This document shows, piece after piece, positions 1-64,000 of a stretch of 64,000 nucleotides of DNA. A program made the position numbers and the translations under genes. Positions within the stretch are counted from its first letter, which is position 1. Every line of letters begins with the position of its first letter. Below the pieces are notes generated by a model. It searched no databases, was not told the DNA's origin, and worked only from the letters and a program-made list of their open reading frames with translations. This DNA is from Umezawaea endophytica (GTDB lineage Bacteria > Actinomycetota > Actinomycetes > Mycobacteriales > Pseudonocardiaceae): contig NZ_JANYMP010000003.1 in the NCBI RefSeq assembly GCF_025061645.1, positions 186,001 through 250,000 of the forward strand. Direction: 5' to 3'.

Positions 1-2
1 TG

Positions 3-476
3 CTGCTCTTGCTGTTGTGCGTCCTGACGGCCGCGGGGTGCGCCACGCTCAAGGAGCTGTCCACCCTCTCGGCCCGCATCCAGGATGAGGGCTACATCGG
101 GATTTCCGTCAAGCACAACACCTCCAACGGCTTCGACACGCTGGCCGTCACCGCCTACCGCACCGACGAGCAGAACGCCGACGTCGACGCCCTCTTCCGG
201 CTGATCTGGGACACCTACGCCGAAGACGTCGACCGCGTCGTGGTCACCGTCAACGACGAGTCCACCTCCGCCACCAAGGCCGAACTGCAAGCGGCCTACG
301 GTCCCCGCAAGATCCAACCCGCAGGCGGGACGTCCGGCGCGGGTCACGTCATCGCCTGGATCCTCGTCGCACTCCTGCTTGTCGGCGGCACCACCGCCGC
401 GGTGATCGTCCGCCGCCGTCGCCGCCAGCGGACCAAGCCGCCCCACCAGCCACGTCCGTACTACAAGGAGCCCTGA
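3..476 (+). CDS. lipoprotein-like, single-pass membrane protein (5' end outside window)
   Basis: The reading frame is open to the window edge, so the true start is probably upstream; the visible part begins in a leucine-rich stretch that ends in a lipobox-like LTAAGC, as in a lipoprotein signal peptide. A short soluble domain of about 90 residues follows (DTLAVTAYRTDEQNADVDALFRLIW is part of it in pieces), then a glycine-rich hydrophobic helix near the C-terminus (AWILVALLLVGG...) and an Arg-rich cytosolic tail. Lipid anchor plus C-terminal helix is unusual and may mean only one of them is used. I do not recognise the family. It ends 134 bases before the likely start of the STAND NTPase and could belong to the same transcription unit. 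Confidence 0.6.
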   Translation: MLLLLCVLTAAGCATLKELSTLSARIQDEGYIGISVKHNTSNGFDTLAVTAYRTDEQNADVDALFRLIWDTYAEDVDRVVVTVNDESTSATKAELQAAYGPRKIQPAGGTSGAGHVIAWILVALLLVGGTTAAVIVRRRRRQRTKPPHQPRPYYKEP

Positions 477-610
477 CGCGAAGTTCCCGCACAATTACGG
501 TGTGTGAACATGATGTTGGCCCGATCGTAGGCTCACCGGATCATCCGGATGGCGACATGGGGAGGTCACGTGGGGGAAGCGGTGACAGGCACGCCGTCGG
601 CGGGTGGTTG

Positions 611-3600
611 ATGGCGTCCGAGGAAACCCGCGACGTGACTCCCGGTCACCGGTCGGGCGATGTCCACCAGGAGGCGACCGCCAGTGGCGGGGCCCACGTC
701 ACCCAGGTCGGCCGTGACCAGCACGTCCACTACACCAACGGCGTCCGGGTGCGGCACCGCACGACACCGGGGGCCGTCGTGCACGAGTGCCCCTACCCCG
801 GACTGGCCGCGTTCGGCCCCGAGCAGGCCGAGTGGTTCTTCGGTCGGGACGGACTGGTCGCCGACCTGACCGCGCGCCTGGACCGGCGGCTGGTCGAGGG
901 CGGGGTGCAGGTCGTGGTCGCGCCGTCCGGCGCCGGGAAGTCGTCGCTGCTGCGCGCCGGTCTGCTGCCCGCGCTCGACGACGGCAGGGTGCCGGGCTCC
1001 AACGGCTGGCCGAAGGTCGTGTTCACCCCCACCGCCGAGCCGGTGGCGCGGCTCGCCGCCGCCGTGGCGTCGCTGACCGGCGTCGACCACGTCGACCCGG
1101 CGGACTGCGTGAAGGCGTTGCGCCGCAACGCGGACACCCCGGTCGTGATCGTGGTGGACCAGTTCGAGGAGCTGTTCACCCTGTGCTCGGACGACCGCGA
1201 ACGGCAGGTGTTCCTGGACTCGCTGGTCGAGATCGCCGAGAACGACGGCAAGCCGCTCGGACTGGTCGTCGTGGGCTTGCGCGCCGACTTCTACGCCGCC
1301 TGCGCCGACCACCCCGGCCTGCGGGCCGCGTTGCAGGACGCCCAGCTCGTGGTCGGTCCCATGACGGAGGACGAGCTGCGCGAAGCCGTCCTCCACCCCG
1401 CGGCCGCGGTCGGCCTCGACGTCGAACCGGGCCTGGTGGAACTGCTGCTGCACGACCTCGGCGTCACCACCGGGCAGCGTGCGGAGGACAGGACGAGCTA
1501 CGACGCGGGCAGGCTGCCGATGCTGGCCCACGCGCTGCGGATCAGTTGGCAGCAGCGCAGCGGCTCGACGCTCACCGTGCAGGGCTACCGGGACACCGGC
1601 GGCATCCGCAACGCCATCGCCACCTCCGCCGAGCAGGTCCACGCCCGCTTGGACGACGCCGGACAGCGGACCGCGCGGTCGTTGTTCCTGCGCCTGGTCA
1701 GGATCGGCGACGGCACCGAGGACACCCGCAGGCGCGTCCCCGGCAGCGAACTGGCCGACCAGGACCCCGCGGCGACGGCGGCGGTCATCGACGCGTTCAC
1801 CAGCGCCCGGCTGCTCACCCGGCACCGCGACGAGGTCGAGATCACCCACGAGACCCTGCTGCGCTGCTGGCCCCGGCTGCGGGACTGGATGACCACCGAC
1901 CGCGTCGGCAGGCTGGTCCAGCAGAACCTCGAAGAAGCGGCCACGGCCTGGTCCCGCGCCGACCGCGACCCGTCGCTGCTGTACTCGGGCAGCCGCCTCC
2001 ACACCGCCCGGACCTGGGCCGACAGCGCGCCCGCGGGTGACTTCAGCCCGCTCGTGGACTCGTTCCTGGCCGCCTGCACGCGGGCGCGGCGCCGGTCCGC
2101 CCGCGTCCGCACCGCCGTGGTCTCCGCGCTCCTGGTCGCCGCCGTGGTCGCCTCCACCGCGGCGGCGCTGTTCGCCGTGCAACGCGGCGAAGCCGAGCGG
2201 CAGCGCGACCTGGCCGTGTACAACCGGGTCGTCACGGAGGCCCAGCAGCAGCGGGACGTCGACGCGTCGCTGTCCGCGCAGCTCGACCTGGTCGCCCACC
2301 GCCGCCGCCCCGGCGCGGAGACCGCCGCACGGCTGGTCGGGGCCGCGAACCGTCCGCTGTCGACTCCCCTGACCGGCCACGCGGGCCGAGTCGGTGTCGT
2401 CGCGTTCAGCCCGGACGGGCGCACGCTGGTCACCGGCGGCGTCGACGAGCCCGCGCCCATCCGGGTGTGGGACGTCTCCGACGCCACCCGGCCCGTGCGG
2501 ATCGGGCAGTCGGGCGGTGACGCGAACCCCGTGCACGGGCTCGCGATGAGCCCTGACGGTCGGACCGTCGCCACCGGCGGGCTCATGGGCTCGGTGCGCC
2601 TGTGGTCGATCGTCGACCCCACCCGTCCCGAACCGCTGCGCGAACTCGGCACCGACGACGGCTTCCCAGGCCAGGTGGGCACCATCGGCCTGCTCGCCTT
2701 CAGCCCCGACGGCCGCTTCCTGGCCGCCGCGAACAACCAGGGCACCACGCAGGTGTGGAACCTCGCCGACCCCGCCCTGGCGGGCTCGCCGAGCACGACG
2801 TTCGGCCGCCAGGGCAGCGGCGAGGTCGAGGCGGTGGCGTGGAGCCCCGACGGGCGCACCCTGGCCGTCGGCAACGAGGACGCCGCCGCCGTGCTGTGGG
2901 ACGTGACCGACTACGCCCGGCCGACCGCCGCGAGCCCGAAGCTGACGGGGCACGACGGAGCGGTCGACGCGGTCGCGTTCAGCCCCGACGGGCGCACGCT
3001 CGCCACCGGCAGCCAGGACTCCACCATCCGGCTGTGGGACGTGGCCGACCCCGCCCGCGCCTCGGTGGTCGCCGAGACCCCGCGCAGCGGCCTCAGCGCC
3101 GTGGCCGGAGCTGTCGCGACGGTGGCGTTCAGCCCCGACGGGCGGACGGTGGCGGGCGGCAGCGGTGACACCGTCCGGCTGTGGAACGTCAGCGACCGGA
3201 CCCGCCCCGAGGCCGTCGGCGAACCGCTGCGGGGGCACACGGGGGTCGTCGGCGCGGTGGCGTTCAGCCCGGACGGGCGGACCCTGGCCACCGGGGGCAA
3301 CGACCGGACGGCCCGGCTGTGGCACCTCCCCGGTTCGGTGCTGACCGGACCGTCGGCCACGACCCACTCCGCGGCGTTCAGCCCGGACGGCCGCACCCTG
3401 GCCACCGCCACCGCCGAACCCGCCGTGCGGTTGTGGAACGTCACCGACCCGAATCGCGCCGAGGCGTTGGGCGAGCCGCTGACGGGCCTCACCGACGGGG
3501 TCCTGTCGGTGGCGTTCAGCCCCGACGGCCGCACGCTCGCCGCCGCCTGCGGCTCCGCCGTGCACCTGTGGAACGTCGCCGACCCGGCGCGGCCGACACC

Positions 3601-4408
3601 ACTGGCCGCCCCGCTGACCGGCCACACCGGACCCGTCAACGCGGTCGCGTTCAGCCCGGACGGGCGCACCCTGGCCAGCGCGAGCAGCGACAAGTCGACC
3701 CGGCTGTGGGACCTCGCCGACCCCGCCCGGCCAACCCCGCTCGCGTACCCGCTGGCCACGCGCAGCACCGAGATCGACTTCAACGGCCGCAGCGAGGGCA
3801 TCTACTCGGTCGCGTTCAGCCCGGACGGCCGCACGCTCGCGACCGGCAGCAGCGACCAGACGATCCGGCTGTGGAACGTCTCGGAGCGGACGCGACCCGT
3901 CCTGCTGGGCCCAACGCTGACCGGCCACACCGACACCGTCCTGTCGGTGGCGTTCAGCCCCGACGGCCGCACCCTGGCCACCGGCGGCGCCGACACGACC
4001 GTCCGCCTCTGGAACACCACCGACCCGGCCCGGCCGACGTCGGCCGGGCCGCCGCTGACCGACCTCACCCAGGAGGTGTTCGCGGTCGCGTTCAGCCCCC
4101 ACGGCCACACCCTGGCCACCGGCGGTGCCGACGCCACGGTCCGACTGTGGGACACCACCGATCCCGCGCGGCCCACCTCGCCGGGACCACCGCTGGCCGG
4201 CCACACCGACGCCATCGCCACGCTCGCGTTCAGCCCGGACGGGCGCGTGCTCGCGACCGGCGGCGCGGACCGTTCGGTGCGGCTGACGGACCTCGACGTC
4301 GACCGCAACAGCGCCCGGATCTGCGCCTTCACCCGCGCCGGCCTCACCGCCGAGCGGTGGGACCGCCACGTCGGCACCGACGTGCCCTTCGCCCCGCCCT
4401 GCGCCTGA
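611..4408 (+). CDS. nSTAND1 P-loop NTPase with C-terminal 14-blade WD40 region
   Basis: About 1,265 residues. After a short N-terminal segment with a V-T-Q-V-G-R-D-Q-like motif (a module often seen at the N-terminus of actinobacterial STAND proteins) comes an nSTAND1 NTPase: Walker A APSGAGKSS around residues 104-112 and Walker B VVIVVDQFEELF around 178-189. A hydrophobic segment at roughly 500-520 would anchor it in the membrane with the NTPase inside. From about residue 585 there are 14 WD40 repeats of the AFSPDGRTLATGG...VRLWD type, enough for two seven-blade propellers. STAND proteins are ligand-switched oligomerising ATPases used in signalling, programmed death and defence; the function here is inferred only. 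The frame is open back to a GTG at 500; I prefer ATG 611, but neither start has a strong ribosome binding site. The pseudokinase gene follows after 18 bases, so the two are likely co-transcribed. Confidence 0.85.
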   Translation: MASEETRDVTPGHRSGDVHQEATASGGAHVTQVGRDQHVHYTNGVRVRHRTTPGAVVHECPYPGLAAFGPEQAEWFFGRDGLVADLTARLDRRLVEGGVQVVVAPSGAGKSSLLRAGLLPALDDGRVPGSNGWPKVVFTPTAEPVARLAAAVASLTGVDHVDPADCVKALRRNADTPVVIVVDQFEELFTLCSDDRERQVFLDSLVEIAENDGKPLGLVVVGLRADFYAACADHPGLRAALQDAQLVVGPMTEDELREAVLHPAAAVGLDVEPGLVELLLHDLGVTTGQRAEDRTSYDAGRLPMLAHALRISWQQRSGSTLTVQGYRDTGGIRNAIATSAEQVHARLDDAGQRTARSLFLRLVRIGDGTEDTRRRVPGSELADQDPAATAAVIDAFTSARLLTRHRDEVEITHETLLRCWPRLRDWMTTDRVGRLVQQNLEEAATAWSRADRDPSLLYSGSRLHTARTWADSAPAGDFSPLVDSFLAACTRARRRSARVRTAVVSALLVAAVVASTAAALFAVQRGEAERQRDLAVYNRVVTEAQQQRDVDASLSAQLDLVAHRRRPGAETAARLVGAANRPLSTPLTGHAGRVGVVAFSPDGRTLVTGGVDEPAPIRVWDVSDATRPVRIGQSGGDANPVHGLAMSPDGRTVATGGLMGSVRLWSIVDPTRPEPLRELGTDDGFPGQVGTIGLLAFSPDGRFLAAANNQGTTQVWNLADPALAGSPSTTFGRQGSGEVEAVAWSPDGRTLAVGNEDAAAVLWDVTDYARPTAASPKLTGHDGAVDAVAFSPDGRTLATGSQDSTIRLWDVADPARASVVAETPRSGLSAVAGAVATVAFSPDGRTVAGGSGDTVRLWNVSDRTRPEAVGEPLRGHTGVVGAVAFSPDGRTLATGGNDRTARLWHLPGSVLTGPSATTHSAAFSPDGRTLATATAEPAVRLWNVTDPNRAEALGEPLTGLTDGVLSVAFSPDGRTLAAACGSAVHLWNVADPARPTPLAAPLTGHTGPVNAVAFSPDGRTLASASSDKSTRLWDLADPARPTPLAYPLATRSTEIDFNGRSEGIYSVAFSPDGRTLATGSSDQTIRLWNVSERTRPVLLGPTLTGHTDTVLSVAFSPDGRTLATGGADTTVRLWNTTDPARPTSAGPPLTDLTQEVFAVAFSPHGHTLATGGADATVRLWDTTDPARPTSPGPPLAGHTDAIATLAFSPDGRVLATGGADRSVRLTDLDVDRNSARICAFTRAGLTAERWDRHVGTDVPFAPPCA
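2365..4290 (+). repeat. tandem WD40-encoding repeats (14 units)
   Basis: Fourteen imperfect DNA repeats of roughly 115-200 bases, each containing a near-invariant core reading GCGTTCAGCCCSGACGG (AFSPDG). The cores are much more alike than the linkers, and the spacing is uneven because linkers between blades vary. The repetition also opens long spurious frames on the opposite strand. The same core recurs in the neighbouring gene at 5,265-6,090. Confidence 0.85.
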
Positions 4409-4426
4409 CCGTCCCGAGGAGTCGCC

Positions 4427-6118
4427 ATGACACCACCGCTCACCTCCACCCCGCGCACGCTCGGGCGCTACCGGGTGCTGGGGGAACAGGGCCGGGTGCT
4501 GGTCGGTCGCGGACCGGACGGCGACCTGGTCGCGCTGCGCCTGGCGCGGGAGGCCGACGAGGAGTTCCGGCGCGTGGCCGACGCCGCGAAGGCGATGCCG
4601 GGAGTCCACGCCGCCGCCGTGGTCGACGCGGACGCTTCCGTTCCGTGGCTGGCCTCCGTGTACGTGGTGGGTCCGTCGCTGGACGAGGTGGGGCCGCTGC
4701 CGGAGGAGCCGTTCCGGCGGCTGGCGCGCGAGGCCGCCGCCGGACTGGCCGAGGTGCACGGGGCCGGGTTGCCGCACGGGAACCTCACCGCGTCGACCGT
4801 GCTGCTCACCGAGGACGGCGTCAAGGTCGTGGGCTTCGGCTTCGCGGACCCCGGACACGCGGCGGCCGACGACGTCGCCGCGCTCGGTTCCGTGCTCGCC
4901 TCCGCGTACGGGGGCACGGCGTTGCCACCGATCGTCGAACGCTGCCGGGCCGAGGACCCCGCCGCACGGCCCACCGCCGCACAGGTCGCGGCCGAGTTCA
5001 CCGGCCAGGCCGTCGCTTGGCCGACGGAGGTCCGCGAGCTGATCGACCGACACCGAGCCGACGCGGACCGCCTGGCCGAACCGAACACCAAGCGCGGCAA
5101 GCGTTTCATCCTCGTGGGCGCGCTGGTCGGCGTCGTCGTGCTGGCCGCCGGTCTGCTGTGGGCGCTCCAGCCCACACCGGACGCGCCAGCCGGGCAGGAC
5201 CGTCCCGCGACACCGACCCAGGTGGCCGAACTGTCCGACTCCACCGAGAACGCGAACGGGGTGGCGTTCAGCCCCGACAACCGCACGCTGGCCGTGACGA
5301 GCGCGGACGGCGCGGTGCGGCTGTGGGACACCACCACCCACCAGCAGGTCGGTGAACCGATCACCGGTCTGGACACCGGGATCGCGCTCCCGGTGGCGTT
5401 CAGCCCGGACGGGCGGACGCTCGCCACCGGCGGCATGGTGCCGAGGCTGTGGGACGTGGCCACCCGCCAGTTGCTCGGCGTCCTGAAGGTCCAGGACCGG
5501 TTCGCGGTGGACGGCGCCATGGCGCTGGCGTTCAGCCCGGACGGGCGCCTGCTGGTCACGGCGGGCTTGGGCGACACCCGCCTGTGGAACGTGGGCACCC
5601 ACCAACCGGTCGGCCCCGCTCTGGTGCGGGGCATGCTGGGCGCGGCCTTCAGCCCCGACAGCCGGACCCTGGCGGTGGGTGGCAACGACGGCGGGTTCCT
5701 CTACGACGCGGCTTCCTCGCAGGAGATCGGCCGGGTCGCCCAGGGTGACTGGCTGTTCGGCGTGGCGTTCAGCCCGGACGGCAGGACTCTGGCCACCGCG
5801 GGCGGGGTGGACTCCGGCAACGCCGTGCGGCTGTGGAACACCGCCGACCTGAAGCAGGTCGGCGGGCCCATGGGCGAGGGGATGGGCGGCCTGGCCTTCA
5901 GCCCCGACGGCCGCACGCTCGCCACGATCGGTGGCAACGCGGGCAACACGGGGAGCAACGAATCCGTTCAGCGGTGGGACGTGGCGAGCAGGCAGCAGAT
6001 CGGCGACCCGCTGGGCGGCGGCACCCTGGCACTGGCCTACCGCCCGGACGGCACCCAGCTCGCCGCCACCAGCGGCGGCCCGTCGACCCGCTTGTGGACG
6101 TTGCCGAACGACCGCTGA
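4427..6118 (+). CDS. membrane pseudokinase with 7-blade WD40 propeller
   Basis: 563 residues: a Ser/Thr-kinase-like domain (about 10-195), one transmembrane helix (227-247) and seven WD40 repeats (about 270-563). The kinase fold is recognisable (GRYRVLG start, two conserved-position loops, RPTAAQV end), but the key residues are gone: no glycine-rich loop, the VAIK lysine is Arg38 (VALRL), the HRDLKxxN loop reads HGNLTAST (117-124) and DFG reads GFG (136-138). It is therefore expected not to phosphorylate. Family knowledge: WD40-tailed kinases are common in actinomycetes and cyanobacteria, usually with intact catalytic motifs, as in the gene at 33,846. ATG start, with GAGGAG-type ribosome binding site (CCGAGGAGTCGCC). 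Likely co-transcribed with the nSTAND1 NTPase; it may be a scaffold or ligand-sensing partner. Confidence 0.85.
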   Translation: MTPPLTSTPRTLGRYRVLGEQGRVLVGRGPDGDLVALRLAREADEEFRRVADAAKAMPGVHAAAVVDADASVPWLASVYVVGPSLDEVGPLPEEPFRRLAREAAAGLAEVHGAGLPHGNLTASTVLLTEDGVKVVGFGFADPGHAAADDVAALGSVLASAYGGTALPPIVERCRAEDPAARPTAAQVAAEFTGQAVAWPTEVRELIDRHRADADRLAEPNTKRGKRFILVGALVGVVVLAAGLLWALQPTPDAPAGQDRPATPTQVAELSDSTENANGVAFSPDNRTLAVTSADGAVRLWDTTTHQQVGEPITGLDTGIALPVAFSPDGRTLATGGMVPRLWDVATRQLLGVLKVQDRFAVDGAMALAFSPDGRLLVTAGLGDTRLWNVGTHQPVGPALVRGMLGAAFSPDSRTLAVGGNDGGFLYDAASSQEIGRVAQGDWLFGVAFSPDGRTLATAGGVDSGNAVRLWNTADLKQVGGPMGEGMGGLAFSPDGRTLATIGGNAGNTGSNESVQRWDVASRQQIGDPLGGGTLALAYRPDGTQLAATSGGPSTRLWTLPNDR

Positions 6119-6160
6119 GCGGCGGTGCCGTCGTCACCTCCGACGACGGCACCGGCCGCT
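6118..6160. terminator. bidirectional hairpin terminator between convergent genes
   Basis: Inverted repeat GGTGCCGTCGTC (6124-6135) and GACGACGGCACC (6142-6153) with a 6-base loop, extended by AGCGGC/GCCGCT outside. It starts at the stop codon of the pseudokinase and precedes the end of the convergent DUF4342 gene. There is no T-run, as is usual in GC-rich actinomycetes. Confidence 0.6.
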
Positions 6161-6210
6161 TCGTCCCGTCCGAACGGGACTCCCCTGCCGCGGGAACCCG
6201 CGGCCGCGGA

Positions 6211-6501
6211 CTACACGCGCTCGGCGTCGACCGTCGTCGCGGGCTCACTGCCGGGCTGACTGCGGTTCTCCAGCTTGATCCCGCACTTGCCTGCCAGCGC
6301 GACACCGACACCGATCGTGGTGACCACCGGGGCGGCCAGCACCGCGACCAACCCGAGAGCCACCGGCACCTCCAACACCACGTCGTCCTTGCTGTCACGC
6401 ACGACCACACGACGGTTGACGCCCTCGCCGACCAACCCGCGAACGGCGTCGACCACGGAGTCGACGGTGACACGGTTGAACTCGGGCTTGGATTCGCTCA
6501 T
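6211..6501 (-). CDS. DUF4342 family protein
   Basis: 96 residues. Layout fits DUF4342: an N-terminal helix (VTVDSVVDAVRGLVGEGVNR), a short beta segment with charged turn (RRVVVRDSKDDVVLEVPV), a hydrophobic hairpin-like stretch (ALGLVAVLAAPVVTTIGVGVALAG) and a conserved K/R-C-x-I-xxE end (KCGIKLE). The role of the family is unknown; it is a small membrane-associated protein. Start ATG 6501 was chosen over a longer frame because GAGGAG lies 4 bases upstream. It stands alone between the STAND pair and the glycosidase operon, on the strand of the latter, but with 93 bases between. Confidence 0.75.
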   Translation of the reverse strand: MSESKPEFNRVTVDSVVDAVRGLVGEGVNRRVVVRDSKDDVVLEVPVALGLVAVLAAPVVTTIGVGVALAGKCGIKLENRSQPGSEPATTVDAERV

Positions 6502-6594
6502 GACTCTCCTCGCACTGCGGATGTCCTCGACACCTCCAAGACTGTCCGCTGTGGAACGCCCTGCCATCAGGGTTTCCCCCGACCTCCGCCTGAT

Positions 6595-7890
6595 TCACCC
6601 CTCAGACGCGGCCAGGCGCACGTCGTCGGTGACCGCCAGCGCGAGTTCGCAGAACATCGAGTCCGCCCACGAGAACCACGGCCTGGAGTACGCGGTGGGG
6701 TCGGAGGGGTCGAAGCTCTCGTGGACGCGGCCGGTGCCCGCGTCGGTGTCGGCGATGAGGCGCAGGAGGCGTTCCCGGTCGGCCGCCGTTCCCGTCAGGC
6801 CCTCGACGGCGAGGGCGATCGGCCACACCCGTCCGGGTTTCGTGTGCGGGCTGCCGATGCCACTCACGACGCGACCGCGGAAGTAGTACGGGTTGCCGGG
6901 GCTCAGGGCGAACGCGCGGGTCGCCCGCCAGACATCGGTGTCGACGAGGTCGGGTGCGAGGAGGGGCAGGGAGAGCAGTGACGGTGTGTTGGCGTCGTCC
7001 ATGAGGAGCACGCCGCCGAGCCCGTCGACCTCGTACGCGTAGACGCGCGCGCCGTCGTGGTCGACGATGCCGTGCGCCTCGACACCGTCGACGAGGTCGC
7101 GGGACAGCGCGCGGGCGTCGGCTCCCAGGTCGGTGTCGCCGTAGACCTCCTCGGCGACCTCGGCGATGGCGACCAGCGCCTGTGCCGCGAACAGGTTGGC
7201 CGGGATGTTGTACCCGTAGGTGCACGCGTCGTCCGACGGCCGGAACCCGCTCCACGTCATGCCCGTGACGGCGACGGGCGTGCCACGGCCCCCGCGCGCG
7301 AGCGTCTCGGTGGGGATCGCGCCAGCGCGCTCGAAGCGGTACGGGGACTCGTCGTGCCGCTGTTCCCGACGCAACTGGCCGACGACCGTGCGCGCCACGC
7401 GGTGCGCGCGGGCGTCGAACGCCTCGGTGGAGCCGGTCGCCCGCCACAGCGCGTGCGCGAGCGTGACCGGGTAGGCGAGGCTGTCGACCTCGTACTTCTG
7501 CTCCCAGACGTGCGGATCGCCGCACACGTCGTCGGGCTCGTAGTGCGCTCCCGTCGGCCCGTCGTTGAACGCGTTGGCGTACGGGTCGTGGTCGAGGCAC
7601 GCGAACTGCCTGCGCACCACGGCGGTGACGAGCGCGGCGAGCGGCGGGCACTCGGCGAGGAAGCGCAGGTAGGGCGTCAACTGCGTGGTGGAGTCGCGCA
7701 TCCACATCGCCGGGATGTCGCCCGTGATGACGAACGCGCTGCCGTCCTCGCCGATCGTGATGGTGTCGCGCAGGGTGCGCAGCAGCGCGGCCTCGACCAG
7801 ATCACCGATCCGGTCCCCGGTCGCGGCGCGCACGCGGGCCGCCGCGGTCCCGATCGTCCGCTCGATCGACGGGTCGATCACCGTTGCCAC
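6595..7890 (-). CDS. GH125 exo-alpha-1,6-mannosidase
   Basis: 431 residues, the usual family length. It carries the GH125 (former DUF1237) hallmark GDIPAMWMRDSTTQLTPYL near residue 60, followed by VWEQKYEVDSLAYPV and a C-terminal SRPWFSWADSMFCELAL. Known family members are metal-independent inverting enzymes that remove non-reducing alpha-1,6-linked mannose from N-glycans. No signal peptide, so it acts in the cytoplasm on imported oligosaccharide. The GTG start at 7890 follows AAGGAGG by 8 bases and lies inside the end of the upstream GH3 gene (13-base overlap), so the two are translationally coupled. Last gene of the operon running from the substrate-binding protein at 13,257. Confidence 0.88.
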   Translation of the reverse strand: MATVIDPSIERTIGTAAARVRAATGDRIGDLVEAALLRTLRDTITIGEDGSAFVITGDIPAMWMRDSTTQLTPYLRFLAECPPLAALVTAVVRRQFACLDHDPYANAFNDGPTGAHYEPDDVCGDPHVWEQKYEVDSLAYPVTLAHALWRATGSTEAFDARAHRVARTVVGQLRREQRHDESPYRFERAGAIPTETLARGGRGTPVAVTGMTWSGFRPSDDACTYGYNIPANLFAAQALVAIAEVAEEVYGDTDLGADARALSRDLVDGVEAHGIVDHDGARVYAYEVDGLGGVLLMDDANTPSLLSLPLLAPDLVDTDVWRATRAFALSPGNPYYFRGRVVSGIGSPHTKPGRVWPIALAVEGLTGTAADRERLLRLIADTDAGTGRVHESFDPSDPTAYSRPWFSWADSMFCELALAVTDDVRLAASEG

Positions 7891-10142
7891 GGCGTCATTC
7901 CTCCTTCGTCGGTGACGCGCACCCGCGGGGCGTTCCCCGGCTCGTCGGTCTCGTCCGAACTCCACACGCCGATCTCCACCGGGACCGCGACCGGTCGCCC
8001 GCTCGCCCACGAGCCCAGTTCGTCGAGCCCCAGTTCGAACTCGACCGTCGTCGTGCTCCTGGGCGCGCACGTCGTGCGCCGCACGGCCAGCAGGCTCCTG
8101 CGGCGCGGGCGCACGCCGAGTTCGTGCCTGCGACCGTAGACCGGTACGGCGACGGAGAGCGGAACCGCGCCGACGTTGGTGACGTCCACCGCGACCCGCA
8201 CGGTCCCGCCGTTCCCCAGGGCTTCGGCGGAGGTGGTCCACGCCGCCTCGCGCACCCTGGTCACGATCGACGGATGGGCTCCGCCGCCGAAGGGAAGACC
8301 CACGGGCCGCTTGTGCTCGACGTAGCCGCGAGCCGTTTCCAGGCGCTCGTCGTGGGCCACCGGGAGGACGCCGTCGGCGACGGGGAACGAAGCGGGCAGC
8401 CTGCCCGAGGCGGTGCCGTCGAACAGCGCGCTCACGACGGCGGCACCACCGCTCGGGCCGGGGAACGGCACGAAGAGCAGCGCGTCCACCAGGCCCGCCA
8501 ACGCGGTGAGCACGCGCGGCCGTCCGTCGACGACCACGGCGACGACGGGTTTTCCGCTCGCTCGGGCCCGGCGCGCGAGGTCGAGCTGCGCCTCCGGCAG
8601 CGCGATCGAGGCGAGGTCGACGCCTTCGCCGTTGGTCGTGTCCTCCGCCGGGCCCTCGACCGCGCCGTTGTCGGCGAACTCGTCGTCGTAGCCGCGACGG
8701 CTCGTGCCACCGAGCACCAGCACGCAGACGTCGGCGCGGCCCGCCACCTCCTCGACGGCCGCGAGCGCGTCCGGGCCGAGCGCGCCGCGCACGCGGGAGC
8801 CGGGCGCGTGCAGCACCCGGTCGTCGCCGATCCGCGCCACGAGCGCCGATCGCACGGTCGACGCGGCGGGGTCGTGCGCGGGCCGGGGTGGGGTGTAGTC
8901 GCCGAGCTGCGCGTCCAGGTCGTCGGCGTTCGGGCCGATGAGCGCGACCGTGCCCGCGGGGTCGAGCGGCAGCACGCCGTGGTCGTGCACGAGCACCACG
9001 GCCTGCCGGGCGGCTCGGTCGACGAGCGCCACGACGTCCCGAGCGACGGGCCGCTCGACCGGTGCGGGCTCACCGAGCAGCCCGACCCGGCGTTTGAGCG
9101 CGAGCACGCGGTCGACGGCGCGGTCCAGCTCGTCCTCCCGCACGAGGCCGCGGTCGAGGGCGTGCCCGAGGTGGGTGAACGCCTCGTCCCACAGGCTCAG
9201 GTCGACGCCCGCGCGCAGGGCGAGCGCCGCGGCCGCTGCGGGATCGGGCGCGCTGTCGCGGAGGCGGTCGATCGCGGTGCCGTCGGCCATGACGACGCCG
9301 TCCCACCCCCAGTCGTCGCGGAGCGTGTCCGTCAGCAGCGCCCGGTTCGCGCTGCACGGAACGCCGTCGACGTCGTTGTAGGCGGCCATGAAACCGGCGA
9401 CACCGCAGCGGGCGGCGGCGTGGGCGGGGCGCAGGTGTACCTCCCCCAGTTCACGGGGACCGATCGGCGCTCCGGAACCGTTGCGGCCCCCCATTCCCGC
9501 GCCCTGGGCCGCGAGGTGCTTGGCGACGACGGCGACGTGCTCCGTGCCGATCGGCCCGGCCCCGGTCGAACCGCCCTGCAACCCCCGCACGGTCGCCGCC
9601 ACGAGCGCGGCGGCGAGCGCCGGGTCCTCGCCGAAGCACTCCTCCGCGCGGCCCCAGCGGGGATCGCGCAGCACGTCGAGACCCGAGACGAGGACGACGT
9701 GCGTCCCCCGCGCCCGTGCCTCGGCGGCGACCACGGCCGCCAGTTCCCCGGTCAGCTCCACGTCCATGCCCGCGCCCAGCGCGAGGTTGACCGGCAGCGT
9801 CGTCCCGCCGAGCGCCTGGACGCCGTGCGGCGCCTCCTCGACGAACAGCACGGGCACGCCGTCCCCGTGGCGCGTCACGTAGTCCTGCACGGCCGCGCAC
9901 GCTTCGGCGCTGCGCTCGGGCGGGATGCCGTTGCGCCAGTGGACGGCCGACCACGGGTCGGCGCGCAGCACCCCGTAGAGGGCGCCGAGTCCGCCGAAGC
10001 GGTCGACCTCGCGCCGGAGGACGTCGGTCACGCGGGGCGCGCCGTCGATCCAGCGCAGCGCCTCCCAGCCCTTGAGGCGCTGGTTGACCTGGCCGATCCG
10101 GCTGGTCAGGGAGAGCGAGGACGCGGAGAGGGGCGGGGTCAT
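7878..10142 (-). CDS. GH3 family beta-glycosidase
   Basis: 754 residues with the GH3 order: N-terminal TIM-barrel domain containing RGTHVVLVSGLDVLRDPRWGRAEE-type sequence and the KH motif (VVAKHLAAQG), the nucleophile region DGVVMADGTAID (Asp takes the place of the SDW Asp), an alpha/beta sandwich domain and a C-terminal fibronectin-III-like domain (about 640-745). No signal peptide, so cytoplasmic. GH3 enzymes release beta-linked glucose, xylose, GlcNAc or similar sugars; the exact substrate cannot be read off. The motif is of the beta-glucosidase/xylosidase type, not the NagZ type. The ATG start overlaps the stop of the permease gene (ATGA), and the end overlaps GH125, so the protein is made with the importer. 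Confidence 0.85.
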   Translation of the reverse strand: MTPPLSASSLSLTSRIGQVNQRLKGWEALRWIDGAPRVTDVLRREVDRFGGLGALYGVLRADPWSAVHWRNGIPPERSAEACAAVQDYVTRHGDGVPVLFVEEAPHGVQALGGTTLPVNLALGAGMDVELTGELAAVVAAEARARGTHVVLVSGLDVLRDPRWGRAEECFGEDPALAAALVAATVRGLQGGSTGAGPIGTEHVAVVAKHLAAQGAGMGGRNGSGAPIGPRELGEVHLRPAHAAARCGVAGFMAAYNDVDGVPCSANRALLTDTLRDDWGWDGVVMADGTAIDRLRDSAPDPAAAAALALRAGVDLSLWDEAFTHLGHALDRGLVREDELDRAVDRVLALKRRVGLLGEPAPVERPVARDVVALVDRAARQAVVLVHDHGVLPLDPAGTVALIGPNADDLDAQLGDYTPPRPAHDPAASTVRSALVARIGDDRVLHAPGSRVRGALGPDALAAVEEVAGRADVCVLVLGGTSRRGYDDEFADNGAVEGPAEDTTNGEGVDLASIALPEAQLDLARRARASGKPVVAVVVDGRPRVLTALAGLVDALLFVPFPGPSGGAAVVSALFDGTASGRLPASFPVADGVLPVAHDERLETARGYVEHKRPVGLPFGGGAHPSIVTRVREAAWTTSAEALGNGGTVRVAVDVTNVGAVPLSVAVPVYGRRHELGVRPRRRSLLAVRRTTCAPRSTTTVEFELGLDELGSWASGRPVAVPVEIGVWSSDETDEPGNAPRVRVTDEGGMTPWQR

Positions 10143-10990
10143 CCCTTGACAGCCCCGGAGATCAGCGCGCGCTGCATCTGGCGCTGGAGGACCGTGTAGA
10201 CGAGGTACACGGGCAGCAGGGTGAAGAGCGTTCCGGCCATGAGCACTCCGTAGTCCGTGCCCGCGTCGACCTTGAGGGTCGGCAGCGCGACCTGGATCGT
10301 GCGCTGGGCGGTGTCGGGGCCGATGAGGATGAGCGGGTACAGGTAGGCGTTCCAGAACGACAGGAAGTTCAGCAGCAGCACGGTCGCGATGCCGGGGACG
10401 CAGATGGGCAGGTACACCTGCCGGAGCACCTGGAGGGCCGAGGCGCCGTCCATCGACGCCGCCTCCTCCAGCTCGCGCGGGATCGCCCGCATGAAGGACG
10501 TGAGGATCACGATCGACAGCGGCAGCGCGGTCGCGGGCAGCAGGAACACCACGAACGTGCGGCTGTGGAAGAGACCCAGCGCCGCCGCGAGCAGGAACGT
10601 CGGGAAGAGCGCCGCGAACGACGGGATGAGGAAGCCGAGCGCGAAGATGTTCTCGACGAAGCGGCCGAGCCTGCCGTTCGAGCGCGCGAGGGCGAACGAG
10701 GCGGGCAGGGCGAGCAGCAGGGTGAGGACGAGCGCGGCGACGGTCGTGATCACCGAGTTCGCGACCGCGAGGACGAGTTCGGCCTGGTCGATCGCCGTGC
10801 CGAAGTTCGAGAAGTCCCACGTCCCCGGCAGCGCCAGCGGTGACTCGAAGATCTGCTCGTTGTCCTTGAACGACGAGACGACGAAGTAGTAGAGGGGCAC
10901 GACCAGCAGGGCGCAGTAGATCCAGGCCAGCGCCCCGCTGGTGATCGAGCCGACGCGGTCGCGCAGGGGACGGAGGGCGGTCCGGGCCAT
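10139..10990 (-). CDS. ABC sugar importer permease (MalG type)
   Basis: 283 residues with six predicted membrane segments and the EAA loop (RELEEAASMDGASALQVLRQV) that docks the ATPase. It is the inner-membrane partner of the second permease and of the lipoprotein encoded upstream. No ATPase gene is in the operon; CUT1 systems of actinomycetes commonly share a multitask ATPase (MsiK) encoded elsewhere. ATG start with GAAGGAGT-type ribosome binding site; ATGA overlap with the GH3 gene downstream. Confidence 0.9.
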   Translation of the reverse strand: MARTALRPLRDRVGSITSGALAWIYCALLVVPLYYFVVSSFKDNEQIFESPLALPGTWDFSNFGTAIDQAELVLAVANSVITTVAALVLTLLLALPASFALARSNGRLGRFVENIFALGFLIPSFAALFPTFLLAAALGLFHSRTFVVFLLPATALPLSIVILTSFMRAIPRELEEAASMDGASALQVLRQVYLPICVPGIATVLLLNFLSFWNAYLYPLILIGPDTAQRTIQVALPTLKVDAGTDYGVLMAGTLFTLLPVYLVYTVLQRQMQRALISGAVKG

Positions 10991-11011
10991 GGTGGACTCC
11001 TTCGGAACTGG

Positions 11012-11947
11012 TCAGTGGGACGCGCGGAGCACCCGGCGGATGACTCCCATGCCCAGCAACCCGAGCACGAAGAGGATGAGGCCCACCGCCTGGCTGTAAC
11101 CCAGGTCGGTTTCGACGAAAGCCTTGCGGTAGACGAGGTACGACAACGTCGTCGTCGACGTGCCGGGGCCGCCCTGGGTCAGCAGCAGCACGGTCTGAGC
11201 CGAGTTGAACAGCATCGACAGGAACTGCAACATCGTCACGACGCCGATGAAGTCGCGGGCGATGGGCCAGTACATGCCCCATGCGATGCGCCAGTCACCC
11301 GCGCCGTCGATGCGCGCGGCCTGCACGATCTCGGGGGCGACGCTGTCGAGCCGTGCCGCGATGAGCACCGCCGAGTAGCCGATCCCGCTCCACAGCTCGA
11401 CGGCGATGATCGCGCCGAGCGCGGTCGAGGGGTTGGCCAGCCAGGCGGTGCCGTCGAGCCCGAGCGGGCGCAGCACACCGTTGAGGAGGCCGTCCGGGTT
11501 GAGGATCGCGTAGAAGACCATCGCGGTCGCGGGCGCCGAGATGAGCGCGGGGATGAAGAGCAGGTAGCGCATCACCTTGTGGCCGCGCGGTTTCTGCACG
11601 ACGTAGAACGCCAGTAGGAAGGCGAGCACCATCATGACGGGCAGGCCGATGACGATCTGGACGGCCGAGTTCCCGGCAGCGGCCCAGAACTTCTCGTCGG
11701 CGAAGACGCGGCCGAAGTTCGACAGGCCCGCGAACCCCGGTTCGACGAGCATGCCCGGCCAGGACAGGAAGCCGATGAGGACCATCGCCACGACCGGGCC
11801 GATCATGAAAACCGCGTACCAGACGAGCGCGGGCAGTGCGAAGCCGGGGAAGCGCTCGCGCAGCGGCGTGCGGGAGCCGCGGCCGGGTGGCGGGGAGGGC
11901 TCGGGGGTGGTCGCGGCGCTGGAGGCCACGTCGGTCAGAGCGGTCAC
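11012..11947 (-). CDS. ABC sugar importer permease (MalF type)
   Basis: 311 residues; six membrane segments after a Pro/Ser-rich cytosolic N-terminus, and the EAA-loop region VQAARIDGAGDWRIAWGMYWP. CUT1 family, heterodimer partner of the permease at 10,139-10,990, 21 bases downstream. The GTG start at 11,947 was chosen because GGAAGGGATC lies just upstream and because it starts 26 bases after the end of the substrate-binding protein gene. Confidence 0.88.
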   Translation of the reverse strand: MTALTDVASSAATTPEPSPPPGRGSRTPLRERFPGFALPALVWYAVFMIGPVVAMVLIGFLSWPGMLVEPGFAGLSNFGRVFADEKFWAAAGNSAVQIVIGLPVMMVLAFLLAFYVVQKPRGHKVMRYLLFIPALISAPATAMVFYAILNPDGLLNGVLRPLGLDGTAWLANPSTALGAIIAVELWSGIGYSAVLIAARLDSVAPEIVQAARIDGAGDWRIAWGMYWPIARDFIGVVTMLQFLSMLFNSAQTVLLLTQGGPGTSTTTLSYLVYRKAFVETDLGYSQAVGLILFVLGLLGMGVIRRVLRASH

Positions 11948-11973
11948 GGTGGATCCCTTCCTGAGGCCTGCCC

Positions 11974-13257
11974 TCAAGCCGTGGCGTAGGCCTTCTCGAA
12001 GACGTCGACGATGCGCTCGACGGACACCGGGCCGTAGGCCGTCGCGGTGGCCTGGATCATGGGCTCGAACGCGGATTGGGGGATGGTCAGGTCGGGCAGC
12101 ATGACCGGCGAGACCTGCGCCGCCGTGAGCCGCGACGCCTGCGCGACGAGCGGGAAGTCGGTGCTGAGCGTGCCGGTCACCCGGCTCATGTCCCGGCCGG
12201 AGCCGAGGATCATCGCGTCGGTGACCTCGTCGCTGTAGAGGTACTTGACGAACGGCTCGACGAGGTCGAGCTTCTTCGCGCCGTTCTCGCTGATCCAGAT
12301 GCCGTGGCCGTTGTAGCTCTGGATCACGCTCGGGTGGTCGAGCACGCCGCCGCGGGACGGCTTGGGCCAGCCGCCGACGGTGACCTCCTTGGCGCGCTCG
12401 GCGGGCACCTTGGCCAGTGCCGAGGACATCGCCGGGACGATCGCCGCCTTGCCGGTGTTGAACTGCGTCAGCTCGGAGTCCGAGGTGTAGCCCTGCACGT
12501 TGTCGATGAAGACGCCCGCGTCGCGCAGCTCGACGAAGTGCTCGACACCCGCCACGGCACCGGCGCTCTCGGAGAGCTTGCCGCTGGCGAACACCTTCTT
12601 GGACTCCTCCGCGGTCAGGAAGCCCTGGATGATCTGGAGGAACAGCTTCTGGCCGCTCCAGTCGGAACCGCCGACCGTCACCGGGCCGATCCCCTTGGCC
12701 CGCAACGCCTGGGCGGCGGCGATCAGCTCGTCGGACGTCGTCGGGATCCCGACCCCCGCCTCGTCGAGCAGCCTCGTGTTGAACGAGACGGGCCAGTTCG
12801 TGCGGGTGAACGGGAAGGCGCGGACGTTCCCGCTCCCGTCCGTCCACTCGGCGACGGCCTCCGGGATGATCTTGTCGCGCAGCCCCCAGTCGTCGAGCAG
12901 CCGGGTGACGGGGATCGTGGCGCCGAGGCCCGTCCACGACAGCGTGCGGCCCTGGAGGTTGACCAGCGCGACGTCGGCCTCCGCGCCCGCGAGCGAACTC
13001 GTCTCGAACACGATGGGCAGGTCGGAACCGTTCTTCAGCAGCGCCACCGTCCTGGCGAAGCGCCGCTCGTAGGTGGCGACGGCGTCGGAGAACACGCGAG
13101 CACCGGCGACCGCGCCGCTGAGCTGGGTGTGCACCGAGAGCGCGCCCGGCCTGCTCGACGCGGGCGTCAACGCCCCGCACCCCGCGAGCAGTGGTGAGGC
13201 GATGCCCGCACCGATCGCGGCGCGCAGCACGGCTCGTCTGCTGATGGCGTGGGTCAC
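11974..13257 (-). CDS. Tat-exported lipoprotein, ABC sugar-binding protein
   Basis: 427 residues, extracellular solute-binding protein family 1. The N-terminus has a twin-arginine motif (ISRRAVLRAA) followed by a lipobox (LLAGC), so it is likely exported folded and then lipid-anchored. It would capture an oligosaccharide for the two permeases encoded downstream. GTG start at 13,257 preceded by GAGGAGGAAC; an upstream in-frame ATG would add about 19 residues with no membrane-targeting sense. First gene of the five-gene importer/glycosidase operon; its promoter region faces the divergent LacI gene and contains the proposed operators. Confidence 0.88.
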   Translation of the reverse strand: MTHAISRRAVLRAAIGAGIASPLLAGCGALTPASSRPGALSVHTQLSGAVAGARVFSDAVATYERRFARTVALLKNGSDLPIVFETSSLAGAEADVALVNLQGRTLSWTGLGATIPVTRLLDDWGLRDKIIPEAVAEWTDGSGNVRAFPFTRTNWPVSFNTRLLDEAGVGIPTTSDELIAAAQALRAKGIGPVTVGGSDWSGQKLFLQIIQGFLTAEESKKVFASGKLSESAGAVAGVEHFVELRDAGVFIDNVQGYTSDSELTQFNTGKAAIVPAMSSALAKVPAERAKEVTVGGWPKPSRGGVLDHPSVIQSYNGHGIWISENGAKKLDLVEPFVKYLYSDEVTDAMILGSGRDMSRVTGTLSTDFPLVAQASRLTAAQVSPVMLPDLTIPQSAFEPMIQATATAYGPVSVERIVDVFEKAYATA

Positions 13258-13299
13258 GAGTTCCTCCTCGGGAGCTTCAGCGCGTCCGGGCCGCCGCCT

Positions 13300-13346
13300 T
13301 GTAAAGCGATACACATCAAGTGGCGGGCAAGGTATACCGCTTTACA
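13300..13346. promoter_or_regulatory. LacI-family operators between divergent operons
   Basis: Two half-related sites in inverted orientation: TGTAAAGCGATACAC (13,300-13,314) and GGTATACCGCTTTACA (13,331-13,346). The shared word TGTAAAGCG followed by RTA is typical in shape of LacI-family operators with a central CG. They lie in the 122-base gap between the importer operon and the repressor gene, so both would be controlled. Assignment to the neighbouring LacI protein is inference. Confidence 0.6.
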
Positions 13347-13379
13347 TGAAGCGGTCAATTCCCTACTCTCGGCCACGAC

Positions 13380-14417
13380 ATGACTGAACCCACCACCAAG
13401 CGCGTGACGATCGCCGCCGTCGCCCGGCTCGCGGGCGTCTCACCCTCCGCGGTGTCGCACGTCTTCAACGGCCGTCCGAACGTCTCCGAGGCCACGGCGG
13501 CCCGGATCCGCGCCGCAGCCGACGAACTCCACTGGCGCCCGAACTTCGCCAGCCGCAAGGTCTCCGGCCAGGGCGGCCGGAGCCTCGGGCTGGTCATCGC
13601 GCGGTCGCGCGAGACGTTCGGCCGCGACCCCTTCTTCATGCGGCTGCTCGCCGGGCTGACCGAGCCACTCGCCGAGATCGGCTGGGCGCTCTCGCTGACC
13701 CTCGTGCACGCCGACGAGGAGGAGCAGGTCTACCGGCAGTGGTGGGGCGAGCAGCGCGTCGACGCCTTCCTGCTGGTCGACGTGCGCGACGACGACCCGA
13801 GGCTGGCGCTGGTCGAACAGCTCGGCGCGCCGGCGGCGCTGCTCGGTGCGCCGGTCCCCGGCCCGGTGGCCTCGGTGACCGTGCGCGACGGCTCGGCCTT
13901 CGCCGAGGCGATCGAGCACCTCACCGGGCTCGGCCACCGCACCGTCACGAGGGTCACCGACGCCCCCGGCCTCGCCCACACCCGTGCCCGCGACCGGCGT
14001 TTCCGCCGGGCCGCCAAGGACCGCGGTGTCACGGCGGGCCTGGCGACGTGGAACCCGGACGCCGAGGACCCCGTCGCCGACCTGCTCGGCAGGCTCGGCG
14101 GGGCGACGGCGATCATCGTCGACAGCGAGACGATCGCCGCCGAGATCGTCGCCCACGCCCCCGAGATCGGGGTGCGGGTGCCCGAGCAGCTCTCGGTCAT
14201 CGCCTGGGAGGACTCCTGGGTGTCGTCGATCGCCCGCCCGCGCCTCACGGCCTTCGACGCACCCGTCGAGGAGAGCGCCCGCACCGCCGTCGCACTGCTC
14301 GAACGACTCGTGCGCGGCGAAGCCGTCGAAGCGCAGACCGTCAGCGGTCGCCGCCTGCTCGTGCGCGAGTCCACAGCGCCCGCTCCGCACACCCACGACC
14401 GCGAGGAACGCCCTTGA
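13380..14417 (+). CDS. LacI-family transcriptional repressor
   Basis: 345 residues. N-terminal helix-turn-helix and hinge (VTIAAVARLAGVSPSAVSHVFNGRPNVSEATAARI) followed by a periplasmic-binding-like sensor domain (about 65-335). It most likely represses the divergent sugar importer/glycosidase operon and its own operon, and is released by a transported oligosaccharide. No convincing ribosome binding site precedes the ATG, so a short or absent leader is possible. The stop codon overlaps the TTG start of the GH5-type gene (TTGA). Confidence 0.9.
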   Translation: MTEPTTKRVTIAAVARLAGVSPSAVSHVFNGRPNVSEATAARIRAAADELHWRPNFASRKVSGQGGRSLGLVIARSRETFGRDPFFMRLLAGLTEPLAEIGWALSLTLVHADEEEQVYRQWWGEQRVDAFLLVDVRDDDPRLALVEQLGAPAALLGAPVPGPVASVTVRDGSAFAEAIEHLTGLGHRTVTRVTDAPGLAHTRARDRRFRRAAKDRGVTAGLATWNPDAEDPVADLLGRLGGATAIIVDSETIAAEIVAHAPEIGVRVPEQLSVIAWEDSWVSSIARPRLTAFDAPVEESARTAVALLERLVRGEAVEAQTVSGRRLLVRESTAPAPHTHDREERP

Positions 14418-15658
14418 CCACGACCGCGCCCAGGTTCGGCGTCAACTACACCCCGTCGCAGGACTGGATGTTCCAGTGGATGGCCGTCGACCCCGACGCC
14501 GTGCGCGCGGACTTCGAGGCCATCGCCGGGCTCGGCGTCGACCACGTGCGGGTCTTCCCGCTGTGGCCCGTGCTGCAACCCAACCGCACCCTCATCCGGC
14601 AGCGGGCCCTCGACGACATCGCGCTGGTCGCCGACGTCGCCGCCGAGTTCGACCTCGACATCGCGGTCGACGTCGTCCAGGGCCACATGTCCGGGTTCGA
14701 CTTCGTGCCCGCCTGGCTGGTCAACTGGCACGACGGCAACATGTTCACCGACCGGCCCGCCGTCGAGGCTCAGGCCGCGCTCGTCGCCGCCGTCTACGAC
14801 GCGGTGCGGGAGCGGTCCAACTTCCTGGGGCTGACGCTCGGCAACGAGCTCAACCAGTTCCAGCTCCCCAACCCCGCGGCGATGCCCGCCACGAGCGACC
14901 AGGTGCGGCACTGGCTGACCTCGCTGCTCGACGCGCCCCGCGACCGGGACCCGCGCCACGTCCTCGCCCACAGCGAGAACGACCACCTCTGGTACCGCGA
15001 CGACCACCCGTTCCTGCCCGTGCACGCCGCCCGCCTCGGCGACCTGACGACCGTGCACTCGTGGATCTTCAACGGGACGGCCGCGCGGTACGGCGCGCTC
15101 TCGCCGCAGTCGGTGCGGCACGCGGAGTGGATGATCGAGCTGTCGAAGGCGTTCGCGACCGACCCCGCGCGGAAGGTGTGGCTCCAGGAGGTCGGCGCGC
15201 CGTCGATGAACCTCGCCGAAGCGGAGATGCCCGAGTTCTGCGCCCGCACGATCGAGGCCGCGCTCACGACCACCGACCTCTTCGCGATCACCTGGTGGTG
15301 CTCGCACGACGTCTCGCGGTCGCTCGCGGACTACAAGGACCTGGAGTACTCCCTCGGCCTCCTCGACACCGAGAACCGGGTGAAGCCCCTCGGCCGCCGC
15401 TTCGCCGAACTCGTCGCCGAGTCGAAGCGCGCCACCCCGCCGCGGCCCCGCACGGTCGGTGTCGTCGTCGACGTCGACGAGCGGGACCTGCCGCTGTCGC
15501 GCGCCGCGCTCGGCCCCGGTGGCGCGATCTTCGAACGCTGGCACGAGCTGCGCGAGCGGGGCGTCGACGTCGCGGTCGTCACGAGCACCACGGCGGCTTC
15601 CCCGACGGCGCTGGAGGTGCGGGGCATCCGCGAACTGGACCGCGTCGCGGTGGTCTGA
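14414..15658 (+). CDS. GH5-type cytoplasmic glycosidase (possible GH5_18-like beta-mannosidase)
   Basis: 414 residues, a TIM-barrel clan-A glycosidase: the acid/base Glu is in LGNELNQF and the nucleophile Glu in VWLQEVGAPS; Arg and His at the expected strand ends are in HVRVFPLW and TVHSWIF. No signal peptide. Overall form resembles GH5_18-like enzymes, some of which cleave the Man-beta-1,4-GlcNAc core of N-glycans, but subfamily assignment by eye is uncertain. The TTG start at 14,414 follows GAGGAA and overlaps the LacI stop, so it is translationally coupled to the repressor. Together with GH125 and GH3 it fits intracellular degradation of a mannosyl glycan. Confidence 0.75.
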   Translation: MTTTAPRFGVNYTPSQDWMFQWMAVDPDAVRADFEAIAGLGVDHVRVFPLWPVLQPNRTLIRQRALDDIALVADVAAEFDLDIAVDVVQGHMSGFDFVPAWLVNWHDGNMFTDRPAVEAQAALVAAVYDAVRERSNFLGLTLGNELNQFQLPNPAAMPATSDQVRHWLTSLLDAPRDRDPRHVLAHSENDHLWYRDDHPFLPVHAARLGDLTTVHSWIFNGTAARYGALSPQSVRHAEWMIELSKAFATDPARKVWLQEVGAPSMNLAEAEMPEFCARTIEAALTTTDLFAITWWCSHDVSRSLADYKDLEYSLGLLDTENRVKPLGRRFAELVAESKRATPPRPRTVGVVVDVDERDLPLSRAALGPGGAIFERWHELRERGVDVAVVTSTTAASPTALEVRGIRELDRVAVV

Positions 15659-15661
15659 GCC

Positions 15662-16594
15662 TCACACCGTGAGCACGATCTTGCCCCTGGCGCGGCGGCT
15701 CTCGCTCAGCACGTGCGCGGCCGCCGCGTCCCGCAGCGGGAAGGCAGCCGCCAGCGGCACGGTGAACCGGCCCGCCCGAGCCAGCGCGGCGGCCACCTCC
15801 AGCCCGTGCAGGCCGGTCTCGGTCGTCGCTCCGGGCCCCGCGCCGCGGGAGAACTCCACCCCGTGCTCGGCCGCCCGCAGGTCCGCGATGGACACCACCC
15901 GGTCCGGTCCCCCGGCGATCTCGACGAGGTCCGGCAGCGATCCGGACCCGGCGCAGTCGAGTACCGCGTCGACACCGCGCGGGACCAGTGCCGCGACCCG
16001 CTCGGCCAGACCGGGCCCGTAGGTGGTCGGGATCGCGCCCAGCTCCGCGAGCAGGTCGTGGTTGGGTTCGCGGGCGGTGCCGACGACCGTCGCGCCGCGG
16101 GCGACGGCGAGCTGGACCACGACGGTGCCGACCCCGCCCGCCGCGCCTTCCACGAGCAGCGTCGTGCCCGCGCCGACCCCGAGCCTGTCCAGCGTCCTGG
16201 TGGCGGTCTCAACGTTGGCGGCCGCCCCGCCCGCCTGCTCCCAGCTCCACGAGTCCGGCTTGGCGGCCCAGGCCACCAGCACCGCGTGCTCGGCCGCCGC
16301 GCCGCCGAACCGGGCGAGGTCGACCATCCCGAACACCGCGTCGCCGATCCCGACGTCGGTCACCCCCTCACCGACCTCGTCGACGATCCCGGCGGCGTCG
16401 ACGCCGAGCAGGTGCGGCAGCGTGAGCGGGACGCTGTCCCGCACCCGCCCCGAGCGCAGCGCGCACTCGCCCGGTGTGAGGCCCGCGGCGCGGACGGCGA
16501 CGCGGATCTCCCCTGGGCCTGCGTGGGGTTCCTCGACCTCGGCCACGGTCAGCACGTCGGGAGGACCGTATTCGGCGAACAACAAAGCGATCAT
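15662..16594 (-). CDS. zinc-free medium-chain quinone oxidoreductase
   Basis: 310 residues: GroES-like N-terminal half and NAD(P)-binding half with GAAGGVGTVVVQLA (about 140-153). The zinc-binding cysteines of alcohol dehydrogenases are absent, as in the QOR/NADPH:quinone reductase group. It would reduce quinones or enones with NADPH in the cytoplasm. ATG start; divergent from a TetR regulator 49 bases away, which is its probable regulator. Its end lies 3 bases from the convergent GH5 gene. Confidence 0.85.
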   Translation of the reverse strand: MIALLFAEYGPPDVLTVAEVEEPHAGPGEIRVAVRAAGLTPGECALRSGRVRDSVPLTLPHLLGVDAAGIVDEVGEGVTDVGIGDAVFGMVDLARFGGAAAEHAVLVAWAAKPDSWSWEQAGGAAANVETATRTLDRLGVGAGTTLLVEGAAGGVGTVVVQLAVARGATVVGTAREPNHDLLAELGAIPTTYGPGLAERVAALVPRGVDAVLDCAGSGSLPDLVEIAGGPDRVVSIADLRAAEHGVEFSRGAGPGATTETGLHGLEVAAALARAGRFTVPLAAAFPLRDAAAAHVLSESRRARGKIVLTV

Positions 16595-16623
16595 GCGACC
16601 GAAGCTAGCGGAGCACCTCGGCC

Positions 16624-16641
16624 CTCTCCCTAAAGTGAGAG
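16624..16641. promoter_or_regulatory. candidate TetR operator
   Basis: Imperfect palindrome CTCTC-CCTAAAGT-GAGAG in the 49-base gap between the oxidoreductase and the TetR gene, ending 3 bases before the TetR start. Position fits autoregulation and control of the oxidoreductase. Short arms, so modest confidence. Confidence 0.35.
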
Positions 16642-16643
16642 CG

Positions 16644-17270
16644 GTGACGAAGCGATTGCCCCACAACCTCCGGTCCGACGCGCGGGACAACCGCGACCGC
16701 ATCCTGGACGCGGCCAGGGCGACCTTCGCGGAGGAGGGTCTCGACGTCTCCCTGCGCGAGATCGCCCGGCGTGCCGGGGTCGGCGCGGCGACGCTGTACC
16801 GCCACTTCGAGACGAAGGAGGCGTTGGCCACGGCGGTGCTCGCCGAGCGGATGGCCGCCTGCGCGGCGGTCGTCGACGAAGGCTTGGCCGATCCCGATCC
16901 GTGGCGCGGCTTCCGCACCGTGGTCGAGAAGGTCTGCGCCCTGCACGCCGTGGACAGCGGTTTCACCTCGGCGATGCTGTCGACGTTCCCCGGAGCCGTC
17001 GACTTCGCGGGGTTCCGGGAGCGCGCGCTGCGCTCCGCCGACCGGTTGGCCCGGCGAGCCGTGGCGAGCGGACACCTGCGGCCCGACTTCGTCCTCGATG
17101 ACCTGATCATGGTGATCATGGCGAACAGCGGCATCCGCGCCACGTCGCGGGAGGCCGCCGCGGCCGCTTCCCGCCGGTTCGCCGCGCTGCTGATCGACTC
17201 CCTGCACAGCGGTTCGCGCAGCACCCCGCTGCCCCCTGCGGTCCGGCTGCCGATCACGACAGCTCTCTGA
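16644..17270 (+). CDS. TetR-family regulator
   Basis: 208 residues. N-terminal TetR helix-turn-helix (NRDRILDAARATFAEEGLDVSLREIARRAGVGAATLYRHF, in pieces) and an all-helical ligand domain. GTG 16,644 is preferred because GAGAG lies just upstream; another GTG 9 bases earlier is possible. Divergent from the quinone oxidoreductase, which is its likely target, responding to an electrophile or quinone (inference). Confidence 0.88.
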   Translation: MTKRLPHNLRSDARDNRDRILDAARATFAEEGLDVSLREIARRAGVGAATLYRHFETKEALATAVLAERMAACAAVVDEGLADPDPWRGFRTVVEKVCALHAVDSGFTSAMLSTFPGAVDFAGFRERALRSADRLARRAVASGHLRPDFVLDDLIMVIMANSGIRATSREAAAAASRRFAALLIDSLHSGSRSTPLPPAVRLPITTAL

Positions 17271-17343
17271 CCGGGCAGTCCTTGAGCGGCAACGGATACC
17301 GGGAGGCCGTGGCTAAACTGTCGCGATGATTCCTGGGGGAACC

Positions 17344-19521
17344 ATGAGCGCCGCGGCGCACGACGGCCGGGCGGCCAGGGCCGTCGCGGTGGTGGGCCGG
17401 GGCTGCGTCCGCCACCGGTACGTCGTGCTCGGCACGTGGGTGCTGCTGGTGCTGGCGCTGGTGGTGGCCGCGCGGGTGATCGGCACGCCGACGGACAACG
17501 ACGTGAGCCTGCCGGGCACCGACGCCCAGGTCGTGCGGGACCTGACGGCGTCGTCGGCGACGCCGCTCACCGGCGGGACCGTGATCCTGGTGGCCCCGGA
17601 CGGGCGGCTGGACGACGAGGCCCGCGCGGGCGTGCTGGCCGCGACGTCGGCCTCCCTGCGGGGAGCCGACCACGTGACGACGGTGAAACCACCCTCCACG
17701 CAGGACGGGTCGCTGTCCGCGGACGGCCGCACCGGCTGGTTCGCGGTGGGCCTGGACGTCCGCCGCGCGGAACTCACGAAAGCCATGGCGCACACCGTCA
17801 CCGACGCCGCCCGGCCCGCCGCCGACGCGGGCCTGCGGGTGCTGCCCGGCGGGGCGCTCGCCCAGGTCGTCGACGGATCGGGCAGCACCGGCGACGAGTA
17901 CTTCGGCCTCGCACTGGCCGCCCTCGTGCTCTTCCTCGCGCTCGGCGGCCTCGTCGGCGCGGCGCTGGCGCTGCTGACCGCCGCGCTCTCGGTGCTCGCG
18001 ACGCTGGAGGTCGTCGGGCTCGCCGGGAACCTGACCTCCATGCCCGCGCAGGCGTCGACCCTGGCCCTCATGGTCGGTCTCGGCGTCGGCATCGACTACT
18101 CGCTGTTCCTGCTCAGCCGGTTCCGCGCGGTGATGCGGTCGGGGCGCTCGGTGCCGGAGGCCGTCGAACGCGCGGTCGCCGACTCCGGAACGGCGGTGGT
18201 CGTCGCCGGTGTGACGGTCGCGGTCGCGCTCGCGGGACTGGGCCTGACCGAGGTCCCGCTGCTGCAAACCCTCGCCTGGACGTGCGGGACGGCCGTCCTG
18301 TTCGCCGTCCTCGCCGCGCTCACCCTCCTCCCCGCGCTGACCTCGCTCGCCGGGGAGCGGCTCGCCCGCGGCGGCAAGCTGTACAACAGGCTGGCCCGCC
18401 GCACCGGCTCCGGCGGTTTCTGGGCGCGCCAGGCCGACCGCGTCACCAGGCGGCCCCTGCTGGCGGGCGGGCTCGCGATCGTGGTGCTGGCACTGCTCGC
18501 CGCACCGGCGACCGACCTGCGCCTCGGCCAGCTCGACGCCGGGTCCTCGCCGGAGTCCACCGCCGTCCGGCAGGCGAACGACGCCGTCTCGGCGGCGTTC
18601 GGCCCCGGCGCGGGCACACCCCTCACCGTGCTGGGCAGACTGCCGACGCCGATCACCGACGAGCGCGATCCCCGCGTGCCCCCGCTCGTGGCGGTGGTGC
18701 GGGCCCAGCAGGGGGTGGCCGCCGTCGGACGGCCGACGCCGTCCGAGGACGGACGGGTCGTCACGGTCCAGGTGATCGCCTCGACCGCGGGCGGCGACCC
18801 GGCGACGGCGGACCTCGTCCACCGCCTGCGGAGCCAGTCCGTGCCGGACATGACCGTGCACGTCGGTGGCAGCGCCGCCGCCAGGGTGGACCTCGCCGAC
18901 CGGGTCACCGCCAAGCTGCCGCTCGTCATCGGGATCGTGCTGCTGCTGTCGGTCCTGGTGCTGCTGCTGGCTTTCCGGGCCCCGCTGCTCGCGCTGAAGG
19001 CCGCCGTCATGGACCTCATCTCCATCGGAGCGGCCTACGGCGTCCTCACGGCGGTGTTCACCTGGGGGTGGGGCGTGACGTGGATCGGGCTCTCCGGCCC
19101 GGTCCCCATCCCCAGCTTCGTGCCGCTCATGCTGTTCGCCCTGCTGTTCGGCCTGTCGATGGACTACGAGGTGTTCCTGCTGAACGAGGTCCAGCGGAGC
19201 TGGAGGCGAACGGGGGACAACCTGCGCTCGGTCCGCGAGGGCCTGCTCGGGACCGGCCGGGTGATCACCGCGGCGGCGGCGATCATGGTCGGGGTGTTCC
19301 TCGCGTTCGTGCCGAACAACGACCCGACGATCAAGATGTTCGGCGTCGGCCTGGCCGTCGCCATCGCCGTGGACGCGACCGTCGTTCGCTGCCTGCTGGT
19401 CCCGGCCACGATGGCGCTCCTCGGCGACCTCAACTGGTGGACGCCGGGCCGCGGACGTGCACGGTCCGAAGTGGACGGTGGAGTCACAGGGCCCGGACGA
19501 CAGCGCCCAGGTGCGAGGTGA
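17344..19521 (+). CDS. MMPL/RND-family transporter
   Basis: 725 residues with the duplicated MMPL plan: a first membrane helix (about 28-48), an external domain, five to six helices, a second external domain and six helices. The functional core motifs are visible as GLGVGIDYSLFLLSRFR and GLSMDYEVFLLNEV, with the Asp-Tyr pairs that carry protons. Such proteins export lipids or small hydrophobic products. ATG 17,344 was chosen over ATG 17,326 because GGGGGAA sits directly upstream. The last 38 bases overlap, head to head, the end of the condensation-type acyltransferase gene, and in mycobacteria MmpL exporters pair with PapA acyltransferases of that fold; a link to the operon at 19.5-25.4 kb is inferred. 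Confidence 0.9.
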   Translation: MSAAAHDGRAARAVAVVGRGCVRHRYVVLGTWVLLVLALVVAARVIGTPTDNDVSLPGTDAQVVRDLTASSATPLTGGTVILVAPDGRLDDEARAGVLAATSASLRGADHVTTVKPPSTQDGSLSADGRTGWFAVGLDVRRAELTKAMAHTVTDAARPAADAGLRVLPGGALAQVVDGSGSTGDEYFGLALAALVLFLALGGLVGAALALLTAALSVLATLEVVGLAGNLTSMPAQASTLALMVGLGVGIDYSLFLLSRFRAVMRSGRSVPEAVERAVADSGTAVVVAGVTVAVALAGLGLTEVPLLQTLAWTCGTAVLFAVLAALTLLPALTSLAGERLARGGKLYNRLARRTGSGGFWARQADRVTRRPLLAGGLAIVVLALLAAPATDLRLGQLDAGSSPESTAVRQANDAVSAAFGPGAGTPLTVLGRLPTPITDERDPRVPPLVAVVRAQQGVAAVGRPTPSEDGRVVTVQVIASTAGGDPATADLVHRLRSQSVPDMTVHVGGSAAARVDLADRVTAKLPLVIGIVLLLSVLVLLLAFRAPLLALKAAVMDLISIGAAYGVLTAVFTWGWGVTWIGLSGPVPIPSFVPLMLFALLFGLSMDYEVFLLNEVQRSWRRTGDNLRSVREGLLGTGRVITAAAAIMVGVFLAFVPNNDPTIKMFGVGLAVAIAVDATVVRCLLVPATMALLGDLNWWTPGRGRARSEVDGGVTGPGRQRPGAR

Positions 19522-20671
19522 GCAGACCGGTCGCCTCCCGCGTCCAGCCGACGCCGTCGGCGCTGAAGTGGCCGTGCAGGGCGCCCTCGTCCGTCCTGCG
19601 CAGCCGGATGCCGAGTTCCTGGGCCCTGCCGGTGTCCTTCGGTCCGGCGGCGGCGGTGACCCTGCCCCGGACCGGGCCGAAGTCGACCGCGGCGGGACGC
19701 CCGCTCGGGAGGTACTCGAAGAACGGGACGATGCCCGAACTCACGCCGTGGTTCATCGCGCGGATCTCCCCTGCCGGGAACCGGGCGTGCGCCGAACAGC
19801 CGCGGACCGCGTCCAGGACGCCGCGGTGGTCGCCCGTCCTCGGCACGGTGAGGTAGGACGGCACCAGGCAGGGGCCCGCGACGCGCCGCCAGCGGGGCCG
19901 GTCGCGCTTGCCGAAGATGGTGGTGAACACGAACGTGTCGCCGTCGGGGACCTGCCGGGCCATCCCGTCCGCCACCGCGGCCAGCAGGGTCACCAGCGGA
20001 GTGGTCCGCCGGGCGAGGCACCCCCGTTCGACGCGGGTGAACTCCTCCGCGTCAAGGACTTCCGCGCGGTAGGCGAAGGCCTCGCCCTCCCCCGTGGCCG
20101 CCACACCGGCGAACGACGCCCGCCCGACCGCCCTGTCCCACCAGGCTTCCGCCTCGTCGCGTCCACTTCGGACCACCTCGGCCTCGGCGAGGGCGTAGTC
20201 GCCGAACTGCTCCACCGGGCCCGCCGCCGGAGGACCGCCCACCTGCTCCGCGTACAGCAGGCCGAGGTCGGCCAGCAGGATCCAGAGCGTCTCGGGGTCG
20301 GCGACCAGGTGGTGCAGGTGCAACGACAGGACGTGCGTGTCCGGCCCGGTCGTGGCGAAGCGCACGCGGATCGGGACGTCACGGGCGACGGGCGCGTGCG
20401 TCCAGTCCTCCACCTCGCCCTCCTCCAAGACCTCCAGGCCCGTCCCAGGCGTCGCACGGACGACCTGGCCGTCGCGGGTCACCTCCGTGCGCAGCACCTC
20501 GTGCCGCCGGACGAGGCGGTCGACCGCGACGGCCAACCCGCCGGTGTCCACCGGGCCGCGCAGTTCCACCACCGCGTTCATGGTGAACCACGGGCTGTCG
20601 ACGAAGCCGGGCCTGAGCGCCTCCAGGTCCCAGGCGAACGACTGCCACAGTGAGGTGGGTCGGACCGTCAT
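19484..20671 (-). CDS. stand-alone condensation-type acyltransferase (PapA/NRPS C-domain fold)
   Basis: 395 residues forming one condensation domain without adenylation or carrier domains. The catalytic HHxxxD motif is present (HHLVAD, 120-125) and a degenerate second motif DFGPV stands where DFGWG is usual. The family joins an acyl or aminoacyl group held on a carrier protein to an amine or hydroxyl acceptor. The acyl carrier protein encoded in the same operon (24,002) is the obvious donor, and a sugar made by the glycosyltransferase a plausible acceptor (inference). ATG start overlaps the stop of the glycosyltransferase gene (ATGA). Last gene of the six-gene operon; its end overlaps the convergent MMPL gene by 38 bases. 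Confidence 0.8.
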   Translation of the reverse strand: MTVRPTSLWQSFAWDLEALRPGFVDSPWFTMNAVVELRGPVDTGGLAVAVDRLVRRHEVLRTEVTRDGQVVRATPGTGLEVLEEGEVEDWTHAPVARDVPIRVRFATTGPDTHVLSLHLHHLVADPETLWILLADLGLLYAEQVGGPPAAGPVEQFGDYALAEAEVVRSGRDEAEAWWDRAVGRASFAGVAATGEGEAFAYRAEVLDAEEFTRVERGCLARRTTPLVTLLAAVADGMARQVPDGDTFVFTTIFGKRDRPRWRRVAGPCLVPSYLTVPRTGDHRGVLDAVRGCSAHARFPAGEIRAMNHGVSSGIVPFFEYLPSGRPAAVDFGPVRGRVTAAAGPKDTGRAQELGIRLRRTDEGALHGHFSADGVGWTREATGLLTSHLGAVVRAL

Positions 20672-21723
20672 GACGCTCCCGCCAGCACGTGCGAGTAGTC
20701 GGGGACGTCGTCACGGGCGGCCAGCAGCGCCTCGTGCGCCTCGCGGAGCGGGCCGACGTCGAACCCGCTCGCCTTCCAGTCCTCGAAGGACAGACCGAAA
20801 CCCATTCCGCGCCAGAGATCGGCGTTGCTCCGCTCGTGGTCGCCGAACGGGTCGAGGAACACCACCGGGGTCGCCGACCACAGCGAGTCGAGCAGCGTGC
20901 CGCCACCGGGCTTGCTGACCACCGCCAACGCCTCGCGGCACAGGTCGAACGACCCGTGGTGCCCGGTCCCGCGCCGGAACTCGGGCGCGGCTCCCGGTGT
21001 GACCTCGCCGAACGGCGGGTAGCCGTCGTCGAGCCAGGGGAACCAGTCGGGATCCATCATGTGGTAACGAACCCCACCATCCTCATCGGACACGTCGGCC
21101 ACCTCGTAGGCGACGACGTCGAGCGCGAACCCCTGCGCCCGCAGGCCTCCCACTTCCGCGCGGTAGGTCCCCATCCCCCAGCCGCCACCGTGCACCAGCA
21201 ACCGGTCCGCCCGGTCCCGCCACGGCAGCGGCGGTCGCCGCGTGACCGGGATGCTGCACGGGACGCGCCCGGACTCGGCGTGCGCCAGCCAGATCGGCCG
21301 GGCACCGACGTCCGGGGCCCGGCGGAAGGACGGCGACAGGACCGAGTCCACGTGGCACACGTCGACCCGAGGCCGGATGGAGCAGGTGGACAGGTACCGC
21401 TCGACGAGGCGCAGCCAGAATCCCGAGAAGACGACGAACTGCCGGACCCGCATGGTCCGCCAGCGCTCCACCAACGCCGACACGGCCGACGGGTCGACGG
21501 CCGCGACCGGGTCGGCCGCGACCCGCTGGCCCGCCCGTGCCAGCCGGAAGTCCCGGTGGAAGGCCACCTTCATCTCGGCCGTGGTGCGCAGCTTGTGCTC
21601 GGGCAGCAGCCGTTCGAGCACCGACACGGTCGCGTCGACGCCCTGGTCGCGCAACCGGTCCGCCAGCAGCAGGCCGGGGACGTGCACGCCGAGCGCGACC
21701 CCGGACGTGAGGATCTCGATCAC
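20668..21723 (-). CDS. UGT/MurG-like glycosyltransferase
   Basis: 351 residues with a GT-B layout: the first strand and loop at the very N-terminus (IEILTSGVALGVHVPGLLLADRL, in part) and a C-terminal nucleotide-sugar site PGGGTLLDSLWSATPVVFLDP...DHERSNADLW, the His/Ser/Asp-Asn spacing of GT1-type enzymes. Donor and acceptor are unknown. The GTG start at 21,723 is placed where the first beta strand begins; GGGGGCG lies upstream. A mini-frame ends on this start codon (see 21,720-21,776). Overlaps the acyltransferase gene by 4 bases. Confidence 0.75.
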   Translation of the reverse strand: MIEILTSGVALGVHVPGLLLADRLRDQGVDATVSVLERLLPEHKLRTTAEMKVAFHRDFRLARAGQRVAADPVAAVDPSAVSALVERWRTMRVRQFVVFSGFWLRLVERYLSTCSIRPRVDVCHVDSVLSPSFRRAPDVGARPIWLAHAESGRVPCSIPVTRRPPLPWRDRADRLLVHGGGWGMGTYRAEVGGLRAQGFALDVVAYEVADVSDEDGGVRYHMMDPDWFPWLDDGYPPFGEVTPGAAPEFRRGTGHHGSFDLCREALAVVSKPGGGTLLDSLWSATPVVFLDPFGDHERSNADLWRGMGFGLSFEDWKASGFDVGPLREAHEALLAARDDVPDYSHVLAGAS

Positions 21724-21776
21724 CGCGACGCGCCCCCGGTCGACCCCAGCCGGAACGCGGGCAGCAGGTGGGTCAT
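21720..21776 (-). other. 18-codon mini-frame linking two operon genes
   Basis: An ATG overlapping the stop of the dehydrogenase gene (ATGA) opens a frame of 18 codons (MTHLLPAFRLGSTGGASR) that ends in a TGA overlapping the GTG start of the glycosyltransferase (GTGA). It could simply carry ribosomes from one gene to the next, or encode a small peptide. No homology evidence is available. Confidence 0.25.
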
Positions 21777-22762
21777 CGCGCCTCCTGGAGTCCGGTCCTC
21801 CGCGCACTCCGGTGCACGGCCGTCATCACGGCGATCCGTTCGGCCGCCGCGGGCAGTTCACCGCCCCAGGGCGGGCCGCCCGTCAGCCACCTCCCGACCG
21901 CCTTGAGCTGCTCGGTGTAGTACGAGCTCGCCGGGAACCCGATCACCTCCCTGGCTCCGTCCGCGCGCCGGACGACCAGGTTCAGCGGCACGGCGCCGCG
22001 CACCGGCAGCAGGAAGTTCCGCAGGGTGGCGGTGGCCCGGTCGAACACGAACTCGTGAGTGGCCACGTGCCGCTCGCCGACCCGGCAGCGAAGGCGCGCC
22101 ATGCGCCCGTCCGGCCAGGACAGACCGGCGCGGAAGGAGCGGTCGACGCCGTTCGGGCCGTCGAACGCCGACTCGCCGGTCCCGGTGGCGCCGGTGAGCC
22201 CTACCGTCGCCTGGATCGCCTGGAGCCAGTAGCTCGCGGTGTCGTAGAAGATCCCGCCGCCCAGTTCGGGGAGGTCGCGGTAGCCACCCGGCTTCGGCGC
22301 GCCGAAGGTCAACTCGCTGTGGACCGTCCTGAGGTCGCCGTGCCGCCGGTCCGCGATCATCTCCCGGAGCGCGGCCTGCCACGGGTGGCCCGCCGTCGGC
22401 ACCGCCTCGACCACGCGCACGCCGTCGCCGAGGTCCTGGATCTCGGCGAGTTCGTCCGTGTCGAGGCACAGCGGCTTCTCCACGATGACGTGCTTGCCCG
22501 CCCGCGCCGCCCGCAGGATCCACGGGTGGTGGGCGGAGTTGTGCAGGGAGAGGTAGACCGCGTCGACACCGGGATCGGCGAGCAGGTCGTCGTAGTTCCC
22601 GTGGACCAGCGGGATGCGGTTCCGGGCGGCGAACTCCGCGGCGCGCAGCGGATCCCGTGCCGCCACCGCGCGCACCGAGATCCCCTCGACCCCGGCGCTG
22701 GGCCGCACGACGGCCCGCTCGGCGATCCCCGTCGCACCGATCAGCCCGATCTCAAGCCGCAT
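21773..22762 (-). CDS. Gfo/Idh/MocA-family oxidoreductase
   Basis: 329 residues: Rossmann N-terminus (IGLIGATGIAERAVV), the family EKP motif (HVIVEKPLCLD, about 93-103) and an alpha/beta substrate domain with GGGIFYDTASYWLQ. These NAD(P)-dependent enzymes oxidise or reduce sugars, cyclitols and related polyols, often to a keto intermediate that is later aminated or inverted. In this operon it would act on the sugar or cyclitol part of the product (inference). The first 11 bases overlap the end of the ATP-grasp gene. Confidence 0.85.
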   Translation of the reverse strand: MRLEIGLIGATGIAERAVVRPSAGVEGISVRAVAARDPLRAAEFAARNRIPLVHGNYDDLLADPGVDAVYLSLHNSAHHPWILRAARAGKHVIVEKPLCLDTDELAEIQDLGDGVRVVEAVPTAGHPWQAALREMIADRRHGDLRTVHSELTFGAPKPGGYRDLPELGGGIFYDTASYWLQAIQATVGLTGATGTGESAFDGPNGVDRSFRAGLSWPDGRMARLRCRVGERHVATHEFVFDRATATLRNFLLPVRGAVPLNLVVRRADGAREVIGFPASSYYTEQLKAVGRWLTGGPPWGGELPAAAERIAVMTAVHRSARRTGLQEAR

Positions 22763-24005
22763 CCGGCACTCCCCTGGTGCTCATGCCTGCCGCGGCGACG
22801 GCGGCCCTCAGCCGGTCCCGCCAGAGCGGCAGCTCGCCCTGGCGGCAGAAGACGGCAACGTAGACGCGTCCGCCGGGTGAGGTCAGCGCACTCCCGCTGA
22901 GGACCGTCACCCCCGCGTCCTCGCCACCCCGGTAGCTCGCGGCACCGAGGGCGCGCACCAGGTCCGCCACACCTCGGTCCGGCCCGACCACGAGGTCGAG
23001 CTGCGTCAGGTGGCACCGCAACCCGTGGTGCGCGACGCGCAGGTCGAGCGTCCTGGTCAGCAGACCGAGCGAGTGGCGGGCGTTGACCTCCAGCACCGGG
23101 ACCACCCGCCCGTCGTCGAGGAGCATCGAGTCGACGCCGATCGGGCCGAAGTACCCCGTCTCCGCGACGGCCTCGACCACACCGGTGAGCGCGCGGCGGT
23201 AGCCGTCCTCGTCGACGAGCCCCGGTGGCACCGGACCCGACTCCAGGTGCCGGAAGCCCCGGTTGGTCATCGCCTGAACGCCGAGCCACTCCCAGTTCCC
23301 ACCTCGGTCGACCACGAGGTGGCCGGAGAAGTCGTGGCGCTTGGCGAACTTCGGCTGCACGAGCAGCTCGACCCGCTTGCCCGCCTCGACCTGCTTGCGG
23401 AGCACGCGCACGACCGCCGCCAGGACGCCGGGCGTGCCGACCTCCAGGATCGCCCGGCCGGACACCCCGTACGGGTCCTTCACGACGGCTGCTCCGTCCA
23501 CTTCGGACACGGCGGCCACCAGGTCGTCGACGGTGCGCACGACGCGGCCCGCGCCGGGCAGGCCGAGCCGCCGGACCACCTCGTTCGACCACGTCTTGGA
23601 GTTCACCGCGATCACGGCGTCGAGGTCCGGGAGGTCGTCCCAGCCCATCCGCTCCGCCAACGCCACGGTGTCGGGCAGCACCGCGTACGGCACCAGCCCC
23701 TCGGCCTCCCCCATCTGCGCGACGACCGGATCGGGCAGCCGCCGCTCGACCGGTCCTCCCGACGGAGTGCCCGCGTCGACGCGTCCGAAGTGGACACCGG
23801 CTTCCGCGAGCCCGTCGACCAGCGCGGGATCCATGGGGCCGCGGGTGACGAGCAGGTCGCCGGGTCGGCAGAACCCGGCGAGCAGCTCGTCCATCCCCGC
23901 CACCGCGGCACCGCCGCCACCGGGGACCGCGGGCAGCGCGGCCAGGTCAGCCGGGCGCCACCAGGATTCCGCGTCGAACGTGCCGAGCCGGACCCGACCG
24001 CTCAC
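22752..24005 (-). CDS. ATP-grasp ligase
   Basis: 417 residues. The ATP-grasp core is seen as AAVVKDPYGVSGRAILEV (about 194-211), a second lysine-rich strand (LLVQPKFAKRHDFSGHLVV) and the metal-binding VLEVNARHSLG (about 311-321). Members form amide, ester or thioester bonds through acyl-phosphate. Placed directly after an acyl carrier protein gene (GTGA overlap, 4 bases), it may load an amino acid or other acid onto the carrier, as the ATP-grasp enzyme BtrJ does with the carrier BtrI in butirosin biosynthesis; that comparison is by gene order only. GTG start. Confidence 0.78.
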   Translation of the reverse strand: MSGRVRLGTFDAESWWRPADLAALPAVPGGGGAAVAGMDELLAGFCRPGDLLVTRGPMDPALVDGLAEAGVHFGRVDAGTPSGGPVERRLPDPVVAQMGEAEGLVPYAVLPDTVALAERMGWDDLPDLDAVIAVNSKTWSNEVVRRLGLPGAGRVVRTVDDLVAAVSEVDGAAVVKDPYGVSGRAILEVGTPGVLAAVVRVLRKQVEAGKRVELLVQPKFAKRHDFSGHLVVDRGGNWEWLGVQAMTNRGFRHLESGPVPPGLVDEDGYRRALTGVVEAVAETGYFGPIGVDSMLLDDGRVVPVLEVNARHSLGLLTRTLDLRVAHHGLRCHLTQLDLVVGPDRGVADLVRALGAASYRGGEDAGVTVLSGSALTSPGGRVYVAVFCRQGELPLWRDRLRAAVAAAGMSTRGVPDAA

Positions 24006-24262
24006 GAGGCGGCCGGCACCAGGCCGGTCACGAACCTGCCGAACTGCCGCACCGAGCGCAGGTCGTCCAGTTCCAGGTTGTCGTAGTCCAGCTCGACGTC
24101 GAACTCGTCCTCGATGCCGAGCAGGAACGAGATCATCTGCAACGAGTCGACGCCGTACTCGTCGACCAGGTCGGCGTCGTGCGGGATCTCCGCGGGCTCG
24201 GTCCCGTTGGCGAGCACCCCCGCCAGCACCGCCTTGATCCTCTCCTCGACGGCCTCACCCAT
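24002..24262 (-). CDS. acyl carrier protein
   Basis: 86 residues, four-helix carrier with the phosphopantetheine site GVDSLQM; the attachment Ser is residue 40. The acidic helix 2 and following loop (FLLGIEDEFDVELDY) are typical. It is a discrete carrier, not a polyketide-synthase domain, and is encoded one base after the radical SAM gene and overlapping the ATP-grasp gene, so its acyl cargo is probably specific to this pathway. ATG start, GTGTGAC upstream without a strong ribosome binding site, consistent with coupling to the gene before. Confidence 0.92.
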   Translation of the reverse strand: MGEAVEERIKAVLAGVLANGTEPAEIPHDADLVDEYGVDSLQMISFLLGIEDEFDVELDYDNLELDDLRSVRQFGRFVTGLVPAAS

Positions 24263-24263
24263 G

Positions 24264-25439
24264 TCACACCCCGTTCAGGTAGAGGAGGATGCACTTGGAG
24301 CAGACGGGCATCATCCCGTTGGCCGACATGATCTCGCGGACCTGCCGGAAGGACGGGCTCTGCCACAGCTCACCCACCGGGGTGTCGTAGAGGTTGCCCA
24401 CCACGAACTCCGGGAAGAACTTGCACGAGCTGACGTTGCCGTCGGCGTGCACCTCCAGCCGGTTGGACACCGCCAGGCACTTGCTGCGGTGCTGGGCGGG
24501 CCGGGACGTGCCCAGGATGAACTCGTCCACCTCGTCGGGTTCGAGCTGCGGCTGGTAGCGCACGCGGACCCGCCACGGGCGCGAGGCCAGGCGGGCCATC
24601 GACTCGCGCAGCACCGGGAGCTGCTCGGGCGGGAGGCGGTAGGTGTAGGAGTGCCAGGTCGGCTGCTTGGTCTGGGTCTCCGGGCCGAGCCAGGCGAACG
24701 ACTCGGCGTAGAGGCGGTCCATGGCCTGTGCCACTTCCGGGCTGATGTACCAGGGGAACTGGAAGTACACCGTGTTGACGCCGAGTTCCTCGGCCCACTC
24801 CATGAACTCGTACATCTTGCCGACGGTCACGTGGGACACCATGCAGGACAGCGAGAGCTCGCCGTCCCACGCACCGGACCGCTTGAGGTCCAGCATGGTC
24901 CGGATGTTGTCCATGGTCCTGCCGAAGGTCCCCTTGCCGCGCAACGCCTCGTGGTCCTCCCCCAGCCCGTCCAGGCTCACCAGGAGGTTGAGGTTCCGGC
25001 CGATGCGCAGCAGGTCGTCCAGCTTCCGCTTGAGCAGCAGGCCGTTGGTGCACATGTTGACCGTGCGCGGGTACCGTTCGAGCAGTTCGGCGACCTCACC
25101 GAAACGCGAGTGCATCAACGGTTCGCCGCCCCAGAGGAACAGTTTGGACCGCTGCGCGGCCGTCGCGGCGAGCACGTCCTCCACGACCTTCAGGTCCAGT
25201 TCGGTCCGCTGCCGCTGGGGGCTGAAGTCGCGGAAGAAGCCCTGTTCGTTCCACTGGTAGCAGTGGGTGCAGCGCAGGTTGCACCGGTAGGTCAGTTGCA
25301 GGCTCACCTCCTGCGGCAGCGGCGCGGCGTACCCCGGATCGGCCAGCAGGTTCCGGCGAGCCGAGGACCTCATGGCCACCGTGTGCTTGATGTCGGCGAA
25401 CTCCTTGGCGTTCAACGTCCGGGTCGTGGTCGGCCGCAT
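24264..25439 (-). CDS. radical SAM enzyme with SPASM domain
   Basis: 391 residues. The 4Fe-4S/SAM motif is CNLRCTHC (Cys 53, 57, 60), followed by the GGEP motif (WGGEPLM). The C-terminal SPASM region keeps several cysteines (KCLAVSNRLEVHADGNVSSC in part, then PVCSKC), ligands for auxiliary clusters. Family members modify peptides, sugars or cyclitols (oxidation, epimerisation, C-C or thioether bonds). No precursor-peptide gene of obvious type is adjacent; the carrier protein and dehydrogenase suggest a small-molecule or carrier-bound substrate. First gene of the operon, ATG start with a strong AAGGAGG ribosome binding site 5 bases upstream. Confidence 0.88.
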   Translation of the reverse strand: MRPTTTRTLNAKEFADIKHTVAMRSSARRNLLADPGYAAPLPQEVSLQLTYRCNLRCTHCYQWNEQGFFRDFSPQRQRTELDLKVVEDVLAATAAQRSKLFLWGGEPLMHSRFGEVAELLERYPRTVNMCTNGLLLKRKLDDLLRIGRNLNLLVSLDGLGEDHEALRGKGTFGRTMDNIRTMLDLKRSGAWDGELSLSCMVSHVTVGKMYEFMEWAEELGVNTVYFQFPWYISPEVAQAMDRLYAESFAWLGPETQTKQPTWHSYTYRLPPEQLPVLRESMARLASRPWRVRVRYQPQLEPDEVDEFILGTSRPAQHRSKCLAVSNRLEVHADGNVSSCKFFPEFVVGNLYDTPVGELWQSPSFRQVREIMSANGMMPVCSKCILLYLNGV

Positions 25440-26013
25440 CGGCCTCCTTCCTACAGGTGAACTGCGACTCGATGGGCTAGGAGGCGGAGCCCGCGCACAG
25501 CGCTGCCGGGCCGAATTCCGCTGGACGGCCGGCGCGACAACCGGATTCCTCGAACATAGGGCAGCAATGGAAACGCCTCAAGGGGCACCAATTGGCACTT
25601 CTCTGCCCACTCCCGGCACACCGCCCGGACCAGCGCGAACACGCGGATGTTCGGTGTGACAACAGATCTGTCGACTTCGAACGGTTGACACCGACACCCG
25701 CGCACCACTATTGGCGACACGAATGCGCGAACGACAACTCCCGGAGACGTGGTCGGCAAGATCACCCCAGGGGCACCGGACGACAGGTCACAAGCACTCC
25801 GGACGGCCATAACCTTTGAGTGGCAGACGAATGCCAAGTCCATTGTGGCCGATCGCGACGACTCAGGCCTGTCCTGCTGTGGTCTCCTCCGAGGTCGAAC
25901 GGCCCGGTGCGAACCACCGGGCGGCCGTGTCGCGCACGGGACGCTTATGCGATCCGTATCCCGACGGCCATAGCGTTGCGCCGTCCTGTCCACGAAACCC
26001 TTGGGAACACTGA
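25440..26013. other. 574-base intergenic region between divergent units
   Basis: This gap has no credible gene. It is less GC-rich than its surroundings and must hold the promoter of the radical SAM operon (minus strand) and of the S1 protease (plus strand). A TTGACA box lies at 25,685-25,690 with ACTATT 16 bases later on the plus strand, a weak promoter candidate. Several short frames cross it but none has codon bias or a ribosome binding site. No clear long palindrome was seen. Confidence 0.5.
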
Positions 26014-26763
26014 ATGTTGAGACGACTCCTGCTCGCACCGGCGCTGACCCTGGCGGTGATCGCCATGACGGCGGGCCACGCGGGCGCGATCATCGGCGGC
26101 CACCAGGTCGACCAGCGGACGTCCTGGATCGCGTCGGTGCAACGACCGGACGGCGCGCACGTGTGCACCGGCAGCCTCGTCGCGCCGCAATGGGTCCTGA
26201 TGGCGTTCCACTGCACGCTGGCGGGCCCCGACTTCCAGGTCAGGATCGGCAGCCTCGACCGCTCGCGGGGCGGTGAGCTGGTCGGATCCGCGGAGGTCCG
26301 ACCGCACCCGACCGCGTACTTCGACGAGGAGACGCACACCTTCGGCGGCACCGATCTCGCGCTGGTGAAGCTGGACCGACCGGTGCGGTCGACGCCCATC
26401 CCGCTGCTGACGTCCCCACCGCGCAACGGTTCGCCGCTCCGTCTGCTCGGCTGGGGCTACACCTGCCACACCGGGTGCGAGGAACTGCCCGAGCGGCTGC
26501 ACGAGGTGACGGTGCCCGTCGACACCGAGGGCTGCGACACCCCGGAGCGCCAACGCCTGTGCGCGCGGGACCTGGCGCGTGGCGTCGCCGCCGGTGACTC
26601 CGGCGGTCCGGGTGTCGTGCGGACCCCCGGCGGGTGGCGGCTGGCCGGGGTCACCTCCGGAGGCGGCCAGGACGTGGAGACCGGCGAGTACCACACCCTC
26701 CAGCAGGACGTGAGCAGTCACCTCGAGTGGCTCCGCGCCACGATGGGCGCCGGCACGCCGTAG
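26014..26763 (+). CDS. secreted S1-family (chymotrypsin-fold) serine protease
   Basis: 249 residues. A signal peptide of about 25 residues ends in HAGA and is followed at once by IIGG, the sequence that in S1 proteases is the mature active N-terminus, so there appears to be no propeptide. Catalytic triad: His66 (MAFHC), Asp114 (TDLALVKL) and Ser196 (GDSGGP). The Cys pair around His is present. The residue six before Ser is Gly, not Asp, so trypsin-type Arg/Lys preference is not supported. ATG start. Monocistronic, followed by a terminator. Confidence 0.88.
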   Translation: MLRRLLLAPALTLAVIAMTAGHAGAIIGGHQVDQRTSWIASVQRPDGAHVCTGSLVAPQWVLMAFHCTLAGPDFQVRIGSLDRSRGGELVGSAEVRPHPTAYFDEETHTFGGTDLALVKLDRPVRSTPIPLLTSPPRNGSPLRLLGWGYTCHTGCEELPERLHEVTVPVDTEGCDTPERQRLCARDLARGVAAGDSGGPGVVRTPGGWRLAGVTSGGGQDVETGEYHTLQQDVSSHLEWLRATMGAGTP

Positions 26764-26782
26764 CGGCCGCGCCACCGGTTCA

Positions 26783-26822
26783 CGGCGGGCGGCTGAGCAC
26801 CTCGGCCCTCAGCCGCCCGCCG
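26783..26822. terminator. strong hairpin between convergent protease and GH92 genes
   Basis: Inverted repeat GGCGGGCGGCTGAG (26,784-26,797) and CTCAGCCGCCCGCC (26,808-26,821), extended by one C/G pair, with a 10-base loop. Starts about 20 bases after the protease stop and ends 10 bases before the GH92 stop, so it can serve both. Confidence 0.75.
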
Positions 26823-26831
26823 ATCGACCGC

Positions 26832-29672
26832 CTACTGGTAGACCTCCACCTCGTAGACGCGCGTCGTGGCGTTGCCGCCCTGCTCAGCGGCCAGCACGGA
26901 GATCCTGACGTGCCGCCCGGACACCGACACCGCGTGCGTGCTCACGTCCGCCGTGTTGCCCCGCACCTGGGCCGCCGTCGACCACGTCGCACCGTCGTCG
27001 GACACCTGCACGTCGAAGTCCCGCGTGTTCCACCCCGCGTACTCGCCGCCCGCACCGGCGTGCCGCACCACCACGGACCCCAGGGCGAGCTTGCTGCCCA
27101 GGTCCACCTGGAGGTACTTCACCGACGCCGACGAGCAGAACTTGTCCGACGTACCACCCGACACGCTGCCGTTCACCGCCTTGTCGGCGGTCTCGTTCCC
27201 GTTGCACGACGCCGATCCCGACGCGGGCCTGCCCAGCGCCAGGTTCGTCGGTCCCGGCGTGCCGCTGTCGAACGACGGGGGCGCGTCGGCCGCGGCGCTG
27301 CCCCACCCCGTGTCCGGGGTCGTGCCAAGGGTGAACGACAGGGTGCCCCCGGTGGTGGCGAAGGACTCCGGCAGCCACGGCTTGGTCGAGGCGACGCCGT
27401 TGACCGAGAGCCCCTGGACGTACGGCGTCGCGGCGGCGGCGTTGTCGGCGTTGAGGGTCAGGGTGACGCCGTTGGCGCGGTGCACCACGATCCGCGGGAA
27501 CAACGGGCTCGCGACCAGCAGTTCGGCGCGGCCGGGGGCGAGCGGGTACAGGCCCATCGCGGCCCAGACGTACCAGGACGACATGGCTCCCAGGTCGTCC
27601 TGCCCCGGAATACCGCCCGGCGCCGCCGACCACAGCGTGTTGACCACCTGGCGCACGGTCTGCTGGGTCTTGTGGGGACTGCCCGCGAAGGCGTAGAGCC
27701 ACGGCGCGCCGATGGACGGCTCGTTGTTCATCTCCGCCTTGAGCCCACCGGCTCCCGTCAACGCCCAGGTCCCGTCGGCGCGGTGGAAGAAGCTGTCCAG
27801 CTTGGTGGTCGCCGCGGCGTTGCCGCCCATCCGGTCGAACAGCCCGCGCACGTTGTGCGGCACCATCCACGTGTACTGCGCCGCGCTGCCCTCGGCGAAC
27901 CCGTTGCTGCTCGCGGGGTCGAAGGACGGCCAGGAGCCGTTGTCGTTGCGGTCCTGGGCGTACCCGCCGTTGGCCGGGTTGTACACGTTCTTCCAGTACT
28001 GCGCGCGGGCGAGGAACTCGTCACGGGTCCCGTTCTGCCCCAGCCGCGCCGCCAACTGCGAAAGGCCGAAGTCGGCGACGGAGTCCTCCAGGGTCTCCCC
28101 CGCGCCGCCCCACGCGTTGCCGTTGGCCGGGATGTAGTGCTTGGACAGCCACTTGTCCAGCGACGGCCGCTCGCCGACCACCATGACGTTCCACCCGTCA
28201 CGGCTGAGGTCCGCGCTCGTGACCGTGGTCGCGGCCCGCACCATCGACGTCAGCGCGGCCTGCGCGTCGAACCCCGTGCCGCCGAAGGCGTGGATGCTCG
28301 GCAGGGCGGCGTGCGCGGGGTCGCCGGTCATCACGTGGGTGCCGCCCGCGGCGTGGGTCCACCGGTCCCAGACGCCGTTGTTCTGGTCGGCCTGGTTCAG
28401 CAGCGACTGGGCGATGTCGCCGCCGACGTCGGGTCGCACCAGGGTGAGCAGTTGCAACTGGCTGCGGTAGGCGTCCCAGCCGGAGAAGTTGGCGTACTGC
28501 GCCCGCTGGCCGCCCGACACCGCGTGGACCGCCTGGTCCATGCCGGTGTACTGCCCGTTGGTGTCGCTGAACACGTTGGGGTGCAACAGGGAGTGGTAGA
28601 GGGCGGTGTAGAAGGTGGTCTGCTGCGCCGTGGTGCCGCCGGTGATCTCGACGCGCTGGAGTTCGGTGTTCCAGGCGGCGCGGGCGGCCTGCCGCACCGA
28701 GTCGAAGCTGGTGCCCGCCGGGTTCTCGGCCTCCAGGTTGGCCCTCGCGCCCGCCTGGCTCACGAAGGAGATGCCGACCCGCATGGTGACCGCCTGGCCA
28801 GCGGCGAAGGTGACGTACCCGCCGGAGCCGCGGCCCGCGGCCGGGTAGCCGTTGGTGCCGTAGGTGGTGCCTCCCGACGCACTGGTGGTGCCGGGCCGCA
28901 GCGTGCCGTCCTGCCAGGTGCCGGTGCTGGTGAACGGCTGGTCGAACACGGCGTGGAAGTGCAGGGTGTAGTAGCTGCGCCTGCCGATGGCGTTGATGTA
29001 GCCGCAGAAGTTGCCGCTGGTCACCGAGCCGGAGATGGTGCGGTTGGCGGCGTCGACCGTGGTCTGCGCGGCGCTGCTGCCCACCTCGGAGTTCGACGTC
29101 CGCACGAGCAGCGAGGCGGTCTTGCCCGCCGGGTAGGTCCAGCGCGCGGAGGCGGTGCGGGTGGTCGCGGTGAGTTCCGCCCCGATCCCGGAGGCCAGTC
29201 CGACCCGGTAGTGGCCCGCGGTGCCGCTCTCGTCGGCGTGGGCGAAGTCGCTCGCGTACTTCGCGTCGGTGGTGTCCGAACTGGGCGAGGTGTCCACCGC
29301 GCCCGCGTGCGGCAGGAACGGGATGTCGCCGTAGGCGCCCGCGCAGCCGGTGCCGGACATGTGCGTCAGCGCGAACCCCCGGACGCGCGTGGCGTCGTAG
29401 CGGTACCCGCCGGGCGCCGCGGCACGGGTCTGGTCGCCGCGGGTGTTCTCCGGGCTGAACTGCACCATGCCGAACGGGGTGGCCGCGCCGGGGAAGGTCT
29501 CGCCGTGGTTGCTGGTCCCGATCAGGGTGTTCACCAGGCCCGCGGGGTCGGCGACGGCCGCGGCGGCCCGTGCGGGCGGGCTCGCGACCGACGCGATCAG
29601 CAGTGCTCCGGCCGCGAGCGTTGACAACGTTGTCTTCAGCGTAGAGCGGTGTGTCTTGACGAATGGACGCAT
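26832..29672 (-). CDS. secreted GH92 alpha-mannosidase with F5/8 type C (CBM32-like) domain
   Basis: 946 residues: signal peptide (about 1-37), GH92 beta-sandwich N-domain opening with VNTLIGTSNHGETFPGAA, a catalytic (alpha/alpha)6 domain with the acid motif AEMNNEPSIGAPWLY and the base motif QDDLGAMSSWYVWAAMG, and a C-terminal discoidin-like domain (about 800-946, NLALGRPASGSASCNGNE...). GH92 enzymes are calcium-dependent exo-alpha-mannosidases, mostly alpha-1,2, acting on high-mannose N-glycans and fungal mannans. The residues after NEPS (IGAPW) differ from the His-containing form common in alpha-1,2 enzymes, so linkage is uncertain. ATG start with GGAGG 5 bases upstream. It would feed the importer/GH125 locus at 6.6-15.7 kb. 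Confidence 0.92.
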   Translation of the reverse strand: MRPFVKTHRSTLKTTLSTLAAGALLIASVASPPARAAAAVADPAGLVNTLIGTSNHGETFPGAATPFGMVQFSPENTRGDQTRAAAPGGYRYDATRVRGFALTHMSGTGCAGAYGDIPFLPHAGAVDTSPSSDTTDAKYASDFAHADESGTAGHYRVGLASGIGAELTATTRTASARWTYPAGKTASLLVRTSNSEVGSSAAQTTVDAANRTISGSVTSGNFCGYINAIGRRSYYTLHFHAVFDQPFTSTGTWQDGTLRPGTTSASGGTTYGTNGYPAAGRGSGGYVTFAAGQAVTMRVGISFVSQAGARANLEAENPAGTSFDSVRQAARAAWNTELQRVEITGGTTAQQTTFYTALYHSLLHPNVFSDTNGQYTGMDQAVHAVSGGQRAQYANFSGWDAYRSQLQLLTLVRPDVGGDIAQSLLNQADQNNGVWDRWTHAAGGTHVMTGDPAHAALPSIHAFGGTGFDAQAALTSMVRAATTVTSADLSRDGWNVMVVGERPSLDKWLSKHYIPANGNAWGGAGETLEDSVADFGLSQLAARLGQNGTRDEFLARAQYWKNVYNPANGGYAQDRNDNGSWPSFDPASSNGFAEGSAAQYTWMVPHNVRGLFDRMGGNAAATTKLDSFFHRADGTWALTGAGGLKAEMNNEPSIGAPWLYAFAGSPHKTQQTVRQVVNTLWSAAPGGIPGQDDLGAMSSWYVWAAMGLYPLAPGRAELLVASPLFPRIVVHRANGVTLTLNADNAAAATPYVQGLSVNGVASTKPWLPESFATTGGTLSFTLGTTPDTGWGSAAADAPPSFDSGTPGPTNLALGRPASGSASCNGNETADKAVNGSVSGGTSDKFCSSASVKYLQVDLGSKLALGSVVVRHAGAGGEYAGWNTRDFDVQVSDDGATWSTAAQVRGNTADVSTHAVSVSGRHVRISVLAAEQGGNATTRVYEVEVYQ
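29623..29634. promoter_or_regulatory. LacI-operator-like palindrome inside the GH92 signal-peptide codons
   Basis: GACAACGTTGTC is a perfect 12-base palindrome with a central CG, the form of many actinobacterial LacI-family sites. It lies about 40 bases inside the coding region. Chance is possible because it encodes a Thr-Thr-Leu-Ser run. Confidence 0.25.
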
Positions 29673-29800
29673 GCTGCCTCCACGACGTGCAGGGACGGTT
29701 CTCCCTGTCTAGGCCCGCCGAGGTGGTGCTGCCAGGCCCGAAATTTCGCCCGCTGGACCGCCCGCCCGTCCGTGTACAGTGCCCGACCCCGCGCACGGGG

Positions 29801-30724
29801 TCAGGTCCACCGCCACCCGATCCCCAGCACCCCGGAGTCCACGGCGGAGGCGAGCAGGTGGACGGTGTGGTGCTCGCTGAGCCGGAGGGCGCCGGTCGGG
29901 TGCCGCCCGTCCTCCAGGTCCCGCTGGGCGAACGCGTGGCAGCGCACCGGCACCGCGCGCGGGTCGAAGCGCGCTTGCAGGAGGAACTGCTGGGTGGGGT
30001 TGCGGAACCCGTAGGCGAACTCGGTCGTCACGCCCGCGGTGGGGTCGACCAGCTCGCTCTCGAACACCCAGGTCTCCCCCGCCCGCAGCACGTGGTCGAA
30101 CACCAGCTCGTAGACCAGCCCCGGCGCACTGGGGTGCGGCACGAACCTGCCCGGACGGCAATTGGCCAGTCCTCGCGCGACCACCAGCCCCGGCACGCAG
30201 GAGGGGTTCCCGTAGTACCGCACCACGTACCGGTCCACGCCGTCGTGCACGGCGCGGACCAGGAGCTGCGACCACAGCGTCGTCCCGCACCGCTCGGCGT
30301 CGACGGTGATCTTGTGCTGGACGCTGATCACCTCGACGTCCTGGTTGTGCGCGGACAGCAGGCCGTCGAGCAGGTCGCTGACCGGCGCGATGTCCGCGCA
30401 GCGCGGGGCCGACGTCCGCGCCGCCTGCCCCCTGCCGCCGGTCGCCACGAGCCGCACCAGCGACTCCGGCCGGACGCCGAGGACGCGCTCCAGTTCGCGC
30501 ACGGCGTTCAGGGAAGCCGGGGTCTCCGGGCGGCTGTGCCCGTTCTGCCAGTTGCTCAGGCTCGACAGGCCGACCGAGACACCGCGCCGGGCCAGGTGGA
30601 ACCGCAGGCGTTCGAGGGTGAGGCCGCGTTCCCGGATGGCCGCGCGGAGGGCGACGTGGAACAGCCCGCCGGGCAGACCGCCGTCGATCCGCGACCTCCG
30701 CGCCGGTTCACCGGGTCCACCCAT
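29801..30724 (-). CDS. XRE-type helix-turn-helix regulator with unrecognised C-terminal domain
   Basis: About 307 residues. An N-terminal helix-turn-helix of Cro/XRE type is visible (LRAAIRERGLTLERLRFHLARRGVSVGLSSLSNWQNG in part, residues about 25-75); the C-terminal 200 residues form a soluble beta-rich domain that I do not recognise. This arrangement is frequent in actinomycetes as single-copy regulators. ATG 30,724 preceded by AGGTGA is preferred to the GTG 27 bases earlier. Divergent from the antiporter gene (131 bases), its possible target. Confidence 0.7.
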   Translation of the reverse strand: MGGPGEPARRSRIDGGLPGGLFHVALRAAIRERGLTLERLRFHLARRGVSVGLSSLSNWQNGHSRPETPASLNAVRELERVLGVRPESLVRLVATGGRGQAARTSAPRCADIAPVSDLLDGLLSAHNQDVEVISVQHKITVDAERCGTTLWSQLLVRAVHDGVDRYVVRYYGNPSCVPGLVVARGLANCRPGRFVPHPSAPGLVYELVFDHVLRAGETWVFESELVDPTAGVTTEFAYGFRNPTQQFLLQARFDPRAVPVRCHAFAQRDLEDGRHPTGALRLSEHHTVHLLASAVDSGVLGIGWRWT

Positions 30725-30855
30725 GCCGTCACCTGAGCCCGTTCTCGACACCTGATGACCGGGTTGATCCTAGCCGCGGGCACGACCACGCGGGGCCGTC
30801 GTGCCCGTACCGGCCCCGGTGGCACCGCCGCGGTGGTCCGGGTGAGGATTACCCC

Positions 30856-32739
30856 GTGCACATCGCGGCAGAGATAGTGGTCCTGGTCGTGACCGTCCTG
30901 GTCGTCAGCGCCGCGGCGCGGCGGCTGGACTGGTCCGCACCGCTGTGCCTGATCGCCGTCGGCGTCGGCGCTTCCTACATGCCGGGAGTCCCCGAGTACC
31001 ACCTCGACCCCGAGGTCGTGCTGCTCGGGCTGCTCCCCCCGCTGCTGTACTCGGCGGCCATCCAGACGTCGCTGATCGACTTCCGGAGGAACCGCGGCGC
31101 GATCGGGCTGATGTCGGTCGGGCTCGTCGTGTTCACCGCCCTGGGCGTCGGGCTGGTCGCCTGGGCGGTGATCCCCGACCTCCCGCTCGCCGCGGGCATC
31201 GCGCTCGGCGCCGTCGTGGCCCCGCCGGACGCGGTCGCCGCCAGCGCGGTCGCCCGGCGGGTCGGGATGCCCCGCAAGCTGACCCGGCTCCTGGAGGCCG
31301 AGAGCCTGTTCAACGACGCCGCCGCGCTGGTCGCCCTCCGCACGGCCATCGCCGCGCTGGCGGGCTCGATCAGCCTCTGGCAGGTCGGCGCCGACTTCCT
31401 GCTCGCTGCGGTCGGCGGGATCGCCGTCGGACTGGTGGTCGGGTTCGCCACCGCGTTCATCCGGTCCCGGCTGGACGAGCCCGTGCTGGACACCGCGCTG
31501 TCGTTCGCGGTGCCGTTCATCGCCTACCTCCCGGCCGAGGCGATCCACGGTTCCGGCGTGCTCGCGGTGGTGATCGCCGGGCTGATCCTGGGCCACAAGG
31601 CGCCGCGGATCCTCTCCGGCTCGACCCGGCTCGCCAGCAGGCTCAACTGGCAGACCATCGCGTTCCTGCTGGAGAACACCGTCTTCCTGCTGATCGGCTT
31701 GCAGTTGCGGCGGATCCTCACCGAGGTGGACCAGTCCGGGCTGTCCCCGGCGATGCTCACCTGGATCTGCGTCGCGGTGCTCGGCGCGACCATCCTCACG
31801 AGGGTCCTGTGGCTGGTCGGGATCGGCACCGCGAAGCGGGTGCAACGACGCCTGATGCCGACCAGGACGAAGGGGAAGGTCTGGCCGTGGCGCTACTCCG
31901 CGGTGATCTCCTGGGCGGGGATGCGCGGGGTCGTCACGCTCGCCGCGGCGTTCATCCTGCCCGCGGACACCCCGCAGCGCGCGGTGCTCGTGCTGGCGGC
32001 GTTCGTCGTCGTGGCGGGCACGCTGTCCTTGCAGGGCATGACGCTGCCCCCGCTGATCCGGCGGCTGCGGCTGCCGAGGCCGGACCCGGCGGAGGACGCC
32101 CTCCAGGAGGCGGCCGTCCTGCACGACATGACCCGCGCGGCACTGGCGAAGCTGGAGGAGATCCGGACGCCGGACGACCCGCCCGAGATCGTCCAGCGCC
32201 TCCGCGACCGGATGCGCAACCGCGCCGACTCGGCGTGGGAGCAGCTCGGCAGGCAGAGCGCGCTGGTCGAGACGCCGAGCGACGCGTACCGACGGCTGCG
32301 GCTCGCGCTGCTGGACGTGGAGCGCGAGCAGTTCCTGAAGGCCCGTGACAGCGGGAGCGCCGACGACGACGTCCTGCGGCGCGTGCTGGCCCGGCTCGAC
32401 ATCGAGGAGTCGATGCTCGACCGCCACGACGAGGAGCCCGAGGTCGAGGGCCGCGAACTGCGCACCCCCGCGGCGACGGCACGGTCCTGCAAGCACCTGG
32501 CCCACGACTGGGTCGAGAGGGACACCGCGTCGCCGGACGCCTGCCAGGCCTGCGTCGACGAGGGGATGACGTGGGTGCACCTGCGGAAGTGCCTCAAGTG
32601 CGGCAACGTCGCGTGCTGCGACTCCTCGCCGGGCCGCCACTCCGCCCAGCACTTCCACGACACCCGCCACCCGGTGATGCGCAGCTTCGAACCGGGCGAG
32701 ACCTGGCGGTGGTGCTTCGTGGACAAGCAGCTCGGCTGA
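30856..32739 (+). CDS. CPA1 Na+/H+ antiporter fused to a UBP-type zinc finger
   Basis: 627 residues. Residues 1-410 are a cation:proton antiporter of 12-13 helices with the ion-binding core ESLFNDAAALV (about 148-158) and the WAGMRGVVTLAAA motif. A charged cytosolic helical region follows (about 410-540), then a zf-UBP domain from Cys545: CKHL...CQAC...CLKCGNVACCDSSPGRHSAQHFHDTRHP, with all expected Cys and His ligands. Zinc fingers of this type bind ubiquitin C-termini in eukaryotes; in actinobacteria, which lack ubiquitin, their ligand is not established. GTG start with GTGAGG upstream. Confidence 0.88.
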   Translation: MHIAAEIVVLVVTVLVVSAAARRLDWSAPLCLIAVGVGASYMPGVPEYHLDPEVVLLGLLPPLLYSAAIQTSLIDFRRNRGAIGLMSVGLVVFTALGVGLVAWAVIPDLPLAAGIALGAVVAPPDAVAASAVARRVGMPRKLTRLLEAESLFNDAAALVALRTAIAALAGSISLWQVGADFLLAAVGGIAVGLVVGFATAFIRSRLDEPVLDTALSFAVPFIAYLPAEAIHGSGVLAVVIAGLILGHKAPRILSGSTRLASRLNWQTIAFLLENTVFLLIGLQLRRILTEVDQSGLSPAMLTWICVAVLGATILTRVLWLVGIGTAKRVQRRLMPTRTKGKVWPWRYSAVISWAGMRGVVTLAAAFILPADTPQRAVLVLAAFVVVAGTLSLQGMTLPPLIRRLRLPRPDPAEDALQEAAVLHDMTRAALAKLEEIRTPDDPPEIVQRLRDRMRNRADSAWEQLGRQSALVETPSDAYRRLRLALLDVEREQFLKARDSGSADDDVLRRVLARLDIEESMLDRHDEEPEVEGRELRTPAATARSCKHLAHDWVERDTASPDACQACVDEGMTWVHLRKCLKCGNVACCDSSPGRHSAQHFHDTRHPVMRSFEPGETWRWCFVDKQLG

Positions 32740-32946
32740 CCTCGGCGTCCGAACGGGCTCACCGCCACCCGAGTGGCCGTTGCAGAGGACGGAACACACC
32801 TACGGAAAGTAGAGATTGACGGCTTCCCGGCCGTCTGCTCGTCACCCGGTCGGCCCAATCGACTCCTACCCGCTGCCGTTCACGGGGAGGGGTCGTTGGG
32901 CCGATCGCGGCCTCTTGCCGTGAGAGCGGTTTCACGCACCGACGAT

Positions 32947-32972
32947 TGGTCCATACCTATTGGTGTAGTCCA
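32947..32972. promoter_or_regulatory. chitinase-type 12-base direct repeats in the GH19 promoter
   Basis: TGGTCCATACCT (32,947-32,958) and TGGTGTAGTCCA (32,961-32,972) are tandem, 14 bases apart. The first matches 11 of 12 positions of the TGGTCCAGACCT repeat described in Streptomyces chitinase promoters; the second is more divergent. They also resemble DasR (GlcNAc-responsive GntR) sites. They lie 50-75 bases before the chitinase start, near the expected promoter. Confidence 0.6.
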
Positions 32973-33021
32973 ACCGGATCGGTCGTACCGCGCACGACCG
33001 GCATGACAAGAGGAGTCCCGA

Positions 33022-33759
33022 ATGTCGATACCCCGGTTCCTGAAGCGCGCCGGAGTGGCGATGACCGCGCTCGCCGCCACCACCGGCGTGCTCGTGCTCC
33101 CCGCCACGACCTCGTCAGCCGAACCGTCCACATCGGCAGCGTCCTTCGTGGTCAGCGAGGCCCAGTTCGACCAGATCTTCCCCGGCCGCAACAGCTTCTA
33201 CACCTACGGCGGTCTGACGGCCGCGCTCGACGCCTACCCCGGTTTCGCCAACACCGGCGACGACGCGGTGAAGAAGCAGGAGGCCGCGGCCTTCCTGGCC
33301 AACGTCAACCACGAGACCGGCGGTCTCGTCCACATCGTCGAGCAGAACACGGCGAACTACCCGCACTACTGCGACGCCGGCCAGCCCTACGGCTGCCCCG
33401 CGGGTCAGGCCGCGTACTACGGCCGCGGCCCGATCCAGTTGAGCTGGAACTTCAACTACAAGGCGGCCGGGGACAACCTGGGCATCGACCTGCTCAACAA
33501 CCCGTACCTGGTCGAGCAGGACGCGGCCGTCGCGTGGAAGACCGGTCTCTGGTACTGGAACACCCAGACCGGCCCCGGCACGATCACCCCGCACGACGCG
33601 ATGGTGACCGGCCGCGGTTTCGGTGAGACCATCCGCAGCATCAACGGGTCCATCGAGTGCAACGGCGGCAACCCGGCGCAGGTGCAGAGCCGGATCGACA
33701 AGTACACCCAGATCACCGGGATCCTGGGTGTCCCGGCGGGCGACAACCTGTCCTGCTGA
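33022..33759 (+). CDS. secreted GH19 endochitinase
   Basis: 245 residues: signal peptide (about 1-33, ending SSAEP) and a single GH19 catalytic domain, no chitin-binding domain, comparable to the small ChiG-type enzymes of Streptomyces. Catalytic Glu residues are in NVNHETGG (acid) and HIVEQNTANYPHYC (base); YYGRGPIQLSWNFNY lines the cleft. It hydrolyses chitin to N-acetylchitooligosaccharides outside the cell. ATG start with AGAGGAG 7 bases upstream. Regulated probably through the direct repeats at 32,947. Confidence 0.93.
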   Translation: MSIPRFLKRAGVAMTALAATTGVLVLPATTSSAEPSTSAASFVVSEAQFDQIFPGRNSFYTYGGLTAALDAYPGFANTGDDAVKKQEAAAFLANVNHETGGLVHIVEQNTANYPHYCDAGQPYGCPAGQAAYYGRGPIQLSWNFNYKAAGDNLGIDLLNNPYLVEQDAAVAWKTGLWYWNTQTGPGTITPHDAMVTGRGFGETIRSINGSIECNGGNPAQVQSRIDKYTQITGILGVPAGDNLSC

Positions 33760-33765
33760 CACCGT

Positions 33766-33808
33766 GCGCGTGGGGCCTTCCCGAGCTTTCCGGGAAGGCC
33801 CCACGCGC
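33766..33808. terminator. perfect 18-base hairpin terminator
   Basis: Arms at 33,766-33,783 and 33,791-33,808 are perfect inverted repeats (core GGGGCCTTCCCG/CGGGAAGGCCCC) with a 7-base loop, 6 bases after the chitinase stop and 37 bases before the end of the convergent kinase gene. Likely used by both. Confidence 0.85.
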
Positions 33809-33845
33809 GTTCACGGGTTGTCGGGCACCACACCGCCGTCCGAGG

Positions 33846-35819
33846 TCAGCGGGCCAGCTTCCAGATCCGGACGGTCTCGTCCGCGCCACCGCAGGCGATC
33901 CGCTCGCCCTTGGCGTCGAACGCCACCGTCTCGATCCGACCGGCGGCGCCGATGACGGTGGCGCGGATCCTCTTGGTCTCCACGTCCCACAACTGGATGA
34001 AGTTGCCCTGACCCCAGACGGCGATGGTCGCGCCGTCCGGGTGGTACAGCGCGTGCGAGATGGTGAGGCCGTCGTCGGCCCTGTCGAAGACCGCCTTGCT
34101 CTTGGCGGTCGCCACGTCCCAGAGCTGCATGCTGTTCTTGCCGTCGGCGTCGACGACCGCGAGGGTCTTGCCGTCCGGGGAGAACGACACGGCGCTGCCG
34201 GTCGAGTCGGTGATGGTGCGGACCGTCTTCCCGCTGGCAGGGTCCGACAGCCGGACCTCCCCGGACTTGGTGCCGCCGTTGGCCAGCAGCGAGCCGTCCG
34301 GGCTGAACGCCAGCTCGTGGCCGCCGTCGCCGTCGGGCAGGCCGATCTTGACGTTGCGCGTCGCCACGTCCCACACCTTGATGCCGCCGGTGTGGGTCAC
34401 GCCCGCCACGGTCTTGCCGTCCGGGTGGAACGCCAGGCTCTTCATGATCGACCGGCTCTGGTCCAGCGGGCCGATCATCGTGCGGTCGGCGACGTTCCAC
34501 AGGTACGTGGTGGCGTCGCCGGTGCGGTTGCCGCCCGCCGCCAGGATCTTGCCGTCGGGGCTGAACGCCACCGCGCACGCCGACGCGCCACCCGGCCCGT
34601 CCGGGTTCTTGACCGTGCCGACCAGCTTCCCGGTCTCCGTGTCCCACAGGCGAACCACGGCGCGGTCGTCGCCGAGGCCGCCGTCGGCGCTCGCGAGCAG
34701 CTTGCCGTCCGGGCTGAACGCGATCGACGTGATCCTGTCCTGGTGGTCGACGAGCTGGACGTGCTCGGCGATCTCCTCCGGCGCGCCCGACGCGACCGGT
34801 GAGGTCGAGGTCCGCTCGGCACCGCCGTCCTTGACCGGGACGCCGTCCTTGGTCTTGTCCCCCATGGACGGCAGGTTCACGGCCTCGCCCGTCCGGTCCT
34901 TCGCCGTGAGCCACCACGCGGTGCCGCCGCCGATCACCGCGAGCGCGCCGCCACCCGCCAGCAGCAGGGCGCGCCTGCTGACACCGGATCGGGCCTGGGG
35001 CGGCGCGCCGGGCGCTCCCGCGAGCAGCGCCATCGCCTGGTCCACGGTCGCGCGTTCGGCCGGGTTCTTGCGCAGCAAACCGCCCAACAGCGGGGAAAGC
35101 GTCCCCGCCCGCACCGGAGGAGGCGGGTCCTGGGTGAGCAGCATCGACAGCGTCGCCATGAAGTCCTGGCCCTGGAACGGCGGTCTGCCCTCCACCGCGG
35201 CGTACAGCGTCGCCCCCAACGACCACATGTCGGTCGCCGGCGTGATCGACGTGCCCGCACCCTGCTCGGGCGCCATGTACGCGGGTGTGCCCACAATGGA
35301 CCCGTCGGTGGTCAGCGCGGCGTCACCGATCAGCCTGGCGATGCCGAAGTCCGTGATCACCACCCGGTCGCCGGACAGCAGCACGTTGGCGGGCTTGAGG
35401 TCCCGGTGCACGATCCCCGCCTGGTGCGCCACCTTCAGCGCCGCCAGCATCGCCCCGCCGATGTGGGCGACCTGCTCCACGGGCAGCGCGCCGCGCGCCC
35501 GGATGGCGTCGGACAGCGAGCCACCCCGCACGAACTCCATGACGATCATCGGGGCGCCGTTGTACTCGACGACGTCGTGAACGGTGACGATGCCGGGGTG
35601 GTTGAGGTGGCCCGCCAGTTGCGCCTCGCGCATGACGCGGCGGCAGGACAACTCCCGCTCCTGCTCGTCGAGCCCGGTCGGCAGCAGCAGCTCCTTGACG
35701 GCCACCTCGCGGCCGATCAGCTCGTCGCGGCCCAGCCACACCCGGCCCATGCCACCGGTACCGATCACCTGAACGAGCCGGTACCGCTGAGCAACCAGGC
35801 TTCCCGTCGCATCCGTCAC
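33846..35819 (-). CDS. membrane Ser/Thr protein kinase with WD40 propeller (active type)
   Basis: 657 residues. Intact Hanks-type kinase (about 12-275): glycine loop GTGGMGRVW, catalytic Lys in VAVKEL, HRDLKPANVLL, DFGIAR and GTPAYMAPEQ. One transmembrane helix follows (about 290-312, RRALLLAGGGALAVIGGGTAWW) and seven WD40 repeats of the FSPDGK type form an external propeller. It probably senses an extracellular ligand or protein and signals by phosphorylation. In contrast to the gene at 4,427 every catalytic motif is kept. ATG start; monocistronic. Confidence 0.92.
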   Translation of the reverse strand: MTDATGSLVAQRYRLVQVIGTGGMGRVWLGRDELIGREVAVKELLLPTGLDEQERELSCRRVMREAQLAGHLNHPGIVTVHDVVEYNGAPMIVMEFVRGGSLSDAIRARGALPVEQVAHIGGAMLAALKVAHQAGIVHRDLKPANVLLSGDRVVITDFGIARLIGDAALTTDGSIVGTPAYMAPEQGAGTSITPATDMWSLGATLYAAVEGRPPFQGQDFMATLSMLLTQDPPPPVRAGTLSPLLGGLLRKNPAERATVDQAMALLAGAPGAPPQARSGVSRRALLLAGGGALAVIGGGTAWWLTAKDRTGEAVNLPSMGDKTKDGVPVKDGGAERTSTSPVASGAPEEIAEHVQLVDHQDRITSIAFSPDGKLLASADGGLGDDRAVVRLWDTETGKLVGTVKNPDGPGGASACAVAFSPDGKILAAGGNRTGDATTYLWNVADRTMIGPLDQSRSIMKSLAFHPDGKTVAGVTHTGGIKVWDVATRNVKIGLPDGDGGHELAFSPDGSLLANGGTKSGEVRLSDPASGKTVRTITDSTGSAVSFSPDGKTLAVVDADGKNSMQLWDVATAKSKAVFDRADDGLTISHALYHPDGATIAVWGQGNFIQLWDVETKRIRATVIGAAGRIETVAFDAKGERIACGGADETVRIWKLAR

Positions 35820-36157
35820 GGCGCGCAGCTTAGAGGGGCGTCCGCTCCCCCGTGGGCGTATCCCTCAAGTTCGTGAAAGGCCGGAACTGTTGGTACCAAG
35901 CAACATCGTGCGGGCACAATCAGCCGGGAATGAACCGGACCGCCACAGAACCGTTGGAGGGTAACGATTTCCTGTCATCGACGGTCCGGATCGACGACTC
36001 GCGCACCAGTGCGCCGGGTCGAGCCGCGGTCGTCTCACCATGATCGAGTACGCACCTCGCCGCCAGGTTGCTCCACGAGGCGGGAATCACCGGTCCACTA
36101 CTTCACTAGTGAAAGGTGTTACCTTGTGCCGCAGCCGACGACGGAGGAGAGACGGCC
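35820..36157. other. 338-base promoter region between kinase and ABC operon
   Basis: No gene supported. It holds the divergent promoters of the kinase (minus) and the ABC operon (plus). The only clear element is the palindrome at 36,102-36,113; a TTGGTACCAA palindrome lies near 35,889. A 63-codon frame crosses the region but has no ribosome binding site or codon bias. Confidence 0.5.
36102..36113. promoter_or_regulatory. GntR/YtrA-type operator before the ABC operon
   Basis: TTCACTAGTGAA, a perfect 12-base palindrome with the CTAG centre seen in several GntR-family operators, 45 bases before the first gene. The YtrA-type GntR encoded as third gene of the same operon is the likely binder. Confidence 0.55.
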
Positions 36158-36904
36158 GTGAACTTGCGAAGTCAGCCTGACCAGGCGCTTCCGGTCATCG
36201 CCCAGGGACTGGGCAAGAAGTACCGCAGAGGATGGGCACTGCGGGAGACGTCCCTCGTGGTCCCGCGGAACCGGATCGTGGCCCTCGTCGGCCCGAACGG
36301 CGCGGGCAAGAGCACGCTGATGGGGCTGATCACCGGGCTGCTGCGCCCGACGACCGGTGGGCTCACCGTCTTCGGCGACCGCCCGGCGGGCAAGGGGCTG
36401 CACCCCGCCGTGTCCTACCTGGCCCAGCAGAAGCCGCTGTACCAGCAGTTCACCGTGACCGAGACGCTGCGGCTCGGGGCGCGCACCAACCCGACGTGGA
36501 ACCAGGACTACGCCGAGCACCTGGTCGAGCAGGCGGCGGTGCCGATGGGCGCGAAGGTGGGCACGCTGTCCGGTGGCCAGCGCACCCGCGTCGCGCTGGC
36601 ACTGGCCCTCGGCAAGCGCCCGAGCCTGCTGCTGCTCGACGAGCCGCTGGCCGACCTGGACCCGCTGGCCCGCGAGACCGTGCTGCGCACGCTGGTCACC
36701 GAGGCGCGGACGCAGGGCATCACCGTGGTGCTGTCCTCGCACGTGCTGGCGGAACTGGAAGGCGTGTGCGACCACCTCGTGCTGCTGCACAACGGCCGGG
36801 TCCTGCTGGCCGGGGACGTCAACCGGCTCAGCGCCGACGGCACCCCGCTCGGCGAACTGGCACTGAACCACATGCGCCGGGCGGCGCAGGAGGAAGCGGC
36901 ATGA
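36158..36904 (+). CDS. ABC transporter ATPase
   Basis: 248 residues: Walker A GPNGAGKST, Q-loop, signature LSGGQRTRVALALAL, Walker B LLLLDEP and switch His (SSHV). Of the drug/lantibiotic-exporter or ABC-2 class. GTG 36,158 is preferred because GGAGGAGAG lies 7 bases upstream; a longer frame exists. The stop overlaps the start of the permease gene (ATGA), its partner in the membrane. First gene of a four- or five-gene operon with a GntR repressor. Confidence 0.9.
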   Translation: MNLRSQPDQALPVIAQGLGKKYRRGWALRETSLVVPRNRIVALVGPNGAGKSTLMGLITGLLRPTTGGLTVFGDRPAGKGLHPAVSYLAQQKPLYQQFTVTETLRLGARTNPTWNQDYAEHLVEQAAVPMGAKVGTLSGGQRTRVALALALGKRPSLLLLDEPLADLDPLARETVLRTLVTEARTQGITVVLSSHVLAELEGVCDHLVLLHNGRVLLAGDVNRLSADGTPLGELALNHMRRAAQEEAA

Positions 36905-37884
36905 TCTGGGTCTCCTGGCGGCGGCAGCGCCCGCAGCTCATCACCCTGCTCGCCATGCTGGTCGTCGGCGCGGGCGTCGTCGTCCTGCTGCGGTCGAGCA
37001 TGCTGGACTCCATCACCTCGTCGGGGCTCACCGAGTGCGTGACGCGAACGACCCAGGAGTGTTCGACGAACAAGTCGGCGGGCGACTTCCGCGCGGAGTG
37101 GTCGACCAGGCTCCAACTGGGCCAGGCCGCGATCATCTTCCTGCCCGTCCTGATCGGCCTCTTCATCGGCGCCCCGCTGTTCGCCAGGGAACTGGAGCAG
37201 GGGACCCACGTCCTGGCCTTCACCCAGTCGGTGAGTCGCACCCGGTGGATGCTCAGCAAGCTGGTCGTCGCGCTGGTACCCGCGCTGGTCGTGCTGATCG
37301 CGCTGCAATACCTGGTCTGGTGGTGGCTGACCACGGCCGGGGTGATGGGTCCGCGGGTCAACGGGTCGTTCCAGGTCTTCAACTTCGGGATCGAGCACGT
37401 CTCGCCGGTCGCCTACACGCTGTTCGCCTTCGCGGTCGGAGCCTTCGTCGGAGTGGTGACCCGCCGCACCCTGGTGGCGATGATCGTGACGCTCGGCGCG
37501 TTCACCGTCCTGCGCTTCGCCCTGTTCGACGTGGTGACCAGGGTGATGACCACCCAGCGCGAGGTGGTCACCTCCGGCTTGTCGCCCACGGCGTCCCGCG
37601 ACGCCAGCCTGGTGATCAGCCAGGGCTACCTCGACGCCGCCGGGCAGCCGATCGCCCCCGACAAGGTCGGCGCAGCGGTCCAGGCCTGCAAGGCGACGTG
37701 GACGCCGGAGGGGCAGCAGGAGTACGTGGCGTGCTTGGCGAAGTCCGACCTCGGCAGGCGGTACGCGGACTTCATCCCGGAGAGCCAGGCCTGGCAGGCG
37801 CACCTCGTCGACGCGTCGATCTACGGCGCGCTCGCGGTCCTGCTGCTGGTGGGCACCGGCTGGGCGCTGCGGCGCCAGAGCTGA
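36901..37884 (+). CDS. ABC-2-type permease, six-helix membrane protein
   Basis: 327 residues with about six membrane segments: one near the N-terminus, an external loop with two Cys (residues about 46 and 54), a cluster of four in the middle and one at the end, preceded by a large external loop of about 80 residues with two further Cys. No ATP-binding domain; it must work with the ATPase encoded just upstream and possibly with the second one at 38,325. Substrate unknown. Such YtrABCDEF-like systems are often induced by cell-wall stress. Confidence 0.85.
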   Translation: MIWVSWRRQRPQLITLLAMLVVGAGVVVLLRSSMLDSITSSGLTECVTRTTQECSTNKSAGDFRAEWSTRLQLGQAAIIFLPVLIGLFIGAPLFARELEQGTHVLAFTQSVSRTRWMLSKLVVALVPALVVLIALQYLVWWWLTTAGVMGPRVNGSFQVFNFGIEHVSPVAYTLFAFAVGAFVGVVTRRTLVAMIVTLGAFTVLRFALFDVVTRVMTTQREVVTSGLSPTASRDASLVISQGYLDAAGQPIAPDKVGAAVQACKATWTPEGQQEYVACLAKSDLGRRYADFIPESQAWQAHLVDASIYGALAVLLLVGTGWALRRQS

Positions 37885-37917
37885 GCGTCGTGGGACCCCT
37901 GAGCGGCGGGAGCACCT

Positions 37918-38328
37918 ATGCTGGCCGATGTGATCGAGTTCCGGATCGACCGGCGCTCCGGGGTCTCCACCTACATGCAGATCATCCAGCAGGTCAGACA
38001 GGCCATGCGACTGGGACTGCTCAACCCCGGCGACCGGCTGCCCTCAGCGCGGGAGGTGGTGGAGGCGACCGCCGTCAACCCCAACACCGTGCTCAAGGCG
38101 TACCGCGAGCTGGAACGGGAAGGACTCGTGGAGGCCCGTCGCGGCCTGGGCACGTTCGTGACCAAGTCGCTGTCCTCGGAGGCCACCACCGGCGACGACG
38201 CGCCGCTCCGGCAGGAGCTGGCGGGCTGGATGGGCCGCGCCCAGCAGGGCGGCCTCGTCGTCGAGGACGTCGACGCCCTGTACTCCGCGGTCCGCGACGA
38301 GCACTACCCCGCCGAGGAACGATCATGA
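37918..38328 (+). CDS. GntR-family regulator, YtrA subfamily
   Basis: 136 residues: a winged helix (VSTYMQIIQQVRQAMRLGLLNPGDRLPSAREVVEATAVNPNTVLKAYRELEREGLVEARRGLGTFV, in part) and a short C-terminal helical tail, the YtrA form that lacks a large effector domain. Such regulators sit inside ABC exporter operons and repress them. ATG start with GGGAG upstream; its stop overlaps the second ATPase gene. Confidence 0.9.
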   Translation: MLADVIEFRIDRRSGVSTYMQIIQQVRQAMRLGLLNPGDRLPSAREVVEATAVNPNTVLKAYRELEREGLVEARRGLGTFVTKSLSSEATTGDDAPLRQELAGWMGRAQQGGLVVEDVDALYSAVRDEHYPAEERS

Positions 38329-39176
38329 ACCCCTTGACCGCCACCGCCGTTGGCAAGCGGTACCGCTCCCGCTGGGCGGTCCGCGACTGCTCCTTCACCA
38401 TCCCCGAGGGCAAGGTCGTCGCCCTGGTCGGCCCGAACGGCGCGGGCAAGAGCACGCTGCTGGGCATGGCCGCGGGCATCGTCCGCCCCACGACCGGCGG
38501 CCTGAGCGCCTTCGGCACGCCCACCGCGGGCCGCACCCACCCCGACGTCTCCTACCTGGGGCAGAACAGGTCGCTCTACCACGACCTCACGGTGCGCGAA
38601 CTGACGCGGGCCGTCGGGAGCATGAACGACCGCTGGTCGACCGACCGGGTCCACGAGGTGCTCGGGCTGCTGACGGGCGTGGACCACGACGCCAAGGTCG
38701 GCACCCTGTCCGCGGGCACCCGGACCCAGGTGGCCATCGCGATGGCGCTGGGACGGCTCCCCCGGCTGCTGCTCCTGGACGAGCCGCTGTCCGACCTGGA
38801 CCCGCTGGCCCGCGACGAGACGCTCCGGATCATCATGACCGAGGTCGCCGACCGCGGCACCACGGTGGTGATGTCCTCGCACCTGCTCACCGACCTGCGC
38901 GAGGTGTGCGACCACATCCTGCTGGTAGACGAGGGCCGGGTCCAGGTCGACGGTGACATCGAGGAAGTCCTCGCGCGGCACCGGATCCTGGTCGGCCCGG
39001 CCGCCGACGAGTCCTCTGTGGAGGGAACGCTGGTCAGCGCGACCCGCACGGCGCGCCAGTCCACGCTGCTGCTGCGGGAGGCCGCACCGACGCCGAAGGG
39101 CTGGGAGGGCACCGAACCCGACCTGGAGTCGCTGGTCATGGGCTACCTTCGAGCGTCACGCGAACGGCGGAGGTGA
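38325..39176 (+). CDS. second ABC transporter ATPase with altered signature motif
   Basis: 283 residues. Walker A GPNGAGKST and Walker B LLLLDEP are intact, but the ABC signature reads LSAGTRTQ where LSGGQ is usual. A C-terminal extension of about 60 residues has no recognised role. No second permease follows, so it may form a heterodimer with the ATPase at 36,158 on the single permease. ATG overlaps the GntR stop. Confidence 0.87.
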   Translation: MNPLTATAVGKRYRSRWAVRDCSFTIPEGKVVALVGPNGAGKSTLLGMAAGIVRPTTGGLSAFGTPTAGRTHPDVSYLGQNRSLYHDLTVRELTRAVGSMNDRWSTDRVHEVLGLLTGVDHDAKVGTLSAGTRTQVAIAMALGRLPRLLLLDEPLSDLDPLARDETLRIIMTEVADRGTTVVMSSHLLTDLREVCDHILLVDEGRVQVDGDIEEVLARHRILVGPAADESSVEGTLVSATRTARQSTLLLREAAPTPKGWEGTEPDLESLVMGYLRASRERRR

Positions 39177-39180
39177 GGGC

Positions 39181-39978
39181 GTGGAGGATCGCGGAACACC
39201 GGCGTCGAAGGCCGTGTTCGACTACGACGCCGAGCTGAGCCGCTACCAACCGCGCCTGCGCGAGGCCTTCGACGTGCGCCCCGGCGACAGCGTCCTCGAC
39301 ATCGGGTGCGGCGCCGGGCAGACCACCCGCGAGTCGGCCCGGCTCGCGACCGGGGGCAGCGCGCTCGGCGTCGACGTCTCCGCGGGGATGGTGGCGCGCG
39401 CTCGCGAGCTCACCGCCGCCGAGGGGCTCGACAACGTGCGCTTCGAGCAGGCGGACGCGCAGGTCCACCCCTTCCCGCCGGAGCGGTTCACGCTCGGGAC
39501 CAGCCGGTTCGGCACGATGTTCTTCGCCGACCCGGTCGAGGCGTTCGGCAACGTCCGGCGCGCGCTGCGGCCGGGCGGACGGCTGGTGCAACTGGTGTGG
39601 CAGGCCGGTGATCGACAGGAGTGGGTGGCCGCGATCCAGCGCGCGCTCGCGGGTCGTGACCCGGCGCCGGTCCCCCCGGCTGCGGGCGGGCCGTTCTCCC
39701 TGGCCGACCCGGCCGCGGTGGAGGGCGTCCTGACCACGGCGGGGTTCACCGACGTGAGCGTGAGCGACGTGAGCGAGCCCGTCTACTACGGCGCGGACCC
39801 CGACTCCGCCGCCGACGCCGTGCTCGCCCTGCGGATGGCGAGCGAGGTCCTCGTCCGGCTCGACGCCCAGGAGGTCGAGCGGGCGCTCGACCGGCTGCGC
39901 GCGGTCATGGCCGAGCACAGCGGCACCGACGGCGTGTGGTTCGACTCCCGCGCCTGGCTCGTCACGGCCCGCCGGTGA
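39181..39978 (+). CDS. SAM-dependent class I methyltransferase
   Basis: 265 residues. Motif I VLDIGCGAGQTT (about 36-47), acidic end of strand 2 (GVDVSAGM) and motif for strand 4 (TSRFGTMFF) are in place. Target unknown; UbiE/COQ5-like small-molecule class. GTG 39,181 follows GGAGGTGAGG; it starts 4 bases after the second ATPase, so it may belong to the ABC operon. Its end overlaps the convergent NACHT gene by 17 bases. Confidence 0.85.
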   Translation: MEDRGTPASKAVFDYDAELSRYQPRLREAFDVRPGDSVLDIGCGAGQTTRESARLATGGSALGVDVSAGMVARARELTAAEGLDNVRFEQADAQVHPFPPERFTLGTSRFGTMFFADPVEAFGNVRRALRPGGRLVQLVWQAGDRQEWVAAIQRALAGRDPAPVPPAAGGPFSLADPAAVEGVLTTAGFTDVSVSDVSEPVYYGADPDSAADAVLALRMASEVLVRLDAQEVERALDRLRAVMAEHSGTDGVWFDSRAWLVTARR

Positions 39979-42196
39979 GGTGGTCTTGCAGCCGGGCGTG
40001 GCGGAACTGGTAGACCGCCCCGGTCTGCCGGAGCACGCCCCGCAGGCAGGCGTCGGTGAGGAAGTCCTTGACCCGCCAGGGCAGGCGGTCGGTCAGCGGT
40101 AGCCACCCCCGCACCAGGACCAGCCAGTAGATCCAGGCGCTGGTGACGCGCACGCTCACGAACCCGACCACGACGGCGGCGAGGATCCCGGCCGCGAACG
40201 TGCCCGCGAGCCCGAACCCGAGCCCGACCGGTAGCCCGACGGCGAGCACCTTGCGGATCGTGTTGCGCCGGTCCCGAGCCAGCGACTCGGCGGCGCTGAC
40301 CACGTCGGCCGCGCTGACGGGTGCCTCGAGCCCGAAGGCGACGGCCGCCGCGAGTCCGAACCCGACCGCGGGCGCGAACCCGTACCCGACCGCGAGCACC
40401 ACCGCGCCGCCGAAGCCGAACCCGATCACGAACCTGCCGACGAGGCACCGGACGCGGCCCCGGAGTTGGAGGCGCGTGCGGGTCGGCCGGGGGCCCGCGG
40501 CTCTCAGCCCGATGAGCCCGGAGGCGAGTCCGGCCGGGAGCCCGACCGCGAGTCCGACCGTGAACACGAACTCGATGTTGACCGCGAAGACGTGCACGAG
40601 GTCGACGACGACCGTGTGTGCGAGCGCGAGCATGAGCCCGAGGGTGAGGCTGGTCGCGGGTCCGACCACGAGACCGGTCCCGAGCGCCGTGACGAGCCTG
40701 CGGGACGGGCACCCCGGTCGGCCGTGGAGCGAGGTGGTGAAGAACGCCGTCAGCGCGACCGTGAGCCCGCTGGCCAGCGTGGCGGCGAGGCCGAACACGA
40801 GCCCGTGCGCGAGTCCGGTCGTCACCCCCGGCACGAGCCCGTACGCGAACACGACCCCGACCGTGAGCGCGAGCACCAGCCCGAACCCGAGCCCGATCAC
40901 CAGCCCGTCCAGGACGGCGAAGACGAGCGTGCGGTCCCGGCGGGGGATGGTGTCGCGGAGTTGCCACCAGGCCACGTCGCGGGTGCCCGCGCGGTGCAGG
41001 TGGTGGGCGAGGTAGGTCAGGTACCGGTGGGCGCGGTCCGCGCTCCACCGCCGTGCACCGCCCGGCCGGTCGGACTGGTAGATGGCCGGGATGAACGCGG
41101 CCAGCAGGTGGTCCTGGAGGACCTGCGCGGTGGCGAACCGGTGGGTGTCGAGGAGTTCGGCGGGGTCGTTGGCGGAGTTGTCGCCGTAGGTGGTGCGGGC
41201 CAGGAACACCATCAGCGGGTTGGCCAGCACCTGCCGCACCAGGGCGGGTCCAGTGGCGTGCGGCTGGGCGCGCAGGCGGCGCAGGACCGGGTCCCACGTC
41301 CCGGTGCGGTGCCCGGCCGCGGTGCGGGGCAGGTAGTCGGCGAGGTCCTCCAGCGTCAGGTCGTCGAGTTCGACGACGGCGGCCGCGGTCAGCACGGCCA
41401 CGTCGCGCACCGCGGCGGTGTACTCCACGACCCGGCTGGTGATGACCACCGGCACGTCCGGGTCGGCGTTGAGCCCGCGCAGCGCGGCCCGGTGCAGCCA
41501 GGGGTCGATCTCGTCGAAGCCGTCCAGGATGGGGAGGACCCGGCCCGCCTCGATCACCGCGGCGGACCGGCTCGGCCCACCCTGCCCGGCGGGCACGGCC
41601 AGGCCGGGGTGGTCCCGCCCGATCCGTTCCGCCAGCCAGGTGTTGAGCGGTGTGGTCGCCGGGTTCCACGAGCCGACGCTGACGATGACCGGCACCGGCT
41701 GCCCCGGTTGGCGCGCGGCCAGCAGGTCCAGGGCCAGACGACCGGCCAGCACGGTCTTCCCGGCTCCCGCCGGACCGAGGATGACCAGCCTGCCGGACGG
41801 GACGCGCCGGTAGACCTCCCCCAGTTGCTCGATGCGCCCGGCCACGACGAGGGGACCGGTCACGGCACCGGCGGGCAGTCGGCGGATGTTGGCCCAGTGG
41901 TCGGTCACCTCCGCGGCGGCCGCGTGCCAGCGGACCGGCAACGCCACCGGGTCGTGGACCCGGCGCTGCGCCTCCTCCCGCCTGCGCAGCGTCAACTCCC
42001 CCTGGGCCAGCCCCTCGGTCCACTCGTCCACTCCGGACGCCTCGCGGCCCGCCGACCCCCACCACCGCCGCGCCGCGGTGGTGACGACGACCCCGCCCGC
42101 GATCGAACCGGCCTGCACCACCACACCACCGGCCACACCGCTGACACCGTTGTGCGCGGCCACCACCGGGCGCTCCGCACCACCGCCACCGTCCAC
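39962..42196 (-). CDS. multi-pass membrane NACHT NTPase (STAND)
   Basis: 744 residues. N-terminus contains a Gly/Val module with VVQAGSIAGGVVV (about 25-38), the short motif found before NACHT domains in many actinobacterial STAND proteins. NACHT: Walker A GPAGAGKT (141-148), Walker B LPILDGFDEID (221-231), sensor-like ITSRVVEY (252-259). Residues about 423-690 are a long run of Gly/Leu/Val/Phe-rich hydrophobic helices (GLGFGLVLALTVG...), about ten or more segments, followed by a soluble tail QFRHARLQDHL. GTG start with AAGGAG 9 bases upstream. Role unknown; conflict or stress signalling is the usual proposal for the family. Confidence 0.82.
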   Translation of the reverse strand: MDGGGGAERPVVAAHNGVSGVAGGVVVQAGSIAGGVVVTTAARRWWGSAGREASGVDEWTEGLAQGELTLRRREEAQRRVHDPVALPVRWHAAAAEVTDHWANIRRLPAGAVTGPLVVAGRIEQLGEVYRRVPSGRLVILGPAGAGKTVLAGRLALDLLAARQPGQPVPVIVSVGSWNPATTPLNTWLAERIGRDHPGLAVPAGQGGPSRSAAVIEAGRVLPILDGFDEIDPWLHRAALRGLNADPDVPVVITSRVVEYTAAVRDVAVLTAAAVVELDDLTLEDLADYLPRTAAGHRTGTWDPVLRRLRAQPHATGPALVRQVLANPLMVFLARTTYGDNSANDPAELLDTHRFATAQVLQDHLLAAFIPAIYQSDRPGGARRWSADRAHRYLTYLAHHLHRAGTRDVAWWQLRDTIPRRDRTLVFAVLDGLVIGLGFGLVLALTVGVVFAYGLVPGVTTGLAHGLVFGLAATLASGLTVALTAFFTTSLHGRPGCPSRRLVTALGTGLVVGPATSLTLGLMLALAHTVVVDLVHVFAVNIEFVFTVGLAVGLPAGLASGLIGLRAAGPRPTRTRLQLRGRVRCLVGRFVIGFGFGGAVVLAVGYGFAPAVGFGLAAAVAFGLEAPVSAADVVSAAESLARDRRNTIRKVLAVGLPVGLGFGLAGTFAAGILAAVVVGFVSVRVTSAWIYWLVLVRGWLPLTDRLPWRVKDFLTDACLRGVLRQTGAVYQFRHARLQDHLTGGP

Positions 42197-42404
42197 GCCC
42201 GTACGGCTCCTTCCCCTGGGACACCACCACACGGGGTCGACCACGTCACCGCACATCCAACACCGGCACACCGGTTCAACGGCCCGGTGTCACCGCATCG
42301 AGTGACCAGTTCCCCCGCGACGCCGGGTCGGCGGGCGCACCTCCACATGAGACGCGATCTTGGGAAAAGCCTTGTCCTGCCTCAAAAATCCGCTATCGAC
42401 GAGC

Positions 42405-42419
42405 TAGGCTGAGTCGGTG
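42405..42419 (+). promoter_or_regulatory. -10 box for a probably leaderless mRNA
   Basis: TAGGCT (42,405-42,410) stands 6 bases before the GTG start of the monooxygenase, the distance expected if transcription begins at the start codon. No ribosome binding site is present. No good -35 box was seen. Confidence 0.4.
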
Positions 42420-43919
42420 ACGAGGCACGATGTGGTGGTGGTAGGCGCCGGTTTCGGCGGGCTCACCATGGGCGCGGCGCTGCGGGCGGCGGGGATCCGG
42501 GATTTCGTCATCCTGGAGGAGGGTGACGACGTCGGCGGGGTGTGGCGGGAGAACACCTATCCGGGCTGCGCCTGCGACGTGCCGTCCCACCTCTACTCGT
42601 TCGCGTTCGACCCCCACCGCGACGCCGAGGTGCGGTTCCCGGACCAGGGTTCGATCCTGGAGTACATGCGCGCCGTCGTCGAGCGGAACGGGCTGCGCCA
42701 ACACATCCGCAGCAACACCTCCGTCACCGCGGCGAACTACAGCGACGCCGACGGCACGTGGACGTTGACCACCGCGGACGGGCAGCACCTGCACACCGCC
42801 GCGGTGGTGTGGGCCGTCGGCCAGCTCCACCGACCCGCCGTTCCGGACGTCCCCGGCGCGCACAGCTTCGCCGGCGCGGCGTTCCACTCCGCGCGCTGGG
42901 ACCGCGGCGCCGACCTGACCGGGCACGTCGCGGTCGTCGGAACCGGGTCGTCGGCGGCGCAGATGGTCCCGGAACTGGCGCGCACGGCGGCGAGCGTCAC
43001 GGTGTACCAGCGCACCCCGTCCTGGATCCTGCCCAAACCGGCCGCCCGGTTCGGGCCGGTGAGCCGGTGGGCGCTGGCGACCGTGCCGGGACTGCACCGG
43101 CTCTACCGGGCCGGGCTGTACCTCGGAGCCGATCTGGTCCTGGCCCCGGTCATGCGCGGAGGCTGGTCGGCCCGGCCCGCCCGGTGGCTCGCCCGCGCCC
43201 ACCTCCGCCGCCAGGTCCCCGACCGGGCGTTGCGCGACCGGCTCACCCCGGACTACCGCATCGGCGAGAAGCGCGTCCTGATGGACAACGGGTTCTACCC
43301 GGCACTGTCCCTGCCCCACGTCGAACTGGTCACCGACCCCGTCGAGCAGGTCACCAGCGACGGCGTCCGCACCGTCGGCGGTGCGCACCGCCGGGCCGAC
43401 GTGATCGTGTGGGCCACCGGGTTCCACGCCCCGGAGTTCCTCGGCGGCGTCGAGGTGCGGGGCCAGGGCGGCACCGACCTCCACGCGCACTGGTCCGAGC
43501 AGGGTCGCCCGGAGGCGTTCTTCGGGCTCGCCGTGCCGGGGTTCCCCTCGATGTACCTGATCGCCGGACCGCACAGCTTCACGCCCGCGAACAGCAACCC
43601 CTCGATGAAGGACCACCAGGTCCGCTACATCATGGGCTGCCTGGACCTCGCCGCACGACTCGGCGCGCCCGTGGCGGTCACCCCGGCGGCGATGGCCGGG
43701 TACCGGCGGTGGCTGGACACCGCGCTGGCCCGCACCGTCTGGCCGGACGGCGTCCCGTCCTGGTTCAAGCGCGACTCCGACGGACCGGTCACGAACCCGT
43801 GGCCGTCGAGCGTCCGGGAGTTCGAGCGGCGGCTCCACGCCCACGACCCGGCCGACACCTTCGTCGAGGTCCGGGTCTCGCACACCGCCGCACAGCCGGA
43901 CCGGGGTGTCCGGCCGTGA
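42417..43919 (+). CDS. flavin-containing monooxygenase, Baeyer-Villiger type
   Basis: 500 residues: FAD site VVGAGFGGL (8-16), the Baeyer-Villiger fingerprint FxGxxxHxxxWD as FAGAAFHSARWD (151-162), an NADPH site VVGTGSSAAQ (173-182) and the ATGFH motif late in the chain. Family members insert oxygen next to ketones or oxidise heteroatoms. Substrate unknown. The gene lies divergent from the NACHT gene across 220 bases and is convergent with an alpha/beta hydrolase, a frequent partner that would split the resulting ester (inference). Confidence 0.9.
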   Translation: MTRHDVVVVGAGFGGLTMGAALRAAGIRDFVILEEGDDVGGVWRENTYPGCACDVPSHLYSFAFDPHRDAEVRFPDQGSILEYMRAVVERNGLRQHIRSNTSVTAANYSDADGTWTLTTADGQHLHTAAVVWAVGQLHRPAVPDVPGAHSFAGAAFHSARWDRGADLTGHVAVVGTGSSAAQMVPELARTAASVTVYQRTPSWILPKPAARFGPVSRWALATVPGLHRLYRAGLYLGADLVLAPVMRGGWSARPARWLARAHLRRQVPDRALRDRLTPDYRIGEKRVLMDNGFYPALSLPHVELVTDPVEQVTSDGVRTVGGAHRRADVIVWATGFHAPEFLGGVEVRGQGGTDLHAHWSEQGRPEAFFGLAVPGFPSMYLIAGPHSFTPANSNPSMKDHQVRYIMGCLDLAARLGAPVAVTPAAMAGYRRWLDTALARTVWPDGVPSWFKRDSDGPVTNPWPSSVREFERRLHAHDPADTFVEVRVSHTAAQPDRGVRP

Positions 43920-43929
43920 CGGCGGCGGG

Positions 43930-44853
43930 CTACTTCGAGTCGATGCGCCCGACCGGTTCCGGCGCGCTCGAGACCTCCTCGGTGATCCGGTCCCAGGCGT
44001 CGTCGCCGAGACCGAGCGCTTTCAGCAGGAACGCCGCCGACACCCGGCGGACCAGGTCGACGCGCTCGGGACTCTCGTCGGTGGTGTTGGTGGCGTTGTA
44101 GCCGTGGACCCCGCCGAGCGTGTGCTCGCCGCCGAACACGGTGAGCAGGCTCCGGGCGCCGGGGCTGAGCGCGTAGACGTCGGTGAACCAGTCCGGGCCG
44201 CGGGTCGAGAGCAGCGACTGGTCGTGGTCGCCCGCGACGACGAGCGTCGGGGTGTTCAGCCGGTCGAAGTCCGGGCTCATGAAGGAGAAGTTCTCCCGCG
44301 CGAACGGGGTCAGGGCCTCACCGCCGAGGCCGGTGGCCGCCAGGAGCACGCCCGCCTTGACGCGGGGGTCGGTCCTGTCCTCACCGGGCCGCCCGTCCGC
44401 GCCGACGACCCTGGCGCCCAGGAGCATGCCCACCGTCTGGCTGCCCCAGGAGTGCCCGGCGACGGCGAGGCGGTCGCGGTCGACGCGCTCGGGCAGTCCG
44501 GGGATCGCGGCCACGACCTCGTCCAGGTGGTCGATGACGAGTTCGACGTCGTCGACGCGCGTGCTCCAGATCGACGCGTACCGCGGGTCGGCCGGGGTGA
44601 GGCCGAGCGCGGCCGAGTCGAGGAACGTGGGCTGGATGACGATGAAGCCGTTGGCGGCCCAGTGGTCGACGAGCGGGTCGTAGGAGTCCATCGCGAGGCT
44701 GAACCCGTGCGCGAGGACGAGGAGCGGCAGGTCGGTGCCGGTGGCGGGGGCGGAGATCCGCACCGCGAGGTCGTCGCCGCGATTCGGCGCCGACAGGGTG
44801 ACCGGCTTGGCGGCGAGGATCCGCGATCCGGGAGCCGTTGCGAGAGCGGGCAT
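43930..44853 (-). CDS. alpha/beta hydrolase (PAF-acetylhydrolase/chlorophyllase-like)
   Basis: 307 residues, soluble, without signal peptide. Nucleophile elbow AGHSWGSQ, oxyanion region AHGFS, acid Asp in VVAGDHDQS and a late His in GGEHTLGG. Probably an esterase or lipase of the cytoplasm. ATG start with GGAAGGA upstream. Divergent from a TetR gene; three palindromic operators lie between them, so it is very likely repressed by that protein. Confidence 0.85.
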   Translation of the reverse strand: MPALATAPGSRILAAKPVTLSAPNRGDDLAVRISAPATGTDLPLLVLAHGFSLAMDSYDPLVDHWAANGFIVIQPTFLDSAALGLTPADPRYASIWSTRVDDVELVIDHLDEVVAAIPGLPERVDRDRLAVAGHSWGSQTVGMLLGARVVGADGRPGEDRTDPRVKAGVLLAATGLGGEALTPFARENFSFMSPDFDRLNTPTLVVAGDHDQSLLSTRGPDWFTDVYALSPGARSLLTVFGGEHTLGGVHGYNATNTTDESPERVDLVRRVSAAFLLKALGLGDDAWDRITEEVSSAPEPVGRIDSK

Positions 44854-44909
44854 GGGGGTGTCCTTCCAGAGGTTCGCGAGCACCCGACCGAGCCGGAGAC
44901 CGGTCGAAA

Positions 44910-44978
44910 CGGAGCATTGCTCCGCCGACAATACGGAGCGGCGCTCCGCATTGCAACACCGAAAAGGAGCAGCGCTCC
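44910..44978. promoter_or_regulatory. three TetR operators GGAGC-N3-GCTCC
   Basis: Palindromes at 44,910-44,924 (CGGAGCATTGCTCCG), 44,934-44,948 (CGGAGCGGCGCTCCG) and 44,966-44,978 (GGAGCAGCGCTCC), in the 155-base gap between hydrolase and TetR genes. Identical five-base arms with variable three-base centres, spaced 24 and 31 bases centre to centre. Confidence 0.75.
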
Positions 44979-45008
44979 GATTCGCCCGGTCCGTGCCACA
45001 ATGGCGGT

Positions 45009-45596
45009 ATGCGCCCCGCCGACCCCGTGCCGACCCGACGGAGAGCAGACGTGGAGCGCAACGAGCGCGCCCTGCTGGACGCCGCCGCCACCGTGTTCGC
45101 CCGCTCCGGGGCGGACGCGACGGTGCGGGACGTCGCCGCGGCGGCCGGTGTCGGCATGGGGACGCTGTACCGGCACTTCCCGACGCGCGCCGACCTCGTC
45201 GTCGCGGTGTACCGCCACCAGATCGAGGCGTGCGCGGCGGCCGGGCCCGCGCTACTGGCCTCACAGCCCACACCGCTCGACGCGATCGTGCGGTGGACGC
45301 ACCTCTTCGCCGACTTCATCGGCACCAAGCACGGCATGCTCACGGTGATGCGCGGCGACCCGTCCGGGCTCACCGCGCTCCACTCGCTGTTCCTCGACCG
45401 GCTCGTCCCGGTCCTCGGCGACCTCCTGGACCACGCGCGCGCCTCGAACGAGGTGAAGTCCGACGTGTCCGCCTACGAACTGATCCGAGCCGTCGGCGAC
45501 CTCTGCGCCTTCGCCCCGAACGACCCGAACTACGACGTGCGCCGCGTGATCACGTTGCTGGTGCTGGGGTTGAAGTCCTCCACCCCGAGCGGATGA
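45009..45596 (+). CDS. TetR-family regulator
   Basis: 195 residues. TetR helix-turn-helix (ALLDAAATVFARSGADATVRDVAAAAGVGMGTLYRHF, in pieces, about 18-55) and a C-terminal ligand domain of the TetR_C_33/SbtR-like type (FADFIGTKHGMLTVMRGDP). ATG start at 45,009 with no strong ribosome binding site; a short leader is possible. Probably binds the three palindromes just upstream and controls itself and the hydrolase. Confidence 0.88.
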   Translation: MRPADPVPTRRRADVERNERALLDAAATVFARSGADATVRDVAAAAGVGMGTLYRHFPTRADLVVAVYRHQIEACAAAGPALLASQPTPLDAIVRWTHLFADFIGTKHGMLTVMRGDPSGLTALHSLFLDRLVPVLGDLLDHARASNEVKSDVSAYELIRAVGDLCAFAPNDPNYDVRRVITLLVLGLKSSTPSG

Positions 45597-45600
45597 CCCG

Positions 45601-46446
45601 CTAGACCGGCCGGTTCTCCAGGTCCTGGAGTCCGACCACCCGCAGCAGGTCGAGCTTCCGCTCGTCCTCGGAGCCGGGGGCGGCCGTCATCATCACGATC
45701 GTCTGGTCGCCCGGACCGCCGGTGAAGGTGTCGCAGTCCACCACGATGTCCCCGACCACGGTCGTGTGCACGGTCTTGCGGCTGCTGCGCAGCTCCCCGA
45801 CCGTCCCCGCCTTCCACCGCCGGGCGAAATCGGGGGACGTCCTGGTCAGGCGGTCGATCAACCGCGGCAGGTCCGGGTCGTCCGGGTAGCGGCCGGACGC
45901 GGAACGCAGGTGGCCCACGAGGTCCCGCGCGTAGGCCTCGTCGTCCTCGGGTGTGTGCGTCACCGGGATCGACCCCTCGAAGTACTGCCAGGCGACGTTG
46001 CGCTCCAGCCGGGTCTGGCTCGACGGGTCGCCGAACAGGGCGGCCCAGAGCGGGTTCCACAGCACCAGCTCGTAGATCGCGGTGTGCACGGCCACGGCTA
46101 CGGGCGCGTTGCGGAACCGGTCCACCATCCGCTGCGCGGTCGGCGTGACGTGCCTCGGCACGTGACCGGCCGGGGGTACGGCCGCGCCCGCGACGCGGAA
46201 CAGGTGGTCGCGTTCGGCGTCGTTCAGGCGCAGCGCCCGCGCCAGCGAGGTCAGCAGGTGCGGGGAGGGGTTGCGGGCGCGGCCCTGCTCCAGGCGGACG
46301 ACGTAGTCCACGCTCACCCCGGCGATGAGGGCCAGTTCCTCGCGGCGCAGGCCGGGCGCGCGGCGGCCGAGGCCGGGCGGCAGTCCGACGTCCTCCGGGC
46401 GCACCCGGTCCCGCCACGCCCGGAGGATCTGCGCGAACTCGTCCAT
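45601..46446 (-). CDS. XRE-type regulator with MmyB-like ligand domain
   Basis: 281 residues: helix-turn-helix (about 20-80, PGLRREELALIAGVSVDYVVRLEQGR in part) and an MmyB-like PAS domain (YELVLWNPLWAALFGDPSS ... VHTTVVGDIVVDCDTF). In actinomycetes such proteins usually regulate a divergent short-chain dehydrogenase, as is the case here (101 bases). ATG 46,446 chosen from the conserved MDEFAQILRAWRDR start. Confidence 0.9.
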   Translation of the reverse strand: MDEFAQILRAWRDRVRPEDVGLPPGLGRRAPGLRREELALIAGVSVDYVVRLEQGRARNPSPHLLTSLARALRLNDAERDHLFRVAGAAVPPAGHVPRHVTPTAQRMVDRFRNAPVAVAVHTAIYELVLWNPLWAALFGDPSSQTRLERNVAWQYFEGSIPVTHTPEDDEAYARDLVGHLRSASGRYPDDPDLPRLIDRLTRTSPDFARRWKAGTVGELRSSRKTVHTTVVGDIVVDCDTFTGGPGDQTIVMMTAAPGSEDERKLDLLRVVGLQDLENRPV

Positions 46447-46547
46447 GCCCCCATGGTGCCCCGTGAGCGGGCGGCGCGGGTGGTACTGCTGGTCCCACCG
46501 TCGAAGGGTGCCTGTCAGCCGGGCGGGCGGCGGCACAGGCTGGTGGC

Positions 46548-47228
46548 ATGACCACGACACTGGTGACCGGCGCCAACAAGGGCCTCGGTCTGGAAACCGT
46601 CCGCCGCCTGATCGCCGCGGGCCACACCGTCCACGCCGGGATGCGCGACCTGGCCTCCGGGGACGCCGCCCGCGCGCTCGGCGCGATCCCGGTCCGGCTC
46701 GACGTCACCGACCAGGATAGCGTCGACAAGGCCATCGCGTCCCTGCCCGAACTCGACGTGCTGGTCAACAACGCCGCCGTCGTCGGTCCGTCGTGGAGCC
46801 TCGACGACCTGGACGTCGAAGCGATGCGCGTGGCGTTCGAGACCAACGTGTTCGGCGTCGTCCGGGTCACCCAGGCCGCCCTGCCCGCGCTGCGCCGCTC
46901 GGCCAACCCGGTGGTCGTCAACGTCGCCTCGGGACTGGGCTTCCCCCGTGCCCTGCTGGACCCGGACGACGACTCCTTCCACGCCAACCTGGTGCCGTAC
47001 GCCAGCTCGAAGGGCGCCGTGATCACGCTGACCGTGCAGTACGCCAAGAGCCTGCCCGGAATGCGGATCAACGCCTCCGACCCCGGCTACACCGCGACCG
47101 ACCTCAACCAGCACCAGGGCCACCAGACCGTCACCGAGGGCACCGACGCCACGGTCGCACTGGCGCTGCTGGGCCCGGACGGTCCGACCGGCGAGTTCCA
47201 CAACCGACTCGGACGCGTCACCTACTGA
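46548..47228 (+). CDS. short-chain dehydrogenase/reductase
   Basis: 226 residues, classical SDR: TGANKGLG cofactor loop, NNAA (about 74-77) and the YASSK catalytic motif (about 143-147). NAD(P)-dependent; substrate unknown. Divergent from the MmyB-type regulator and followed after 31 bases by a SnoaL-like gene, probably as one transcript. Confidence 0.9.
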   Translation: MTTTLVTGANKGLGLETVRRLIAAGHTVHAGMRDLASGDAARALGAIPVRLDVTDQDSVDKAIASLPELDVLVNNAAVVGPSWSLDDLDVEAMRVAFETNVFGVVRVTQAALPALRRSANPVVVNVASGLGFPRALLDPDDDSFHANLVPYASSKGAVITLTVQYAKSLPGMRINASDPGYTATDLNQHQGHQTVTEGTDATVALALLGPDGPTGEFHNRLGRVTY

Positions 47229-47259
47229 CCCCGGCCCCGACCGCTGAAGGAGAACTCCG

Positions 47260-47652
47260 TTGACCGACAACGACCTGCGCGACTGGTACCTGCGGTACGT
47301 CGCGGCGCTCGACGCCCACGAACTGGGGAGGATGGACGAGTTCATCGCCGACGAGGTGCTGCTGAACGGCGAACCGGGGACCAGGGACGACGTCGTCGCC
47401 GACATGAGGAGCAGCATCGACGCCGTGCCGAACCTCCACTGGGAGGTCGAGGAACTGCTGATCGACCGCGACCGCGTCGCCGTGCGCGCCGTCAACACCG
47501 GCACCCCGGTGGCGGAGTGGCTCGGCGTCGCGCCGACCGGCGCCTCGTTCACGATCGTCGAGTACGCCATCTACCGGGTCGGCGACGGCCGGTTCGTGCA
47601 GATGACGAACCTGCACGACTCGGCGGACGTCCGGCGGCAACTGACCGCCTGA
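47260..47652 (+). CDS. SnoaL-like (NTF2-fold) ester cyclase-type protein
   Basis: 130 residues, a cone-shaped alpha+beta barrel of the SnoaL-like polyketide cyclase group ([28 protein letters not shown] ... [24 protein letters not shown], in pieces). No polyketide genes are nearby, so a general isomerase/hydrolase or ligand-binding role is as likely. TTG start with GAAGGAG 8 bases upstream. Likely co-transcribed with the SDR. Confidence 0.82.
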
Positions 47653-47660
47653 CCCCGCCG

Positions 47661-48134
47661 CTACTCCCGGAGGTCCGCGCCGAGGTGCGCGACCAAACCG
47701 GGACCGGCCTCCGGCACGACGTCGTGCGCGGTCATGCCCTCTCCGCAGCAGTCGCACGCCAGCGCGACCCGCGCCTCCCCGGCGCAGTCGCGGTGCCGGT
47801 AGCGCACCGGCGGCCCGTCCGGGGCCATGTGGGTGTCGCCCCAGTCCCTGATGGCCATCAGGATCGGGTACAGGTCATGCCCCTTGCTGGTCAGCCGGTA
47901 CTCCGGGTGCTCCCCCTCGTCGGCCTGGCGCCGCACGAGGATCCCGTGGTCCACCAGCCGACCGAGCCGGTCCTGCAACCGGCTGCGGGGGATGCCCAGG
48001 TTGCCCTGGAACGCGTTGAACCTCCGGACGCCCGCGAAGGCCTCCTTGAGGATCAGCAACGTCCACCGGTCCCCCAGCACCACCAGCGGACGGGTGATCG
48101 AGCACGGCAGGTCGGCGAGCTGTTCGTACCGCAT
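47661..48134 (-). CDS. HxlR-family redox-type regulator
   Basis: 157 residues. Winged helix with the family opening CSITRPLVVLGDRWTLLILKEAF and wing LGIPRSRLQDRLGRLVDHGILVRR. The C-terminus carries extra cysteines (HRDCAG, CDCCGEG) that could bind metal or sense oxidants or electrophiles. It is divergent from a nitroreductase gene and faces a perfect 21-base inverted repeat, its likely operator. Confidence 0.9.
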   Translation of the reverse strand: MRYEQLADLPCSITRPLVVLGDRWTLLILKEAFAGVRRFNAFQGNLGIPRSRLQDRLGRLVDHGILVRRQADEGEHPEYRLTSKGHDLYPILMAIRDWGDTHMAPDGPPVRYRHRDCAGEARVALACDCCGEGMTAHDVVPEAGPGLVAHLGADLRE

Positions 48135-48150
48135 GGCCCGACCCTACCCA

Positions 48151-48209
48151 AGGCAGTCTCTTTTCGAGACCGACGCGTGCTAGCTTTTGGTCTCGAAAAG
48201 AGACTGCCT
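48151..48209. promoter_or_regulatory. HxlR operator: perfect 21-base inverted repeat
   Basis: Arms at 48,151-48,171 and 48,189-48,209 are exact reverse complements, with a 17-base spacer. Each arm itself contains the smaller palindrome GTCTC-N5-GAGAC, so two dimers could bind side by side. It starts 16 bases from the HxlR start and ends 10 bases before the nitroreductase start, covering both promoters. Confidence 0.8.
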
Positions 48210-48219
48210 GGAGGTTCCC

Positions 48220-48909
48220 TTGAGCACGACGCTCCCCGAACCGCACGAGGCCCTCGGCCGACTGCTCGACGAGAGGTGGACCTGTCGGCAGTTCCTGCCC
48301 ACCCCGGTCCCCCGGCACACCGTCGAACGGCTGCTCGCGCTCGCGCAGCGCACGCCGTCCTGGTGCAACACGCAGCCGTGGCAGGTGGCCGTCACCGAGG
48401 GCGCCGGTACCGAACGCCTTCGCACGCGGCTCCTCGCCCACCTCCAGGACCACCCCGGCGTCCCGGACTTCCCCTTCCCGGAGCGGTACGCGGGCGTCTA
48501 CCAGGACCGCCGTCGGGAGTGCGGGAAGCAGCTCTACGCGAGCGTCGGGATCGAGCGCCACGACAAGCAGGGCGCCGTGCGGCAGATGCTGCGCAACTTC
48601 GAGCTGTTCGACGCGCCGCACGTCGCGATCATCACCACCGAGGCCGACCTCGGCGTGTACGGCGCGATCGACTGCGGCCTGTACCTGAACACGTTCCTGC
48701 TCGCCGCGCAAAGCCTCGGGCTGGGAGCGGCGCCGCAGGCCGCGCTGGCGGGGTACTCCGGATTCCTGCGGGACCACTTCGGACTCCCGGACACCAGGCG
48801 CGTGGTCGCGGGGGTCTCGTTCGGCTACCCCGACACCGACCACCCGGTGAACAGCTTCCGCACCACCCGCGACTCCCCCGACAACGCCGTGCTGTGGCAC
48901 TCCACCTGA
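48220..48909 (+). CDS. nitroreductase family protein
   Basis: 229 residues with the FMN nitroreductase fold: RWTCRQFLPTPVP (FMN phosphate), QRTPSWCNTQPWQVAV and LYLNTFLLAAQSLGLGAAPQ. Uses NAD(P)H to reduce nitro groups, quinones or similar electrophiles. TTG 48,220 chosen because GGAGG lies 5 bases upstream; an earlier frame start would lie within the operator. Controlled, by position, by the divergent HxlR protein. Confidence 0.9.
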   Translation: MSTTLPEPHEALGRLLDERWTCRQFLPTPVPRHTVERLLALAQRTPSWCNTQPWQVAVTEGAGTERLRTRLLAHLQDHPGVPDFPFPERYAGVYQDRRRECGKQLYASVGIERHDKQGAVRQMLRNFELFDAPHVAIITTEADLGVYGAIDCGLYLNTFLLAAQSLGLGAAPQAALAGYSGFLRDHFGLPDTRRVVAGVSFGYPDTDHPVNSFRTTRDSPDNAVLWHST

Positions 48910-48915
48910 CCTGAT

Positions 48916-48949
48916 GTGGTGGCTCGTCGCCACACCGGCGAGCCACCGC
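48916..48949. terminator. hairpin terminator between convergent genes
   Basis: GTGGTGGCTCGTCG (48,916-48,929) pairs with CGGCGAGCCACCGC (48,936-48,949), with two G-T pairs and a 6-base loop, 7 bases after the nitroreductase stop and 12 bases before the end of the convergent SDR. Confidence 0.65.
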
Positions 48950-48960
48950 ACCAGGCGGTC

Positions 48961-49698
48961 TCAGTCGAGGGGACCGAGTCCGTAACCGCCGTCGGCGACG
49001 ATCTCGGCGCCCGTGGCGAAGCGGGCCTGGTCGGAGGCGGCGAAGAGGATGAAGTCGGCGATCTCCTCCAGGGCGGCGTTGCGCGGGATGGCGAGGTTGT
49101 CGACGGGGACGATGGGGTTGCCTTCGGGGTCGTAGGCCAGGGGCGTCTCGATGATGCCGGGGTGCACCGAGTTGACGCGGATGTTGTCGCGCGCCAAGCC
49201 TTTGGCGGCGGCACGCATGAGGCCGCGCAGGGCCCACTTGCTGCTGCTGTAGGCGACGAGTCCGGGCGCGGCGGTGAGTCCGGCGATGGAGTTGACGTTG
49301 ACGATCGCGCCGCCACCGGCCTTGCGCATCGAGGGGGCCGCGGCCCGGATGCCTAGCAGCGCGCCGGTGAGGTTGGTGTCGAGCACCTGGCGGAACTCTT
49401 CCAGCTCAATGCTTTCCACGGTTCCGATGCGCAGGTAGGCGGCGTTGTTGACGAGGACGTCCAGCGGTCCGAACGCCTCCTCGGTGCGGGTGATCGCGTC
49501 GGCCCAGTCGGTTTCGCTGGTGACGTCGAGGCGGACTCCGACGCTGTCGCCGCCCGCCTTCTCGGCCACCTCGTCGTACCGGCTGCGAGCCGCGGCGACG
49601 ACGTTGGCGCCCGCGGTGGCGAACCGCACGGCCAGGGTGGTGCCGAGCGCACCGGAGGCACCGGTGATCAGGACGGTCTTGCCGGTGAAGTCGAACAT
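48961..49698 (-). CDS. short-chain dehydrogenase/reductase (3-alpha/20-beta-HSD-like)
   Basis: 245 residues. TGASGALG cofactor motif, NNAA, catalytic Ser in VNVNSIAG and YSSSK, then NSVHPGIIETP; the length and C-terminal ADGGYG are as in bacterial FabG-like and hydroxysteroid dehydrogenases. Substrate unknown. Separated by 12 bases from the SDR gene upstream, so both form one transcript under the divergent TetR. Confidence 0.9.
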   Translation of the reverse strand: MFDFTGKTVLITGASGALGTTLAVRFATAGANVVAAARSRYDEVAEKAGGDSVGVRLDVTSETDWADAITRTEEAFGPLDVLVNNAAYLRIGTVESIELEEFRQVLDTNLTGALLGIRAAAPSMRKAGGGAIVNVNSIAGLTAAPGLVAYSSSKWALRGLMRAAAKGLARDNIRVNSVHPGIIETPLAYDPEGNPIVPVDNLAIPRNAALEEIADFILFAASDQARFATGAEIVADGGYGLGPLD

Positions 49699-49710
49699 GA
49701 CGGGCTCCTC

Positions 49711-50577
49711 CTAGCGGGAAGTGGTGGCGAGGGCGGGGACGACGTCGTCGGCGTCGGTGGAGAAGGCGAGGTCGCGCCCGGCTTCCAGGGCGTCGAGGCG
49801 GTCGCGCAGGGCCGCGGTGGCCTGCTCGTAGGCGTCGGAGCCGAGCGTGAGCCGCAACGGCGGGTGCGGCTGGTCGGCCGAGGCGATGATGGCCGCCGCC
49901 ATCTTGGCGGGGTCACCGGGCGCGGGCAGCGGTGGCAGTTCGCCGGACAGGACTCGGCGCAGGTGCCCCGACGGGCCGTCGGCGTACTCGGGCAGGGCCT
50001 CGCCGAGGACCGCGCCCCCGCCGAAGTTGGTGCGCGCAATGCCCGGCTCGACGATCGTCACGTCGATGCCGAACGGCGCGAGTTCGGGGGCCGAGGACTC
50101 CCAGAACCCTTCGACACCCCACTTGGTGGCGTGGTAGAGGCTCATGGCGGGGAAGGCGATCTGCCCGCCGACGCTGGCGATCTGGATGTAGCGCCCACCG
50201 CCCTGGCGGCGCAGGTGCGGGGTGGCGGCGCGGGCGAGCTGGATCGACGCGGTCAGGTTGGTCGCGATCTGCCGGTCGATCTGCTCGTCGCCGAGTTCCT
50301 CCGGTGCCCCGAAGAGGCCGTAACCGGCGTTGGACACGACGACGTCGATCCGGCCGAGTTCGGCGAAGGCCCGGTCCACGGTCTCGCGCAGCGCGGTGGT
50401 GTCGGTGACGTCCAGCGGGGCCCGCCAGAGCCGGTCCCCGTGGCGGGACGCCAGGTCGTCGAGTGACTCCGGGCGGCGCGCGGTGGCGGCGACCCGATCC
50501 CCCCGTTCGAGCAGTTGTCCGGTGAGTTCCCGGCCGAAGCCGGAGGACGTGCCGGTGATGAACCAGGTGCGACTCAC
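49711..50577 (-). CDS. short-chain dehydrogenase/reductase (long SDR form)
   Basis: 288 residues. TGTSSGFG cofactor motif, SNAGYG, Ser in IASVGGQ and YHATK (about 153-157), with an extended C-terminal helix region as in 17-beta-HSD-like or oxidoreductases active on bulky substrates. First gene of the two-SDR unit; ATG start with GGAGCACCC upstream. Divergent from a TetR gene. Confidence 0.9.
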   Translation of the reverse strand: MSRTWFITGTSSGFGRELTGQLLERGDRVAATARRPESLDDLASRHGDRLWRAPLDVTDTTALRETVDRAFAELGRIDVVVSNAGYGLFGAPEELGDEQIDRQIATNLTASIQLARAATPHLRRQGGGRYIQIASVGGQIAFPAMSLYHATKWGVEGFWESSAPELAPFGIDVTIVEPGIARTNFGGGAVLGEALPEYADGPSGHLRRVLSGELPPLPAPGDPAKMAAAIIASADQPHPPLRLTLGSDAYEQATAALRDRLDALEAGRDLAFSTDADDVVPALATTSR

Positions 50578-50601
50578 GGGTGCTCCTCACTAGGTAAGTA
50601 A

Positions 50602-50659
50602 CTGGATACATTCGTACTCGGCGCCGCTCCGGCATGTCAATACCTGGATGGTTATGTAC
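50602..50659. promoter_or_regulatory. direct repeats CTGGAT-N6-GTAC between SDR and TetR genes
   Basis: CTGGATACATTCGTAC (50,602-50,617) and CTGGATGGTTATGTAC (50,644-50,659) share 11 of 16 positions and lie 42 bases apart, exactly four helical turns. Position suggests a TetR operator; the second copy reaches the alternative TetR start. Confidence 0.35.
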
Positions 50660-50668
50660 GATGGGGCC

Positions 50669-51241
50669 ATGCCACCCGACGCCACCGAGACCAAGCGGAA
50701 GCTCATGGACGCGGCCATCGCCGAGTTCGCCCAGTACGGCTTGGCCGGTGCGCGGGTCGACCGCATCGCCGAGAACGCCCCGGCCAACAAGCGGTCGATC
50801 TACATGCACTTCGGCACGAAGGAGGAGCTGTTCGACAAGGTCGTGTCGGACAGCTTCCTCCAGCTCGCGGGGTCGATCGCCTTCGGCGAGGACCACCTCG
50901 TCGGCTACGCGGGCGACCTGTTCGACCGGCTGGAGAAGTGGCCGCACATCCAGCGCCTCTACCTGTGGTCAGGGCTGGAGCGCGAGCAGTCCGTGGCCTC
51001 CGAGGTCGAGGGCTACCGCAGGAGAGTCCTCGACATCCAGGCCGCGCAGGAGGCGGGCCGGATCCGCGCCGACATCCCACCGGCCGAGCTGATGGCCATG
51101 GTGATCGCGGTGGTGATCAGTTGGAAGACCGCCGCCTGGTCGTTGAAGGCGCTGCAACCGGACTACGCGTGCCAGTCCGACAGCACCCGCCGAGCCGCGG
51201 TCGTGGCCGCCGTGGCCGGACTCGTCCAGCCACCCTCCTGA
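50669..51241 (+). CDS. TetR-family regulator
   Basis: 190 residues: helix-turn-helix (KLMDAAIAEFAQYGLAGARVDRIAENAPANKRSIYMHF, in pieces) and a TetR_C_5-like ligand domain. ATG 50,669 fits the family N-terminus; an ATG 21 bases earlier is in frame and possible. Likely controls the divergent SDR pair. Confidence 0.87.
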   Translation: MPPDATETKRKLMDAAIAEFAQYGLAGARVDRIAENAPANKRSIYMHFGTKEELFDKVVSDSFLQLAGSIAFGEDHLVGYAGDLFDRLEKWPHIQRLYLWSGLEREQSVASEVEGYRRRVLDIQAAQEAGRIRADIPPAELMAMVIAVVISWKTAAWSLKALQPDYACQSDSTRRAAVVAAVAGLVQPPS

Positions 51242-51256
51242 CGGTCGGCGTTCGGG

Positions 51257-52618
51257 CTACCGGTCGAGCACCAACCGCCCTTCGAACCGGAGGTCCTCTA
51301 CGGACCGGCCGACCCGCGCCAGTAAGCGGTCGCGGCTGTTCTCGCCTCGCCGCACCAGGTCCGCCCGGTCGACGCCGACCAGCTCTCCCGCCCACTTGCG
51401 CGGGCGGCCGTCGACGATCACCGCGTCCACGTCCCGGACGGTGGCGTAGCTGACCGCGGCACCCAGTTCCGAGGCGATGGGCCGGAGGCGGTCGGTGTTC
51501 AGCAGCACCAGGTCCGCTTTCGCGCCGGGCGCGAGGACGCCGACGCGGCCCGCGAGGTCGGCCGCGAGCGCGCCGCCGACCGTGGCGGCGCGCAACGCGT
51601 CCCGCACACCCCACGGACGTGGCACGTCCTGCTCCCCCGCCTGGATCGCCGCGAACGACGCGCCCCGTTGCACGCTCATCAACTGGCGCATCTCCTCGAA
51701 CAGGTGGTAGCCGTACTCGAACTCGTTGTCGCTGCTCAACGCCACCTGCACGCCCGCCCGTTCCGCCTGGAGGACGGGCGCCGCGACACCGAGCCCGTAG
51801 TGGGGGTCCGAGCGCGGAGCGAGGGCCACGGCGACGCCGGAGTCCGCGACGCGGGTCCACTGCTCGTCGGACAGCCCGGAGCAGTGGTTGAGCGTGAACG
51901 ACGGGTTCGGCAGGCCGCTGTCCAGGTAGGCGTCCAGGTTCGGCATCCGGCCGCCGATCTCCGCGACCGCGCCCATCCCGTGCTCGACCGCGAACCTCCA
52001 GCCGTCCAGCGTGGGGAAGGCCTGCATCAACCTGATCCGGGTCATGTCGTCGTCGTGGGCGGCACGCAGCTCGCGCAGCAGCGGGAAGAGGTGGCCGTCC
52101 GGTTGGCGCACGCCGACGCCGGCGGCGAAGACGGTGCGGATGCCCGAGTCCCGCAACGCCGCGATGGCGGCTTCGGCGTGTTCCCGCGAGCGGACGTTGT
52201 GGTTGTTGTCGACGATCGTGGTCACGCCCTGGTCGAGCGCCCGCGCGGCGGTGAGGGCCTCGCCGGTGGCGACGTCGTCCGGGCTCATCAGCGGGGCCAG
52301 CGTCGCGTGGGTGAGGGTCAGGTAGGCCATGAAGTCGCTGTCGGGCGACACCCCGCGCAGCGCGCCCTCCCAGGCGTGCACGTGCCCGTCGACCAGGCCG
52401 GGGATCACGATCGCGCCACCGGTGTCGATCACCAGCGCGTCGTCGGGCCGATCGGCGCCCGCGCCGGGACCGAGGTCGCGGATGGTGTCGCCGTCGATGA
52501 CGACGTCCCCGACGAAGTCACCGATCCGGTCGTCCATGCTGATCGCGTGCACGTCGGTCAGCACCACCGTGCGACCGGTGGTCCACTGCTCGGGGATCGA
52601 CCTGCCAGCGGGGTTCAT
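51257..52618 (-). CDS. metal-dependent amidohydrolase (chlorohydrolase/imidazolonepropionase-like)
   Basis: 453 residues. TIM-barrel amidohydrolase with metal ligands HVH (His79, His81) in GLVDGHVHAWEG, His in TLNHCSG and Asp in ALSSDNEF; a small beta-sandwich is made from both ends. It hydrolyses an amide, amidine or C-halogen/N bond in the cytoplasm. Codon 432 is TTA (51,323-51,325), so full translation would need the rare leucyl-tRNA (bldA in Streptomyces). ATG start; 16 bases from the convergent TetR. Confidence 0.87.
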   Translation of the reverse strand: MNPAGRSIPEQWTTGRTVVLTDVHAISMDDRIGDFVGDVVIDGDTIRDLGPGAGADRPDDALVIDTGGAIVIPGLVDGHVHAWEGALRGVSPDSDFMAYLTLTHATLAPLMSPDDVATGEALTAARALDQGVTTIVDNNHNVRSREHAEAAIAALRDSGIRTVFAAGVGVRQPDGHLFPLLRELRAAHDDDMTRIRLMQAFPTLDGWRFAVEHGMGAVAEIGGRMPNLDAYLDSGLPNPSFTLNHCSGLSDEQWTRVADSGVAVALAPRSDPHYGLGVAAPVLQAERAGVQVALSSDNEFEYGYHLFEEMRQLMSVQRGASFAAIQAGEQDVPRPWGVRDALRAATVGGALAADLAGRVGVLAPGAKADLVLLNTDRLRPIASELGAAVSYATVRDVDAVIVDGRPRKWAGELVGVDRADLVRRGENSRDRLLARVGRSVEDLRFEGRLVLDR

Positions 52619-52794
52619 CGCTCCTCCTCCGGTGTCACGTCACGGATCGGTCGGACACGCCGTCCTGGTCGCCCAGAGCGCGACGTCGCCCCGACCGCGC
52701 AGGTCCAGCTTGGCGCGGAGGGTGGCCGGATGACCAGCGAGCGTCTCGGTCGGCTGGGCGCCGCCGAGCGCAAACCGCCCAGCGCGGGCCCGTC

Positions 52795-53376
52795 TCACTG
52801 CTGTCGCGCCTCGCCGTCGTCGGGCTCGCGATGTCCGCGGCGGGCGTCGCGGTCGAAGATGAACAGGACGTCGCACGGGCCGCTCTCGGCGCCGACGGCG
52901 TGCGGCATCATCGTCGGGAACTCGGCGGCCTGGTTCGTGCCGACGCGGAAGCGGCGGTCGCCCAGCAGCAGGATCGCGGTGCCCGACAGCACCAGGAGCC
53001 ATTCGCGGCCGGGGTGGGCGCGCATCCTGGAGAGGTTGTCCGGCGGCGGTTCGGTCAGGCGTCGCCGCATGACGCTCATGGCCGGGTCGCCCTTCATCGG
53101 CCAGCTCAGACCGTGGGCGCCGTGGCTCATGGGGCTGACGACGACCTCGTCCGCGGCGTTCTCGACGAGTTGGTCGAGGGTGGTGTCGAGGGCTCGGGCG
53201 AGCGTGACGAGCTGGTCGAGCGCCAAGCGGCGCTGACCGTTCTCGATGCGGCTCAACGAGGACTGGCTGAGGTGGGCGCGGACGGCCAACTCCTCCAGCG
53301 ACAAGCCCTGCGCCACCCTCAACGCGCGGATGCGTTTGCGCACGAGGCTGTCCAGCGCGCCATCTTCTTGCGTCAT
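52795..53376 (-). CDS. XRE-type regulator with C-terminal cupin
   Basis: 193 residues: helix-turn-helix (VRKRIRALRVAQGLSLEELAVRAHLSQSSLSRIENGQ in part, about 10-60) and a cupin sensor domain (about 105-185, RMRAHPGREWLLVLSGTAILLLGDR). Such proteins often repress a neighbouring exporter or catabolic gene; the MFS exporter is divergent, 79 bases away. ATG 53,376 is preceded at leaderless distance by a TACACT box, not by a ribosome binding site. Confidence 0.88.
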   Translation of the reverse strand: MTQEDGALDSLVRKRIRALRVAQGLSLEELAVRAHLSQSSLSRIENGQRRLALDQLVTLARALDTTLDQLVENAADEVVVSPMSHGAHGLSWPMKGDPAMSVMRRRLTEPPPDNLSRMRAHPGREWLLVLSGTAILLLGDRRFRVGTNQAAEFPTMMPHAVGAESGPCDVLFIFDRDARRGHREPDDGEARQQ

Positions 53377-53403
53377 AAGCAACAGTGTATGCCCATTGCG
53401 CAA
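53376..53403 (-). promoter_or_regulatory. -10 box for leaderless XRE-cupin mRNA and TTGCGCAA palindrome
   Basis: On the minus strand TACACT (53,384-53,389) lies 7 bases before the ATG, the spacing of leaderless actinobacterial genes. The palindrome TTGCGCAA (53,396-53,403) overlaps the region between -10 and -35 and may be the operator of this regulator. Confidence 0.35.
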
Positions 53404-53455
53404 CTCGGGGTTAACGTCGAGCGCAAGGCCCGACGCCGCACCTCGAGAGGAACCC

Positions 53456-55000
53456 ATGAGCACGAACCAGCGAGCGCGGGAGACCGGCACGCCGGACGCG
53501 CGTCACCTGCGCGCCGTCCTGATCGCCGTCTCCACCGCGCTGATGGCCGTCATCGCGTCGGTCTCCGGGCTGAACGTCGCCCAGACCCACCTGGCCGTCG
53601 AGTTCGAGGCCTCGCAGAGCACGGTCCTCTGGATCATCAACAGCTACACCCTGCCCCTGGCCGCGCTGCTGCTGCCGCTCGGCGCGATCGGTGACCGCCT
53701 GGGCCGCAAGCCCGTGCTGGTCGCCGGACTCGTCGTCTTCGGTGTCGCCAACGTCGTGGCGGCCGCGGCCCCGACCGCCGAGGTCATGATCGCGGCCCGC
53801 GTGGTGGGCGGTGCCGGTGCCGCGATGATCATGCCGATCACCCTCGCCGTCATCACCTCCACCTTCCCCGAGGACCAGCGCGGCAGGGCGATCGGCGTCT
53901 GGACCGGCGTCGCCGGGGGTGGCGGCGTCCTGGGCATGTTCCTGTCCGCGCTCCTCGTCGACGTCGCCGACTGGCGGTGGCTGTTCGCGCTGCCGGTGTT
54001 CCTGGTCGTCGTGGCACTGGTCCTGACGCTGAGGTCGGTGCCCGACTCCCGCGAGCGCTCGGCCCACCCCTTCGACACGATCGGCGCGGTGGTCTCCGCC
54101 GTCGCCGTCACCAGCCTCATCTTCGTCCTGCAAGAAGGGCCCGAACGCGGCTGGACCGCCCCCGCGACGCTGACCGGCATCACCGTCGGCCTCCTCGCGA
54201 GCGCCGGTTTCGTCGCCTGGGAGCTGCACCGCCGGGACGCGTCCCTGCTGGACGTGCGCCTGTTCCGGGACCGCGGCCTGGCCGGTGGCTCGATCACGCT
54301 GCTGGTGGTCTTCGGCGTCCAGGCGGGCATCGGCGTGGTCCTGTTCCCGTTCTTCCAGGCCGTGCTCGGCTGGTCGGGCCTGCTGTCGACGGCGGCCATG
54401 ATGCCGATGGCCGTCATGATGATGGTGGCCTCCGGTCTGGCCCCCAGGATGGCCGCGCGCGTCGGCGCCCGCTCGACCATGACCGCGGGCATCGCGCTGG
54501 CGGGCACGGGCCTGGCGCTGATGGCGCTGTTCGTCACCGTGGAGGGCGGCTACCCGAGCATCCTGCCGGGCCTGCTCGCCACGGGCGTGGGCATGGGCCT
54601 GTCCATGACGCCCTCCACCGTGGCCATCACCGGCTCGCTGCCGCGCGAGCAGCAGGGCGTCGCCTCCGCGCTCAACGACATCACCCGCGAGTTCGGCACC
54701 GCGCTGGGCGTCGCCCTGCTGGGCGCGCTCCTGTCCGCGGGCTACCGCGACTCGATCGACGACCGGCTGGACGGCGTCCCCCAGGCCGCCGCGGACACCG
54801 CGCGCGAAGGCGTCGCCAACGCCGTCGAGGTCTCGGGCAGCACCGGCCCGTACGCGCCGCAGATCGTCGACGCCGCTCAGCACTCCTTTGTGGAGGGTTG
54901 GCAGCGGTCACTGTGGACGGGTGCCCTCGTCATGGCGGCGCTGTTCGTCCACATCACCCTGCGCGGTCCGAAGAACACCACGGAGGCCTACCGGGACTGA
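53456..55000 (+). CDS. MFS drug:H+ antiporter, DHA2 (EmrB/QacA) family
   Basis: 514 residues, 14 predicted helices. Motifs: NVAQTHLAVEFEASQSTVLWIINSY in pieces (helix 1-2), GDRLGRKPVL loop (motif A) and the motif C region GGGGVLGMFLSALLVDVADWRWLF. Exports hydrophobic or cationic compounds by proton exchange. ATG 53,456 with GAGAGGAAC upstream. Divergent from the XRE-cupin regulator, which probably controls it. Confidence 0.92.
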   Translation: MSTNQRARETGTPDARHLRAVLIAVSTALMAVIASVSGLNVAQTHLAVEFEASQSTVLWIINSYTLPLAALLLPLGAIGDRLGRKPVLVAGLVVFGVANVVAAAAPTAEVMIAARVVGGAGAAMIMPITLAVITSTFPEDQRGRAIGVWTGVAGGGGVLGMFLSALLVDVADWRWLFALPVFLVVVALVLTLRSVPDSRERSAHPFDTIGAVVSAVAVTSLIFVLQEGPERGWTAPATLTGITVGLLASAGFVAWELHRRDASLLDVRLFRDRGLAGGSITLLVVFGVQAGIGVVLFPFFQAVLGWSGLLSTAAMMPMAVMMMVASGLAPRMAARVGARSTMTAGIALAGTGLALMALFVTVEGGYPSILPGLLATGVGMGLSMTPSTVAITGSLPREQQGVASALNDITREFGTALGVALLGALLSAGYRDSIDDRLDGVPQAAADTAREGVANAVEVSGSTGPYAPQIVDAAQHSFVEGWQRSLWTGALVMAALFVHITLRGPKNTTEAYRD

Positions 55001-55131
55001 TGTCCTCGTGACGCGGTGAACGTCCCTGCTACCAGAGGACCTTCGTCCGTGTGCGCCTCGAACGGGACCGACGACAGTGGAACCCGTCAGGTGATCGAAC
55101 CCGGTTCGACAGCACACCTCGGAGGAACTCG

Positions 55132-55896
55132 ATGGAAGACCGCGCGGAACCGGTCGTGGTCATGGCCACACCGCACCCGGACGCGATCCGGTGGGCGGCC
55201 GCGTACGCCGACCGGCGCGGATCGTCGCTGCGGGTCCTGCACGTCGCACCGCGCGTCCCGGCCGTCGTGGACGAACTCCGCGCCGCGTTCCCCGGTCTGC
55301 TGGTCGAGCACCGGCTGATGGCGGAGGCGATCGGGGACGCGCTGCTCACCGAGTCCGAGCACGCCCACTCGATCGTCGTCGCCGACGCGGGAGACGGCGA
55401 TTCGGTGGTGACCGCCTTGAGCGCGCTCGCTCGGTGCCCGGTGATCAGTGTCCCGCCGAACGCGGTGTGGCACGACTCCGCGGCACCGGTGGTCGTCGGG
55501 GTCCACCACCCGGAGAGGACCGCGCGGAAGCTGGAGTTCGCCTTCACCGAGGCCGAGAAGCTGGGCACGGGCGTCCGGTTGGTGCGGTGCGAACCCTCCC
55601 GGCGACCGGCCGACGACCTGGACGAGGTGCTCACCGCGTTCACCGCGCTCCACCCCGACGTTCCCGTGCACACCGAGGTCCTCGGCACGTCGGCGTGGAG
55701 CGCGCTGGCGTGGCACGCCCACTTCGGCTCGATGGTCGTCCTGGGGTCGCGACGCGGAGGCGCCGTCCGCGGGGCGCTGGTCAGGTCGATCACCCGCGCG
55801 GTCCTGCGGCAGCGGTCGAGCCCCGTCGTGGTGATCGGCAGGCGGGCACGTCGCACGTCCCCGGTCTCCCCCGAACTCGGCAGCGCGAAGAGCTAG
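55132..55896 (+). CDS. tandem universal stress protein (USP) domain protein
   Basis: 254 residues, two USP-like alpha/beta halves; the second ends in VVLGSRRGGAVRGALVRSITRAVLRQRSSPVVVI, which matches the G-x2-G-x9-G(S/T) ATP-binding pattern in form. The first half is degenerate. In actinobacteria tandem USPs are often part of dormancy or hypoxia regulons. ATG start with GGAGGAAC. The DoxX gene follows after 47 bases with a hairpin between. Confidence 0.82.
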   Translation: MEDRAEPVVVMATPHPDAIRWAAAYADRRGSSLRVLHVAPRVPAVVDELRAAFPGLLVEHRLMAEAIGDALLTESEHAHSIVVADAGDGDSVVTALSALARCPVISVPPNAVWHDSAAPVVVGVHHPERTARKLEFAFTEAEKLGTGVRLVRCEPSRRPADDLDEVLTAFTALHPDVPVHTEVLGTSAWSALAWHAHFGSMVVLGSRRGGAVRGALVRSITRAVLRQRSSPVVVIGRRARRTSPVSPELGSAKS

Positions 55897-55918
55897 GCCG
55901 ACAAAGTCCTTGTCGGCC
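55896..55918. promoter_or_regulatory. hairpin between USP and DoxX genes
   Basis: GGCCGACAA (55,896-55,904) and TTGTCGGCC (55,910-55,918) form a perfect 9-base stem with loop AGTCC, beginning at the last base of the USP stop. It may end or attenuate transcription, protect the upstream mRNA, or be a protein site. Confidence 0.5.
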
Positions 55919-55943
55919 AACCGAACGAGACCAAGGAGGAATC

Positions 55944-56519
55944 ATGTCCACCGAACAGATCCCGGGCAAGTCCCGCCACACCTCGCAGGAGGGCCGGACG
56001 ACCGTCCCGGCCGATCGAGCGCTGGCGGTCCTGCGCGTCACGACCGGCCTGGTCTTCCTGTGGGCCTTCGTGGACAAGGCGTTCGGCCTCGGCTACAGCA
56101 CGGCCTCCGAACGCGCCTGGTTCAACGGGGGCTCGCCCACCAAGGGGTTCCTCGGCCAAGTCGCCGTCGGTCCCCTGGAGTCCACCTTCCACGGGTGGGC
56201 AGGCGCCTGGTGGGCCGACCTCCTGTTCATGCTCGGCCTGCTCGCCATCGGCGTCGCGCTGGTGCTGGGCGTCGGCCTGCGCGTCGCCGCCGCCTCCACC
56301 ACCCTGATGATGCTGATGATGTGGGCCGCGGAGTGGCCACCCGCCCAGCACACGTCGGCCGGCGAGCCCAGCGGCTCCAGCAACCCGCTGATCGACTACC
56401 ACGTGGTCTACGCCGTCGCGGCCGTCGTCCTGGCCTGCACGGCGGCGGGTGACACCTGGGGCCTCGGCCGGGTGTGGGCGAAACTACCCCTCGTCCACCA
56501 CACCCGGTGGCTGCGCTGA
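55944..56519 (+). CDS. DoxX-family membrane protein
   Basis: 191 residues, four predicted helices with the DoxX/TQO-small-subunit-like pattern (LRVTTGLVFLWAFVDKAFGLGY, then WADLLFMLGLLAIGVALVLGVGLR). The strongly preserved WFNGGSPTKGFLG loop is typical of actinobacterial members. Redox or membrane-stress role in the family; mechanism unknown. ATG start with strong AAGGAGGA 6 bases upstream. Confidence 0.88.
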   Translation: MSTEQIPGKSRHTSQEGRTTVPADRALAVLRVTTGLVFLWAFVDKAFGLGYSTASERAWFNGGSPTKGFLGQVAVGPLESTFHGWAGAWWADLLFMLGLLAIGVALVLGVGLRVAAASTTLMMLMMWAAEWPPAQHTSAGEPSGSSNPLIDYHVVYAVAAVVLACTAAGDTWGLGRVWAKLPLVHHTRWLR

Positions 56520-56567
56520 CCTCACCGGGCAGCCCCCCTTGTCCAGTTCCACCAGGACCGAAACCCT

Positions 56568-56582
56568 CGCCACGGCGTGGCG
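56568..56582. terminator. short hairpin after the DoxX gene
   Basis: CGCCAC-GGC-GTGGCG, a six-base stem, between the convergent DoxX and TetR genes. Weak by length, but in the right place. Confidence 0.35.
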
Positions 56583-56595
56583 GTGACCGCTCGGG

Positions 56596-57261
56596 CTAGG
56601 GCTGTCGGACGTCGATCACCGTCTGGATGTCCACCGCCGGAGGTGGTGGGAGCGCACGGGCGGGGTCGGTTCCGGAGGACGTGTCGAAGGACTGGATCAG
56701 GTAGGCCAGGACACGGCGGGACGCCGCCTCCGCGATCTCCGGCGGGGTGGCCGTGACGCCCATCTGCGCGAGCAGGATCAGCGGCAGGTCTCGGGACGAG
56801 AAGTCGGCGCGCAGCCTGCCCGTCGCCTTGGCGCGGCGGACGAGTTCGGCGAAGTCGCGTTCGATCGTGACCCGCCCGTCGTCGTGCAGCACCTCCGGGT
56901 AGGCGGCCAGGAAGGCGTGGGTGAAGCCGCGGTCACCGAGCTGGATCACGCGCGCCGACTCCAGCAGGCCGCAGAACCCGTGCCACGGGTCGGGATCGGC
57001 GAGCGCGGTCGCGACCATGGCCTCGCACGTCCTGACCTGTCCGGCGAACACCTCGACCACCAGGTCCCGCTTGGTGGGGAACCTGCGGAACAGGGTCGCG
57101 GTGGCGACACCGGCTCGGCGGGCGATCGTCGACAGGGGGACGTCGATCCCGCGCTGCGCGAACGCGGCGCGGGCGGCTTCGAGGATCCGGGTCCGGTTGG
57201 ACGCGGCGTCGGCGCGCAGACCCGCACGACGACCGGACAGGTGCGTCGGTTCTTCCGCCAT
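56596..57261 (-). CDS. TetR-family regulator
   Basis: 221 residues: helix-turn-helix (RTRILEAARAAFAQRGIDVPLSTIARRAGVATATLFRRF in pieces, about 24-62) and a ligand domain close in layout to that of the TetR protein at 16,644. ATG 57,261 with GGAAGTGAGAG upstream. Divergent from the P450 gene (179 bases), its likely target. Confidence 0.88.
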   Translation of the reverse strand: MAEEPTHLSGRRAGLRADAASNRTRILEAARAAFAQRGIDVPLSTIARRAGVATATLFRRFPTKRDLVVEVFAGQVRTCEAMVATALADPDPWHGFCGLLESARVIQLGDRGFTHAFLAAYPEVLHDDGRVTIERDFAELVRRAKATGRLRADFSSRDLPLILLAQMGVTATPPEIAEAASRRVLAYLIQSFDTSSGTDPARALPPPPAVDIQTVIDVRQP

Positions 57262-57440
57262 GTCTCTCACTTCCGGTGGATCGGAGTCCGTCCTCTGGTT
57301 GCGGAGCTAAAGTCGATCACACGAGCGCAACGGTGCCCCACCCGCTCGCCGTCACGGCCCCCGGCCGTCAGCACAGCGGTCCACCGCGCGGAATCCCCGC
57401 CCGCGTTCGTCGTCGACGTCACCGCCCCAGGAGTTGCTCC

Positions 57441-58664
57441 ATGACCGAAACCTGCCCGTACCAGGCGAAGGCCGAACCGACGCCGACGCCCGAGCTGCCG
57501 CTGCCCATGCGCCGCAACGGTTTCGACCCGACGCCGGAACTGCTCGCGCTGCGCGACCAGGAGCGGATCTCCCGGACGACGACACCGTTCGGGGAGACGG
57601 CGTGGCTGATCACCCGCTACGAGGACGTCAAGACCGCGCTGTCGGAGCCGACCCTGTTCAGCAACGCCGGACCCGTACCGGGCTTCGACCAGGCCAGTGA
57701 CGCGCAGCGGGCGGTGGCCACCGGCAACCTGCTCACCTACGACCCGCCGGACCACACGCGGTTGCGCCGCATGCTCACCGGGCAGTTCACCGTCCGCCGG
57801 ATGCGGGACCTCACCCCGCGCGTCGAGCAGATCGTGGAGTCCCACCTCCAGGCCATGGAACGGCGCGGGGCACCGACCGACCTCGTCGCCGACTTCGCCC
57901 TCCCGGTCCCGTCGCTGGTGATCTGCGAGCTGCTCGGCGTGCCGTGGGACGAGCGCGACGAGTTCCTGCACCGCAGCAACAAGCAGATGGACCTCAGGCT
58001 CCCCGAGCAGGAACGCCTGACCCTGTTGGCCGAACTGCACGGCTACCTCGCCGGGCTCGTGGCCAGGGCGCGACGCGATCCCGGTGACGACCTGCTCGGT
58101 CTGCTCATCCGCGAGCACAGCACCGACCTCACCACCGAGGAGCTGACCGGGATCGCGTTGCTGCTGCTGGTCGCGGGCCACGAGACCACCGCCAACATGC
58201 TCGCCCTGGGCACGCTGGCGCTGCTGCGCCACCCCGACCAGCTCGCGCTGGTGCGCGACGACCCCGCCGCCGTGAACCCGGCCGTCGAGGAGCTGATGCG
58301 CTGGCTGTCCGTCGTCCACACCGGTGTCCAGCGCACCGCCGCCACCGACTTCGAGTTCGCGGGCGTCCGGATGCGCGCCGGGGACGCCGTCGTCCTCGCA
58401 TTCCCCAGCGCCAACCGCGATCACGCCCTCGTCGACGACCCCGACCGCCTCGACATCACCCGCGGCGCTCCCGGCCACCTCGGATTCGGCCACGGCGTGC
58501 ACCACTGCCTCGGCGCCCCCTTGGCCCGCTTGGAGATGCGGGTCGCCTTTCCCGCGCTGCTCCGGCGTTTCCCGACCCTCGCGCTCGCCAAGCCCGACGA
58601 CGAGATCGCGTTCCGCTCCTACAACGCCGTCTACGGGCTGGAATCGCTTCCCGTCACCTGGTGA
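57441..58664 (+). CDS. cytochrome P450 (bacterial class I, CYP105/107-like)
   Basis: 407 residues. Heme-binding FGHGVHHCLG with Cys356, oxygen-activating I-helix AGHETTA, K-helix VEELMRW and R in the usual place. No ferredoxin gene is adjacent, so it must borrow redox partners. Substrate not predictable. ATG start with AGGAG 8 bases upstream. Probably controlled by the divergent TetR. Confidence 0.93.
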   Translation: MTETCPYQAKAEPTPTPELPLPMRRNGFDPTPELLALRDQERISRTTTPFGETAWLITRYEDVKTALSEPTLFSNAGPVPGFDQASDAQRAVATGNLLTYDPPDHTRLRRMLTGQFTVRRMRDLTPRVEQIVESHLQAMERRGAPTDLVADFALPVPSLVICELLGVPWDERDEFLHRSNKQMDLRLPEQERLTLLAELHGYLAGLVARARRDPGDDLLGLLIREHSTDLTTEELTGIALLLLVAGHETTANMLALGTLALLRHPDQLALVRDDPAAVNPAVEELMRWLSVVHTGVQRTAATDFEFAGVRMRAGDAVVLAFPSANRDHALVDDPDRLDITRGAPGHLGFGHGVHHCLGAPLARLEMRVAFPALLRRFPTLALAKPDDEIAFRSYNAVYGLESLPVTW

Positions 58665-58748
58665 CGCGACCACGGGTGGGGCCAGCCCCACCACGGCCGA
58701 ACCGGCCCGCCGGATGGTGTGCGCGACCCCGGCTGGAGACGCTGGGGC

Positions 58749-60152
58749 ATGCGAAGAACCAGTTGCGTCTTGGTGATGGTCATGGCGGCCGCCGGTGTGT
58801 CGGCGCCCGCGGCGCAGGCGCGCGAGACGCGCCCCGAGTGGTCGGCGTGTTCCGGTGCGCCTGCACAGGAGTGCGCCACCGTCGAGGTTCCCCTGGACTA
58901 CCGGAAGCCAAGGGGGAAAACGATTTCGTTGGCGATCTCCCGGATCCGCACGGCGAAGCCGGGGTCGCGGCGGGGTGTCCTGCTGCTGATCCCCGGCGGG
59001 CCGGGGAACCCCGGTTTATCCCGGCCGACCACGCACGGGTCGAGGCTGCCCCAGGAGGTGCTGGACCGCTACGACCTGGTCGGCTTCGATCCTCGCGGGG
59101 TCGGCCGGAGCACGCCGGTGACGTGCGACCTGACGGGCGCGGACGCCGACCCGCAAGGGTTCCTGCCGTGGCCGGGAGTGGGTGGCGACATCACCGAGAG
59201 CGTCGCCAAGGCCAAGCGGGTCGCGCGGGCGTGCGGCGAGAACGGCGGCGAGCTGATGCGGCACATCAGCACCCGCGACGAGGCGAGGGACATCGACCGG
59301 ATCCGGCAGGCGCTCGATGAGCGGGCACTGTCCTACTGGGGCGTGTCCTACGGGACCTACGTCGGCGCGGTCTACGCGACGATGTTCCCGGAGCGCACCG
59401 ACCGGGTCGTGCTGGACAGCAACGACGATCCCGACCCCCGGATGCTGGAACGCGGGTGGCTCAACAACTTCGCGATCGGCGCGCGGGACCGGTTCCCCGA
59501 CTTCGCCGTCTGGGCCGCGGAACGCGACGACACCTACGGTCTCGGTGCCACGCCTGACGCCGTGACGTCCACCTACCTGGACCTGGCCGCCGCGCTCGAC
59601 GAGAACCCCCGGCCGGGCGTCACCGGGAACTACCTGCGGGCCGCCATGTTCGCCGCGCTCTACAGCGACGCGAACTTCCCGCTGCTGGCCCAGATCATGG
59701 CGGGCGGTCCGCCCTCCATCCCGGTGCCGCCACCCGCCCAGTTCCAGAACGGCTACGCCGTGCTGACCGCGACCGGGTGCAACGACGTGGACTGGCCGAG
59801 GTCCGTCGACCACTACGCCCGAGCCGTCGCGGAGAACCGGCGGGAGTTCCCGTTGACCGCCGGCATGCCCGTCAACATCATGGCGTGCGCGTTCTGGCCG
59901 TACCGAGCCGAGAAGCCCGTGACGGTCACGTCCCACGGACCCGAGAACATCCTGCTGGTCCAGAACCTCCGCGACCCGGCCACCCCCTACGCCGGGGCGG
60001 TGAGGATGCTGGAGGCGCTCGGCCACCGGGCCCGGATGGTCACCGTGGACGCGGGCGGCCACGGCTCCTACCTCGCCAACGGCAACCCGTGCGGCGACGA
60101 CGCCGTGACGGCGTTCCTCACCAGCGGCACCCACGAGAACACCACCTGCTAG
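58749..60152 (+). CDS. secreted alpha/beta hydrolase, tripeptidyl aminopeptidase (SlpD/E-like) family
   Basis: 467 residues: signal peptide (about 1-26, ending AAQA), TAP-like alpha/beta hydrolase with oxyanion motif IPGGPGNPG, nucleophile in WGVSYGTYVG, the DPRGVGRS motif and late Asp/His (NLRDPATPY and GGHGSYL). Streptomyces relatives remove tripeptides from protein N-termini. Codon 90 is TTA (59,016-59,018), a possible developmental control point through the rare leucyl-tRNA. ATG start; monocistronic, ended by a clear hairpin. Confidence 0.88.
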   Translation: MRRTSCVLVMVMAAAGVSAPAAQARETRPEWSACSGAPAQECATVEVPLDYRKPRGKTISLAISRIRTAKPGSRRGVLLLIPGGPGNPGLSRPTTHGSRLPQEVLDRYDLVGFDPRGVGRSTPVTCDLTGADADPQGFLPWPGVGGDITESVAKAKRVARACGENGGELMRHISTRDEARDIDRIRQALDERALSYWGVSYGTYVGAVYATMFPERTDRVVLDSNDDPDPRMLERGWLNNFAIGARDRFPDFAVWAAERDDTYGLGATPDAVTSTYLDLAAALDENPRPGVTGNYLRAAMFAALYSDANFPLLAQIMAGGPPSIPVPPPAQFQNGYAVLTATGCNDVDWPRSVDHYARAVAENRREFPLTAGMPVNIMACAFWPYRAEKPVTVTSHGPENILLVQNLRDPATPYAGAVRMLEALGHRARMVTVDAGGHGSYLANGNPCGDDAVTAFLTSGTHENTTC

Positions 60153-60160
60153 CCCGAGTC

Positions 60161-60196
60161 CGCCTGCCGTCCGCGCCGACGTGCGGACGGCAGGCG
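60161..60196. terminator. 14-base hairpin terminator
   Basis: CGCCTGCCGTCCGC (60,161-60,174) and GCGGACGGCAGGCG (60,183-60,196) are perfect inverted repeats with an 8-base loop, 8 bases after the peptidase stop and before the end of the convergent lyase gene. Confidence 0.8.
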
Positions 60197-60265
60197 ACCA
60201 CCTCCCCCGGCGCCTGCCGCGCGCACCGGTCGGGCGCACGCGGCTCGTCCGGGTTCCGCCGCCGT

Positions 60266-61663
60266 TCACCTGGCCAGTTCCGCAGGCGGCGCGACGGCGA
60301 GGTCGAGGGCGGTCGTCGCCGACCAGCCGCTCACCGCCGCGTCGGCGATCCGGACGGCCTCCCCCAGGTAGTCGTCCGCGGTGAGGGGCGGATCGGGTAG
60401 CAGGTCACGCCGTCCGCGCTCGTCCGCGACCTCCGGCAGCACGTCGGCCAGCGCGCGGTTGGCGCGGCGGGCCCGTGCGGACGCCTCGTAGACCAGGTCG
60501 TGCGCGTGCTCCCGCCCCATCACCGCCGCCAGCGAGATCATCCAGGCCTCGGCCATCACCGAACCGCCGTCCTGCTCCAGGTTGGCGCGCATCCGATCGG
60601 CGTCGACCCTCATCCCGCGCACCACGGTCAGCGTCTCGGTCAGCGCGCTGCCCGCCAGCACCGCTAGTTGCGGCACCACCTGCCACTCGGTCTGCCACTC
60701 CCCTGCGGACCGCTCGTGCCCCGCCTCCTGCGCCCGTGCCAAGGAGGACACCAGCGCACCGGCCGCGCCGGTCAGCCCGATGACGATCTCCGAGGAGATC
60801 GGGTTGACCTTCTGCGGCATCGTCGAGGACGCGCCGCGGTGGCTCTCGAACGGCTCGAAGACCTCGCCGATCTCGGTCCGGGACAGGTCGACGACGTTGC
60901 GGGCCAGCCGGGCGCAGGTGGCGGTGATCGTCGTGCAGAGCCAGCCGAACTCGGCGACGCCGTCCCGGTCGACGTGCCACGGCACGTCGGTGTGGGCCAA
61001 CCCCAGTTCACGGGCCATGCTCGCTCTGATCGCGGCCGACCGCGGGCCGAGCGCCGCCGCCGTGCCACCCGCGCCGAACAGCGAGACCACGGCGATCCGC
61101 GGCACCGCCTGGGCCAGTCGCGCGCGCTGCCGGGTGAACTGCGCGAGCAGGGTCCCGAGGGTGGCGCCGAACGTGGTGGGAACAGCCTGCTGGGCGTGCG
61201 TGCGGGCGGCCATCACGGTGCGGGCGTGCTCGACGACCCTGCTGGCGAGGGCGTCGCCGACCTGGCCGAGCCGACGGTCCAGCGCGGCCACCGAACGGGC
61301 CATCTGCAAGGCCAGACCGGTGTCCATGACGTCCTGCGTCGTGGCGCCGTAGTGCACGCGCCCGTCCGGCCCGTCGGGCAGCGCCGCGCTGATCTGCCGG
61401 ACCAGCCCGAGGATCGGGTAGCCGACGGTCCGGGCGGTCGCCCACAGCGCGTCGAGGTCGAGGGTGCCGACCACGGCGGCGCGGGCGACCGCGTCCGCGT
61501 CGGCCTCGCTGATCACGCCGTGCTCGGCCTGGGCGCGTGCCAGGGCGCGCTCGGCGGCGAGCCAGCTCTCGACCGCGCCGAGCTCGGAGAACACCTCCAC
61601 CTGCTCCTCGTCACCCGCGAGGTGGGTGAGCAGGGAGAACTGGGACCTTCCTCGGTACGTCAC
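60266..61663 (-). CDS. fumarase/aspartase-superfamily lyase, PcaB-like
   Basis: 465 residues. The superfamily SS loop GASSTMPQKVNP (about 275-286) and THAQQAVPTTFG (about 155-166) are present; the sequence is nearest in form to 3-carboxy-cis,cis-muconate cycloisomerase or adenylosuccinate-lyase-like enzymes. Other genes of protocatechuate degradation are not near, so the substrate is open. GTG 61,663 chosen for the GGAG 7 bases upstream; longer frames exist. Divergent from the aldehyde dehydrogenase. Confidence 0.82.
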   Translation of the reverse strand: MTYRGRSQFSLLTHLAGDEEQVEVFSELGAVESWLAAERALARAQAEHGVISEADADAVARAAVVGTLDLDALWATARTVGYPILGLVRQISAALPDGPDGRVHYGATTQDVMDTGLALQMARSVAALDRRLGQVGDALASRVVEHARTVMAARTHAQQAVPTTFGATLGTLLAQFTRQRARLAQAVPRIAVVSLFGAGGTAAALGPRSAAIRASMARELGLAHTDVPWHVDRDGVAEFGWLCTTITATCARLARNVVDLSRTEIGEVFEPFESHRGASSTMPQKVNPISSEIVIGLTGAAGALVSSLARAQEAGHERSAGEWQTEWQVVPQLAVLAGSALTETLTVVRGMRVDADRMRANLEQDGGSVMAEAWMISLAAVMGREHAHDLVYEASARARRANRALADVLPEVADERGRRDLLPDPPLTADDYLGEAVRIADAAVSGWSATTALDLAVAPPAELAR

Positions 61664-61750
61664 CGCAGACTCCGCTTCATGCGCCCAGTGTCCGCCGGGC
61701 ATTCCGCCCACGGGCGCGCACAACAGGCCCTCGCGGGACCAGGACCGCCG

Positions 61751-61776
61751 AACACAGGTTCACCAGACCCTGTTTT
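61751..61776. promoter_or_regulatory. candidate operator between lyase and aldehyde dehydrogenase
   Basis: AACACAGG (61,751-61,758) and CCTGTTTT (61,769-61,776) form an inverted repeat with one mismatch and a 10-base spacer in the 190-base divergent gap. Confidence 0.3.
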
Positions 61777-61853
61777 GGGCGACCGCGACGACTCCCGTGC
61801 TGGTTCCATCGTCGGTGACCGGGCACGAGTGGACAGGAACAGCGAGGAACTCG

Positions 61854-63320
61854 ATGGACAGCAACACTTCCGCCGCCGCGGCGGTCCGGCGCGTCCCCAA
61901 GCGGCTTCTCATCGGGGGACGGTGGCGGGCCGCGACCGCGGACCGGACGTTCGCGGTGGAGGACCCCGCGACCGGCGCGACGCTGTGCGAGGTCTCGGAC
62001 GCGTCGCCGGAGGACGCGATGGCCGCCCTCGACGCCGCCGCTGCCGCCCAGGAGGCGTGGGCCGCGGTGGCGCCCCGCGAGCGCGGCGAGGTCCTCCGCC
62101 GCGCGCACGACCTGCTCGTCGAGCGCACCGAGGAGATCGCGCTGCTGATCACCCTGGAGATGGGCAAGTCACTGGCCGAGTCGCGCGCCGAGGTGGCCTA
62201 CGGCGCCGACTACCTGAGGTGGTTCTCCGAGGAGGCCGCCCGGATCTCCGGGGAGTGGCGGACCGACAGCGCTGGCACCGGCCGGATCGTCACCATGCGC
62301 CAGCCCGTCGGCCCCTGCCTGCTGATCACGCCGTGGAACGCGCCGCTGGCGATGCCCGCCCGCAAGATCGGGCCCGCCGTCGCCGCGGGCTGCACGATGG
62401 TCGTGAAGCCCGCCGCGCAGACCCCGTTGACCACGCTGGCGCTCGCCGAGGTGCTGGTCGAGGCGGGTCTGCCGGACGGGGTGCTCAACGTGGTGCCGAC
62501 GACCGCCGCGGGCCCGGTCACCGCTCCCCTGCTCGGCGACGGACGGCTGCGGAAGCTGTCGTTCACCGGATCGACGGCGGTGGGGAAGGTGTTGCTGGAG
62601 AAGGCCGCCGCCAAGGTGCTCCGCACGTCGATGGAGTTGGGCGGCAACGCGCCGTTCATCGTCTGCGCGGACGCCGACGTCGACGCCGCCGTGGACGGCG
62701 CGATGATCGCCAAGATGCGCAACATCGGTGAGGCGTGCGTCGCCGCCAACCGGTTCTACGTGCACGCCGACGTCGCGGAGGAGTTCGTGGGCGAGCTGAC
62801 CGCCCGCATGACCGCGCTGGCCGTGGGACGGGGTGTCGACGACGGTGTCCAGGTAGGACCGTTGATCGACGCCGTCCAGCGCGACCGGGTCGCCGAACTG
62901 GTCGACGACGCGGTCGCCCGTGGCGCCAGGATCGTTTCCACCGCGGAGGTTCCGGACACGGCCGGGTACTTCTACCCGCCGACCGTGCTGACCGACGTCC
63001 CGGCCTCCGCCCGGCTGACGAGGGAGGAGATCTTCGGACCGGTCGCGCCGATCACCACCTTCACCGACGAGGAGGACGTCGTCCGCCTGGCCAACGACAC
63101 CGACTTCGGCCTCGTGAGCTACCTCTACACCCGTGACATCGGCCGGGCCGTCAGGATCGCCGAGCGGCTCCAGTCCGGAATGGTCGGTCTGAACCGGGGC
63201 CTGGTGTCCGATCCCGCCGCGCCGTTCGGCGGGGTGAAGCAGTCCGGTCTCGGCCGCGAGGGCGGCACCGGGAGCATCGACGAGTACCTCGAGGTCAAGT
63301 ACGTGGCGCTGGGCCTCTAG
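61854..63320 (+). CDS. NAD(P)+-dependent aldehyde dehydrogenase (succinate-semialdehyde type)
   Basis: 488 residues. Catalytic Glu261 in MELGGNAPFI and nucleophile Cys295 in NIGEACVAANRF; the cofactor motif FTGSTAVGK is present. The GEACVAANR context is typical of the succinate-semialdehyde dehydrogenase (GabD) group. It oxidises an aldehyde to the acid in the cytoplasm. ATG start with GAGGAACTC. Divergent from the PcaB-like lyase; the stop overlaps by 3 bases the convergent regulator. Confidence 0.9.
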   Translation: MDSNTSAAAAVRRVPKRLLIGGRWRAATADRTFAVEDPATGATLCEVSDASPEDAMAALDAAAAAQEAWAAVAPRERGEVLRRAHDLLVERTEEIALLITLEMGKSLAESRAEVAYGADYLRWFSEEAARISGEWRTDSAGTGRIVTMRQPVGPCLLITPWNAPLAMPARKIGPAVAAGCTMVVKPAAQTPLTTLALAEVLVEAGLPDGVLNVVPTTAAGPVTAPLLGDGRLRKLSFTGSTAVGKVLLEKAAAKVLRTSMELGGNAPFIVCADADVDAAVDGAMIAKMRNIGEACVAANRFYVHADVAEEFVGELTARMTALAVGRGVDDGVQVGPLIDAVQRDRVAELVDDAVARGARIVSTAEVPDTAGYFYPPTVLTDVPASARLTREEIFGPVAPITTFTDEEDVVRLANDTDFGLVSYLYTRDIGRAVRIAERLQSGMVGLNRGLVSDPAAPFGGVKQSGLGREGGTGSIDEYLEVKYVALGL

Positions 63321-64000
63321 GTGGCGGGGCCGCTCACGTCGTCCAGCCGGACGTCCTGCTCGGACCCCGTCCAGCTCGCGAGCAGGTCCATGGCCCGCCG
63401 CGAGGACGACCCGGCCTCGGTGGTGTAGACGAACAGGGTGGTGTCGGGGTCGTCCGGCAGGCTGAGCGACTCGTACTCGACGGTCAGGTCCCCGACCAGG
63501 GGGTGGTGCAGCCGCTTGGAACCGTGCGTGCGCTGGTGCACCCGGTGCTGTTCCCACCACTGGTCGAAGTCGCGGCTCTGGTCGCGCAGCTCCGCGACGA
63601 GCGCGGCCGTGGCGGCGTCGTCGGGGTCGCGGCCGATGTCGAACCGGAGGCTCTCGACCGCGGCACGGGCCTGGTCCCGCCAGTCCACGAACAGCGACCG
63701 GGCCCGCTCGTCGAGGAACATCCAGCGCGCGTAGTTGCGCTGCCTCACCGGCATCCGCTCGAAGTCGGCGAACAGCGCCTTCGCCATCCGGTTGGCGGCC
63801 AGTACGTCGGTGCGCCGCCCCAGCACGAGCACCGGCTCGCCGTCGAGGGAGTCCAGGAGCTGGTAGAGACCCGGACGGACGCGCTGCACGCCGCGAGGCC
63901 GACGAGGTGCCGCGGACGTGGTCAGCCCAATGAGGTCTTCGAGGTGGGCGCGGCCCGCGGCGTCGAGTTCGAGAGCGCGGCCGATCGCCTCGACCACGGC
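63317..64000 (-). CDS. XRE-type regulator with MmyB-like domain (5' end outside window)
   Basis: The visible 228 codons give the end of the helix-turn-helix region (AIGRALELDAAGRAHLEDL) and the full MmyB-like domain (LLDSLDGEPVLVLGRRTDVLAANRMAKALFAD ... HPLVGDLTVEYESLSLPDDPDTTLFVYT, in pieces). Same family as the protein at 45,601. The frame stays open to the window edge, so the DNA-binding part is outside. Confidence 0.88.
   Translation of the reverse strand, partial: AVVEAIGRALELDAAGRAHLEDLIGLTTSAAPRRPRGVQRVRPGLYQLLDSLDGEPVLVLGRRTDVLAANRMAKALFADFERMPVRQRNYARWMFLDERARSLFVDWRDQARAAVESLRFDIGRDPDDAATAALVAELRDQSRDFDQWWEQHRVHQRTHGSKRLHHPLVGDLTVEYESLSLPDDPDTTLFVYTTEAGSSSRRAMDLLASWTGSEQDVRLDDVSGPAT

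Follow-up and report, generated by a model that had tools for sequence, protein, structure and literature searches.

The window, that is, the whole 64,000-nucleotide stretch of Umezawaea endophytica DNA analysed here, carries on its minus strand a block of six tightly coupled genes running from position 25439 to 19484. As the original prediction had proposed, all six ORFs lie on one strand, with the predicted positions, gaps and overlaps. In order of transcription, they encode a radical SAM enzyme with a C-terminal Twitch-type domain (24264–25439; 391 aa; Pfam Radical_SAM and SPASM-type models, assigned by cysteine alignment), a free-standing acyl carrier protein (ACP; 24002–24262; 86 aa; Pfam PP-binding), an ATP-grasp ligase that is a putative carrier loader (22752–24005; 417 aa), a Gfo/Idh/MocA oxidoreductase (21773–22762; 329 aa; N- and C-terminal models PF01408 and PF22725), a glycosyltransferase (GT) of GT-B fold (20668–21723; 351 aa), and a free-standing condensation-type acyltransferase (19484–20671; 395 aa; Pfam Condensation PF00668, 56.5 bits). 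The radical SAM and ACP genes are separated by a single base, the ACP and ATP-grasp genes overlap by 4 bases, the ATP-grasp and Gfo genes by 11, and the GT and condensation-type genes by 4. Between the Gfo and GT genes lies an 18-codon frame (21720–21776, minus strand), overlapping each by 4 bases, at the site where the comparison loci L038, L041 and L042 place an APH-type kinase gene. The most likely start of the GT, judged from its relatives, is the GTG at 21723, which gives 351 aa, rather than 21807.

The Pfam searches upheld the predicted identities of the ACP, the Gfo/Idh/MocA protein and the condensation-type protein, and no adenylation or ketosynthase domain occurred among the six operon proteins, again as predicted. 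Neither the GT nor the ATP-grasp protein reached the cut-off of any Pfam model, and a PHROGs search with both gave no match; their assignments are nevertheless sustained by the folds of their structural models. The ATP-grasp model (AlphaFold, pLDDT 91.7) showed an ATP-grasp fold, and the GT model (pLDDT 85.8) a GT-B fold resembling natural-product glycosyltransferases, with CalG1, SnogD and SsfS6 retrieved by Foldseek at a TM of only ~0.5 and an rmsd of ~7–11. PDB relatives of the Gfo protein include a sugar 3-ketoreductase and a glucose-fructose oxidoreductase. The condensation-type protein retains the catalytic His and Asp of the HHxxxD motif that mark NRPS condensation domains; H121 and D125 were invariant in 20 aligned sequences, and the first His of the motif varied. 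NRPS genes are also present elsewhere in the genome. No NCBIfam family stood above its cut-off among the matches listed for the six proteins (for the radical SAM protein, the best 25 of 74), and Rfam at gathering thresholds gave no match in the window.

The radical SAM protein had been predicted to be a SPASM enzyme, an assignment that had to be revised. Following the definitions in the excerpted text of PMC6231123, the seven-cysteine SPASM motif (CX9-15GX4C-gap-CX2CX5CX3C-gap-C) is represented by its first four cysteines only, although the Pfam SPASM model matches the protein. These are arranged as C321-X12-G334-X4-C339 and C380-X2-C383, and the chain ends at residue 391, shortly after the CX2C pair; together with the CX3CX2C cluster motif (C53, C57 and C60), this is the Twitch pattern. 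All seven cysteines were invariant in 22 aligned sequences. RiPP maturation by the operon is unlikely, because no RRE domain was among the Pfam matches of the radical SAM protein, in which only ~45 residues precede the core. The operon interior leaves no room for a precursor peptide gene, although a very small one may lie elsewhere; the small-ORF check, which covered the operon and the upstream region, listed 11 upstream ORFs of at least 20 aa. A small frame in a conserved upstream block was partly open in the window as well as in L041 and L042, without a common set of start, frame and stop; the block was therefore read as promoter DNA.

To place the operon among its relatives, 28 other loci were compared. 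The genes for the radical SAM enzyme, ACP, ATP-grasp enzyme and GT occurred together in all 28, a recurrence that is not due to chance. They were accompanied by a condensation-type gene in 27, an APH-type kinase gene in 27, a Gfo gene in 25 and a clear MFS exporter gene in 15 of the loci; in certain loci (L039, L046, L048, L051, L054, L074 and L087 included) gene presence was partly scored by tblastn, and the condensation-type match spans just 37% (L073) and 45% (L074) of the query. Absence of the gene order from other genomes had been named beforehand as an outcome that would count against the prediction; the complete order was found in 13 of the 28 loci, with variants in the remainder. The recurrence and the conserved catalytic residues, taken from alignments covering part of the loci (22 radical SAM, 21 ATP-grasp, 20 condensation-type and 26 kinase sequences), thus bear out a single conserved biosynthetic operon. 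A strong match to the cassette GT was present in 23 of 297 genomes of the family. The surroundings of the cassette are less constant: its flanks are not syntenic with those in two congeners, so a fixed chromosomal place was rejected, and in the window it occupies a chromosomal position different from that in the congeners and is bordered on one side by strain-specific DNA. A neighbouring MMPL transporter gene was discarded as a cluster member, since it matched nothing in the stretches retrieved for any of the 28 other loci. Among ORFs of at least 100 aa, no sugar-nucleotide or precursor-supply gene was seen that cassette loci from at least three genera have in common, and the substrates must therefore originate elsewhere. 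No paper on such a gene set was found in the open-licence PMC literature. With representatives in several genera, the cassette is a conserved orphan pathway family.

The attachment Ser of the ACP is kept in all 29 loci, the window included, and K176, D292, E306 and N308 of the ATP-grasp protein were invariant in 21 aligned sequences. Its best PDB sequence match was 8ynd, named an ATP-grasp peptide ligase, which was also the top Foldseek hit of the model, followed by 8yi6 (BesA) and 3wvr, which we take to be PGM1. Since these nearest solved structures are named peptide ligases and not carrier loaders, the cassette enzyme could instead be a ligase of this type making a free dipeptide or amide, while the ACP supplies the condensation-type enzyme with a different acyl group. 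Locus L087, which has a D-Ala-D-Ala ligase paralogue after the GT and in which the condensation-type gene was not found, also speaks for this alternative. The likeness is one of fold (TM 0.71–0.74 for the best chain of each); identity is 16–20%, and the cassette enzyme, unlike these ligases, is always accompanied by an ACP, the ACP gene adjoining the ATP-grasp gene in all 28 comparison loci. Members of this ATP-grasp family in nine distant loci are all separated from a free ACP by a single gene, which encodes a PLP decarboxylase, and have KAS III and acyl-CoA dehydrogenase genes nearby. A check of these stretches with two query proteins found a discrete AMP-binding gene in only two of the nine (L090 and L094) and an NRPS in L075, the other six giving no AMP-binding match. 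Among the operon genes themselves, no other looks capable of loading the ACP according to Pfam. We therefore regard free-amide formation as a possible but doubtful reading, and propose instead that the ATP-grasp enzyme charges the carrier.

The kinase of the relatives shows a distribution of its own. D213, N218 and D231 (HxDxxxxN plus the second Asp) were invariant in 26 relatives' proteins. The gene is present in 71 of the 297 genomes, 48 of which are without a strong cassette GT, and in two genomes (G125 and G057) it alone is retained at the site where sister genomes hold the cluster. A tree was built from 23 of the 27 cassette kinases (those of L048, L054, L073 and L074 were left out) and 18 stand-alone kinases, the latter from 17 of 18 places (without L156) plus L063. 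The two forms were intermixed, with nine label changes, at least four of them by well-supported branches, and were less mixed than random (shuffled mean 14.1 changes). On this distribution, the kinase is best read as behaving like a detachable protection gene; homologues at 36–65% identity may have other substrates. Its presence in 27 of 28 loci, in 22 of them inside the same-strand run of the cassette, would also suit a biosynthetic role in which a phosphorylated intermediate or product is made, the window strain then producing the dephospho congener. The many kinase genomes without a strong cassette GT, the genes left behind where the cluster was lost and the intermixing on the tree all argue against this role, which we consider unlikely.

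In the window, both the APH-type kinase and the MFS exporter genes have been deleted from the cassette. The original prediction had noted a mini-frame bridging the only larger gap; the frame exists, but comparison with the congeners identifies it as a remnant at the exact position of the kinase gene, with the same 4-base overlaps with the Gfo and GT genes as the congener kinase. The 574-base upstream region, predicted to be a promoter, does hold older, probably promoter DNA (25531–25712, minus strand), which precedes the exporter gene in the congeners and was delimited by blastn blocks to L042 3699–3742 and 3904–3989 and by alignment with L041 and L042. It is, however, joined to the scar of the exporter deletion (25440–25471, minus strand), where the last 21 bases of the MFS gene and its stop (blastn to L042 5243–5274; 32 bases, 87.5%) are followed by the ribosome binding site of the radical SAM gene. 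The genome also lacks the second, stand-alone kinase present in both congeners, and its sole close kinase homologue (52%) forms part of another cassette, located on contig 34; this homologue may cover for the lost kinase. L087 is likewise without a kinase.

The loss of two genes from the cassette could mark a cluster that is decaying and will disappear, as could the changed chromosomal place beside strain-specific DNA and the slightly raised dN/dS of the condensation-type gene (0.50 and 0.44 with the window against 0.40 between the congeners). Yet the six ORFs are intact with their catalytic residues, the kinase remnant retains both overlaps, and the other five genes have dN/dS values near or below those of the congener pair (0.10–0.50 for the window genes overall), showing no clear relaxed selection; decay is improbable. 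Assembly errors in a draft genome of 65 contigs are a very improbable explanation, given three separate losses (at 21720–21776 and 25440–25530 of the window and at 788371–788386 of contig 2), new sequence at the window junctions and no N in the window or the contig-2 stretch.

We propose, with confidence evenly balanced, that the cassette encodes an undescribed carrier-protein pathway to an acyl- or aminoacyl-glycoside, for which the kinase and exporter would serve as self-protection deleted in the window strain. The ATP-grasp enzyme would use ATP to activate a carboxylic acid, such as an amino acid, and load it onto the free ACP; the Twitch radical SAM enzyme and the oxidoreductase would alter a sugar or cyclitol, or the carrier-bound acyl group; the GT-B enzyme would make the glycoside; and the condensation-type enzyme would acylate the glycoside on an amine or hydroxyl, with the ACP as acyl donor. 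In the relatives, phosphorylation and export would protect the producer. Loss of two kinases of a putatively protective family fits badly with a product toxic to its own producer, unless the kinase on contig 34 covers for them. More speculatively, the product may be an acylated glycoside antibiotic of a class not yet described, the kinase family circulating as resistance in the actinomycete family, and the two cassettes of this genome making related products and sharing one kinase, so that the operon-borne and stand-alone kinases could both be lost.

If true, the proposal adds a carrier-protein route to acylated glycosides that proceeds without an adenylation enzyme. The compact gene set suits heterologous expression, and the kinase, separable and common in the family, offers a handle on product activity; if it is protective, the product would be bioactive. 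The window strain, a soil actinomycete, is a natural experiment in which the exporter and kinases are gone and the biosynthetic genes remain.

Among known systems, butirosin biosynthesis (BtrJ/BtrI/BtrK/BtrH), in which BtrJ is the carrier loader, shares with the cassette an ATP-grasp enzyme, a free ACP and an acyltransferase acting from ACP to glycoside. According to the text excerpted from PMC10318531, the last of these is BtrH. The cassette has no BtrH counterpart of that kind but a GT, a Gfo enzyme and a condensation-type enzyme instead. BtrN, as described in the part of PMC6231123 used here, is a Twitch radical SAM enzyme, as is that of the cassette. A BtrK-type PLP decarboxylase gave no match at 1e-8 with the L095 decarboxylase as query, in window positions 15001–30000 or the other cassette loci, whereas this L095-type enzyme is present in all nine distant loci. 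In the section of PMC7756342 consulted, both bolagladin and butirosin are described as involving such decarboxylases in aminoacyl chemistry on carriers. The β-amino acyl-ACP systems of bolagladin and vicenistatin, as that section presents them, load an amino acid onto a discrete ACP, as proposed for the cassette, and resemble the distant ATP-grasp loci in combining KAS III, PLP decarboxylase, ACP and acyl-CoA dehydrogenase; they differ in that an adenylation enzyme does the loading, and the window cassette has neither the decarboxylase nor the dehydrogenase.

As predicted from its genes, the six-gene cassette at 25439-19484 on the minus strand represents a genuine, conserved pathway whose kind can be recognised, and the copy in the window is a variant without the exporter and the kinase. 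The open-licence literature searched yielded no description of this pathway. The window spans 186001-250000 of contig 3 in an 11.02-Mb draft genome, whose nearest named record, judged by the cassette, is Umezawaea tangerina (L038). All six genes were found as the original prediction described them, with the gaps and overlaps claimed. Pfam matches were obtained for radical SAM (rSAM), PP-binding, Gfo/Idh/MocA and Condensation; the ATP-grasp protein and the glycosyltransferase (GT) matched no Pfam model above the cut-off, and their folds were read from predicted structures. The ATP-grasp model (pLDDT 91.7) has an ATP-grasp fold, its nearest structures being 8ynd (TM 0.74), 8yi6/BesA (0.73) and 3wvr/PGM1 (0.71), and the GT model (pLDDT 85.8) has a GT-B fold, with a TM of about 0.5 and an rmsd of about 7-11 to CalG1, SnogD and further natural-product enzymes of the GT-B kind. 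Alignments revealed that K176, D292, E306 and N308 of the ATP-grasp protein are invariant (21 sequences), that His121 and Asp125 of the condensation-type HHxxxD motif are kept (20 sequences), and that the ACP serine is present at 29/29 loci. The rSAM cysteines C53, C57, C60 and C321, C339, C380, C383 are kept in 22/22 aligned proteins; by the Cys motif that separates Twitch from SPASM domains in PMC6231123, this pattern marks a Twitch domain like those of BtrN, MoaA and SkfB, not the SPASM domain first proposed.

The cassette was compared with 28 other loci, one of them a further cassette in the window's genome; the set extends to Kribbella, a contig named Streptomyces and two Streptomyces plasmids; L038 was omitted, being the same place as the congener locus L042. 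The rSAM, ACP, ATP-grasp and GT genes occur in 28/28, the condensation-type and kinase genes in 27 each (both absent from L087, whose cassette is shorter), the Gfo gene in 25 (absent from L050, L056 and L057) and a clear MFS gene in 15, with an annotated MFS besides in L074. The conservation of gene order on which the original prediction turned is borne out: rSAM-ACP-ATP-grasp-Gfo-kinase-GT-condensation recurs in 13/28 loci and the others are variants, with the condensation gene ahead of the kinase (six), without Gfo (three), or belonging to another type (B), where both the kinase and the condensation gene are inverted (five). B-type loci from three genus groups share a LuxR-type regulator, and some also a luciferase-like monooxygenase and an LPG-synthase-TM gene. 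Identity to the window is highest for rSAM (68-96%) and lowest for the condensation-type protein (28-81%). A GT search (E <= 0.001) matched 27 of 297 family genomes, comprising 23 strong matches (E 4e-71 or better), one remnant (genome G125) and three weak ones; the ATP-grasp profile matched 8 of 394 genomes of the class sample, two with the cassette (the window's own and G527) and six with a distant type.

Several related loci carry further genes. The second cassette of the window's genome (L064/L065, contig 34, about 70-80 kb) is B-type, with a kinase, a luciferase-like monooxygenase and an LPG-synthase-TM gene; it adjoins terpene synthase, SQHop-cyclase-like, polyprenyl synthase and P450 genes, and NRPS condensation domains lie about 20-30 kb away. 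On the linear plasmid of Streptomyces sp. BB1-1-1 (L074), the cassette has dTDP-glucose genes upstream and, after it, deoC, a further Gfo gene, a GT2 gene, an additional ACP and a PLP aminotransferase. In L087, from another family, a D-Ala-D-Ala ligase paralogue (13406-14482) overlaps the cassette GT, and a second such gene, 60% identical, lies elsewhere in that genome; the paralogue could be a protected copy of a target or a replacement of the condensation-type enzyme.

In the congeners and many other loci, an APH-family kinase of 298-341 aa (Pfam APH, 87 bits in L038), with D213, N218 and D231 invariant in 26 relatives' proteins, sits between Gfo and GT. In the window this place is occupied by an 18-codon frame (21776-21720, minus strand), which overlaps the Gfo stop with its start and the GT start with its stop, just like the congeners' kinase gene. 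The first two codons of this frame match the start of the kinase, and its HLL codons match the C-terminal HLL of that protein, suggesting a remnant of the kinase site: the similarity is short, but the place is exact. The congeners also have an MFS gene ahead of rSAM. The 574 bases originally read as a promoter region are probably so in part: two blocks match DNA ahead of the congeners' MFS gene; the region also holds the end of that gene, 32 bases matching its last codons and the rSAM ribosome binding site. No orthologue of either gene was found elsewhere in the window's genome, where the best matches are 35% (MFS) and 52% (kinase) identical, versus 90% and 77% between congeners.

A further stand-alone kinase of this family is present in both congeners, in a gene context that recurs in genomes from two further genera (L150, L151, L154, L159). 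At the corresponding site in the window's genome (L165, contig 2, 788371/788386), both flanks are kept (94% and 92%), lying 14 bases apart, and the stand-alone kinase is missing. This genome has a single close kinase, in the contig-34 cassette (52%; the next is 36%); among the three congeneric genomes, only the window's has two cassettes, and only there are both other kinases absent.

Kinases were detected (E <= 1e-40) in 71/297 genomes, and comparison of the two lists placed 48 of these outside the 23 genomes in which the cassette GT match is strong. No other cassette gene was found within 20 kb (E <= 1e-6) at 18/18 stand-alone places fetched from those listed, and for GT, the sole cassette gene so compared, no intact stand-alone copy was found in the 297 genomes. 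In genus g20, three genomes (L047, L049, L052) have the full cluster at one site, where G125 and G057 retain the kinase alone, apart from a 135-base piece of GT and short end fragments of the Gfo and condensation-type genes in G125. The G125 kinase has a dN/dS of 0.18-0.29, similar to the 0.19-0.32 of kinases in intact clusters; with the cluster loss undated, this counts as weak evidence. In a tree built from 23 cassette kinases and 18 stand-alone ones, 9 label changes are required, and well-supported branches force at least 4 of them. The labels cluster more than shuffled ones do (shuffled mean 14.1; 1/500 as low), yet are intermixed, and the kinases of the Umezawaea cassettes are sister to two stand-alone ones (support 100/98). 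A protection gene would be expected to show such a distribution, which makes the kinase a candidate for that role, short of proof.

The window genes gave dN/dS values of 0.10-0.50 against the congeners. Those of rSAM, ATP-grasp, Gfo and GT are near or below the congeners' own pair, that of ACP is lower, and that of the condensation-type gene is somewhat higher (0.50 and 0.44 vs 0.40). One cassette flank in the window (a GH92 gene) has its counterpart at 0.61 Mb in G022, where the cassette itself is found at 10.36 Mb, and the other flank gave no >75% match beyond short pieces, indicating from these alignments that the window cassette sits elsewhere than the congeners'. An MMPL-family transporter gene (17326-19521, plus strand) converges on the condensation-type gene with a 38-base overlap, and no match to it was found in the stretches of the 28 other loci.

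The product, substrates and reactions are predictions from sequence and fold. The ATP-grasp enzyme would load the ACP, the condensation-type enzyme would transfer the carrier-bound group, and the GT would perform glycosylation. Several small-molecule Twitch enzymes work on sugars, and by this analogy the rSAM and Gfo enzymes probably act on a sugar; they may instead act on a carrier-bound substrate. The constant core of the cassette family is the ATP-grasp protein and the free ACP. In 9/9 distant loci, two of which belong to this genome (L089 and L095, on contigs 16 and 48), a member of the same ATP-grasp family occurs with ACP, KAS III, acyl-CoA dehydrogenase and PLP decarboxylase genes homologous to those of L095; L089, one of the two, lies near a tryptophan-halogenase gene. 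Two query proteins, run on stretches of 20-29 kb, matched a discrete AMP-binding gene in 2/9 (L090, L094), an NRPS in L075 and nothing in the other six; near cassette loci, such matches were confined to L056 and contig 34. The distant gene set resembles that of bolagladin biosynthesis, for which an adenylation enzyme is proposed as the ACP loader in PMC7756342, whereas an ATP-grasp enzyme takes its place here.
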